Source: Candidatus Poribacteria bacterium
Lineage (GTDB): Bacteria > Poribacteria > WGA-4E > WGA-3G
Assembly: GCA_026702755.1 (NCBI GenBank)
Contig: JAPPBX010000086.1
Coordinates: forward strand, 1-41,726
DNA: 41,726 bases
Reading direction: 5' to 3'
In this document: positions 1 through 41,726 of the stretch, piece by piece
Numbering within the stretch: the first letter of the stretch is position 1
How the letters are laid out: each line of letters begins with the position of its first letter
Notes under the pieces: generated by a model
Seen by the model: the letters and a program-made list of their open reading frames with translations, nothing else
Database searches by the model: none
Told to the model about the DNA's origin: nothing
Position numbers and translations under genes: made by a program

Positions 1-1
1 A

Positions 2-67
2 TGTGCTGAGAATGTGCTTGCTGGTTTGGAGGCGAAGGGGATTATTGAAGACGACCACGTGCTTTGA
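2..67 (+). CDS. C-terminal tail of an unidentified gene (partial)
   Basis: An open frame enters from the window edge and encodes about 21 residues ending GIIEDDHVL before TGA; a second TGA follows directly. The G-I-I-x-D-D-x-x-V pattern recalls the DD motif of RusA-type Holliday junction resolvases, but those usually continue well past this point, so this could be a shortened copy or something unrelated. Only the tail is visible, and no function is assigned. Confidence 0.3.
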   Translation, partial: CAENVLAGLEAKGIIEDDHVL

Positions 68-96
68 TGATTGTCTGTCCTGAAAACGAAATTTTA

Positions 97-126
97 TGGA
101 CAATCGGACAGAAGTTGTGATATACT
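97..126 (+). promoter_or_regulatory. Candidate sigma-70 promoter with extended -10, upstream of lepA
   Basis: TGGACA (97-102) and TATACT (121-126) are 18 bases apart and each differs from consensus at one position. TGA directly before TATACT gives the TGn of an extended -10. A start point 6-8 bases downstream would fall at about 132-135, essentially at the lepA ATG (136), so the mRNA would have almost no leader. Confidence 0.6.
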
Positions 127-135
127 ATCTATATC

Positions 136-1941
136 ATGCCAACGAATCTTCAACACATACGGAATTTCTGTATTTTAGGACACATCGATCACGGGAAAAG
201 CACGCTGAGCGACAGGCTTCTCGAGCACACGAACACACTCACTGAGCGCGATATGCGCGAACAGGTGCTTGACTTGATGGATCTGGAACGCGAACGCGGT
301 ATTACCATTAAAGCAACCGCTGTCAAACTTCACTATCCCGCTGACGATGGAAACCGCTACGAACTCAACCTGATTGACACACCCGGACACGTCGATTTCA
401 CGTACGAGGTCTCTCGTAGTCTCGCTGCGTGCGAAGGTGCGATCTTAATTGTCGATGCCGCCCAAGGTGTCGAAGCACAAACCCTTGCAAACGCTTATCT
501 CGCGATTGACAACGACCTTGAGATTATTCCCGTCGTCAATAAAATCGACTTGCCAACGGCACAACCCGACGAAGCCAGACGGCAGATAGAAGAGGTCATC
601 GGTATTCCGGCTGACGATGCACTTCTCGTTAGCGCGAAAATGGGAACCGGTATTCCCCCCATATTGGAAGCAATTGTCAACCGGATCCCCGCACCCGTGG
701 GTGAGACTGAAGCCCCATTGAAGGCACTCGTGCTTGACTCCGTCTATAATAACTACCGCGGGGTCATCATGTACACCCGAATCTTCGACGGCAGTGTGAA
801 GTTGGGAGAGAGAATTCAACTCATGGAGACGAGACGCTCCTATGAAGTTGAGGAGGTCGGCATCTTCACCCCAGAAATGCAACCGACTACAGAACTTCGC
901 ACGGGTGCAGTCGGTTATCTCATTGCGGGCATCCGAGAGATTGACAAGGCGAAAATTGGGGATACAATCACACACCATACAAAACCGACAGCGACACCAC
1001 TTCCGGGTTACCGAGAAATGAAACCGCTTGTATTCAGTGGTCTCTACCCAGCAGACACGAACCAATTTCATGCGCTGCGCGAGGCACTCGATAGACTACG
1101 CCTGAACGATTCCTCTTTCAATTTTGAGCCTGAAACATCCGTTGCGCTCGGCTTCGGATTTCGGTGCGGCTTTCTCGGATTGCTTCACATGGAGATTATT
1201 CATGAACGCCTTGAACGGGAATTTGGCCTTGAGCTTGTCCGTACCGCCCCGAGCGTGATGTATCGGGTCCACCTGAAAACGGGTGGACATGTACCGGTCG
1301 ACAACCCCGCGCACCTCCCAGAACCAAATGACATCGAACGAATTGAGGAACCGTATGTCAATATTGACATAATAGTTCCGCGCGAGTATATTGGAAATGC
1401 AATGGAACTTTGTCAGAAGCGTCGGGGTGTATATAAGCGGATGAACCAATTGGACGCAAGTCGTGTGCAATTGCTCTACGAGCTTCCACTCAGTGAAATG
1501 CTAATGGACTTCTATCCGAAACTTAAATCGTTGACACGCGGTTACGGTTCGTTAGAATATGACATCGGGGAATACAAAACCGAAAAACTTGTCAAATTAG
1601 ATGTCCTGCTGAATGGAAAACCTGTAGACGCGCTTTCGACGATTTTGCCACGAGACGAGGCAGAAACCCGTGGAAAGGTGTTAGTGTCAAAGTTGCAAGC
1701 GTTAATTCCGCGGCAGATGTTTGAGGTTCCAGTTCAAGCCGCAATTGGAAATAAGATTGTTGCACGCGAAACAGTACGCGCACTCCGAAAGAACGTCACT
1801 GCGAAATGCTACGGCGGCGATGTGACACGGAAACGGAAATTGCTTGAAAGACAGAAGGAGGGCAAAAAACGGCTCAAACAGATCGGTGAGGTTGATGTCC
1901 CCCAAGAAGCATTCATGGCAATGCTTGCAACTGATGAGTAG
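136..1941 (+). CDS. lepA: Elongation factor 4 (LepA), ribosomal back-translocase GTPase
   Basis: LepA/EF4 is a cytoplasmic translational GTPase that binds stalled ribosomes and can reverse translocation. The 601-residue product has the family's usual length (about 600). Visible GTPase motifs are GHIDHGKS at 15-22 (P-loop), the RGITIKA switch region near 54-60, DTPGH at 81-85 and NKID at 135-138. The arginine/lysine-rich C-terminal tail with [19 protein letters not shown] is typical of LepA and absent from EF-G. The start at 136 fits because the P-loop sits about 15 residues in, as expected. There is no Shine-Dalgarno sequence, and a strong promoter lies so close that translation may be leaderless. 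Signal peptidase genes follow, as in the lepA-lepB order of Escherichia coli. Confidence 0.97.
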
Positions 1942-2013
1942 CGCACAATCGCGACTGACAAAGACCCTGAGATAGGAGAAAGGAGATCACCGTTTTACCC
2001 GACGGTTTCTATC

Positions 2014-2820
2014 ATGAAGAAGAATACACAAAAACGCACACAAGTCCCTGAACCCAAATTAGCCAAACAGAAAAGACTCCACAAATCAAAGGTTCATGAG
2101 TGTATAAAGCAAATTATTGTTTCACTCATTTTTGTTTTCGGTTTCATAAATCCCTTTATTGTTCAAGCGTATAGAATCCCTTCTGGATCCATGGAAGATA
2201 CACTCCTCGTCGGCGATCAGATTCTGCTGTGCAAGTTTATCTATGGGGTCAAGATCCCCGGCACAGATATAAAAATTTTTGACTTTCACGAACCGACACG
2301 CGGTGATGTCGTCGTTTTTATTCCAGCACATGACGAGCGACATTTTATCAAGCGCATTGTAGCCGTTGAGGGAGATACCGTTGAAACGCGTGATGATACA
2401 CTTTATGTGAACGACGAAGTCGTTGACGACAGCACCTATACGAAGCATCTGAGGTTCAGCCCTTTCAGAAAGGATTTCCCACCGTTCCGGTACCCTGAAT
2501 ATCTTCCGACCGGTGAAAATTACGACGACTATACCTTGACCGAAAGTCAGTTTAGACGAAAATTTCCTGAAGGGAAGCCGTTCACTGTGCCGAAGGGCAT
2601 GGTTTTCGCTATGGGCGATAATCGTGACCAGAGTAGCGATAGCCGTTTCTGGGGACCCGTCGCTGTAGATACTATTAAAGGACAAGCCTTTATGATTGTA
2701 TTTTCGTTTGACAATCGTCCGGCGAAGTTATGGGAACCGTGGAAGATGATAGGCAATATCCGGTTTAATCGCATTGGTAAACTTATCCCCTCAGAATCGG
2801 ACACATTCAAGGTAAACTAA
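2014..2820 (+). CDS. lepB: Signal peptidase I, first tandem copy
   Basis: This membrane-bound serine protease removes signal peptides from exported proteins at the outer face of the inner membrane. The 268 residues begin with a basic stretch and one hydrophobic helix (about 33-51). The catalytic serine is S59 in IPSGSMEDTLL and the general-base lysine is K113 in FIKRIVAVEGD; the family box GDNRDQSSDSR lies near the C-terminus. Length is typical for a single-helix signal peptidase with an inserted loop. It lies 72 bases after lepA. The best AGGAG sequence (1981-1985) is about 28 bases before the ATG, and no alternative start was found nearer, so translation may depend on coupling. A second copy follows 47 bases later. 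Confidence 0.95.
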   Translation: MKKNTQKRTQVPEPKLAKQKRLHKSKVHECIKQIIVSLIFVFGFINPFIVQAYRIPSGSMEDTLLVGDQILLCKFIYGVKIPGTDIKIFDFHEPTRGDVVVFIPAHDERHFIKRIVAVEGDTVETRDDTLYVNDEVVDDSTYTKHLRFSPFRKDFPPFRYPEYLPTGENYDDYTLTESQFRRKFPEGKPFTVPKGMVFAMGDNRDQSSDSRFWGPVAVDTIKGQAFMIVFSFDNRPAKLWEPWKMIGNIRFNRIGKLIPSESDTFKVN

Positions 2821-2867
2821 ACTGGGAAAAGGAGAGTGCTTTCTACGCATAGAGGCTGCAAAATATC

Positions 2868-3638
2868 ATGAATGATAACGACACCCAATTATCTAAATGG
2901 CAAAAATTTCAGAAAACGATTGTATGGGAATACGCGCAAGTTATCGTTGTCGCACTGATTCTCGTTTTCGGGTTTATACGTCCCTTCGTTGTTGAGGCTT
3001 TCAAAATCCCATCGGGTTCAATGGAAGACACGCTTCTTATCGGAGACCGGATTCTGGTGTGCAAATTTATCTACGGCGTTAAAATTCCCGGCACGGACAT
3101 CAAAGTTTTCGATTTCCATAAACCCTCCCGTGGTGACGTTTTCGTTTTTATCCCGCCACACGACAGGGAACGAAATTTTATCAAGCGCATCGTAGCCGTT
3201 GAAGGGGATACAATTGAAACACGCGGCGACACACTTTATATCAATGGCGAAGCAGCTGAAGATAGTCATTATACAAAACATATAACCTTCAGCCATTTCA
3301 GAAGGGGTGATTTCCCACCCTTCCGTCAGCCGGAGTATCTGCCAGAGACAGAGGCTTTTTCAGACTACAGCTTAACCACAAATCAATTTAGGCGTAAATT
3401 TCCTGACGGGAAACCCTTCACTGTTCCGAAAGGCACGGTATTCGCGATGGGTGATAACCGAGACCAGAGCAGCGATAGCCGTTCTTGGGGACCTGTAGAT
3501 GTAAATGACATTAAGGGGCAAGCATTTATGGTGTACTGGTCATTCGATGCTCGCCCAGCGAAGCTGTGGGAAGTGTGGAAGATGGTAGGTAACGTCCGAT
3601 TCAACCGAATTGGCAAACTCATCCATGCACATCCTTAA
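2868..3638 (+). CDS. lepB: Signal peptidase I, second tandem copy
   Basis: A paralogue of the preceding gene (256 residues) with the same architecture: a transmembrane helix near 22-42, catalytic S51 in IPSGSMEDTLLIGD, catalytic K106 in FIKRIVAVEGD and a GDNRDQSSDSR box. The two proteins align over nearly their whole length, differing mostly in the N-terminal tail and a loop near residues 120-165, so this is a tandem duplication with both catalytic dyads intact. A weak GAGG (2852-2855) precedes the ATG by 12 bases. selB begins only 6 bases after the stop, implying one transcript. Whether the copies divide substrates cannot be told from sequence. Confidence 0.95.
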   Translation: MNDNDTQLSKWQKFQKTIVWEYAQVIVVALILVFGFIRPFVVEAFKIPSGSMEDTLLIGDRILVCKFIYGVKIPGTDIKVFDFHKPSRGDVFVFIPPHDRERNFIKRIVAVEGDTIETRGDTLYINGEAAEDSHYTKHITFSHFRRGDFPPFRQPEYLPETEAFSDYSLTTNQFRRKFPDGKPFTVPKGTVFAMGDNRDQSSDSRSWGPVDVNDIKGQAFMVYWSFDARPAKLWEVWKMVGNVRFNRIGKLIHAHP

Positions 3639-3644
3639 AGACTC

Positions 3645-5585
3645 ATGCATCAAGATAGACGACACCTCATCATTGGAACAGCAGGACACGTTGACCACGG
3701 AAAAACTGCGCTCGTTGGTAGACTTACCGGGATGGAAACAGACCGGCTTAAAGAAGAACAGGAGCGCGGCTTGTCCATTGAGTTAGGCTTTGCCTACTTC
3801 GACCTTCCCGACGGTTCGCGTGCCGGTATTGTTGATGTTCCGGGTCATGAGAAATTCATCAGAAGCATGCTCTCCGGTGCTTATGGCATGGATATCGTCC
3901 TCTTCGTTGTTGATGCGAAGGAAGGTGTTCAGGAACAGACCCTTGAACATTTGGCAATCTTGGATCTGCTTGGGATTTCAAACGGCATCCTCGTGATGAC
4001 AAAATCGGACTTGGCTACGCCCGATGAATTGGCGGAAGCGACCGAAATGACACAGGAAATGCTCGTCGGAACGAGTCTTGAAGGCATCCCAAATGTCAGT
4101 GTATCCTCGATAACGGGTGAAGGTATCGAAGTGCTGAAGCAGACGATTGTCGAACAGGTAACAGTCGCAACGAAAGCAGAGGAAAACGATGGAATTCCGA
4201 GATTATACGTTGACAGGGTTTTCACGGTGCAAGGGTTTGGCGTCGTTGTGACAGGCACCCTGATTGGTGGCTCAATTAACCAAGACCAACGGATGGTGAT
4301 CCTCCCGCAAGGCGAGCCTATCCGCGTGCGCGGAATACAAGTGCACAACGAAACTGCCCCGGTTGCACAAGCAGGACAAAGAACAGCACTGAATCTTTCC
4401 GGTATCTCTGCCCAAGACATCCAACGCGGCGATGTGCTCTGTCCAATTGAGTTCTCACAAGTGACCGACAACATTGATATGTCGCTGCAAGTGCTAACAT
4501 CATTTCCAAGGATACTTGAACACTGGACGCGTCTGCGTGCGTATCTCGGTACCCGTGAAATATTTTGCCGCCTGATTCTACTGGTTGACGAAGCAATTCT
4601 ACCGGGTGACACTGTGCAAGTTCAACTCCGCTTAGAACAACCGATTCTCACGTTTAGAGGGGATCGAATTATTCTACGAGATTTCTCAGCGCAATACACG
4701 GTCGGTGGCGGCGAGGTTATTAATCCGTTTGCGCCGCGGCATAAGCGGTTCGTCCCAGAAACCATCGCCACTTTAGCACAGTGGGAAGAAGCCAACGATG
4801 CCCAGATAGTGAACACTGTGTTAGAAAACAGCGACACCCTTTGCGTACCAGAATCGTTTCTATATTACTATCTACCACATTCGCAGATGAACGTGAAAGC
4901 CATTTTCGACAGCCTTGAAGCGGACGAGAAGATTGTGCGATGGGATAAATCGGGGAGAACGCCCCTCGTTTCTGACGCTGCACGCACCACAACAGCCAAA
5001 GAAAACATAATGGAGACATTGGCAGATTTCCACGAAGCCCAACCCCTCCTTGCTGGTCAAAACGTTTCGCAACTTCGTCGCGCACTTAAATTGGACGAAA
5101 TCGGCTTTGAGAAACTTGAGAACCGACTCATTGCCGAGAATCAACTCGTCAAAGAGGGAAATTTGATCCGGTTGGCATCCCACGAAATTCAGTTTTCCCA
5201 AGAGGAGGAAGATGCGAAGGAGACGTTAGAGCAACTATTCTTGGAGGCAGGTATCAACACACCGACGCTCAATGAACTCAACACTTCACTTCCAGAATAC
5301 ACGCCGCAGGTGATTGAATCCACATTTTTCGCACTCCTGAACTTGGGACGATTCGTCAAAATAGCGGATAATTTTTTCATTCATCAAACCGTTTTTGAGG
5401 AGACACGGGAATTACTCATCACTTATCTCCGAGAAAATGATATAATAAGTGTCGCTGAGTTCCGCGAAACGGCACAAACCTCGCGAAAATACGCTGTCCC
5501 GTTCCTTGAGTATTGCGACAGTCAGAATCTCACGGTTCGAGATGGCAATGTCCGAAGGTTACATCCGCGGCACAAGGAAAGATAA
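3645..5585 (+). CDS. selB: Selenocysteine-specific elongation factor SelB
   Basis: SelB delivers selenocysteyl-tRNA to UGA codons that are followed by a SECIS element. The 646-residue protein has GTPase motifs GTAGHVDHGKT (11-21), the SIELGFAYF switch typical of SelB rather than EF-Tu (44-52), DVPGHEKF (64-71) and TKSD (119-122). Beta-barrel domains follow, then about 270 C-terminal residues of winged-helix type that would contact the SECIS hairpin. E. coli SelB is 614 residues, so this is full length. It sits 6 bases after the second lepB, and the tRNA-Sec gene lies about 100 bases downstream, which independently supports the assignment. No selA or selD is in the window. Confidence 0.95.
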   Translation: MHQDRRHLIIGTAGHVDHGKTALVGRLTGMETDRLKEEQERGLSIELGFAYFDLPDGSRAGIVDVPGHEKFIRSMLSGAYGMDIVLFVVDAKEGVQEQTLEHLAILDLLGISNGILVMTKSDLATPDELAEATEMTQEMLVGTSLEGIPNVSVSSITGEGIEVLKQTIVEQVTVATKAEENDGIPRLYVDRVFTVQGFGVVVTGTLIGGSINQDQRMVILPQGEPIRVRGIQVHNETAPVAQAGQRTALNLSGISAQDIQRGDVLCPIEFSQVTDNIDMSLQVLTSFPRILEHWTRLRAYLGTREIFCRLILLVDEAILPGDTVQVQLRLEQPILTFRGDRIILRDFSAQYTVGGGEVINPFAPRHKRFVPETIATLAQWEEANDAQIVNTVLENSDTLCVPESFLYYYLPHSQMNVKAIFDSLEADEKIVRWDKSGRTPLVSDAARTTTAKENIMETLADFHEAQPLLAGQNVSQLRRALKLDEIGFEKLENRLIAENQLVKEGNLIRLASHEIQFSQEEEDAKETLEQLFLEAGINTPTLNELNTSLPEYTPQVIESTFFALLNLGRFVKIADNFFIHQTVFEETRELLITYLRENDIISVAEFRETAQTSRKYAVPFLEYCDSQNLTVRDGNVRRLHPRHKER

Positions 5586-5606
5586 CAGGACTTACGCAGC
5601 TCCCTT

Positions 5607-5647
5607 GCTGGCGAGGTTACAAACCTCGCCAGCGGCGTGTGGAATGT
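5607..5647 (+). repeat. Perfect 12-bp palindrome plus conserved tail
   Basis: GCTGGCGAGGTT (5607-5618) and its exact complement (5622-5633) are separated by three bases. Bases 5626-5647 recur identically at 6804-6825. The palindrome lies between selB and the tRNA-Sec gene. It could act as a terminator or RNA-processing hairpin, but no T-run follows, and the copy elsewhere shows it belongs to a dispersed repeat family. Confidence 0.75.
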
Positions 5648-5683
5648 ATACGGTGTTTATGTGCACATAGCACCCACAATTAT

Positions 5684-5777
5684 GGGGGAGGATAGGGTCT
5701 GGTGGCTCTACCGGTCTTCAAAACCGGCTTGTCCATGCAAGTGGATAGGTGGGTTCGATTCCCACCCTCTCCCGCCA
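5684..5777 (+). tRNA. selC: Selenocysteine tRNA (anticodon TCA)
   Basis: The 94-base sequence includes an encoded CCA (5775-5777) and discriminator G5774. The acceptor stem is 8 bp (GGGGGAGG with CCTCTCCC, one G-U), the extra length characteristic of bacterial tRNA-Sec. The anticodon stem CCGGT/ACCGG encloses loop CTTCAAA with anticodon TCA. A long variable arm can fold as GTCCA/TGGAT. The T arm is GTGGG-TTCGATT-CCCAC. The anticodon reads UGA. Its position right after selB fits a selB-selC unit. Confidence 0.96.
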
Positions 5778-5835
5778 ACGACTAAAACAAACTAAGCGAC
5801 TTTCCTGACTACTCCTGTTAGGGCTAAATTAGAAA

Positions 5836-6735
5836 ATGCTAAAAACACTTCCGCTCGTTGAGCCAAAAACCCAGCAACGACGGCACCCGACCTGGATCAA
5901 GGCGCGGATGCCGAGCGGTGGTAACTACGCTGAGCTCAAAAAACTCATGCGGGACCTACAGCTCCACACGGTTTGTGAAGAGGCGCGATGTCCCAACATC
6001 GGTGAATGTTGGAATAGCCGCACCGCCACCTTCATGATACTCGGAGATGTCTGCACACGCCGCTGCATGTTTTGTGCTGTCAAAAAAGGCACGCCCGGTG
6101 GTATCGTCGATACAGATGAACCGCGTAGGCTCGGCGAGGCAGTCGGTTATCTAAAACTCAATCACATCGTTATCACCTCAGTCAACCGAGACGACCTCAC
6201 AGACGGTGGTGCGAGCGTTTTTGCCGAATGTATCGCTGAAGCGCGGAAACACCGCCCCGGATGCACAGTGGAAGTCCTTATCCCCGACCTTGAAGGAAAT
6301 TGGGACGCACTCGCCGTCATCGTGCAAGCACATCCAGAAGTGCTCAATCACAACACCGAGACAGTCTCACGCCTCTACCGCCGTGTCCGTCCATACGCAA
6401 ATTACCAACAAACCCTGAATCTCCTCCGAATCGGTAAGCAATTGGATGCACAGATACTCACAAAGTCTGGACTCATGGTAGGCTTAGGTGAAACTGTGAC
6501 AGAACTCTTAGAGACAATGCAGGACATCCGCAATACCGAATGTGACATTCTCACCATAGGTCAATATCTCTCCCCTTCTCCACGCCATTTACCGATCCAA
6601 CGCTACTACACGCCCGAAGAATTTGTGGAACTCAAAGAAGCAGGACTCGAAATGGGATTTCGACATGTAGAATCGGGTCCATTAGTGCGGAGTTCCTACC
6701 ACGCTGGCGAGCAAGCAAGATTAGACCAAAACTAA
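5836..6735 (+). CDS. lipA: Lipoyl synthase, radical SAM enzyme
   Basis: LipA inserts two sulfur atoms into octanoyl groups on lipoyl domains. The 299-residue product has the auxiliary-cluster cysteines C47, C52 and C58 ([12 protein letters not shown]) and the radical SAM motif C73-x3-C77-x2-C80 (CTRRCMFC). Near the C-terminus, RSSYHA carries the serine that in this family ligates the auxiliary 4Fe-4S cluster, and it is sacrificed as a sulfur donor. Length is normal (about 300). No clear Shine-Dalgarno precedes the ATG, but the N-terminus aligns with family starts. The gene stands alone about 60 bases after the selenocysteine tRNA; lipB is not nearby. Confidence 0.97.
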
Positions 6736-6840
6736 TAACATTAGGGCTTACACGTTCCCTTCGCTAGCGAGGTGTTTTTGCTTGGGTATTTCCGATAGAA
6801 ACATCGCCAGCGGCGTGTGGAATGTCCGTAGTGGATGTGA

Positions 6841-7076
6841 CCGTAGGTTAGGTTGAGCGGGAAAAACCAAGGACTCTTGCGATTATACGCAAAATCACTT
6901 TCTTTCGGGCAGCCTTTTCCAGAAATAAGCATAGCGAAACCCAACATTCCAAACGTTATCGGCGTGAGAAATGTTGGGTTTCACTCGTGTTGCGGTAATT
7001 TTAGGGTTCTTGATGTCTTTGAAGGTCTATTGTCTCCATGGTCTTTTGAGTAAGATCCGTTCAACCCAACCTACGG
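6841..7076. repeat. MITE-like element with long terminal inverted repeats
   Basis: Bases 6841-6860 and 7057-7076 are inverted copies matching at 18 of 20 positions (core GTAGGTTGGGTTGA). Inside, GAAACCCAACATT (6936-6948) and its exact complement (6970-6982) form a second 13-bp inverted repeat. No gene is visible in the element. With the repeat tail at 6804-6825 it fills the gene-free stretch between lipA (ends 6735) and 7226; I see nothing else there. It resembles the short non-autonomous GGTTGGGTTGAGC repeats found between genes in many bacteria. Confidence 0.7.
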
Positions 7077-7225
7077 GCTTACGTCGAGATCACATTAATA
7101 AAGATGTAAACGAAGGAAACGCGACTGACGTTACTACTGTGGAAAATGATGATTTTGAAATAATCTTTCTCATGAGTAGAGCGATCCATTAGGTTTACAC
7201 AACTACGCAAGACAAGGAGGAACCT

Positions 7226-7600
7226 ATGAACCCCAGATGTGAATATATGATACTGTTTGTCATCTGCGTGCTTATATTCGCAGTAATCGGATGTGCGACA
7301 CACACCATCCAACATGACCAAGATGTTGAAGCCTTCTATAGTCCTTGGTTGAACCAGTCCTTTGAAGAATTTTTGGAGAAGTATCCGGATCCAACACAGT
7401 CAATCCCTATAGGTCAAGGCAACTATAGGCATACTTACGTTTACGATATTGAATCACAAACTGAAATTGCTATCAATCTATTAGCGACAATAGGAGACAC
7501 AAATACGGGGCACGACGATTACTACCATATCTATGTTTATGTGAACAGTGCCGGGGTTATCTATAAGATGGATTACCGACGCAAATCCGAGACATGGTAA
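7226..7600 (+). CDS. Small lipoprotein of unknown function
   Basis: This 124-residue protein has a short N-terminal tail, a hydrophobic segment (about 9-20) and a lipobox VIGC with the modified cysteine near residue 23, so it is predicted to be lipid-anchored outside the inner membrane. A strong AAGGAGGA lies 8 bases before the ATG, which supports expression. The mature part has a motif-like SFEEFLEKYPDPTQ and a tyrosine/aspartate-rich C-terminal half with strand-like segments ending in the basic KMDYRRK. I do not recognise a family. It stands alone between a repeat element and a terminator-like palindrome. Confidence 0.75.
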   Translation: MNPRCEYMILFVICVLIFAVIGCATHTIQHDQDVEAFYSPWLNQSFEEFLEKYPDPTQSIPIGQGNYRHTYVYDIESQTEIAINLLATIGDTNTGHDDYYHIYVYVNSAGVIYKMDYRRKSETW

Positions 7601-7633
7601 TGATCCCAAGTAAAAACATCCCGACTTTCCTCA

Positions 7634-7706
7634 ATAGACACATCGCCACCGCTGGTGAGGTTAAAAAATCTCGCCTACCGAGTGGCGAAAGTGTCTATCT
7701 GTTTTT
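7634..7706 (+). terminator. Terminator-like nested palindrome with T-run
   Basis: ATAGACAC and TCGCCAC (7634-7649) pair with GTGGCGA and GTGTCTAT (7682-7699). An inner arm GGTGAG/CTCGCC sits between them, and GTTTTT follows (7701-7706). It lies just after the lipoprotein gene and could end its transcript. The inner arm resembles the CTCGCC palindrome family seen at 5607 and 24832, so it may be a repeat adopted as a terminator. Confidence 0.55.
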
Positions 7707-7746
7707 ATAATTCATCATAAACAACCTACCGAGAAATTTTTCACGC

Positions 7747-7775
7747 TTTACATAAAATCTGATTTTTGGTAAACT
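7747..7775 (+). promoter_or_regulatory. Candidate sigma-70 promoter for the PQQ dehydrogenase module
   Basis: TTTACA (7747-7752) and TAAACT (7770-7775) are 17 bases apart. A start near 7782 would leave a leader of about 108 bases before the dehydrogenase ATG at 7890. No known riboswitch pattern was recognised in that leader. Confidence 0.45.
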
Positions 7776-7889
7776 AATATCTGAGTCCCCTATTTTTGTA
7801 ACGATGTGAAATGCCACCCTTTTTCTTCACGATATGATTTAGCGACAGGAAATTGCAATTGTCTGAGCAGGAAAACATGGAGGTGGAAT

Positions 7890-9593
7890 ATGAAGAGGTA
7901 CATTTTTCTCGAAGCAGCAACCCTTGCCATCTTTGTAGTAGCCTTAGTCCTTGTTGCGATACCGAGCAGGGTTCCAGCCAACGCCGGGACAGAAGATATC
8001 CAACCTGTCACCAACGAGATGCTGCTTTCAGCACAAGACGATCCCGAAAGTTGGTTGATGTATGGGCGGGACTACAGAAGTTGGCGATACAGTCAACTGA
8101 CAGAAGTTAACACCGAAAACGTCAACAGACTTGTTCCGAAATGGGCATTCCAAATTGGCACACCCTACGATAAATTTGAATGTACCCCACTTGTCGTTGA
8201 CGGCGTGATGATCATCACAACGCCTTATAGCACAATCTACGCTGTGAACGCAAGAACTGGTAAGGAAATATGGCGGTACGATTATGAACTTCCCGACGAT
8301 TTGGCGATCTGCTGCGGTATGGTGAACCGAGGGGCTGCCATTCTCGGCGATAAAATCTTCTGGACAACACTTGATGCCCATCTCCTCGCGCTTGATGTGA
8401 AAACCGGCACGGTGTTGTGGGATAGAGTTGTCGGCGATCTGACCAACGCCGAGTCCCTCACTGTTGCACCGTTAGTTGTTAAGGACAAAGTGGTTGTCGG
8501 TATATCAGGTGCGGAGTACGGCATCCGCGGTTATATTGATGCCTATTACGCTGAAACGGGTGAACAAGCATGGAGATTTTACACCGTCCCTTCAAAAGAC
8601 GAACCCGGTGGTGACACATGGGAAGGCGATTCATGGATGACAGGCGGCGGATCCGCTTGGGTCACGGGTTCCTACGACCCGGAATTGAATCTCGTCTACT
8701 GGGGTACGGGTAATCCGGCACCAGACTGGAACGGCGACGTTCGGAAGGGCGACAACCTCTACACAGACTGCATCGTCGCGTTGGATGCCGATACAGGAAA
8801 ACTCAAATGGTACTTCCAAGCGACACCGCACGATCTGTGGGATTGGGACGGCGTGAGTGAACCTGTATTGATTGATATGGAAATTGACGGCGCACCAGTT
8901 AAAGCGTTGATGCAAGCGAATCGCAACGGTTACTTCTACGTCCTTGACAGAACGAATGGCAAATTTTTATATGCGGCACCTTACTGCGAACAGAACTGGT
9001 CTGCTGGACTCGACGAAAACGGTCGTCCGACTGTCAAACCCGGTGTGTCTACTTCAGAGGAAGGCACGATTCGCGTCTGTCCGGGTGTAGAAGGCGGCAA
9101 GAACTGGTCCCCCTCAGCCTATAATCCGCTCACAAACTACCTCTACGTTCCTTCGCTGGAACTCTGTGGCTCCTTTCATCAAGGTCGCGTTTTCTATCTG
9201 AAAGGATTGCCCTATCTCGGAAGTGGTATGACAGCAGAGAGAGACGAAGCTGGCGATATGAAGATGTGGGGACACATTAGCGCGATCGATATTTCTACAG
9301 GTGAGATTAAATGGCGGCACAAGACGAACTTTCCACAATGGGGCGGGTGTCTCACAACAGCGGGCGGTCTCGTTTTTTCGGGTGATTTAGAGGGACGATT
9401 TATGGCACTATCAGCGGAAACCGGTGAAGTACTTTGGGATTTCCAGGCCGGCTCCGGTGTTTTCGCACCCCCCATTACCTACGAACTTGACGGCGTCCAA
9501 TACGTTGCGGTAGCGTCAGGTGCCGTGAAATATGCTGAAGTTAATGCGCGTCAAGGTGGAACCCTCTTTGTGTTCGCGCTTTTTGATGAGTAG
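7890..9593 (+). CDS. PQQ-dependent alcohol dehydrogenase with lanthanide-type Asp-x-Asp site (XoxF/ExaF-like)
   Basis: This periplasmic quinoprotein should oxidise an alcohol and pass electrons to a cytochrome c. I chose ATG 7890 over in-frame 7806 because GGAGGTGG lies just before it and a signal peptide follows (hydrophobic about 11-24). The 567-residue protein has repeated W-docking propeller motifs. The vicinal disulfide pair is C141-C142 (ICCGM), which contacts PQQ in this family. Predicted metal ligands are E209 (GAEYGIRG), N275 (GTGNPAPDW) and catalytic D318 in HDLWDWDG. D320, two residues later, is the extra aspartate that marks rare-earth-dependent XoxF/ExaF/PedH enzymes; calcium enzymes have Ala or Ser there. 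Binding-protein and cytochrome genes follow. Substrate (methanol, ethanol or other) cannot be read from the sequence. Confidence 0.9.
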   Translation: MKRYIFLEAATLAIFVVALVLVAIPSRVPANAGTEDIQPVTNEMLLSAQDDPESWLMYGRDYRSWRYSQLTEVNTENVNRLVPKWAFQIGTPYDKFECTPLVVDGVMIITTPYSTIYAVNARTGKEIWRYDYELPDDLAICCGMVNRGAAILGDKIFWTTLDAHLLALDVKTGTVLWDRVVGDLTNAESLTVAPLVVKDKVVVGISGAEYGIRGYIDAYYAETGEQAWRFYTVPSKDEPGGDTWEGDSWMTGGGSAWVTGSYDPELNLVYWGTGNPAPDWNGDVRKGDNLYTDCIVALDADTGKLKWYFQATPHDLWDWDGVSEPVLIDMEIDGAPVKALMQANRNGYFYVLDRTNGKFLYAAPYCEQNWSAGLDENGRPTVKPGVSTSEEGTIRVCPGVEGGKNWSPSAYNPLTNYLYVPSLELCGSFHQGRVFYLKGLPYLGSGMTAERDEAGDMKMWGHISAIDISTGEIKWRHKTNFPQWGGCLTTAGGLVFSGDLEGRFMALSAETGEVLWDFQAGSGVFAPPITYELDGVQYVAVASGAVKYAEVNARQGGTLFVFALFDE

Positions 9594-9714
9594 CCATCAG
9601 CCATCGGTTATCGGCTTTCAGATAGAGAGCGTTGTGCCATTGTCATCGTCAGCAAGTGCCACACGAACTACTGCTGTTCTCACTGCAAAGCAAGTTGAAA
9701 AAGGAGATAGCCCC

Positions 9715-10590
9715 GTGAAACACTATATCACTTTGTGGGTCTCGCTTTTTACAGTCCTCGTTTTGATATTGCCGAACGCAAACGCTAATAATACATTGGA
9801 GGAGATTCGGAAAAAGGGTGTTTTAACAGTGTGTGTGGATGTCCGAAATCTACCCTATTCTAATGCGAACCCGGAACTCCCTGGATTAGACGTTGAGATC
9901 GCACATCTGCTGGCAGAGGGACTTGGCGTTAAGCTGGAACTTCATTGGCTTAACACGCTTCGCGATAGCCTGCTCGCTGATATGTTAGAGGGACACTGCG
10001 ATTGTGTGATCGGCATCCCAATTGAGGAGCGCGCGATGAGTGAATCCATCCAATTAGGTAAGCGCGTTGACTTCTCGAAACCGTATTACGGGACCGGCTA
10101 TGTGTTAGTAAAGCGGAAAAACAACCCACAATCGCCTAAGACTTTGAATGACATCAAATCAGAGATGATTGGCGCAGAAGGCGGATCTATTGCAAGTGAT
10201 GTCCTTCGGCAGCAGGGGTATAATCGCCGCGTCTACGGCTCACAAATCGCTGTTCTGGACGCTATAAAGAAGGGACAAGTCGCTTACGGATGTGTCTGGG
10301 CAAACGCCGGTTGGCTGATAGAAAAAGGTTCACGAATTCAGCAAGCAGAACAGACAGACACTGTCTATCCCGAATTGGAAATTGTTAAGGGGTACATACC
10401 AGAACCTCGTTTCCGTTGGAATGTCTCTATCGCTTTCAGCAAAGGGACACCGACACGAAAAACACAAGATTTTCAAGAGGCTGTTAACAAAATCATCGAA
10501 GAGAAATGGAGCGCGGAGAAACTCAAAGAACTCTGTGAGAAGTACCATTTACCTTACTTCACTCCATTTCAGGAGGATGAAAAGAAATGA
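9715..10590 (+). CDS. Periplasmic binding protein associated with the quinoprotein dehydrogenase (XoxJ/MxaJ-like)
   Basis: GTG 9715 is chosen because AAGGAGAT (9700-9707) precedes it and a clean signal peptide follows, ending near NANA; the frame stays open upstream to 9532 but that part lacks sense. The 291-residue product is a family-3 solute-binding-like protein. Its start (GVLTVCVDVRNLPYSN) and the block GHCDCVIGIP match the type found beside methanol and other PQQ dehydrogenases (MxaJ/XoxJ), rather than amino-acid uptake systems. No permease or ATPase gene accompanies it. Known XoxJ proteins are thought to help activate or mature the dehydrogenase; that role here is inferred from context. 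Its stop overlaps the next gene's start (ATGA), so translation is probably coupled. Confidence 0.82.
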   Translation: MKHYITLWVSLFTVLVLILPNANANNTLEEIRKKGVLTVCVDVRNLPYSNANPELPGLDVEIAHLLAEGLGVKLELHWLNTLRDSLLADMLEGHCDCVIGIPIEERAMSESIQLGKRVDFSKPYYGTGYVLVKRKNNPQSPKTLNDIKSEMIGAEGGSIASDVLRQQGYNRRVYGSQIAVLDAIKKGQVAYGCVWANAGWLIEKGSRIQQAEQTDTVYPELEIVKGYIPEPRFRWNVSIAFSKGTPTRKTQDFQEAVNKIIEEKWSAEKLKELCEKYHLPYFTPFQEDEKK

Positions 10591-11552
10591 TGTACGCCAC
10601 TCACAAGTTTGTAAAGGTGTGTTGTCAGTCTATATCTAAACTGTGTGAACGAACAATTTCGACCTCATGCATAGCGTGCGGCGTTTTCCTTCTCTTTTCA
10701 GGCGTTGGTTTCTTCCTTTTTTCTGCTGTGAACGCCGAAGATCTGGAGGTAGACAGGGCACCTGCGGCACCGAGAGAAGACACCACTGAGGAAGATGTTA
10801 TAGACGGCGCTTTCTATTTCCGTTTAATGTGTTGGGGGTGTCATGCAGGAGAGACACGCGGTACGGAGGCACCGGACCTCTTCAAACCGCAATGGCTTTA
10901 CGGATGGACGGATGACGGTATCTTCCAGACAATATTCAACGGACTTCCGGGAACGCGGATGCAAAAGTTCGGTGGTAAACTCTCTGACGAAGCGATTAAC
11001 ATGATTGTTGGTTACGTCCGATCGGAACAAGCAAAAGCCGCAGGCGTTTCCGTAGAGGAAACAAAACCTTCTGAGGAATGGACACCTTATATGGAGGGCG
11101 ATGTCAAAGCAGGAGAAACTATCTTCTTCTCAGACGGATATGCTTGTGGTAAATGCCATACAGTTCACGGCAGAGGTGCCACTGGTACTGGCGGCGAGAT
11201 AGGTCCCGATTTGACCTATATAGCGCGCACGCGTTCCCCGCAATTCATTGTGGAATCCACCCTCAATCCGCGTGCCTACATCGCTGATGCGTACGAATTG
11301 CTCACTATTTTCACCAAAGATGGAAAGGAAATTACGGGCAGGAAACGGTATCTGTACGATCACAGAGGGCGTAAGAATGATGAGGTTGTGCAGATACTTG
11401 ATAGTTCAGGGAAGTTGTGGACGACTTACTATAAAAAAGATATAAGGAGCACCAGCGTTCCACAAGCAGGCGTTATGCCTGAAAACTATGCTGATATTCT
11501 TTCAGTAAAGCAGATGCATGACCTTCTGGCATATCTGTTCACGTTGAAATAG
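10587..11552 (+). CDS. Two-haem c-type cytochrome, likely electron acceptor of the PQQ dehydrogenase
   Basis: This 321-residue exported protein has a long N-terminus and a hydrophobic stretch ending near SAVNA. Two haem-binding motifs are visible: CWGCH near residue 82 and CGKCH near 188. The first domain resembles a class I cytochrome c with a likely methionine ligand (GTRMQKFGGKLSD). The second has GPDLTYIARTRSPQFIVEST and the pattern NPRAYIADAYE, resembling the haem-binding domain common in Planctomycetes/Verrucomicrobia proteins. An AGGAGG (10571-10576) precedes the ATG, which overlaps the previous stop. Position and type fit a XoxG-like electron acceptor, although XoxG proteins usually carry one haem, so the second domain may pass electrons onward. 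Confidence 0.85.
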   Translation: MMYATHKFVKVCCQSISKLCERTISTSCIACGVFLLFSGVGFFLFSAVNAEDLEVDRAPAAPREDTTEEDVIDGAFYFRLMCWGCHAGETRGTEAPDLFKPQWLYGWTDDGIFQTIFNGLPGTRMQKFGGKLSDEAINMIVGYVRSEQAKAAGVSVEETKPSEEWTPYMEGDVKAGETIFFSDGYACGKCHTVHGRGATGTGGEIGPDLTYIARTRSPQFIVESTLNPRAYIADAYELLTIFTKDGKEITGRKRYLYDHRGRKNDEVVQILDSSGKLWTTYYKKDIRSTSVPQAGVMPENYADILSVKQMHDLLAYLFTLK

Positions 11553-11648
11553 CCATCAGCAGTCAGGTCGCTTCGCTCTCAGTTTTCAGCAAAGAGGTTT
11601 TCGTTTAACAGCATCCTCTTTACTGATGGAAACCGATTGTCGATGGCT
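11551..11648. repeat. Degenerate TCAGT-type inverted repeat
   Basis: AGCCATC (11551-11557) and GATGGCT (11642-11648) bound a segment containing CAGCAGTCAG and the inner pair AAAGAGG (11591-11597)/CCTCTTT (11615-11621). It resembles the element at 15471-15627 and fragments at 9593-9630, 17821-17850 and 38845-38880. There is no coding potential. Confidence 0.5.
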
Positions 11649-11668
11649 GACCACTATTCTAATAATAC

Positions 11669-11764
11669 CGAAAACGTAGCCTGTAATGTAATGGAAGGCG
11701 GATCTATATCAAAAACCGTCAAAGTTCAAACCCACGTCATTTAACCGCAAGGAAAATTTAAAAG
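11669..11764 (+). promoter_or_regulatory. Leader shared with dapL, upstream of dapB1
   Basis: These 96 bases align with the 96 bases before dapL (16543-16638). The first 39 or so positions match at about 32 and the last 36 at about 29, with a looser middle. Shared blocks include GTAATG, AATGGA, GGCGG and TTAACCGCAAGG just before the start codon. It could be a common regulatory leader for lysine-pathway genes or two copies of a dispersed repeat; a 13-base core also occurs at the right end of the element near 7076. Confidence 0.5.
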
Positions 11765-12568
11765 ATGATTCGTGTAATTATTAATGGGGCATGCGGACGT
11801 ATGGGACGGCTCATTATCCAAGGTGTCTCCCAACAAGCCGATATGGAACTTGTCGGCGCGATTGAATATCCTGAACACCCACAAATCGGGAGCGATGCGG
11901 GTGTCGTCGCAGGTATCGGCGATATCGGTGTCCCCATCACAGGTGAACTCGACGACCTACTTCAAAATGCTGATGTCGTCATCGAATTCTCCAAACCTGA
12001 AGCAACCATTGAACACCTCCGACAAGTCGTCAATGCCGACAAAGCGATGATAATCGCAACAACCGGATATGATCCTGACGAGCTGGAAACGGTCAAAGCA
12101 CTCGCCTCACAGATCCGCTGCGTGATGGCACCGAACATGAGCCTCGGTGTTAACGTGATGATCCAAGCCCTTGAATTAATCGCTAAGGCTCTTGGAGACG
12201 ATTACGATATTGAGGTCATAGAGGCACACCACAACCACAAAGCAGATTCACCGAGTGGCACAGCACTCCGTTTAGCGGAAACTGTCGCTGCGGCATTGGA
12301 TCGAGACTTAGACGAGGTAGGTGTCTACGGCAGACACGGCATTGTCGGTGCGAGACCTAAGAAACAGATCGGCATCCATGCGGTACGAGGCGGTGACATT
12401 GCTGGCGACCATACCGTGCTGTTCGCAACCGAGGGTGAGCAATTGAGTGTTGTCCATCGCGCCCACAGTCCAGAGGCATTCGCCAAAGGGGCGATTCGCG
12501 CAGCGAGATGGGTCGTCGATGCCCCCAAAGGCTTACACGACATCAGTAAAGTCCTTTTTGAGAAGTAA
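11765..12568 (+). CDS. dapB: 4-hydroxy-tetrahydrodipicolinate reductase, first tandem copy
   Basis: DapB reduces the product of DapA with NAD(P)H to tetrahydrodipicolinate, on the route to diaminopimelate and lysine. The 267 residues match family length. The nucleotide-binding loop is GACGRMG (8-14). The catalytic block HHNHK with H155 and H156 is followed by DSPSGTA (161-167), which binds substrate. The C-terminal GRHG...HAVRGGDIAGDHTV is also diagnostic. The ATG follows an A-rich leader with AAGG about 13 bases upstream. A second dapB begins 71 bases downstream. dapA is not in the window; dapL lies 4 kb on. Confidence 0.96.
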   Translation: MIRVIINGACGRMGRLIIQGVSQQADMELVGAIEYPEHPQIGSDAGVVAGIGDIGVPITGELDDLLQNADVVIEFSKPEATIEHLRQVVNADKAMIIATTGYDPDELETVKALASQIRCVMAPNMSLGVNVMIQALELIAKALGDDYDIEVIEAHHNHKADSPSGTALRLAETVAAALDRDLDEVGVYGRHGIVGARPKKQIGIHAVRGGDIAGDHTVLFATEGEQLSVVHRAHSPEAFAKGAIRAARWVVDAPKGLHDISKVLFEK

Positions 12569-12639
12569 TAAGCACGACCTTAACTTCTTAGTAGCAACCC
12601 GACTGACTTAAACGGTGCCGAGAGGTCCATAGTAAAAAA

Positions 12640-13455
12640 ATGATTCGTGTAGTTATTACCGGTGTCTGTGGTCGTATGGGACGGTGCATCACACGAGGCA
12701 TCGCCCAACAATCAGATATGGCACTCGTTGGGGCTATCCAATATCCATCGCATCCACACATCGGAAGTGATGCTGGTGTTGTCGCGGGTATTGGTGAAAT
12801 AGGTGTCCCTATCACGGGTAAACTTGAGGATGTCCTCCAAAACGCTGATGTCGTGATTGAGTTTTCAAAACCGAAAGCGACCTTGGAGCATCTTCAACAG
12901 GTTGTCAATACAGAGAAAGCCATAGTTATCGGAACGACCGGGTTTGATTCTGATGAACTCGCAACCATCAAAGCACTCACCTCTCAGATTCGTTGTGTGA
13001 TGGCACCGAACATGAGCCTCGGTGTCAATGTGATGATTCAAGCACTCGATTTAATTGCAAAAGCTCTTGGAGATGATTATAATATTGAGGTAATAGAAGC
13101 ACATCACAATCACAAATCGGATTCGCCGAGCGGCACTGCACTCCGTTTAGTAGAGACGGTCACTGCATCACTGGAGCGAGACTTAGAAGAGGTGTGCATT
13201 TATGGCAGACACGGCATTGTCGGCGCGAGACCGAAGAAACAGATTGGTATCCATGCGGTGCGTGGCGGTGATATTGCTGGCGATCACACAGTACTGTTTA
13301 CAACTGAAGGTGAGCAATTGCGTATTGTTCACCGTGCGCATAACCCAGAGGCGTATGCCAAGGGTGCGATCCGTGCAGCGAGATGGGTCGTCAATGCGCC
13401 TAAAGGCTTACACGATGTCAGTGAAGTCCTTTTTCATTCTCAGAAACATGACTAA
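12640..13455 (+). CDS. dapB: 4-hydroxy-tetrahydrodipicolinate reductase, second tandem copy
   Basis: A 271-residue paralogue, highly similar to the previous gene along its whole length, again with a GVCGRMG nucleotide loop, the HHNHK catalytic block and DSPSGTA. Both copies therefore look functional. Differences are scattered (for example Q for E in AIQYPSHP, and a different C-terminus ending SQKHD). The spacer between the copies retains little of the leader seen before dapB1. Its last bases overlap the start of the following propeller lipoprotein gene (ATG 13448). Why a cell would keep two DapB enzymes is not evident from the sequence; cofactor preference could differ. Confidence 0.95.
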   Translation: MIRVVITGVCGRMGRCITRGIAQQSDMALVGAIQYPSHPHIGSDAGVVAGIGEIGVPITGKLEDVLQNADVVIEFSKPKATLEHLQQVVNTEKAIVIGTTGFDSDELATIKALTSQIRCVMAPNMSLGVNVMIQALDLIAKALGDDYNIEVIEAHHNHKSDSPSGTALRLVETVTASLERDLEEVCIYGRHGIVGARPKKQIGIHAVRGGDIAGDHTVLFTTEGEQLRIVHRAHNPEAYAKGAIRAARWVVNAPKGLHDVSEVLFHSQKHD

Positions 13456-15472
13456 TCGGATGTTGCAACGTCATTCGCGTGTTTCCTGTGTGTCTGTTGT
13501 CCTCATCATTGCATTATTTATAATCGGATGTGAAGATATAACGTCTAAGGAACAGAGACGGTACAGATGGAAAACCGTCATGGAGGGTGATTGGAGTTCG
13601 CACCTATACGATGTCTATTTTGTAAATGAGAACATAGGATGGGCAGTTGGCAACGCGGTAGACCTAATTCCAAGTCTTGATCATGAAGAGGGTGCGGAAA
13701 GCCTCATTATCCATACAAAAAATGGCGGACAGACGTGGCACAGACAGAGCAGTAGTGCTTTCGGCAGACCGTTGCGAAACGTCTACTTTCGCTCTGCCTT
13801 AGAAGGTTGGTGCACCGGTGAAGGCGGTGTTCTGATCCATACGACAGATGGTGGCAAAACGTGGCAGCACATCGAAACAGGCACAGAAAACAACTTGCAC
13901 GATCTTTTTATAGGCGAGGCTACAGGGTGGATCGTCGGGGATTGGGGCACACTGCTAAAAACAACCGATGGTGGACAGACGTTTACAAAGATTGATGGAA
14001 AGGTGTTCAACAGAAAATCACTGAAAGGTGTCCACTTCGTAAGCGAAAATCTGGGCTGGATTATCACCTACAACACACCGACATCAACACATAATGAAAA
14101 TGCGGGTTACATCTATCAAACAACCGATGGGGGAGAGACCTGGCAAACCCAATTCGAGACAGAAGATGCCCTATTCAACCTTCACTTTATAGACGAACAG
14201 ACGGGCTGGGTTGTCGGCGACCGGCGGAGTGTTTTCGCAACAACTGACGGCGGAGAAACCTGGGAATTTATCACACACGGGACAAATGAACGTCATAAAA
14301 GCAGTTACGGACAACCGGAGTATCTCGGCAAAGAGCCACTACATACCTTTACACTTTACGATATTGACTTCGCGGATGCCCAAAACGGTTGGATTGTCGG
14401 CGACTTAGGGGTGATTCTTCACACCTCATCTGGTGGAAAAGGAAAATGGAAACATCAACGCGGCGGTCCCCGCTTTCACAATAGTGCGGACGCTGTCCTA
14501 TTGGGGCTCGACTTCGTCTCTAAACAATTGGGTTGGGCAGTCGGTGAAAACGGAACCATCCTACACACTCGCAACGGTGGCGTAACATGGGAATCACAAT
14601 CAAGTCCGAGCCACCTCCTTGTTGGTGTTTGTGCCACCTCGTCTGAGGAAGGATACGTCGTTGGAGACCGAGGTTCCATTCTACGAACCGAAGATGGTGG
14701 CGTTGTATGGAACGCACAAGACAGCCGCACGACGGAGTGTTTCGGTGCGACTCACTTTGTGTCCCCACAAGTCGGATGGGCAGTTGCTGAAGCTGGTGTG
14801 ATTCTGCACACGGCAAACGGCGGAAGCGTTTGGCATCGTCAAACTTCAGGGACAGAGCAGGATCTGCTCTCTCTTTTTTTCGTGGACGAAAAAAACGGAT
14901 GGTGTGTAGGCAGTGGCGGCGAAATCATCCACACAAATGATGGCGGGAAAACGTGGAATCGACAAAAGAGCAGAACGACTTGGAATCTTTTTGACGTTCA
15001 CTTTACTTCCAAGCAGCGCGGTTGGGTGGTTGGGATGAATGGCACAATGCTTTCCACAGTTGATGGCGGCACCAATTGGAAGTTGTCATCTATCAGTCGG
15101 CGGCACCCATTCTTTTTCCTCGATGCCGTTACCTTCGTCTCACCAGAAATTGGATGGGTCGTAGGTTTAGATCTACGCAGCTTGGGTATGGATGGGCTGA
15201 TTCTACATACGGAGAACGGCGGAAAAACATGGCAACGCCAAGAGAGTCATACTGCCAATTTTCTTGACGACGTATTTTTTATCTCAGAAACAGAAGGTTG
15301 GATCGTTGGAAAAGAGGGGCTTGTCCTGCACACAAATGATGGCGGGCAAAATTGGAGACCCCAGCACACAGAAACTCGGACAGATTTGAAGGCTATTTAT
15401 ATAAGCAGCAGAGACAGCGGATGGGTGGTTGGTCAAAACGGAACAATTCTCAGGTATGAGGCTGTTCCGTGA
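13448..15472 (+). CDS. Ycf48/BNR-type beta-propeller lipoprotein
   Basis: The chosen start (13448) overlaps the dapB2 stop and gives a signal sequence with lipobox IIGC; the open frame upstream to 13202 lies inside dapB2 and is ignored. The 674-residue protein is built from about a dozen repeats of the form GWxVGxxGxILHTxDGGxTWxxQ, the pattern of Ycf48-like (photosystem II assembly factor) and BNR/sialidase propellers. It should be a lipid-anchored extracytoplasmic propeller, long enough for two rings. Non-photosynthetic bacteria carry many such proteins of unknown role; no enzyme active site is visible. Overlap with dapB2 suggests coupled translation, but the functional link is unclear. Confidence 0.85.
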   Translation: MTNRMLQRHSRVSCVSVVLIIALFIIGCEDITSKEQRRYRWKTVMEGDWSSHLYDVYFVNENIGWAVGNAVDLIPSLDHEEGAESLIIHTKNGGQTWHRQSSSAFGRPLRNVYFRSALEGWCTGEGGVLIHTTDGGKTWQHIETGTENNLHDLFIGEATGWIVGDWGTLLKTTDGGQTFTKIDGKVFNRKSLKGVHFVSENLGWIITYNTPTSTHNENAGYIYQTTDGGETWQTQFETEDALFNLHFIDEQTGWVVGDRRSVFATTDGGETWEFITHGTNERHKSSYGQPEYLGKEPLHTFTLYDIDFADAQNGWIVGDLGVILHTSSGGKGKWKHQRGGPRFHNSADAVLLGLDFVSKQLGWAVGENGTILHTRNGGVTWESQSSPSHLLVGVCATSSEEGYVVGDRGSILRTEDGGVVWNAQDSRTTECFGATHFVSPQVGWAVAEAGVILHTANGGSVWHRQTSGTEQDLLSLFFVDEKNGWCVGSGGEIIHTNDGGKTWNRQKSRTTWNLFDVHFTSKQRGWVVGMNGTMLSTVDGGTNWKLSSISRRHPFFFLDAVTFVSPEIGWVVGLDLRSLGMDGLILHTENGGKTWQRQESHTANFLDDVFFISETEGWIVGKEGLVLHTNDGGQNWRPQHTETRTDLKAIYISSRDSGWVVGQNGTILRYEAVP

Positions 15473-15627
15473 ATAGTTTTCAGTCGTCAGTTATCGGTTT
15501 TCAGTGAAGAGAAACTCTGTAACAATCTCCTGAAACTTGGAATATTCCAGACTGAGGTGAATTGTTACCAGAAACCTCTTGTGACTGATAACTGACAACT
15601 GATAACCACTTCCTCCGAAAACTATTC
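15471..15627. repeat. MITE-like element with terminal inverted repeats
   Basis: GAATAGTTTTC (15471-15481) and its exact complement GAAAACTATTC (15617-15627) bound the element. Inside, CGTCAGTTATCGG near 15484 is inverted relative to CTGATAACTGACAACTG near 15586. It begins inside the stop codon of the upstream gene. No ORF is present. Confidence 0.65.
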
Positions 15628-15664
15628 TTCTGACAATTGGTGACCCTACAAAAGGAAAAGCAAC

Positions 15665-16408
15665 ATGACAGACGAACAAAAATACCTATTTGACTTACAA
15701 GGTTTCATTCTGCTAAAGAGTGTTATCCCGCAGTCAGTGGTTGATGCGTGTAACGCTGTGTTAGACGAGTACGAGAATATGCCGCCTGACGATTATCCGT
15801 CTCCACTGTGCCTCGGCACACAACGAACGGAGAAGGAACTCTATATCTCCAATATTTTGGAGGCAGATAGCGTCTTTAACGCCCTCATCGACATTCCAGA
15901 GGTGTTGGACGTAATCCAAGGCGTAACCGGCGGTCCCTATCGACTCAATCACACGTATACGATTTACCGGTGGGGCGGTGGCTATACCGGGTTACACATG
16001 CACGGAACACCGATTATCCCGAAATGTCAATACCATTGCAAAAACGGAGAGATGGTGTCAACCTTAACAAAAGCAGTCTTTCCGATGCTGGATTGCGATG
16101 TAGAAGACGGGTGTTTCGCTGTTATACCGGGTGCCCATAAAAGCAATTTCCCAAAACCTTGGGGAGGTCATCCCGACGAAAACCCAGTGTTGACACCGAT
16201 CCCAGCAAAAGCAGGGGACGCTGTCATCTTTACGGAGGCACTCACACACGGGTCCGTCATCAATGTTTCTGGCAACCCGCGCCGGACGCTCTATTACTGC
16301 TACAGCATCGGCTACATGCCAGATTGGGGCGGTCAAGGTTTGCACTTCAGCCCTAACGTTATGGAAAGCCTCAGCGAAACCCAACAGTCAATCCTTCATC
16401 TTAAATAG
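15665..16408 (+). CDS. Phytanoyl-CoA dioxygenase (PhyH) family protein
   Basis: PhyH proteins are Fe(II)/2-oxoglutarate oxygenases that hydroxylate varied small molecules in the cytoplasm. The 247 residues have the family's layout: an N-terminal GFILLKSVIP start, a core strand YTIYRWGGGYTGLHMHG, then DGCFAVIPGAHKSNFP and a distal HG motif (H195) with RR at 206-207 for 2-oxoglutarate. The usual HxD iron motif appears as H111-M-H113, so the aspartate ligand seems to be replaced. AAAGGAAAAG precedes the ATG. It stands between two repeat segments, with no obvious operon partner. This family is notably expanded in Poribacteria. Substrate unknown. Confidence 0.85.
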   Translation: MTDEQKYLFDLQGFILLKSVIPQSVVDACNAVLDEYENMPPDDYPSPLCLGTQRTEKELYISNILEADSVFNALIDIPEVLDVIQGVTGGPYRLNHTYTIYRWGGGYTGLHMHGTPIIPKCQYHCKNGEMVSTLTKAVFPMLDCDVEDGCFAVIPGAHKSNFPKPWGGHPDENPVLTPIPAKAGDAVIFTEALTHGSVINVSGNPRRTLYYCYSIGYMPDWGGQGLHFSPNVMESLSETQQSILHLK

Positions 16409-16409
16409 T

Positions 16410-16465
16410 TTTAACCATCAACTCGCGCCTTAGCAAAAATATCTGTAGACGAGTTGATGGTTAAA
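16410..16465 (+). repeat. 16-bp perfect hairpin upstream of dapL
   Basis: TTTAACCATCAACTCG (16410-16425) is perfectly complementary to 16450-16465, with a 24-base loop. It starts just after the PhyH gene. A related hairpin lies downstream of dapL at 17863-17915, with paired base changes that keep the stem intact. It could terminate the PhyH transcript, but no T-run follows closely. Confidence 0.75.
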
Positions 16466-16542
16466 GTTTTCAGTTATCAGTTTCGAGTTAAAAAAGGGTT
16501 TTGATAGTCCGAATATTCCTTGCTGATAACTTCTTTATCAAT

Positions 16543-16638
16543 CGAGAACGTAAGCCCGTAATGAAATGGAGGGCGGCTCTGCACAGAAGCACGTGATGCC
16601 CCAACCAACGTTACTTAACCGCAAGGTAAATTAAAAAT
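16543..16638 (+). promoter_or_regulatory. Leader shared with dapB1, upstream of dapL
   Basis: This is the partner of the 96-base segment before dapB1, with the same distance to the start codon. Conserved blocks occur at both ends (AACGTA, GTAATG, AATGGA, GGCGG; ACTTAACCGCAAGG near the start). AAGG about 12 bases before the ATG may serve as the ribosome binding site. Confidence 0.5.
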
Positions 16639-17814
16639 ATGATTACGATCGCAGAACGGTTAGAGAAACTTCCACCTTATCTCTTTGTAGATTTACGTCA
16701 AAAAATGCAGGCAGCACAAGCACGAGGCGTTGATGTGATTAGCCTCGGCATCGGTGACCCGGATATTCCGACACCAGACCCAGTTGTTGAAACCTTATGT
16801 AGCGCAATCCAAAACCCCGATGACTCAGACAGACACCGCTACGGGTGCGACATCCCCGTTGACGATTTCCCACAAGCAGTCCTCGACTTTTACCAACATC
16901 GTTACGGGGTCACACTGTCCGATGAACAGGTTGTGACAACGCTCGGTAGTAAAGACGCTATCGTTAAAATGGCACTGGGCATTCTCAATCCAGGCGACAT
17001 CGGCATCGCAGCGAGTCCAGGCTATCCGACCTACAACATTGGACACGTGTTTGCCAGCGCGACGACCTACTACGCGCCGATTCTGCGAGAAAACGATTTC
17101 TATGTTGACTTTGACGCTATTCCTGACGAAGTAAAACGCCTCGCCAAAGTCCTTTGGATCAACTATCCAAACAATCCCACGACAGCCACTGCCGACCTCG
17201 ATTTTTTCGAGCGCGCCGTAGAATTTGGACGACAAAACGACATTCTTATTGCGCACGACAACGCTTACAGCGAAAATACTTACGATGGGTATCGCTCCCC
17301 AAGTATTTTGCAAGTAGAGGGTGCCACCGAGGTCGCTGTCGAATTCTTTTCACTGAGCAAAGCGTTCAATATGACAGGATGGCGATTGGGATTTGTCGCT
17401 GGCAATCCAATTGCTGTCGATGCTGTCAAGAAGGTCAAAGACAATATCGATAACGGTTCGCTCCGTGCACTCCAGTTCGCCGGTGCAAAGGCACTCTCAA
17501 TCGTAGACGAAATTACACCAGCGATAAACGCAGTTTATCAAAAGCGCCGAGATATGGTGGTAGACGCGCTTACGGATAGCGGATGGGAAATCGAGAAACC
17601 GAAGGCGACGATATATGTTTGGGCATCCGTTCCACCGCGGTTTAACGGATCCAGCCGCGCCTTTGCGACAGCACTGCTTGAGGAAGCGGGCGTTGTTGTA
17701 ACACCGGGACTCGGATACGGACAATGGAGCGAAGGTTATTTCAGAATCTCACTTACGTATCCAGACGCAGTGATTGAGGAAGCAATTTCCCGGATTCGCG
17801 ATTTCTCGCAGTAA
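16639..17814 (+). CDS. dapL: LL-diaminopimelate aminotransferase (DapL-type)
   Basis: DapL transfers an amino group from glutamate to tetrahydrodipicolinate, making LL-diaminopimelate in one step and bypassing the acylated route. The 391-residue class I/II PLP aminotransferase has SLGIGDPDIPTPDPVV (35-50), NYPNNPT (175-181), D207 and Y210 (AHDNAYS), and the PLP lysine K241 in SLSKAFNMTGWRLGF. SLGIGDPD near the N-terminus and SKAFNMTGWR favour LL-DAP or aspartate-type enzymes. Two dapB genes 3-5 kb upstream and the shared leader support the lysine/peptidoglycan role. Another class I aminotransferase (aspartate or alanine type) remains possible. Confidence 0.85.
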   Translation: MITIAERLEKLPPYLFVDLRQKMQAAQARGVDVISLGIGDPDIPTPDPVVETLCSAIQNPDDSDRHRYGCDIPVDDFPQAVLDFYQHRYGVTLSDEQVVTTLGSKDAIVKMALGILNPGDIGIAASPGYPTYNIGHVFASATTYYAPILRENDFYVDFDAIPDEVKRLAKVLWINYPNNPTTATADLDFFERAVEFGRQNDILIAHDNAYSENTYDGYRSPSILQVEGATEVAVEFFSLSKAFNMTGWRLGFVAGNPIAVDAVKKVKDNIDNGSLRALQFAGAKALSIVDEITPAINAVYQKRRDMVVDALTDSGWEIEKPKATIYVWASVPPRFNGSSRAFATALLEEAGVVVTPGLGYGQWSEGYFRISLTYPDAVIEEAISRIRDFSQ

Positions 17815-17862
17815 AGAAATAGCCGTCGGCTCTCGGGTGTCAGCAGTCAGAAACCAAAAGAT

Positions 17863-17915
17863 TTTGATCATCAACTTGGCTTCCAGATTTACAAACGGAC
17901 GAGTTGATGATCAAA
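17863..17915 (+). repeat. 16-bp hairpin downstream of dapL, covarying with the upstream one
   Basis: TTTGATCATCAACTTG (17863-17878) pairs with 17900-17915 with one G-T wobble. Compared with the hairpin at 16410-16465, two stem pairs changed together (A-T to G-C and C-G to T-A). It sits about 50 bases after the dapL stop. Confidence 0.7.
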
Positions 17916-17976
17916 GCCGCGAAGTGCTCTTCTACCGGGAGCCGAAAGTCGAAGACCGATAGCAATAAAAAAGATT

Positions 17977-20900
17977 ATGACACACATTAACTCTTGTTCA
18001 GCGAGTTTTAGGGATTTGCAAACCACAGCGAAAAACCTCACTTTAATTTTTATCGTAGCCCTTGCGACAGTTTTTGTTTGTGTTGAGGCAAGAAGTGTTG
18101 AGCAAGTTCAAACCTACACCGTTGCCGATGGATTGGTGGGTCCAGTTGTTCCTGTTATTTTCCAAGACAGTCGAGGCGCCCTCTGGTTCGGTTCCAATCA
18201 GGATGGGGTCAGTCGGTTTGATGGGAATACATTTGAATCCCACATTGGGTCCCCGGACACTTCGGAAGACCTACTTGTGCCCGATGGAAAAGCGGGTGCG
18301 CTGCTCGGCGAAACACGACTCATCACCGAAGATAAGTGGGGACATATCTGGTTCCTCACGCGTGTGCCTTCAGAAACCTCAGGCAGAGTCAGTCGGTTTG
18401 ACGGCACTTCAGTCAGCCTTATCAGTAGAGGCAATTGGCTGATCGTTGATCGAAAGGGCGATGTTTGGGTCGGCGACAATCAGAGGCTAACGAAGTATAT
18501 CACCCCAGGCGTTCAACGTCCGTCACAAGCACAGCCAAACGAAATTATAGGCGAGAATCTCGCTCGTTCAGCGACTTTGACAATAAACGTCATCTTTGAA
18601 AGTAAAGATGGCACCATCTGGCTCGGTGGACATGAAGGGGCGGAAGAACAGACCGGTGTAATTTTGAGTTTCCGAGAGACGCGTTGGGTGCGCGAAGTCC
18701 CAGAACCCAGCGATAGTGACCAAGCAAGTGATGAAACAGAAAACCAAATGCCGAGTGTCAGCCAAGGTGCTGGATTCAAACGGTACGATATGGAGAATCT
18801 AAACACCATTGGTACTATCGAAGCGATAGCCGAAGGTCCGAATGGAAACCTCTGGTTCGGTGGCTACAACCTTCTCTTGCGGTTCGATGGGCAGACTTTT
18901 GAACAGGTACTCCCTCTTGCTTGGGGACAAGGCAGCACAAGGACACGTAACCCTTCACTAACCGGGAAGAGAGCGTCAATCCGAAGTGACAAACAAGGAC
19001 GCGTTTGGTTTAGTGATGGACGCACCACAAGGTGGTGGAAGGGTTCACAACATGGAAACCTAACAGGGTTCCTTGAACTTGAAGATGCTTTGGGAAACCT
19101 ATGGATGACGGATGAACTTGGAGCACATCAATACGATAGTACGCTTAATTTAGCTACCGTCTACAGCGAACTCGGAATTGAGGCGATCCATACGATTTTT
19201 GAAGCCGTTGACGGTAAATTGTGGTTCGGCCACAATAACGGGGCAACAGCATTTGACCCAACACCTGTAATTAGCACACATGCAGGACTCGGTACGAATA
19301 GGGTCCGAACGGTGTATGAGGATAGTCGAGGTTATCTCTGGTTTAGTATTCTTGGCGGTGCTACGCGCTATAATCCGCAAACAACAGAACTTACCACGCA
19401 TCTATTCAGAGTAGATTCAGCACAAAACACCTCGTCCCCCAACTCCCAAGTTAACGCCAGTAGTATAGATCGCTCTCGGTTCCCTCGAACTGAAATTGAA
19501 AGAATATTTGAAGTTGGTGGAGATGTCTGGTTTATTGATGAACCGAGAGCGCGCGCTGGCTCTACAAGAGCTACATATACGTTCTTCCGGTTCGCAAGCG
19601 GAAAAGTGGATCAGGTGTCTATTCCTATCCGAATCCAAGTCGGACCCGGCGGCGAAATGTCGGGCGGCAGCACTGATATACACATTATTGAAGGGAAAGA
19701 CGTATGGCTGGCTTTCGGTGGGCATCTCTTCAAAGCAGACAGAACAGGATTACTGCAGCTCACGGACACAGGCTTCCAAAGAATACTCTTTCAACAAACC
19801 GGTCCGGGGACAGTCCCTCAGCCAATAAACGCGCTTGATCACGGCGCAGCCGCCATCACCGATTTATACAAAGATACCAACGAGAGACTCTGGGTACATT
19901 TTGAGAACGGAAAAGTCCTGCGCTATCCGAAAACGATTGCACAATTAAAACCGACAGATCGTCCTATTAAGCCAGAAGTCCTTCCCCTAAAAGCAACAAT
20001 GCTGTTGAAAGCCGCATCGGGAAGCAAATGGTTTTTTAACGCGGTAACAGGAAAGTTGATAATCTGGAGCGACACTGAACTTGGTGGACCAATTCTACTC
20101 GACGGAGAGTCCAGTTCAGCCCCACTCGCAGTATGGAAGGATCCCAAGCAAGAAAATAACCGAATAACTTTCCTTTTCCCTGATGTTCTCAAAACCTATC
20201 ACGGCATAGCCCTCATCTCTGTTGACGATTTTGAACTTGCCGATGTTCAAACTTCTCTAACCTCACAAGAAGGTGTCCTCTGGTTAGCAACATCTCAAGG
20301 AGCCGTTCAATATGATGGGAAGAGAGTCACAAAGTACGCAAGAAAAGAAGACGAATTTCTTGTTAGCAACGTACGAGATGTGATGGAAGATAGCCGTGGA
20401 AATATATGGTTCGCAACATGGGGCGGCGGCATCCTACGCTACGATGGCGAAACCTTCTACCTCCTTACAACGAAAAACGGTTTGGCACATAATAACATCT
20501 CGAAAATTCATGAGTCCTCTGACAAAGACCTCTGGTTCGCAACCGAAGGTGGCGTTACGCACTATACACCGACGATTGGGGGACTCCCATTTTGTCGGTT
20601 AACTGCTTTAGAGGCTGATACAACCTATACTGACCTCTCATCGAGTTTAACGCTACCATCACGCGGATCAAAGACCTTTAATGTGAAAGGCATCAGTCCG
20701 CTCCGTGCTGGACTCTCTTACGAATTTAAATTGACCGGGCTGGATATCCCGACGTGGACCACCCTTTCGGCAGAGGCGTTCTCTCTCTTGAAAACCGGTT
20801 CTGGCGTTCGATCTAATGAGTGGACTGACGCTTCGGCAATCGGATTGCCAAATCAACAACTCCTGCGGGATAGCGGCGTTACACAGGAATTCCAAAACCA

Positions 20901-21930
20901 AAATGGAATTCTGCGCATTCGGTATACAGGTCTCAAAGCGGGAAACTATAACTTCCTCGTCAAGGCGTTCCGTAAAGGTACACCCTACACGGAACCCGCA
21001 GCAGCAGTGGACTTTAGCATCTCACCGCCCTTCTGGACGCGATGGCGCAGATACCTTCCGACACTCATCTTTGTGACCGTCGTCCTTTCTTTAGTTGGAC
21101 GCTTGGTCGTCAATCGCCGACATACGGTGCAGCTGCGCAACGAAATGCGTGAAAAGGAAGAGGCGGACGTGCAACGTATCCGAGATGAGTTGAGTGAAGC
21201 GCAGAATATCCAGATGGGATTGCTACCTACGGAAGCCCCCGATACTAAGGGATTCGATGTCGCGGGGATGTCGGTGCCCGCAACGCAGGTAGGCGGCGAC
21301 TTTTACGACTACCTCACCGTTGCGAATGGGCAAACCGCGATTGCCGTGGCAGATGCCGCAGGAAAAGGATTACGAGGCGCGATGAATGCCGTGCTAACGA
21401 ACGGGATGCTATATGAAGTCGCGCGTTTTAAATCTGAAGCGGACATCATTCTCACCGATCTCAATAGGGGGTTAGCACCCCGCATGTACGGACCGAGTTT
21501 CATCGCACTCAACCTCGCAATCCTTGATGAAGACAAAAAACAGATCGACTATGCCAACGGTGGGCAACCCTATCCTGTTCTCAAGCGAGGCACGAACGTC
21601 TTTGAGATCGACAACAGCGACCTCCCCCTTGGCAGTATGAAAAGGGTCGAGTATGAATCCATCACTTTCGATTTAAAAGAGGGTGATGTCTTGATTTTCC
21701 ATTCAGATGGTCTCATTGAAGCTCTCAATACGGATGAGGAAATGTATGGAACGGAACGCTTAAAGGAATTAGTTTCAAAAATCTCGGATAGTTACACTGC
21801 GGCGGAAGTAATTCAAAGCATCGTTTCGGATGTTCAAGGCTTCGTCGGTGACGCGGAACAATATGACGATATGACAATTGTTGTCATCAAAGTCCCGGGA
21901 CATACTGACACCACAGGCAATGGCACGTAA
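17977..21930 (+). CDS. One-piece sensor: extracytoplasmic propeller, Y_Y_Y-like domain, membrane helix, SpoIIE/PP2C phosphatase
   Basis: The 1317-residue protein starts with a signal/anchor helix (about 22-38). Up to about residue 890 it carries many two-component-regulator propeller repeats (for example VIFQDSRGALWFGSNQDG and VMEDSRGNIWFATWGGG). A Y_Y_Y-like domain follows (about 900-1015), then a transmembrane helix near 1026-1045, a charged coiled-coil linker, and a SpoIIE-type PP2C serine phosphatase. The phosphatase motifs are GGDFYDY near 1106, DAAGKG near 1128, HSDGLIEA and YDDMTIVVI. The metal-binding aspartates are present, so it should be active. In RsbU-like systems such phosphatases act on anti-sigma-factor antagonists. 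Here the output sits on the sensor itself, replacing the usual histidine kinase. The ligand is unknown; no sigma-factor genes are adjacent. Confidence 0.88.
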   Translation: MTHINSCSASFRDLQTTAKNLTLIFIVALATVFVCVEARSVEQVQTYTVADGLVGPVVPVIFQDSRGALWFGSNQDGVSRFDGNTFESHIGSPDTSEDLLVPDGKAGALLGETRLITEDKWGHIWFLTRVPSETSGRVSRFDGTSVSLISRGNWLIVDRKGDVWVGDNQRLTKYITPGVQRPSQAQPNEIIGENLARSATLTINVIFESKDGTIWLGGHEGAEEQTGVILSFRETRWVREVPEPSDSDQASDETENQMPSVSQGAGFKRYDMENLNTIGTIEAIAEGPNGNLWFGGYNLLLRFDGQTFEQVLPLAWGQGSTRTRNPSLTGKRASIRSDKQGRVWFSDGRTTRWWKGSQHGNLTGFLELEDALGNLWMTDELGAHQYDSTLNLATVYSELGIEAIHTIFEAVDGKLWFGHNNGATAFDPTPVISTHAGLGTNRVRTVYEDSRGYLWFSILGGATRYNPQTTELTTHLFRVDSAQNTSSPNSQVNASSIDRSRFPRTEIERIFEVGGDVWFIDEPRARAGSTRATYTFFRFASGKVDQVSIPIRIQVGPGGEMSGGSTDIHIIEGKDVWLAFGGHLFKADRTGLLQLTDTGFQRILFQQTGPGTVPQPINALDHGAAAITDLYKDTNERLWVHFENGKVLRYPKTIAQLKPTDRPIKPEVLPLKATMLLKAASGSKWFFNAVTGKLIIWSDTELGGPILLDGESSSAPLAVWKDPKQENNRITFLFPDVLKTYHGIALISVDDFELADVQTSLTSQEGVLWLATSQGAVQYDGKRVTKYARKEDEFLVSNVRDVMEDSRGNIWFATWGGGILRYDGETFYLLTTKNGLAHNNISKIHESSDKDLWFATEGGVTHYTPTIGGLPFCRLTALEADTTYTDLSSSLTLPSRGSKTFNVKGISPLRAGLSYEFKLTGLDIPTWTTLSAEAFSLLKTGSGVRSNEWTDASAIGLPNQQLLRDSGVTQEFQNQNGILRIRYTGLKAGNYNFLVKAFRKGTPYTEPAAAVDFSISPPFWTRWRRYLPTLIFVTVVLSLVGRLVVNRRHTVQLRNEMREKEEADVQRIRDELSEAQNIQMGLLPTEAPDTKGFDVAGMSVPATQVGGDFYDYLTVANGQTAIAVADAAGKGLRGAMNAVLTNGMLYEVARFKSEADIILTDLNRGLAPRMYGPSFIALNLAILDEDKKQIDYANGGQPYPVLKRGTNVFEIDNSDLPLGSMKRVEYESITFDLKEGDVLIFHSDGLIEALNTDEEMYGTERLKELVSKISDSYTAAEVIQSIVSDVQGFVGDAEQYDDMTIVVIKVPGHTDTTGNGT

Positions 21931-21959
21931 TTGGAAAAGTCCTTTGCGTGCCCGATTGT

Positions 21960-23879
21960 CTATGCGTTCCTGAAATCAATAACCGTTTGCCGGTATTCCT
22001 CCGGGAGACCGATGTCAAAGCGTCTGCCTTTGACGACATACCCTGAAAATCCATCTGCTTTCCGCAATTCATCTAAACAGGATGTCAGCTGGAATTCGCC
22101 GCGCTCGCGCAGGTTGTGCGTGATATTTTGTTCCAGAAACTCGAAAATCTGAGGTTGAAGCACATAGATGCCGAACACCGTCAAGAACTGATCTATATCC
22201 ATTCCATCTACGTGCAAATGCTCCATTGCGTACTCAGCATCCGGTTTTTCATAAAACTCAGTCACCGAAAGCAGCGAATCCTCTTCTTTCCATATACCCG
22301 TGACACAGCCGAAGTTTGACAACTGCTCAATCGGTGTCTTTTTAAGTCCAACAACACTGTGCCCCACCTGTTCATAAGCCTCAACGACCTGTTGCGCGCA
22401 GCATTTTTCCTCATCTGAACCGTAGAGATGGTCACCCAGCATCAATAGAAAGGGTTCGTTTCCAACCCATTCTCTGGCACAATAAACAGCATGCCCAAAA
22501 CCTTCTTGAACGTCCTGTGTGACGAATGTCACCCGGCTCCCCAATTCCAGCAGATAGTCGCAATACGTCTTATTCTCTTTGCTGAGTTTATTGTAATGTT
22601 CAATCGGCGGTGGCGTTTTGAAAAACGACTCAAAGAGTTCGGTATCCCCAGCCTGAACAATGAGGCAGACTTCCTCAATGCCAGCACTGATCGCCTCTTC
22701 AACGATTGCCATAATCGCTGGTTTTGCCTGTCCAGAACTGTCAATCACAGGAAACAACTCTTTCTTCATCGCCTTTGAAGCAGGGAATAACCGAGTTCCA
22801 AACCCAGCAGCAGGAATGACCGCTTTTCGGACGTGGCTGCTCGCTTCGATAACCAACTTCAGACACGACATCTCTAAATCTTGTTCAATAATCTCAATAA
22901 CGCGCGTCTGACTCTCTTCATCCTTCACAATGAATTGCGCGGATCCGTCTCCTTGCGAACCGACCCCCTTGCCACCCCAGATATACGGCTGAATCGGTTC
23001 ATAATTGAGGACTTTGTGGAGGACAGGTGCCGTCAACTGCGAGGGACATGCCGGAATCAGGTGTTTGTCAAACTCGGTTTGGGCGCGTGTCATTAGTTTG
23101 CCTACTGTTTCTGCGTCTCCGTCCCGGAGTGCTTGATATGCCTCTTGTGTAATCTGTGCGCTTATGGGACCAAGGTAGTGTTGTACATTTTTTTCTAATT
23201 CGCTCTCAGCGAACGGATAACAATGATTTAATTGGCTCAATATTAGACGTGTATCTTTACCAGCACCGAGGTCAACAATCACAAGGTACAGATCTTTCGG
23301 TACACTGAGTTCTCGGACATCAACATTGTCGCCATCGAAAGTCATCAGGATAGGTCGTTGGTATGCACACCCTTGGTCCATCCGTCCACAACGCGAAGGC
23401 GTCGTCGTCTCACCACGGTAGGCATATTCCATTTCACCGCGTGTTGTCATCTTGAGATCATAAGTGCGATTGAAGGCACGCGCGACCAATACACTGATGG
23501 CTGCACTCGAAGACAACCCTTTTTTCACAGGCAAATCGGTGAGATAATTGTCAATTTCCAGCCCCTGCACCCGATAGTTGGTTAAAATTTGATATGCAAC
23601 ACCGGCGGCATAACTGAAAAATCCGCCTTTTTCAGCCTCATCAAGCAAGGCACTCCTCTCCATGGGTAGGCTATAAGGACCGTGACGGGTACCATCACTG
23701 AGAGTTGTATTCAAAATCAGCTGCGTTGGATGCGGTTTAACCTCGGCGTATACCCCTTGGTTCGTGCTGGTTATTAATGTATAACCCTTTTCAATCTCTG
23801 AGTTATTTTGCCGGTACCTTGCTGCCCAATCGCTGTGTTCCCCGAACAGGCAAATTCTTCCCGGCACAAAAAGTTTCAT
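21960..23879 (-). CDS. Fused GHMP sugar kinase / UTP-sugar-1-phosphate uridylyltransferase
   Basis: Residues 1-340 form a GHMP-type kinase like galactokinase: PGRICLFGEHSDW (6-18), the ATP loop GLSSSAA (121-127), catalytic D168 in GRMDQG and the third motif GGKGVGSQGDG (302-312). Residues 350-639 form a GalU-like nucleotidyltransferase beginning VRKAVIPAAGFGTRLFPASK, with the KKELFPVID lysine block. Joined, the two would convert a free sugar or uronic acid to its 1-phosphate and then to a UDP-sugar, a salvage route. The kinase-then-transferase order is opposite to that of the fucokinase/GDP-fucose pyrophosphorylase FKP. Sugar specificity cannot be read. Each domain is of normal length, with no frameshift. 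The gene follows a GNAT gene by 47 bases on the same strand. Confidence 0.88.
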   Translation of the reverse strand: MKLFVPGRICLFGEHSDWAARYRQNNSEIEKGYTLITSTNQGVYAEVKPHPTQLILNTTLSDGTRHGPYSLPMERSALLDEAEKGGFFSYAAGVAYQILTNYRVQGLEIDNYLTDLPVKKGLSSSAAISVLVARAFNRTYDLKMTTRGEMEYAYRGETTTPSRCGRMDQGCAYQRPILMTFDGDNVDVRELSVPKDLYLVIVDLGAGKDTRLILSQLNHCYPFAESELEKNVQHYLGPISAQITQEAYQALRDGDAETVGKLMTRAQTEFDKHLIPACPSQLTAPVLHKVLNYEPIQPYIWGGKGVGSQGDGSAQFIVKDEESQTRVIEIIEQDLEMSCLKLVIEASSHVRKAVIPAAGFGTRLFPASKAMKKELFPVIDSSGQAKPAIMAIVEEAISAGIEEVCLIVQAGDTELFESFFKTPPPIEHYNKLSKENKTYCDYLLELGSRVTFVTQDVQEGFGHAVYCAREWVGNEPFLLMLGDHLYGSDEEKCCAQQVVEAYEQVGHSVVGLKKTPIEQLSNFGCVTGIWKEEDSLLSVTEFYEKPDAEYAMEHLHVDGMDIDQFLTVFGIYVLQPQIFEFLEQNITHNLRERGEFQLTSCLDELRKADGFSGYVVKGRRFDIGLPEEYRQTVIDFRNA

Positions 23880-23926
23880 AGTGCGTCCCTATAAGTTTTA
23901 GAAAATAAAGTTGTCTATCAGCAGAG

Positions 23927-24754
23927 TCACGCAAATTGATAGTGGATTCCTTCGGCAACAACAGAATAGCCGATTCGGCGATAGATAGAGTTGGAAACTG
24001 GGTTACCCAAATCGGTGTAGAGAATACACCGGTGTCCTTCATCACGAACCTGTTTCGAGAGACTGGCAACACACGCGCTGGCGTACCCGTTGCCTCGATT
24101 CTCCGGCGGTGTATAGACCAGTTGTACTCGAACGACACCTTCCACAGGTGGTGTTAACCCTGCTACTGACACAGGTCCAGCATTGTCCCATAACCAGATC
24201 TGTCCGGCAGAGAGCCGCCTGTCAACAAGAGATTCCGCTTTGCTTTCTTGTACTGCACTTGTGTCAGCCCAAAAATGGTGTACCCAGTCGATGAGGCGTT
24301 CCCGATCACCTCGGACAGCCTTCCGCAAGTGTCCTTTAACGCCAGTAGGTTCCTCCACTTTATTGACTTCATAAATGCGCTGTCCCATAAACGGAATCAC
24401 TGCTGACTTTTGCCGCTCCGCCCACTGCCCTGCAAAGTGTGCTGCCGTTGTGGCATCCCCACCGACACCGGGCAATTTTACCTTTGCATCTGATATTGCA
24501 TCCACCACTGAGCGAACTATGTTGGATTCCATCGGCGTGACAATTGCGCGAAGATTCAAGGGAGACTGAAAGGCGACACCGACGACAGCGTTTCCATCCG
24601 TTGCTACCCAGTAGCGACCGGGTATAAAGTGCTCAACTCGGGCGTGTAAAAGTGTAAGAATCACATTGTTATGGACAGGCTTTGAACGCAGGAATACCTT
24701 TGCTTTGTTCAATACCCAATCTGCATTATCACTAAAGGAGACTTCGATTGCCAT
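23927..24754 (-). CDS. GNAT-family N-acetyltransferase
   Basis: The 275-residue protein has a diverged N-terminal half, containing WVATDGNAVVGVAFQSP, and a typical GNAT core in the C-terminal half. VQLVYTPPENRGNGYASACVA carries the acetyl-CoA pyrophosphate loop (R-G-N-G-Y-A), and the closing NSIYRRIGYSVV matches motif B. This two-part layout resembles GNAT proteins of about 270-290 residues in which the N-terminal half is a degenerate copy. Substrate unknown. It is probably cotranscribed with the downstream kinase/uridylyltransferase, with a 47-base gap. Confidence 0.85.
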   Translation of the reverse strand: MAIEVSFSDNADWVLNKAKVFLRSKPVHNNVILTLLHARVEHFIPGRYWVATDGNAVVGVAFQSPLNLRAIVTPMESNIVRSVVDAISDAKVKLPGVGGDATTAAHFAGQWAERQKSAVIPFMGQRIYEVNKVEEPTGVKGHLRKAVRGDRERLIDWVHHFWADTSAVQESKAESLVDRRLSAGQIWLWDNAGPVSVAGLTPPVEGVVRVQLVYTPPENRGNGYASACVASLSKQVRDEGHRCILYTDLGNPVSNSIYRRIGYSVVAEGIHYQFA

Positions 24755-24831
24755 ACTTATATTATATTATAGAGTTATTAAGTAAGTCAATTCAGTTTTT
24801 TGTAGGAGGCGGGAAACACCCAAGCACAAGA

Positions 24832-24850
24832 GCGAGGATACAATCCTCGC
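24832..24850. repeat. 8-bp palindrome of the CTCGCCAGCG family
   Basis: GCGAGGAT (24832-24839), loop ACA, ATCCTCGC (24843-24850), followed by CAGCG. Arrangement and loop match the palindrome at 5607-5633. It lies between the peptidase gene's stop and the GNAT gene's start, both leftward, and could act as a terminator. Confidence 0.6.
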
Positions 24851-24920
24851 CAGCGACGGTGGGGTTCTTGTCCCTGACGAACTATAAACATATTTTCGGA
24901 TTTTACCGATATAATAGAAT

Positions 24921-27320
24921 TTACAGTGTGCGACGCTGTGCCCATTGGCACCGCTGTATCCAATCCTTTGCTGAAAGGATGACTCCTAACGGGAGTGATG
25001 TGTCCTCCGCTATTGACCGGAATGCGTTTTGTGCAGCCCCATAATCTTTCAGATGATAGGCATTGATACCTATTGTCCTCTGGGCATCTAACATAAGACT
25101 TTGGTACTGTTGTGGTGTTAGTTGCCCCAACGCTGAGGTCTCTGGAGAAATCTCACCCGATACCTGTGTCTTCTCCAAGAGTGCTACTGCACGGCGAAGG
25201 TACTGATTACTACTTTGCCACGCGCCTTCCCGATGAAGCAAGTCACTGGCTAAGAAATACGCCAACCACATATCTGGCTCTGTTTGAATGCATGTTGACA
25301 GATACGCTATCTTCTCTGCTGCATCTTTGGACTCAACCAAGACGACGCGGAGTAACTCTCGGAGGGATCGATCCTCTTGTATCGCTCCATTCGGTTGATT
25401 AGTAACCATATCTGGATAGGAGTGTGCTGCCATCCGTTTGATGCCCCTCCGCTCAATCGTCCCATACGCTGTCTGGAGAGAGGCATAAGTGCTCACCGCT
25501 TTTTCGTGTTCATTCTTTAGCCAATAAATATCGCCTTTCAGCAGCACCGCCTCTGGGCTGAACAGGGTGTCGTCCATACTCGCGATGTGATTCGCTAAGG
25601 ACAACGCCTTGTCATAATCCTGCATCCGATACGCGCTGTACATTAGCCCCCGCAGCGTGCTCAAATTGTCCGGTTCATCCGACTGCATCGTCTCAAAGGT
25701 CTCCACGGCGGTGACATAATCTTTTCGGAAGTATGCCTGCCACGCAGTTTCTCGCAACGCGGCCATCTCATGGGCACAGACCCGTTCAAAGACACTGCGT
25801 TGTTTTAACCGGTAATTCGCGTAGACTATATCGCTGTCTTGTAAAGGGACGCTTTCCAAAAATTCTATCCACTCCGCCTCCAATGAAGGTAAGTCTTTCG
25901 CATAGTGTCGCACAAAATTACCGGTTGGGAAAACCCCCTTAAATTTGTCTATGCCGTAGGTATCAACAAGAAACCGAACAAAGGATCCCGCCAACAAGTA
26001 ACTCTGCGAACCAGCATGCCCCCAAAAACCAACACCCATAATGCCTGACAATGGCGGTGAAATCTCCATCTGGCGCATTGCCTTTGTCCATTGATGTGCT
26101 GTAAGCCTACCTTCACTCCAATCCGCGGCAACAGCAATCCCTTCGTGAAGTCCAATTTTCAGGCTCACCTTCAATGGGGACCACGGCACAGTCAAAACAT
26201 GCGCCAATTCATGTTTCAGAACGGGATGCGGAAAGCCTTGTGCATGAATGTGAAACCCGTATCCGAACGGGTCTTCCACAGATGTACTACCTGCCCCAAT
26301 CAACTGCTTTTTTTGCTCAGGAGATGCATAGACATAAGCACGGACCTTTTGATATAGTTCGTCTCCTTCAGGCATGAGATAGATAGACAATTGCGCGTAT
26401 TGGAATTCGCAGTCGTCAGCGATGCGTTCAATCTCGGTTTCAAGTTCACGGGCATAGAAAATTTCAAAATGTTCTGTTTCATGGAAGCCCCCCAGTCTTC
26501 GCGCAATATCGTCGCGTGTTGGACGAATTTCTAATGCCCCTGCATAGAGTTGGAAACCGAGTAAGCAAACAATTAACAGATATAGCCACACACGTTTTGT
26601 GAGGGGACTGAAAAATTTACGCCATCTTAGTTGTGGCATCAATCCGGTGTCTCTGCTCACCTCACAAATACTGACAGTAAGCCCCAAAAACAGCAGTGCC
26701 CACAACAACGTTTCTGCGCGTGCAATTAGCAATGTATCTGTTATCGGGATAACAAAATCATAAATCGGTCCGGGGAAATACCCGAATGTCGCATGATACG
26801 CAAACACCGGTGGATGAAATATTAGATTGAGGACCATCGGAACAGAAGAAACAGCGAGATAGCCGAGATACGCCAAATATGCCAACCATCGCTTTTTAAT
26901 CCAGAATCCGAAGAATATCCCGGCTGTTGTTGCGTACACGCTACTGATTACGGACAGTAGAAAAAAAAACAGAAATCCTTCACCGAAATTGCAATTTTTA
27001 ATACGAAGCGCGTTCAACAAAATTATACCGACTGGTAACACGAACAACCCCAAGTTAAACACCAACGCACTCCAGAAACACCGCATCACAATTTGTTTCG
27101 GTGGACCGGTAAGCGCATCGGGCTGTCGTCTCATCTGCTGTATCACCGCCAGTGTTACGTGCGCTCCTGCGAATGAGATACAGAGTGCCATCACCGCGCA
27201 AAACTCAAAAGCAAAAATGTTAAACAACGGAACATTGGCAAGTACCAGTGCCAATACACTGAACGCGATGAACCACAGCCAATATGAAAATGCCTTATGT
27301 ATTGTAGGTTTTCTGTACAT
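24921..27320 (-). CDS. Membrane-anchored zinc peptidase (MA clan) with C-terminal TPRs
   Basis: The first 260 or so of 799 residues hold about seven hydrophobic segments, a polytopic membrane domain. A soluble region follows with HELAHV (H370, E371, H374) and, about 20 residues on, GLHEGIAVAADW, whose glutamate is the likely third zinc ligand. This is the gluzincin pattern of the peptidase MA-like family. Past about residue 520 come several TPR-like helical pairs (for example VETFETMQSDEPDNLSTLRG and ALSLANHIASMDDTLF), probably for protein binding. Substrate unknown. The N-terminus diverges from the WD40 gene to the right, with a 340-base intergenic region between the two starts. Confidence 0.82.
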   Translation of the reverse strand: MYRKPTIHKAFSYWLWFIAFSVLALVLANVPLFNIFAFEFCAVMALCISFAGAHVTLAVIQQMRRQPDALTGPPKQIVMRCFWSALVFNLGLFVLPVGIILLNALRIKNCNFGEGFLFFFLLSVISSVYATTAGIFFGFWIKKRWLAYLAYLGYLAVSSVPMVLNLIFHPPVFAYHATFGYFPGPIYDFVIPITDTLLIARAETLLWALLFLGLTVSICEVSRDTGLMPQLRWRKFFSPLTKRVWLYLLIVCLLGFQLYAGALEIRPTRDDIARRLGGFHETEHFEIFYARELETEIERIADDCEFQYAQLSIYLMPEGDELYQKVRAYVYASPEQKKQLIGAGSTSVEDPFGYGFHIHAQGFPHPVLKHELAHVLTVPWSPLKVSLKIGLHEGIAVAADWSEGRLTAHQWTKAMRQMEISPPLSGIMGVGFWGHAGSQSYLLAGSFVRFLVDTYGIDKFKGVFPTGNFVRHYAKDLPSLEAEWIEFLESVPLQDSDIVYANYRLKQRSVFERVCAHEMAALRETAWQAYFRKDYVTAVETFETMQSDEPDNLSTLRGLMYSAYRMQDYDKALSLANHIASMDDTLFSPEAVLLKGDIYWLKNEHEKAVSTYASLQTAYGTIERRGIKRMAAHSYPDMVTNQPNGAIQEDRSLRELLRVVLVESKDAAEKIAYLSTCIQTEPDMWLAYFLASDLLHREGAWQSSNQYLRRAVALLEKTQVSGEISPETSALGQLTPQQYQSLMLDAQRTIGINAYHLKDYGAAQNAFRSIAEDTSLPLGVILSAKDWIQRCQWAQRRTL

Positions 27321-27453
27321 CTCTTGAAGATTGAAAGTCGGGTTTAGTGTGCATTTTACTTGGATATCCCCTGTGTGTCAAGCAGAATTCCTTCTTTGTA
27401 GAAGACGATTAATTGCTGAAAATTGGATAGTTCTGTGCCTCCAAACAGATACG

Positions 27454-27483
27454 TTGACAAAAATCGCGTATATTACGTATAAT
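27454..27483 (+). promoter_or_regulatory. Consensus sigma-70 promoter before the WD40 gene pair
   Basis: TTGACA (27454-27459) and TATAAT (27478-27483) both match consensus exactly, 18 bases apart. A start near 27490 gives a leader of about 170 bases to the ATG at 27661. The rest of the 340-base gap between the divergent genes (27321-27660) shows no gene or obvious repeat; the open frame across it from 27331 looks non-coding. Confidence 0.75.
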
Positions 27484-27660
27484 TACAATATCCGACTTTG
27501 CGAACAATTAAAAGCTCATGTCTTTCACCTATCATGCAGCGATCCTTCTTCAACACATCTCTTTTTCACCTCCAACGACTCTCAATACTGTGTATGTGGA
27601 CTTTGGGGCAAGAGAAATTCTAATTTTGTCAGGCTATTCGCAACAAAAGGAGATATTTTC

Positions 27661-29658
27661 ATGGAAAATAGAAAACCGTTAATCCCTGCCCTGAGACCCC
27701 TTGACGACACAGATGTGACAACTTGGGAACTTCCTGAGGAAGCAATCGGCAGGTTAGGCAGGGGAATAATAGCTGATTTGGCGTTTTCGCCGGATGGTGA
27801 ATCTCTCGCAGTCGCAACTACTATTGGGATCTGGCTCTATGAACTTGCTACCATGAAACCGATTGCATTGTGGGAAACCGAAAGGGGGTTGGTTTCTACT
27901 GTCTCCTTTTCACCCAATGGACAATGGATCGCCGCCAGCAACTGGGACGGTATCATCAAGGTATGGGAGACAGAGACGCAACGGTGCACCGCCAAAATAC
28001 AAGGATGGCATGAGCGTATCTCCCAACTTACCTTCTCACCGGATAGCCAATACCTCGCGGCATCCGGCAGGGCTTACGGTGACGTTTATGTATGGAACAC
28101 AAAAACGGGTATGCACGTTGCAAGTTTCACAGTCGCGGGTACTCCGAAAAAAGGTGAACGGCTACCCGCCAGCTTTCCTGTTTGCTTTTCACCCGACGGG
28201 CAGTATCTCGCCTATGTTTCGGGTCGAATATCGCTTGCTGTCCGGCATATAGAGACGAAAGAACATATCGCGCTTCTGAAACATTTCCCCCGAAAACACA
28301 TACAAGGACTTGCCTTTTCATCGTGTGGACGGTTCCCTGCTGTTGGGAGTCAAAACACATCCACCAACCGTCAGAATACTGAGTTGCGGGTGTGGGATAT
28401 TGATAAAGAATCCCTTGAGATGAATGATTCAAACTACGGTGGAGATAAGTTGATACCTGCCTACTTGCCTGATGGGACCTTGCGGGTTGCCGACATATAT
28501 AAGGGCAAAGTGGTCCTGTGGGACGCATCCCGAAAAGAGAAACTTGATAACTTTGAATATCAAGGCAGCACCAGCAAGGCTTTCAGGTTTTCGTCTGATG
28601 GGCAGCAATTCGCAATCGCCACGGCATGTGAGGTGCGCGTATGGCACGCGGATGCCCCGCTCACAGTAGCGTCTCATCTGATGCATACACGCATAGTTCG
28701 GACACTGTTCTTTATGCAAGATGGCAAGACATTGGTGAGCGGACACGACGGCAAAAGCGGCATTGTGTTCTGGGATATTGCCCAAAAACGAGCGCAGCAA
28801 ACGTTTAGTACATCTTACGGAAAGTGCGCTTTATCCCCGTGTGAAGAGATGTTGGCTACCACTGTTGGAGAGAATGGGGAAACGATTGAAGTCTTGAATG
28901 TTGCTTCAGGAACACCGGTTACAACACTCACTAAACATAAACAGATTGTAACTGCGCTTGCGTTCTCACAGACGGGTGAACACCTTGTTAGCGGGGATAC
29001 AGAGGGAAATTTGTCCGTGTGGACTGTTGAGTCTTGGCGAGAGTCGCGCGAACTCATCGGACATACTAATGGGATTACAGCAGTGGCATTTCATCCGAAT
29101 GGTTCACAAGTTGTCACGGCATCCCGCGATCACACAGCCAACGTCTGGGACTTTGAGAGGGGTGAACGGCTCGCTTCGCTTCCCTTAGCCGAGGAATCGG
29201 ATGTTTCTCTGTATAGAGGCGACCAGCGGCAAATCCGGCGCATCTTAAATCGCCTGAGTCAAGGTTACAGCCATAAGTCCACCCTTCATTCAATCACGTT
29301 TTCTCCATCTGGCGATCTTATCACTGGCGGGCTGCATCGTGAGATACGTTTGTGGGATGCGACAACTTATGAGACGCGTATGGCAATAATCCCACCGGAT
29401 ACTTGTCAGCGACCTAATGTAGTTATATTTTCGCCGTGCGGACGCTATCTTGTCTCAGGTTCTTGGTGGCAAGAAGGACAAGAAAAGGTGTCTATCCGGT
29501 TATGGGACGTTTCAACAGGTGAGAATATTGCGACCTTCTGGAGCCATCCGACAGATATTCAGGACCTCGCATTTTCACCAGACGGTTCGCTCTTAGCAAG
29601 TGGAAGTTTTGACGGCACCGTTCTCCTATGGGATATGAAACCTTTTATTGGTTCTTAA
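27661..29658 (+). CDS. WD40-repeat propeller protein, first tandem copy
   Basis: ATG 27661 is chosen because AAAAGGAGA lies 8 bases upstream and the tandem paralogue starts at the equivalent MEN; residues encoded upstream of it lack family character. The 665-residue protein has no signal peptide and is made of WD40 repeats with the typical AFSPDGxxLAxGxxDGxIxxWD pattern (for example LAFSPDGSLLASGSFDG near the end). There are enough repeats for two seven-bladed propellers. It should be a cytoplasmic binding scaffold. No catalytic domain is present. It is followed 34 bases later by a similar gene. Confidence 0.88.
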   Translation: MENRKPLIPALRPLDDTDVTTWELPEEAIGRLGRGIIADLAFSPDGESLAVATTIGIWLYELATMKPIALWETERGLVSTVSFSPNGQWIAASNWDGIIKVWETETQRCTAKIQGWHERISQLTFSPDSQYLAASGRAYGDVYVWNTKTGMHVASFTVAGTPKKGERLPASFPVCFSPDGQYLAYVSGRISLAVRHIETKEHIALLKHFPRKHIQGLAFSSCGRFPAVGSQNTSTNRQNTELRVWDIDKESLEMNDSNYGGDKLIPAYLPDGTLRVADIYKGKVVLWDASRKEKLDNFEYQGSTSKAFRFSSDGQQFAIATACEVRVWHADAPLTVASHLMHTRIVRTLFFMQDGKTLVSGHDGKSGIVFWDIAQKRAQQTFSTSYGKCALSPCEEMLATTVGENGETIEVLNVASGTPVTTLTKHKQIVTALAFSQTGEHLVSGDTEGNLSVWTVESWRESRELIGHTNGITAVAFHPNGSQVVTASRDHTANVWDFERGERLASLPLAEESDVSLYRGDQRQIRRILNRLSQGYSHKSTLHSITFSPSGDLITGGLHREIRLWDATTYETRMAIIPPDTCQRPNVVIFSPCGRYLVSGSWWQEGQEKVSIRLWDVSTGENIATFWSHPTDIQDLAFSPDGSLLASGSFDGTVLLWDMKPFIGS

Positions 29659-29692
29659 GGTATTGCTTACCCCAATAAAATCGGGGTATTTG

Positions 29693-31687
29693 ATGGAAAA
29701 TCAACACTCACAGACAACCATACAGTCTACGCAGACAAACAGCGATGTGACAACTTGGGAACTCCCCGATGGCGCAATTGCCCGATTGGGACAAGGACTC
29801 ATATTTGACATGGCGTTTTCACCGGATAACGCGTCTCTTGCTGTTGGAACTCGTGTCGGGGTATGGATGTATGAACTCGACACCATGCAGCCCGTCACAC
29901 TGTTTGAAACCGAACGAGGCATGATTTCTAACATCGTCTTTTCACCCGATGGGCAATGGGTTGCCACCAGCAACGCGGACGGTATCATCAATGTGCGAGA
30001 AATAGAGACCCAGCAGCGTGTCGCGAAGATACAAGGCTGGCACGATGGCACCTCCCGACTTGCTTTTTCACCGGATAGCCAATACATCGCTGCATCCGGC
30101 TACGGACACGGCGATGTTTACGTCTGGTGCGCAAAAACCGGTCAACACTTCGTAAGTTTTGAAGTGAGAGTCACACTTAAGGAAGGTGAACGCCCTCCTA
30201 CCTATTTCCCACTCTGCTTTTCACCCGATGGAGAGCTCCTCGCTTATCGTTCTGGCGGGACTAACATTAATGTTCAAAACCTAAAAACAAAAGAACGCTT
30301 CGCTTATCTGAAGTCAGAGGGTGAGCTGCGCGAATCAGGAGATATGTATGATCTCGCATTTTCACCTTGTGGTCAGTTTCTTGCTGCGAGCCTTCAGGAT
30401 CGAACAACACGTGAGAATATTGAGGTGCAAGTGTGGAACATTGATAAAGAGATATTGGAGACAACTTACACAGACTACGGCGGAACCCGGGCGATTCTCG
30501 CTTATTCCCCTGATGGTGCATTACGGGTTGCCGATGTTTATGAAGACAAAGTAGTGATGTGGAACGCGTCCCGGGGTGAAAAACTTGATACCATTGAATA
30601 TCAAGGAAAAGGTAGGACGGAACAATGTATCTCTACGGATGGACAGCAGTTCGCAATTCTCACTGACTGCGATATCCGCGTGTGGCGTGCAGGCTCCCCT
30701 ACCATAGTAGCACCGCTCACAGTGCCTCATCATGTACCCGACTCTCTGTTTTTTTATCAATCGGGCAAGATGTTGGTTTGCAAATACTGGAATGAAGGTG
30801 TCGTTTTCTGGAATGTTGTTCAGAAACAGGTGATACCTCCCCCGATCCCACCAGAATGCGGGGGCAAAAGGTGTGCGCTGTCCCCTTGTGAAGAATTGTT
30901 GGCTCTCATCGGAGAGGATGGACAAACACTTGAAGTCTGGAACATCACGTCCGGAACCCGAATAGCAGAACTCACCGAACATCAGAGTTTAATCACCACC
31001 GTGGTGTTCTCGCCGTCAGGGGAACACCTCATCAGTGGAGATATAGATGGAAAACTTGTTGTGTGGCGTGTCCAACATTGGGAAAAGCAGTATGCATTTA
31101 TAGGGCATACCGATCCGCTTCGGGCAGCAGCCTTTCACCCGAACGGAAAGCAATTCGCTACGACTGACGGAAGGAGTATATTTCTTTGGGACGTTACGAG
31201 TGGTGAACAGCTTGGTTCACCTTCTGTAGACTCCACCTTTGTTGCCCTATATAAAGGAGATATGCGACAAATCCAGCGGCAAACTCAGTCACGTAACAAA
31301 CCTTCAAAGAATCTCCATTCAATTGCGTTTTCACCTTGCGGCACTTTATTGGCTGGTGGGTTATTCGGTGGGATTCATCTATGGGATGCTGCAACTTTAG
31401 AGCCGCGCATGGGGATGATTCTACCTGCGAGTTGCTCCTGGGTTGTTGGTGTTGTTGTGTTTTCTCCATGTGGTCGGTATCTTGCCTCTGGTTCTTGGTG
31501 GAACAAAACAGACAAAGTCTCCGTTCGTTTATGGGAGGTTGCCACTGGGGAAAACATCCATACCTTCTGGGGGCATACCTCAGATGTTCAAAATCTCGCT
31601 TTTTCAAAGGATGGCGAACTCTTGGCAAGTAGCAGTTATGATGGCACCGTCCTGCTTTGGGATATGAAACCGTTTATAAATTCTTAA
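29693..31687 (+). CDS. WD40-repeat propeller protein, second tandem copy
   Basis: A 664-residue paralogue of the preceding gene. Both begin MEN, share TTWELP near residue 25 and end VLLWDMKPF plus a few residues, so the duplication is full length. ATG 29693 is preferred over 29648 from that alignment. A GGGG run about 7 bases upstream may act as a weak ribosome binding site and is partly paired in a small hairpin (CCCC/GGGG, 29671-29687). Repeats follow the same WD40 pattern. The function is probably scaffolding; partner unknown. Confidence 0.87.
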   Translation: MENQHSQTTIQSTQTNSDVTTWELPDGAIARLGQGLIFDMAFSPDNASLAVGTRVGVWMYELDTMQPVTLFETERGMISNIVFSPDGQWVATSNADGIINVREIETQQRVAKIQGWHDGTSRLAFSPDSQYIAASGYGHGDVYVWCAKTGQHFVSFEVRVTLKEGERPPTYFPLCFSPDGELLAYRSGGTNINVQNLKTKERFAYLKSEGELRESGDMYDLAFSPCGQFLAASLQDRTTRENIEVQVWNIDKEILETTYTDYGGTRAILAYSPDGALRVADVYEDKVVMWNASRGEKLDTIEYQGKGRTEQCISTDGQQFAILTDCDIRVWRAGSPTIVAPLTVPHHVPDSLFFYQSGKMLVCKYWNEGVVFWNVVQKQVIPPPIPPECGGKRCALSPCEELLALIGEDGQTLEVWNITSGTRIAELTEHQSLITTVVFSPSGEHLISGDIDGKLVVWRVQHWEKQYAFIGHTDPLRAAAFHPNGKQFATTDGRSIFLWDVTSGEQLGSPSVDSTFVALYKGDMRQIQRQTQSRNKPSKNLHSIAFSPCGTLLAGGLFGGIHLWDAATLEPRMGMILPASCSWVVGVVVFSPCGRYLASGSWWNKTDKVSVRLWEVATGENIHTFWGHTSDVQNLAFSKDGELLASSSYDGTVLLWDMKPFINS

Positions 31688-31751
31688 AAGTGTCCAACCC
31701 AATTTATCTACCACAGAGACCAATTGAAAACAAGGTGTTATGAAATTTTCT

Positions 31752-31780
31752 TTGAAGTTTTAGATAAAATATGTTAAAAT
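31752..31780 (+). promoter_or_regulatory. Candidate sigma-70 promoter for pspA
   Basis: TTGAAG (31752-31757) and TAAAAT (31775-31780), 17 bases apart. A start near 31787 would give a leader of about 107 bases. I saw no sigma-54 (GG/GC) promoter, unlike the E. coli psp operon. Confidence 0.5.
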
Positions 31781-31806
31781 ACGATGTGATGAGTTTTACA
31801 GTGCGG

Positions 31807-31887
31807 TGCCAACCGGGCAAAGCGAGATTGGCATAACTCGTAAATCAATACAACAAGGTTGCGTTTCTGGAACGCGCAACAGGAGGA
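31807..31887 (+). promoter_or_regulatory. pspA leader with two hairpins ending at the ribosome binding site
   Basis: TGCCAA (31807-31812) pairs with TTGGCA (31828-31833), and GTTGCG (31858-31863) pairs with CGCAAC (31875-31880). The second hairpin ends one base before AGGAGGA (31881-31887). It could influence ribosome access. Confidence 0.4.
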
Positions 31888-31893
31888 ACTAAA

Positions 31894-32730
31894 ATGGCAA
31901 ATGGATTCACAAGATTTTTCAAGGCTATCTGGTACACGCTGACAGGACGGGCACACGAATCTGCGGATAGAATGATGGAAAACCCTGAAGCTGTCAGAGG
32001 AGCTTACGAGGACATCATCAAGGACAAGAAGGGGAATATTCAACGCTACAAGCAAGCAATTGGTCAGCTGATTGCACTCGTTGAGCAGAAAAGATCCGCG
32101 GTCAAAAACCTGACTGATGAAGTCGAGCGACTTGAGGAACTAAAATCAGGAGCGATCGCGAAGGCACAGCAGACCGCTGCTGAACTGCAAGGTCAAGGAC
32201 TCGCCCAGGAAGAAATTAAGGTGCACGCTGAATATACGCGATGTGTCACCGCTTATCAAGATTTCAATTCCAATTTGCAGGAGAAAACCGGTCGCATTAC
32301 GGAACTGGAAGGTGAGATTGAAGGTGCCCAAGCGGATATTGAATCTCATAAACTTCAGATTACGAATCTACATCGCGATTTGGATAAGATCAAGTCCGAA
32401 CAATCTGAAGCGGTTGCGGATCTGATTACCGCACGAGAACAGGAAGAAATCGCTGATATGCTCTCTGGTATCAGCATGGACGGCACCTCTGCCGAGTTGA
32501 CGCGGATGCGAGAAATCCGGGAGAAAGCGAAAGGGCGTTCAAAAGTTGCACAGGAATTGGCGGGTACGGATTCAAAAAACGAAGAACAGGAATTCCTTGC
32601 TGCAGCGCGATCATCTTCAACCTCCGACGAATTTGATGCGTTGATCTTCGGCGCACAGCAGACTGACACCAAAACGGAAACAGAGACGAAAAAGGAAACA
32701 ACAGATTCCGATTCTGAATTGCCAGTATAA
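31894..32730 (+). CDS. PspA/IM30 (Vipp1) family membrane-protecting protein
   Basis: PspA/Vipp1 proteins are ESCRT-III-like helical proteins that polymerise on the inner membrane under envelope stress. The 278 residues begin with the amphipathic FTRFFKAIWYTLTGRAHESADRMMENPEA, matching the family's membrane-binding helix and N-terminus. A long alpha-helical coiled coil follows (about 45-190), rich in Glu, Lys and Gln. The C-terminal 70 residues are low-complexity and acidic/threonine-rich (TDTKTETETKKETTD), longer than in E. coli PspA (222 residues). A strong AGGAGGA ribosome binding site and a sigma-70-like promoter precede it. An AAA+ ATPase gene follows in the same reading frame. Confidence 0.9.
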   Translation: MANGFTRFFKAIWYTLTGRAHESADRMMENPEAVRGAYEDIIKDKKGNIQRYKQAIGQLIALVEQKRSAVKNLTDEVERLEELKSGAIAKAQQTAAELQGQGLAQEEIKVHAEYTRCVTAYQDFNSNLQEKTGRITELEGEIEGAQADIESHKLQITNLHRDLDKIKSEQSEAVADLITAREQEEIADMLSGISMDGTSAELTRMREIREKAKGRSKVAQELAGTDSKNEEQEFLAAARSSSTSDEFDALIFGAQQTDTKTETETKKETTDSDSELPV

Positions 32731-32841
32731 CGTACTACAAAAGACGCAGCACCTCATCCGAAGGTTACCATCTCAAACAGAAGGGGGCGAGAACTCATAG
32801 CCGTTAAAAGCCCAGACTACACATTTCCGAAAGAAGCCGGA

Positions 32842-34635
32842 ATGCTCATTAATTCGGGAACGTCCCGTAGCCTCGTCCTGTCTGGAAATATCCACGATCT
32901 CTTTTTTATGCGCGATGGAGATAACACGGACTATATTCCACTCATCCCCTTTTTGACGTGCAGCTGGGACATTCCAGGGTTCATTCTGATAGTTTATGAG
33001 CTCAATGGACCTATCCGGTTTGCCCAAGAAGCTGAACGTGAAAAAGTTAAGCGTGCTTTCGAGCTATGGCGAGGCACAACCGATGCAAACCTCAACATAG
33101 ACGCAAGTCACGGACGGGGTCCGTTACAAGGCATACTCGATGCCGCTCCCCCTCCTGATGCCTCCTTTGAGCAGTACATGAACGATGCAATCGGCAGTCC
33201 GACCTTGGCACTTGAACTCCTAAGGCAGTTCTGCCTGTTGTCCCGATCCACAAATGCGCAAGGTGAAAAGTTTCTATCCGAAAAATTGATAATCCTGATT
33301 GAAGCAACAGACATGTTGCTTCCAGAAGGTGAAATTCGGAGTTTGTCCCTTCCAGACAGACATCGGGTCAGTATCGTTCAAGATTGGATATCCGACTCCA
33401 GTTTCATGAACGGCAACGATACCGTCATTTTCATCACGGAATCGGCAAGCCTTGTGAGTTCTCGGATTATCAGACTGCCACAGGTCATCACCGTCGAAAT
33501 CCCATCGCCGGGGATGGGAGAGCGTCAACATTTCATCTCATGGTTTAATAACACACCACAACTCGTAGAGAAGCCACTAAACCTTTGGGGCACGCAAGCG
33601 CAACTTGCAATGCTCACAGCCGGTTTATCCATCCAAGCATTACGCCAGCTGCTTCTCTCTGCCTGTTATTCTGGAGAAAAACTGGAACCTGAGGACGTTA
33701 TCGGGAAAGTGTCTGAATTTATCCAAGGGCAATTAGGCGAGGACGTTGTAGAATTCAAAAAGCCTGAGCACAGTCTTAAAGACATCGTTGGTAACCAAAA
33801 ACTGGTGGCGTTTCTGCAGACACAGTTGATTCAGCGGATCACTTCGACCGGTCTCGATGCAATCCCCGGCATGAGCGTTTGTGGTCCCATCGGTAGCGGA
33901 AAAACCTTTATCTTCGAGGGGCTTGCAGGTGAACTCGACATTCCTGTGCTTGTCCTCAAGAACATTCGGAGCATGTGGTTTGGACAGACAGATGTGCTGT
34001 TTGAAAGGCTTCGGCGGCTGTTGATGGCACTCGTAAAGGTGCTTATCTTCGTTGACGAAGCAGATACGCAATTTGGCGATGTCGGGAAGGATGCACACAG
34101 CACAGAACGCCGTTTGACCGGAAAAATACAGGCGATGATGTCGGACCCGCAACTCCGCGGCAATATTACATGGCTCCTAATGACCGCCCGAATCTACAAC
34201 CTCTCACCTGACTTACGGCGAGAAGGCAGAGTTGGCGATATAGTAATCCCCGTGCTTGATCCAAAGGACGAGGACCGCGAGGCTTTCCTCCGTTGGACGA
34301 TTGCCAAAGTCCTTCCCGGTCCCCTGTCTGAAGAAGCAGTCAAACGACTTGCAAAACTGACTGAGGATTATTCCGCTGCGAGTTTCGCATCGCTGCGCTC
34401 GGATCTGGAAGCCGCCAGTCTCCTCAAAAACGATAAACTAACACCTGATGAAATCATCGCTGTCGCAGAAGATCGAATCCTACCCAATATTGGACCGATC
34501 CGACACTATCAAACCTTGCAAGCCCTCGTGAATTGCACACGAAAATCCTTACTCCCTGACGACTACTCCCCAGAAATCCGAGAATCGTGGGTCAAACAGA
34601 TTGCACAACTCGAAGCCATCGGAATTAGTGGATAG
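32842..34635 (+). CDS. Double AAA+ ATPase, Ycf46-like, paired with PspA
   Basis: The C-terminal half has a complete AAA+ module: Walker A GPIGSGKT (348-355), Walker B VLIFVDEAD with D405/E406, a sensor region WLLMTARI and a downstream DLRREGR that may include the arginine finger. The N-terminal half looks like a degenerate AAA domain without a P-loop: LIILIEATDMLLPEGE (Walker B-like) and VIFITESASLVSSRIIRLP (sensor-1-like). That pattern resembles cyanobacterial Ycf46. The start is uncertain. ATG 32842 has no good ribosome binding site, and sensible coding continues upstream, in frame with pspA. AAGGGGGCGAG (32781-32791) lies before an in-frame ATA at 32797. It probably works on PspA or on stress-damaged membranes; this is inferred from context. 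Confidence 0.8.
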   Translation: MLINSGTSRSLVLSGNIHDLFFMRDGDNTDYIPLIPFLTCSWDIPGFILIVYELNGPIRFAQEAEREKVKRAFELWRGTTDANLNIDASHGRGPLQGILDAAPPPDASFEQYMNDAIGSPTLALELLRQFCLLSRSTNAQGEKFLSEKLIILIEATDMLLPEGEIRSLSLPDRHRVSIVQDWISDSSFMNGNDTVIFITESASLVSSRIIRLPQVITVEIPSPGMGERQHFISWFNNTPQLVEKPLNLWGTQAQLAMLTAGLSIQALRQLLLSACYSGEKLEPEDVIGKVSEFIQGQLGEDVVEFKKPEHSLKDIVGNQKLVAFLQTQLIQRITSTGLDAIPGMSVCGPIGSGKTFIFEGLAGELDIPVLVLKNIRSMWFGQTDVLFERLRRLLMALVKVLIFVDEADTQFGDVGKDAHSTERRLTGKIQAMMSDPQLRGNITWLLMTARIYNLSPDLRREGRVGDIVIPVLDPKDEDREAFLRWTIAKVLPGPLSEEAVKRLAKLTEDYSAASFASLRSDLEAASLLKNDKLTPDEIIAVAEDRILPNIGPIRHYQTLQALVNCTRKSLLPDDYSPEIRESWVKQIAQLEAIGISG

Positions 34636-34651
34636 TGGGAAAAATCATGTC

Positions 34652-34681
34652 TTAGCACGCACCCCAATTTTGTGTTATAAT
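34652..34681 (+). promoter_or_regulatory. Candidate extended -10 promoter for the small gene/protease pair
   Basis: TATAAT (34676-34681) is preceded by TGt. A poor -35, TTAGCA (34652-34657), lies 18 bases upstream. It starts about 16 bases after the AAA+ gene stop, so the next two genes likely form their own transcript. Confidence 0.55.
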
Positions 34682-34741
34682 GTTAATGTGTAATGAACAC
34701 AGTGTAGTGTTTTATAACAACATTTCAGAAGGAGAATTACC

Positions 34742-35008
34742 ATGTCATATTCTGCTGCTACCTCTGAAACCATCGCCGCCCGCGGCGAAGAAATCTATCA
34801 GCAGTACCGCGAAGAACTTGAAGTTCAACACAAAGGTCAGTTTTTTGTGGTCGATATTGAAACAGGAAACTATGAAATCGCCAATGAGGATTTAGTCGCT
34901 ACAGAACGCCTTCTTGCTAAAAATCCAGAGGCTATGACTTACGGTCTGCGAATCGGCTTTGGAGCCGCCTATCGCCTTGGCTTTAGAATTTCGGATCCAG
35001 CACAATGA
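34742..35008 (+). CDS. Small acidic protein of unknown function, partner of the aspartic protease gene
   Basis: The 88-residue protein is probably soluble, with a helical N-terminal half (TSETIAARGEEIYQQYREELE) and a middle GQFFVVDIETGNYEIANEDLVAT that looks like paired strands. It ends in a glycine-rich YGLRIGFGAAYRLGF. AAGGAG lies about 9 bases before the ATG. The stop overlaps the start of the next gene (ATGA), so the two are coupled. Such small proteins commonly precede retropepsin-like genes in cyanobacteria and related genomes. No function is established; an antitoxin-like or substrate role would be speculation. Confidence 0.75.
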   Translation: MSYSAATSETIAARGEEIYQQYREELEVQHKGQFFVVDIETGNYEIANEDLVATERLLAKNPEAMTYGLRIGFGAAYRLGFRISDPAQ

Positions 35009-35373
35009 TTATAGGAAAAATTAGGGCGGATCGAGAAGCCGTGATTGAATTGGAAGTTGTTGGCTTAGCACAACGGGTAAAAATTGAGGCGGTTATTGAT
35101 ACAGGTTTCACTGGCTATTTGATGCTACCAAGCGATTTAATTGATCGCCTGAATCTTCCACTGATTGGTAAGCGAGACGTGATTCTCGCTGATGGAACCA
35201 GCGTTCCCCTCAATTTATACCGTGTGAAAGTGATATGGCACAGCGTAGAACGTGTGGCGTACGTTTTACGTGCAGATGCTGAATCGTTAGTTGGTATGTC
35301 GTTGCTTCACGGAAGTCGCGTGACACTGGATGTGGAAACAAATGGAGATGTAATAATTGCCCCTTTGCCTTAG
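35005..35373 (+). CDS. Clan AA (retropepsin-like) aspartic protease
   Basis: The 122-residue protein has the catalytic triad D32-T33-G34 in AVIDTGFTGYLML, the beta-strand pattern of a single retropepsin lobe, and a closing hydrophobic-hydrophobic-G motif (LVGMSLLHG). As in viral proteases it would need to dimerise to form an active site. It matches the small bacterial/archaeal clan AA family typified by AF_0612. It is translated with the preceding small gene through a 4-base overlap. Activity and substrate are unknown; the preceding small protein is an obvious candidate partner. Confidence 0.85.
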   Translation: MIIGKIRADREAVIELEVVGLAQRVKIEAVIDTGFTGYLMLPSDLIDRLNLPLIGKRDVILADGTSVPLNLYRVKVIWHSVERVAYVLRADAESLVGMSLLHGSRVTLDVETNGDVIIAPLP

Positions 35374-35452
35374 ACACATTACTTAACCAGCAGCAACACT
35401 TAAGAACAAACATTCCGTAAATTAGTTACAATTGAAGGGAGAAGAAGTCTCG

Positions 35453-37138
35453 ATGCAATTCAAAATCCCGTTACGTCAACGACTACAGCTCGTAGTCCAG
35501 TATCTGGCTACGGCAGCAGTGCTTCTTCTATTCTATGGAATTCACACGGCTATCGCCCAAACCGCCACGCAGATTGCTAAAACGAAAGCCGCTACTGTTT
35601 CCTTAGAGATGAAGGACAACACCGGCAAAATCATCAGCATCGGCAGCGGCTTTTTCGTTCAATCCAATCTCATTGCCACCAACTACCACATCATTGTAGG
35701 AACAGCGAGTGGCACTGCGAAAGTCGACGATAAAGATACACACTACACTATTGAAGGGTTCACTGCAATAGATGCAGCCAACGATCTTGCCCTTCTAAAA
35801 GTTACGGCGTACGGTGTCAAACCATTGCCACTCGGCAATAGCGATATCCTTCAGATCGGCGAGACTGTCCATGTCGCCGACAATTCCTTAGGTGTCGTAA
35901 ATTTCTGGGACGGTATTATAAAGAGATTTCGCGATAAGTACACCACGGAACGAATTCTGATGACAGCACCTATGGCACCCGGAAGAAGTGGAGCTCCAGT
36001 GCTAAACCGCTGGGGTGAAGTTATCGGGATGTCTTATATAACGACTGAAAGTGTAACCACTGAAAGTGGGCAGTACCTCCAATTTGCCATCCCCTCACGT
36101 TACCTCAAGGCACTGCTAGCTGAGTCTAAACGAGTACACTCTTTTTCATGGGATACACATTCCATCTCCGCAGAAACATACTTCTTGCGAGGTAAAATGA
36201 TGGAGAGTCTCTCGCGGTATGTGGATGCAATTGAAGTCTACACCCACGCAATTCGACGCAATCCAAATTACAAGATTTATTACAATCGAGGACGTGCCAA
36301 GAGTTGGCTTGGACAATACACCGCCGCCATACAAGACTACAACAAAGCAATACAACTCAAGCCTGATGATTCTTTTATTTACAGTAGTCGCGGAAGTGCC
36401 AAAAATAGTCTGGGTCAATACTTTGAGGCTATACAAGATTATGACAAAGCAATACAACTCAAGCCAAATAGTGCCTATACCTACGTAGGTCGAGCACATG
36501 TAAAGGAACAACTAAACCAATACGCAGCCGCTATACAAGATTATGATATGGCAATACAACTCAGACCTAATGATTTCCTTTTCTATCTTGATCGGGGAGA
36601 TGCCAAAGTTAAACTAGGACAGTATTTTGCTGCAATACAAGACTATGACAAAGTAATACAAATCATCCCGCAAGGTGCTAGGGCCTACCACAGTAGGGGA
36701 AATGTTAAAGCTCAACTCGAACAATATGCTGCTGCTATACAAGATTACGACAAGGCAATACAAGTTAATCCAAATTATGAGATTGCCTATTACAGCCGTG
36801 GATACACTAAGGCACGCCTCGGGCAATACTTCGCCGCCATACAAGATTATGACAAGGCAATACAACTTAGACCTGATGCTGCTTCTACGTACCGAAGTCG
36901 CGGGATTGCTAAGTCTCAACTCGGGCAACACTTTGCCGCTATACAAGACTATGATAAGGCGATACAACTCAATCCTGATTTTGCTTATGCCTATTACAGT
37001 CGAGGACTTGCTAAAGTCTTGCTCAATCACATAATGGAGGCAAAGCAGGATTTTCAAACTGCCTTGAAACTTGCGAAACAGGTGGGTAATGTTAGCCTTG
37101 AATCTGATATTAAGTCAGTACTTCAGACATTGGAATAG
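35453..37138 (+). CDS. Secreted trypsin-like serine protease fused to nine TPRs
   Basis: ATG 35453 is chosen over 35432 because AGGGAGAAG sits about 10 bases upstream and a signal peptide follows (hydrophobic about 19-35, likely cleavage after AIAQ). The protease domain (about 37-225) has a full triad: H79 (ATNYHII), D111 (AANDLALL) and S179 (PGRSGAP), as in DegP/HtrA proteases, but no PDZ domain. Nine TPR units follow (about 240-555) with a strongly repeated AIQDYDKAIQL motif. The result is an extracytoplasmic protease with a protein-binding solenoid. Substrate unknown. It ends 96 bases before the convergent oxidoreductase gene. Confidence 0.88.
   Translation: MQFKIPLRQRLQLVVQYLATAAVLLLFYGIHTAIAQTATQIAKTKAATVSLEMKDNTGKIISIGSGFFVQSNLIATNYHIIVGTASGTAKVDDKDTHYTIEGFTAIDAANDLALLKVTAYGVKPLPLGNSDILQIGETVHVADNSLGVVNFWDGIIKRFRDKYTTERILMTAPMAPGRSGAPVLNRWGEVIGMSYITTESVTTESGQYLQFAIPSRYLKALLAESKRVHSFSWDTHSISAETYFLRGKMMESLSRYVDAIEVYTHAIRRNPNYKIYYNRGRAKSWLGQYTAAIQDYNKAIQLKPDDSFIYSSRGSAKNSLGQYFEAIQDYDKAIQLKPNSAYTYVGRAHVKEQLNQYAAAIQDYDMAIQLRPNDFLFYLDRGDAKVKLGQYFAAIQDYDKVIQIIPQGARAYHSRGNVKAQLEQYAAAIQDYDKAIQVNPNYEIAYYSRGYTKARLGQYFAAIQDYDKAIQLRPDAASTYRSRGIAKSQLGQHFAAIQDYDKAIQLNPDFAYAYYSRGLAKVLLNHIMEAKQDFQTALKLAKQVGNVSLESDIKSVLQTLE
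36227..37040 (+). repeat. 102-base tandem repeats encoding the TPR array
   Basis: DNA units of 102 bases recur (for example ATACAAGACTA at 36329 and ATACAAGATTA at 36431), each encoding one 34-residue TPR. The central part of the units is close to identical at the base level, which points to recent copying or gene conversion and suggests that copy number could vary between strains. Confidence 0.8.
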
Positions 37139-37234
37139 CAAGATTTGAAAAGCAGCGAAATAGAACTGGATGCTACAGTTAATTTGTGAGATTCTCTTGA
37201 CTTTTCACTTGGAGGTTTTCAATATCACATCGGT

Positions 37235-38383
37235 TCAGTTAAGCTCAATTGCCTCTCCGCTTGCAGCGGAACGATATCCGGCGCAGATGATTTCTACGGA
37301 ATGCGCGGCAAACTCGGCGTTCATTTCACTCTCAACACCGTTCTCAACACAATCCACAAACGCGCTGAACTCTCGTGGTCCATCGTCATCACTACCGACA
37401 TCAATCCATTGTTGCTTTGGGCGCATCCCGATCTCCGATTGTGTGCTACTCCACATCCCCATTGGATCCAGTGGGTGGGGTGTCGGCGGTTCAAATGCTG
37501 GTTCAGCGGCAAAAACCTCCAAGCGGTTCGCCGACGCATCAAACGTCAAAGTCCCCTCGGTGCCGATGAGATGTACCTTCCGAATGCCACCTTGTGCGTG
37601 ACTCTGCCATCCGTAGCGTCCACCGACAATCGTCGCCGTAATTCCATCTTCCAAGTCCAGAACTAAAGCACCAAAGTCCTCAAGACCACAGTCGCGATGT
37701 TCCTTAAAGAAATAGTTCGCTGTTCCACCGAAAACACGCTGTACCCGCTTCTGTGTCAACCAATTCACCATAGATACCGCGTAGACCCCGACATCAAACA
37801 TCTCAGGTTTCGCTTCAACGAAACTGTAGTGTTCCAAGGTCGGTTTTTGGATTCTTTTTTCTCCGACGGGTGCGGTGCCCGGATGCCCTTTGGAAAACAG
37901 GACATCACAATGAATTGCCTGAAGTTCGCCGATGCGTCCACTCGTCAACGCCCTCTGAACGGTGCGCGCCCAAGCACTGTGAATGTTGCTAAACATCTGG
38001 CTACGGACACCACTTTTCGCAACAGCGTCAACAATTCGGTTCGCATCTTCCGCGTTGAGTGCCATCGGCTTATCAAGATAAACGTGCTTTCCCGCTTCTG
38101 CGCATTTCGCCCCTATACGTCCGCGACGTTCCACATCTGTACAGAGGCTCACGATATGCACGTCCTCGCGTGCCAATGCTGCGTCGAGGTCTATGAACGG
38201 CAAATCCATTGATTCAGCCAGCGAACGTGCCAACGTAATCCGTTCTGGTGGTGCGTCCGGTTCATCAGCGAATGCCACCAACCGACACCGTGCATCCTGC
38301 GCAAAACTCAAGGCGTAATTCTCTTGATGCGTCCGATTCCCACCGAGGAGGAGAACCCCATATTTTTTTCCGTTCTGCTGCAT
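37235..38383 (-). CDS. Gfo/Idh/MocA-family oxidoreductase
   Basis: These NAD(P)-dependent enzymes oxidise or reduce sugars and related polyols. The 382 residues have a Rossmann-type start (YGVLLLGGNRTHQ, an unusual nucleotide loop), VHIVSLCTD and the family signature GKHVYLDKPMALN (usual form EKP). The C-terminal half carries GIRKVHLIGTEGTLTFD, the typical Gfo/Idh beta-sheet domain. Length is normal. The ATG is preceded by GGAGGG, which lies within the end of the upstream gene (2-base gap), so the two are translated together. Substrate cannot be read from sequence. Poribacteria carry many copies of this family. Confidence 0.88.
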   Translation of the reverse strand: MQQNGKKYGVLLLGGNRTHQENYALSFAQDARCRLVAFADEPDAPPERITLARSLAESMDLPFIDLDAALAREDVHIVSLCTDVERRGRIGAKCAEAGKHVYLDKPMALNAEDANRIVDAVAKSGVRSQMFSNIHSAWARTVQRALTSGRIGELQAIHCDVLFSKGHPGTAPVGEKRIQKPTLEHYSFVEAKPEMFDVGVYAVSMVNWLTQKRVQRVFGGTANYFFKEHRDCGLEDFGALVLDLEDGITATIVGGRYGWQSHAQGGIRKVHLIGTEGTLTFDASANRLEVFAAEPAFEPPTPHPLDPMGMWSSTQSEIGMRPKQQWIDVGSDDDGPREFSAFVDCVENGVESEMNAEFAAHSVEIICAGYRSAASGEAIELN

Positions 38384-38385
38384 GT

Positions 38386-38829
38386 TTAACCCTCCAATGT
38401 TATAGGTTGTCCGCTTTCAAGGGACTGTACGATAGCCTCTGTCAGTTCACCTACGCCACCGAGTTCCGGCGGGGCTGCATTCAGGTAATGTCTACCTACC
38501 GGTGTTTCGTGGTAGATAACGCCTTTATTACCAACCAACATGATGTCGATTGCCGTTTCAGCATCAACCCGATTGGCACTCACCAGTGCCATCTGTCCCC
38601 CAACATAGTGAACCATGACCGTCGTCTGTGTGGCTTCCGCGCCTCCCTGTGCATAGACGCGCGCCGGTGCTGAAGGTATCCATCCATTCGCAAGCGCAGC
38701 CGCCTCTCCCAACGATAGCAGCAGATCGGCTGTGTCATCTGCCACGTTAAGGACACACCGAAGGAACACTGGACTCCCAATCCGATCCTTCTCAATCACA
38801 GATTGAACAGATTTTTTGAGCAATTCCAT
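38386..38829 (-). CDS. Stand-alone C-terminal-type domain of the Gfo/Idh/MocA family
   Basis: This 147-residue protein lacks any Rossmann nucleotide motif. Its body (RIGSPVFLRCVL, APARVYAQGG, MVHYVGGQMALVSA, DIMLVGNKGVIYHETP) resembles the substrate-binding sheet of Gfo/Idh oxidoreductases. AAGGAG lies a few bases before its ATG. It is the first gene of a two-gene leftward operon with a full-length Gfo/Idh enzyme. It could be a remnant of a duplicated oxidoreductase or a genuine partner subunit. Its intact ribosome binding site and tight spacing argue against decay. Confidence 0.65.
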   Translation of the reverse strand: MELLKKSVQSVIEKDRIGSPVFLRCVLNVADDTADLLLSLGEAAALANGWIPSAPARVYAQGGAEATQTTVMVHYVGGQMALVSANRVDAETAIDIMLVGNKGVIYHETPVGRHYLNAAPPELGGVGELTEAIVQSLESGQPITLEG

Positions 38830-38914
38830 TTTTTCTCCTTTCTTAGTTGTCAGCAGTCAGTTATCAGCGGTCAGTAGGTGTCGCTCCTACAGCAGAAAAA
38901 TAACCTGAAAAATA

Positions 38915-38944
38915 TTGACGAATCTGTGGATATTATGCTATATT
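38915..38944 (+). promoter_or_regulatory. Candidate extended -10 promoter for the rhodanese gene
   Basis: TTGACG (38915-38920) and TATATT (38939-38944), 18 bases apart, with TGC before the -10. A start near 38951 gives a leader of about 108 bases. The upstream side carries a TCAGTTATCAG repeat fragment (38845-38880). Confidence 0.6.
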
Positions 38945-39058
38945 CTGTAACAATAAATTTTGGCTTGTCCTGTTGAATATGGACTTGCAAGCTGCGCCCT
39001 ACAATACCAAAATTGCCCGAAAATCAACCAGCAATCTTTAACTCTTTTGGAGGAAATA

Positions 39059-39424
39059 ATGCCACTGAAAACCCTTGAACAACTCGTTTCCGAGGCGAAA
39101 GCGAATGTTGGACACATATCACCAGACGAACTTACAGAAGCTACAGAGTCAATCATCCTCTTAGATGTCCGCGACGAACCCGACTACGACGAAGAACATC
39201 TGCCGAATGCAGTTTCACTCCCACGCGGTTATCTCGAACTCGATATTGATGAGGTCGCCCCTGACGCAGATACACACATCGTTACATATTGCGGTGGCGG
39301 CACCCGTGCGACACTCTCCGCACACACTTTAAAAAACATGGGCTATGAAAATGTCTCAGTGCTGACGGGTGGTTTCCGCGGTTGGAAAGCCGAAGGATTA
39401 CCAACCGAAGAATCTGATGAATAA
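39059..39424 (+). CDS. Single-domain rhodanese-like sulfurtransferase
   Basis: ATG 39059 follows GGAGG (39049-39053) and gives a normal single-domain rhodanese of 121 residues; the frame stays open upstream to 38960 but without family character. LLDVRDEPDYDEEHLPNA (34-51) is the CH2A-type motif. The active-site loop is C78-GGGTR83, a six-residue loop with the catalytic cysteine, so it is probably active in carrying persulfide sulfur. There is no signal peptide. Partner unknown; no molybdopterin or thiosulfate gene is adjacent. Confidence 0.9.
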   Translation: MPLKTLEQLVSEAKANVGHISPDELTEATESIILLDVRDEPDYDEEHLPNAVSLPRGYLELDIDEVAPDADTHIVTYCGGGTRATLSAHTLKNMGYENVSVLTGGFRGWKAEGLPTEESDE

Positions 39425-39560
39425 GCACATCTAATGTACGTAGATTAGCACAGATAAAAAACCTTGTCAAATCCCGATACTGCGCAAGACGATTCTGTTT
39501 TCCGTGCACGTAAGTCCGTTGGTTTGTAGTAAGGAAACGATTTATTGCTCGTTATACACA

Positions 39561-39660
39561 CCTTTAGAACGTGCGATAAATCGCACTACTACAAACACAT
39601 CCATTCTTAGGCAGAAAACCCCTTTAGAACGTGCGATAAATCGCACTACTACGAACACAT
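39561..39660. repeat. Two 40-base direct repeats containing a palindrome
   Basis: 39561-39600 and 39621-39660 match at 39 of 40 bases, with a 60-base period. Each contains the perfect palindrome GTGCGATAAATCGCAC with an A/T-rich centre (from 39571 and 39631). A degraded inverted copy (GTTTGTAGTAAGG) lies near 39523-39535. The stretch 39425-39705 holds only these repeats; the open frame at 39504-39764 is repeat-derived. Confidence 0.75.
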
Positions 39661-39705
39661 TATCGCACAAACATAGCGACAAGACCAACACCACACGGAG
39701 AAAAA

Positions 39706-40734
39706 ATGCGAAACAGATATATCCTTTTAGCAGTCATACTTCTCGCACTCTTTATCGGCAATAGCCATGGACAAAAGAAACAACTCAACGTCTTCACGTG
39801 GGCAGGTTACGTCAGCGACGACATCCGCGAGGGGTTTGAAAAGGAATTCGGGGCGAGCGTCCTCATTGATACCTATGCCAGCAACGAAGACCTCCTTGCG
39901 AAGTTGTTAGCCGGTGCGACAGGATACGACATCATCATGCCGTCCGACTACATGGTGTCCATCCTAATCAAGCAAAATCTATTAGCCGAATTGAACCGCG
40001 ACAACATCCCTAACTTCCAAAATATCAGTCCGCTATTCCTTGGCAAATACTTCGACACCGAAAACCGATATTCCATCCCCTATACATTCGGCACCGCGGG
40101 TATCGCTTACGATTCGGCTGTTGTTTCGCCAGCACCCGATAGTTGGACGGTGCTTTGGGATACCCAATATAAGAACCAATTCAGCATGTTGGACGATCAA
40201 CGCGAGACAATCGGTGCTGCGCTTAAACTGCTCGGATACAGCCTCAACACAACCGATCCGAAGGAGATCAAAGCGGCGAAAGAAAAACTCATTGCCCAGA
40301 AACCGCTCGTCAAACAGTATAAGAGCGAGGCGGAAGAACTCCTCATCGCTGGGGACGTCGTCATGGCGCACTGCTGGAGCGGTGATGCGTTCCGTGCAAC
40401 AGAAACCCGACCTACGATCCGATATGTCATTCCGAAAGAAGGCTCAAGCCAGTTTATCGATGCGGTCTGCATTCCGAAATCCGCACCCCATAAATCCCTC
40501 GCCGAGCAATTCATCAATTACCTCCTTCGCCCTGAAGTCAATGCCAAGATTACGACTTTCACGAAATATGGGACATGCGTCCCCACGGCGAAAGAATATT
40601 TACCGGAACACCTACGGAAACACAAATTTATCTATCCACCGCAAGAGGTTTTGGAATCCCTTGAGTGGCTAAAAGATGCGGGAGACTTCACGAGACACTA
40701 TAACCGCGCATGGGAGGAAATCAAAGCGAAATGA
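39706..40734 (+). CDS. Periplasmic spermidine/putrescine-type binding protein (PotD-like)
   Basis: The 342-residue protein has a signal peptide (hydrophobic 6-18, likely cleavage near HGQ) and the PotD hallmarks LNVFTWAGYVSDDI, VLIDTYASNEDLLAKL and GYDIIMPSDYMV. A sequence IPYTFGTAGIAYDS follows, as in polyamine-binding proteins. It would deliver a polyamine to an ABC transporter, but no potA/B/C genes are visible here. Its stop overlaps the next gene's start by four bases, an unusual partnership with a Kelch propeller protein. The exact ligand cannot be read; acidic ligand-binding positions would need structural comparison. Confidence 0.88.
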   Translation: MRNRYILLAVILLALFIGNSHGQKKQLNVFTWAGYVSDDIREGFEKEFGASVLIDTYASNEDLLAKLLAGATGYDIIMPSDYMVSILIKQNLLAELNRDNIPNFQNISPLFLGKYFDTENRYSIPYTFGTAGIAYDSAVVSPAPDSWTVLWDTQYKNQFSMLDDQRETIGAALKLLGYSLNTTDPKEIKAAKEKLIAQKPLVKQYKSEAEELLIAGDVVMAHCWSGDAFRATETRPTIRYVIPKEGSSQFIDAVCIPKSAPHKSLAEQFINYLLRPEVNAKITTFTKYGTCVPTAKEYLPEHLRKHKFIYPPQEVLESLEWLKDAGDFTRHYNRAWEEIKAK

Positions 40735-41705
40735 TGTTTAAAACGCTTCAACATCTACGCTGGATTGTTGTGAGTGTAGCTGCTTTTGTTCTGTTCCATG
40801 TAGTTATAGGAAACGTTGCTGCGAAAAAATGGAAGGTCGTTTCTCAACTTCCAACCGGAAGATCGGCATTCTCAACGGCAGTCGTTGACGAGAAAATTTA
40901 TCTCATCGGCGGTCTCCTCTTTGAAAACGAGAAAGGTAATACCCGTGGACTTTCAACCGTGGAGGTCTACGACACGAAAAACAACAGTTGGCAGCGACTC
41001 GCAGATATGCCGACACCTCGATTATATGCGGGGGCAGCAGTCGTGGATGGAAAAATCTATGTCGTCGGTGGCTATCGTGTAATAGACAGACGCATGAAGA
41101 CACTGAAAGTCGTTGAGGTGTACGACCCACAAACCGATACATGGGAGAAAAAACAGGACATGTCCATCCCTCGTAGACAGTTCGGTATTGGTGTGGTTGC
41201 TGGCAAAATCTATGCCATTGGCGGCGAGAATCTCTTTGCGGATCCATCCCTACTCGATCATGTGGAAGTCTATGACCCTGTCAGCGATACTTGGGCAAAG
41301 CGAGCGGAGCTGCCATCAAGACGCGATGAGGTTAAGGTAGCGGTTGTTCAGGACACCATTTACGTCATCGGTGGGTTTGGGTGGCCCCCAGTTGGTTTGG
41401 GTGCCGTTCTTGCTACCATTGAAGCGTATCACCCCAAAACGAACCGCTGGCGCGAGAAATCGGACATGCCGAATCTCAGAACTGACTTTTCGACGGTCGT
41501 CGTTGATGATAAAATCTATCTCATTGGAGGTTATGGTGTTGCGCTTGAAAGGTTTGACGGGTACTTAAAGACAGTAGAAGTCTATGATCCAGAGACAGAG
41601 AGATGGGACGATAGTCTGCCGATGCCAACTAAAAATAGCCCGTTTGGTGCTGAGGCAGTCAACGACAAGATTTATCAATCTACCCGTCAAAACCCCATGC
41701 TTTAG
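40731..41705 (+). pseudogene. Exported Kelch-repeat propeller protein, interrupted at its sixth repeat
   Basis: The gene starts within the PotD-like stop (ATG 40731; a second ATG at 40734 is equally possible), behind GGAGG. It begins with a signal peptide (hydrophobic about 10-27, ending VAA). Five full Kelch repeats follow (pattern VVDGKIYVVGGY...VEVYDPQTDTW). The sixth reads AVNDKIY and then, exactly where VIGG is expected, changes to QSTRQNPML and a stop. The junction is after base 41675, and the following DNA looks like a mobile-element end. A complete propeller would need at least one more blade, so the product is probably truncated. Confidence 0.75.
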
Positions 41706-41726
41706 CTTGGGGATGTAGACGGGCGT
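41676..41726. mobile_element. Probable end of an IS200/IS605-type element
   Basis: CCCCATGC (41693-41700) and GCTTGGGG (41705-41712) form an imperfect hairpin with loop TTTA. CCCGTC (41683-41688) and GACGGG (41718-41723) add an outer stem. This imperfect AACCCCATGC...GCTTGGGG palindrome is characteristic of the subterminal hairpins of IS200/IS605 elements. No transposase lies within the window; the body would be beyond the right edge. Confidence 0.65.

What the first reader, a model, noticed from the sequence alone, without database searches (positions are those of the whole stretch)
7890..11552. Putative lanthanide-dependent alcohol dehydrogenase module (xoxF-xoxJ-xoxG-like)
The dehydrogenase has D318-W-D320; the second aspartate is the established marker of rare-earth PQQ enzymes. 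E209 and N275 fill the other expected metal positions, and the C141-C142 pair is intact. The next two genes, coupled by ATGA, encode the MxaJ/XoxJ-type binding protein and a cytochrome c, the set known from methylotrophs. No methylotrophy genes are near, so the substrate may be a multicarbon alcohol, which would extend lanthanide metabolism to a lineage where I do not know it to be described.
Basis: partly seen in the sequence, partly recalled or inferred. Interest (0 to 1): 0.75.

Follow-up and report, generated by a model that had tools for sequence, protein, structure and literature searches.

The report
Rare-earth-type alcohol dehydrogenase in Poribacteria
A sponge-symbiont bacterium carries a conserved three-gene module for oxidising an alcohol outside the cytoplasm with an enzyme that has the rare-earth-metal signature, yet it cannot make the enzyme's cofactor PQQ and probably takes it from its neighbours; the enzyme family is known, but I found no earlier report from this phylum.

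Summary
DH 7890-9593 is a TIGR03075 PQQ alcohol dehydrogenase with every metal and PQQ residue checked, including D318-W-D320. It is followed by a solute-binding protein (SBP, 9715-10590) and a cytochrome c (10587-11552). The organism is a Candidatus Poribacteria member (sponge symbionts). The module sits at one chromosomal site (lipA upstream, dapB downstream), is under purifying selection (DH dN/dS about 0.05) and occurs in 26 of 38 genomes of the genus; elsewhere it was deleted several times, sometimes leaving a cytochrome remnant.

Corrections: the DH is not XoxF; it groups with Acidobacteriota/Planctomycetota ADHs, and trees joining it to XoxF/MxaF or PedH/ExaA are disfavoured. The SBP resembles XoxJ but scores far below that family's cut-off. 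The cytochrome is diheme, not XoxG. pqqB and pqqC are absent from the genus by model, and no recognisable PqqU was found, so PQQ probably comes from outside by an unidentified route. A planctomycete relative keeps DH, SBPs, cytochrome and pqqB together, which supports PQQ dependence. Lanthanide use, substrate and SBP function are inferred only. Verdict: new member of a known kind with an interesting cofactor-supply question.

The parts
7890..9593 (+). PQQ-dependent alcohol dehydrogenase with lanthanide-type site (E209, N275, D318, D320; C141-C142 pair; R147, W244, R345, W484 PQQ pocket), N-terminal signal/anchor
   Evidence: AlphaFold model mean pLDDT 84.7, best PDB match PedH Z 53.8
9715..10590 (+). 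Divergent MxaJ/XoxJ-like periplasmic binding protein (GTG start, signal peptide, motif CxDxxNLPYSN)
   Evidence: best NCBIfam model TIGR03871, 69.5 bits, cut-off 212; hhalign to S. meliloti XoxJ prob 98.4
10587..11552 (+). Diheme cytochrome c (cbb3-III-type heme domain plus TIGR02603 heme domain), ATGA overlap with the SBP gene; probable electron acceptor

Best explanation
The three genes encode a periplasmic alcohol-oxidising chain. The dehydrogenase folds as a PQQ beta-propeller and binds PQQ with, most likely, a lanthanide held by E209, N275 and D320, with D318 as the base. It oxidises an alcohol, more likely multicarbon than methanol, and passes electrons to the diheme cytochrome c. The XoxJ-like protein is proposed to help load cofactor or metal, or otherwise activate the enzyme, as suggested for XoxJ. 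The cell does not make PQQ by the known pathway and uses PQQ from other members of the sponge community, entering by diffusion or by a transporter unlike PqqU. Shown: gene content, residues, fold class, conservation, selection, absence of pqq genes by model. Inferred: metal, substrate, electron path, function of the SBP, source of PQQ.
For: DH is 171 bits over the TIGR03075 cut-off; every metal and PQQ position checked matches XoxF/PedH, while the Ca enzymes have A, S or T at D320. Best structural match is the lanthanide enzyme PedH, Z 53.8, rmsd 1.6 over 522 residues, although Ca enzymes follow within about 2 Z units. All three genes are present in the same order in 19 other Poribacteria loci; median dN/dS 0.05 DH, 0.11 SBP, 0.115 cytochrome. 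A Planctomycetota relative (L065) has DH, a protein of three SBP domains, diheme cytochrome and PqqB (351.7 bits, cut-off 245) in one cluster, tying this module type to PQQ. Acidobacteriota relatives keep a homologous diheme cytochrome next to the DH. PedH, with the same aspartate, is lanthanide-dependent (PMC5487730); xoxJ and xoxG are needed for XoxF function in M. extorquens (PMC7391723). PQQ users without synthesis are common: only 23% of PqqU-bearing bacteria have the pathway (PMC12124388). ExaA-type PQQ-ADH is among the more often detected proteins in a sponge metaproteome (PMC6081418; the passage read does not assign it to Poribacteria).
Against: No pqqC or pqqB by model and only sub-threshold radical-SAM hits for pqqE; none of the TonB receptors aligned carries the PqqU signature and none was found to track the module. 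A D-x-D motif is not proof of lanthanides: E. coli membrane glucose dehydrogenase has it and was characterised with other metals (PMC11996626). Repeated loss of the module shows that it is dispensable. No lanthanide uptake gene was identified. Distant Acidobacteriota relatives keep D-x-D while losing C-C and E209, so D-x-D can persist without a complete site.
Confidence: 0.62

Rival explanations
1. A PQQ alcohol dehydrogenase that uses Ca2+ (or is promiscuous) in vivo; the D-x-D motif does not determine the metal in this clade.
For: Seawater Ca is about 10^-2 M and Ln about 10^-11 M; E. coli m-GDH has D-x-D and was characterised as binding Ca, Mg, Zn or Sr (PMC11996626). No Ln uptake gene was identified here.
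Against: D320 is invariant in every Poribacteria copy that covers it and in the 23-sequence alignment A2; in the characterised XoxF and PedH enzymes that aspartate goes with lanthanide use.
Confidence: 0.2
2. An 'empty quinoprotein': a PQQ-enzyme homologue that works without PQQ, because the organism cannot make it.
For: No PQQ synthesis genes by model and no PqqU; NCBI has a family of Acidobacteria empty quinoproteins, TIGR04528, that the DH hits at 518 bits.
Against: 518 bits is below that family's cut-off of 650, while TIGR03075 is above its own. The distant relatives that score better on TIGR04528 than on TIGR03075 (L107, L111, L119) have lost the C-C pair and E209; the Poribacteria DH keeps them all. 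A relative has pqqB in the same gene cluster.
Confidence: 0.1
3. A true XoxF methanol dehydrogenase system serving methanol oxidation.
For: Same gene types (DH, XoxJ-like, cytochrome c) and the same active-site residues as XoxF.
Against: The DH falls outside the XoxF/MxaF clade (100/100); forcing it in costs 31 log-likelihood units, AU p 0.038. It lacks the MDH TWGW segment and has W406 like ADHs where MDHs have Q. Cytochrome is diheme, 29 bits to MoxG against a cut-off of 148. No Fae.
Confidence: 0.05
4. The SBP belongs to an ordinary amino-acid ABC importer and sits here by chance.
For: General amino-acid SBPs outrank XoxJ by phmmer E-value and by structural Z.
Against: The best family model is TIGR03871 in every copy tested, by about 15 to 34 bits over the next; it shares the CxDxxNLPxS motif with S. 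meliloti XoxJ; no permease or ATPase is among the neighbouring genes; it keeps its place next to the DH in 19 Poribacteria loci and near the DH in a planctomycete.
Confidence: 0.15

Closest known systems
PedH / ExaF (lanthanide-dependent PQQ-ADH type 2b; PDB 6zcw, 6zcv)
   Same: Same fold (best PDB match), same metal ligands including D-x-D, 45% identity over the structural alignment, ADH-like pocket with W at position 406.
   Different: Separate clade: PedH groups with ExaA at 100/100; forcing the Poribacteria DH in is disfavoured (AU p 0.006). PedH has Q where this DH has E97.
XoxF-XoxJ-XoxG methanol dehydrogenase system
   Same: DH with the same lanthanide site, neighbouring XoxJ-like SBP, c-type cytochrome.
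   Different: DH not in the XoxF/MxaF clade, no TWGW segment, shorter; SBP far below the TIGR03871 cut-off; cytochrome diheme; no pqqB/pqqC and no Fae found.
Acidobacteriota PQQ-ADHs with adjacent diheme TIGR02603-type cytochrome (Bryobacterales and others)
   Same: Up to 53% identity, D-x-D, homologous cytochrome next door.
   Different: Cytochrome mostly lies upstream, no SBP found by similarity; positions W484 and E97 of the PQQ site are replaced in the closest ones.
Planctomycetota groundwater module L065 (JACOUH010000258.1)
   Same: DH 55% identical with D-Y-D, MoxJ-like SBP, diheme cytochrome, same order.
   Different: Three SBP domains in one protein, an extra ORF between DH and SBP, and pqqB present.

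Membership tests
PQQ-dependent methanol/ethanol dehydrogenase family (TIGR03075) | Score over the curated cut-off (480 bits) | tested here: met
   651.5 bits, residues 38-545
PQQ-dependent methanol/ethanol dehydrogenase family (TIGR03075) | Vicinal cysteines, catalytic aspartate, PQQ ligands | tested here: met
   C141-C142, D318, R147, W244, R345, W484 aligned with solved enzymes
PQQ-dependent methanol/ethanol dehydrogenase family (TIGR03075) | PQQ bound and needed for activity | not testable with these tools
   Biochemistry needed
Lanthanide-dependent PQQ-ADH | Second aspartate (D-x-D) in the metal site | tested here: met
   D318-W-D320, invariant across Poribacteria
Lanthanide-dependent PQQ-ADH | Activity or structure with a lanthanide | not testable with these tools
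   No assay possible; D-x-D is not sufficient proof
XoxF methanol dehydrogenase | Falls in the XoxF/MxaF clade | tested here: not met
   Outside; XoxF/MxaF 100/100, constrained tree AU p 0.038. XoxF3 references were not available
XoxF methanol dehydrogenase | MDH-type active-site segment (TWGW, Q at query W406) | tested here: not met
   AWVTG and W, as in ADHs
PedH/ExaF/ExaA clade | Falls in the PedH/ExaA clade | tested here: not met
   Constrained tree AU p 0.006
XoxJ/MxaJ (TIGR03871, TIGR03870) | Score over the curated cut-off | tested here: not met
   69.5 of 212 and 42.6 of 258 bits
XoxJ/MxaJ (TIGR03871, TIGR03870) | CxDxxNLPxS motif and location beside a quinoprotein | tested here: met
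   Motif shared with S. meliloti XoxJ; beside the DH in all complete loci
XoxG / MoxG cytochrome cL | Monoheme, TIGR03872 over cut-off | tested here: not met
   Two CxxCH; 29.1 of 147.8 bits
Acido-empty-quinoprotein group A (TIGR04528) | Score over the curated cut-off (650 bits) | tested here: not met
   517.8 bits
PQQ producer | pqqB, pqqC (and pqqE) present | tested here: not met
   pqqC none in the genus; pqqB none over cut-off in 85 Poribacteria; pqqE-model hits all below cut-off, as in control genomes
PqqU-type PQQ importer carrier | PqqU homologue with Y/F/W99, R304, R365 | tested here: not met
   At most one weak hit (1.4e-11) in 24 genus genomes; no receptor aligned has the signature, though that alignment is of very diverse proteins; G049 of another family does have it

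The most novel reading that the evidence does not exclude
A lineage of sponge symbionts runs a rare-earth alcohol dehydrogenase entirely on PQQ (and lanthanide) supplied by neighbouring microbes, taken in by a route other than the known PQQ transporter PqqU, possibly with the XoxJ-like protein receiving the cofactor in the periplasm; the module is then lost wherever that supply or the substrate is missing.
Probability: 0.4. Interest if true: 0.6.

Novelty: new member of a known kind. Interest (0 to 1): 0.42.

Why it matters
Lanthanide-type PQQ dehydrogenases are already known from many phyla (14 of 33 in one ocean survey), so one more phylum is an extension, not a break. What makes it more than a list entry is the combination: a strongly conserved lanthanide-type enzyme with its own cytochrome and helper protein in a lineage that cannot make PQQ by the known pathway and has no recognisable PQQ importer. 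If confirmed, PQQ would be a shared good inside sponges, and rare-earth-dependent carbon oxidation would extend to this group of animal symbionts. It also offers a divergent XoxJ-like protein with which to test what XoxJ does.

Tried and rejected
Searched for a TonB receptor that tracks the module, as a candidate PQQ or lanthanide importer: all main receptor classes of module-bearing G000, G009, G021 and G028 also occur in the closed module-less genome G005, apart from a single receptor of G021. One duplicated receptor (L217 type) looked absent from G005, but G017, which has the module, shows a single hit at that locus and module-less G003, G015 and G025 show two; rejected. The small ORF 7226-7600 upstream was dropped as part of the module: among the Poribacteria loci its protein was found only in L046. 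The fold search could not separate XoxJ from amino-acid binding proteins by Z (6onp ranks 28th at Z 18.6, though with the highest identity in the list, 28%). The papers' supplementary tables could not be read, so a mention of Poribacteria there is possible.
Full report
OBSERVATION. The window belongs to a 5.84-Mb genome in 126 contigs. Its nearest named relatives are all Candidatus Poribacteria (DH identity 82-94%), the sponge-associated phylum. The ATGA overlap joins SBP and cytochrome; between DH and SBP lie 121 bp.

THE DEHYDROGENASE. It scores 651.5 bits on TIGR03075 (cut-off 480). In an alignment with solved enzymes it has E209, N275, D318 and D320 exactly where XoxF and PedH have their metal ligands and catalytic base; MxaF has A, ExaA S and ADH-IIB T in place of D320. 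C141-C142, R147, W244, R345, W484 and E97 are also present. The AlphaFold model (pLDDT 84.7) is closest to PedH (Z 53.8, 1.6 A over 522 residues), followed at Z 49-52 by both Ca and Ln enzymes, so the fold does not decide the metal. In a careful tree of 37 sequences the XoxF/MxaF clade and the PedH/ExaA clade are each 100/100, and the Poribacteria enzymes lie outside both, among Acidobacteriota and Planctomycetota enzymes (95/98 for that side). Forcing them into XoxF/MxaF gives AU p 0.038, into PedH/ExaA p 0.006. The value 0.038 is not strong, a quick tree had been seen before, and XoxF3 was not represented. The pocket agrees with the tree: the MDH segment TWGW is replaced by AWVTG, and W406 matches ADHs rather than the MDH glutamine. 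I therefore call it a lanthanide-type ADH, not XoxF, and take a multicarbon alcohol as the likelier substrate; this last point is inference.

THE BINDING PROTEIN. Its best NCBIfam model is the quinoprotein-associated TIGR03871, 69.5 bits, next best 51; the relatives L061 and L065 behave alike. This is far under the cut-off of 212, which a real S. meliloti XoxJ passes (296.9). It shares with that XoxJ the motif CxDxxNLPxS and the CD(V/C)VIG segment; the solved amino-acid binding proteins printed do not have the NLP motif. Structural Z does not separate it from amino-acid binders. It is a candidate to work like XoxJ but is not a member by the curated test.

THE CYTOCHROME. Two heme sites; TIGR02603 over its cut-off, MoxG only 29 bits. 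The closest solved relatives by sequence are diheme proteins 7zs0-7zs2. Most Acidobacteriota relatives carry a homologue beside their DH, usually directly upstream, so the DH-cytochrome pairing is old and the cytochrome is the natural electron acceptor (inferred).

DISTRIBUTION AND HISTORY. The DH is in 26 of 38 genomes of the genus, in one genome of another family (G049), as a stretch full of stops in G042 (51% identity), and in no other of the 85 Poribacteria genomes searched. In 19 named loci all three genes stand in the same order; lipA lies upstream in 13 of them and dapB downstream in 18, and the others are mostly cut by contig ends (L060, with 2.8 kb upstream, shows no lipA). One SBP copy (L064) has an in-frame stop over the stretch used, and a further locus (L066) has DH cut at residue 323 followed by cytochrome residues 106-321 with no SBP, as after an internal deletion. 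In the module-less genomes whose contigs cover the site, lipA and dapB stand close together, and G010, G015, G064 and G063 keep 3' pieces of the cytochrome gene of differing length. G064 and G063 belong to other genera of the family, so the module was probably already at this site in the ancestor of these genera. A tree of three neighbouring genes needs five changes of module state over 26 genomes (four forced by well-supported branches). The module is thus old, inherited at a fixed site and repeatedly deleted. Where kept, it is under purifying selection: median dN/dS 0.051, 0.110 and 0.115 for DH, SBP and cytochrome; dS is above 1, so these ratios are rough.

THE COFACTOR PROBLEM. pqqC has no match in the genus, single-contig genomes with the module (G009, G021, G028) included. 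pqqB has no match over cut-off in 85 Poribacteria; the weak matches look like other metallo-beta-lactamase-fold proteins, since control genomes show them too. pqqE gives only sub-threshold radical-SAM hits, also in controls. The E. coli PqqU query finds nothing better than 1.4e-11 in 24 genomes of the genus, though each has 8-20 TonB receptor plugs; in contrast G049, which has the module, has a 35%-identical PqqU with F99, R304 and R365 and a glutamate at 274, and a partial pqqC at a contig edge (G049 is rated 7% contaminated). In the Planctomycetota relative L065 the DH, an 807-aa protein with three SBP domains, the diheme cytochrome and pqqB (351.7 bits, cut-off 245) lie in one cluster. This is the best genetic evidence that the module type is PQQ-dependent. 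I conclude that the window's organism most likely scavenges PQQ. In E. coli PqqU is essential only when external PQQ is below about 100 nM (PMC12124388), so diffusion is possible; another transporter is also possible.

LITERATURE. Lanthanide-type PQQ-DHs occur in 14 of 33 marine phyla and in 20% of marine MAGs (PMC11996626); XoxF3 systems with XoxJ and XoxG occur in Acidobacteria, Gemmatimonadetes and Verrucomicrobia (PMC10875860). In the library searched, no paper was found that ties Poribacteria to such an enzyme; supplements and subscription journals were not searchable. A sponge metaproteome lists ExaA-type PQQ-ADH among its more frequent proteins (PMC6081418); which symbiont makes it is not stated in the passage read.

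VERDICT. Observation confirmed; interpretation partly supported; a new member of a known kind in a phylum where I found no report, with a real open question about where its PQQ comes from. Lanthanide use, substrate and the SBP's role remain inferences.

Noticed in passing
L065 9084-11507: A single 807-aa planctomycete protein made of three tandem MoxJ-like solute-binding domains, between a lanthanide-type ADH and a diheme cytochrome c with pqqB downstream.
   Followed up: partly
11765-13455: Two tandem dapB-like genes directly downstream of the module; some other Poribacteria appear to have one copy.
   Followed up: no
L066 1787-3357: Decaying module: DH cut after residue 323 and followed by cytochrome residues 106-321, SBP missing, as after an internal deletion.
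   Followed up: partly
L150 (G049): PqqU homologue with the PQQ signature and glutamate at the K274 position, the variant proposed to carry PQQ together with a metal ion.
   Followed up: partly
13373-41705: Window rich in beta-propeller and repeat proteins: YCF48-type protein (about 13373-15472), SpoIIE phosphatase with regulator-propeller repeats (17977-21930), two adjacent WD40 proteins (27331-31687) and a Kelch protein (40710-41705).
   Followed up: no
Acidobacteriota loci L096-L125: Distant relatives keep D-x-D while losing the Cys-Cys pair and usually E209, so D-x-D alone is a poor marker of a complete lanthanide site.
   Followed up: partly
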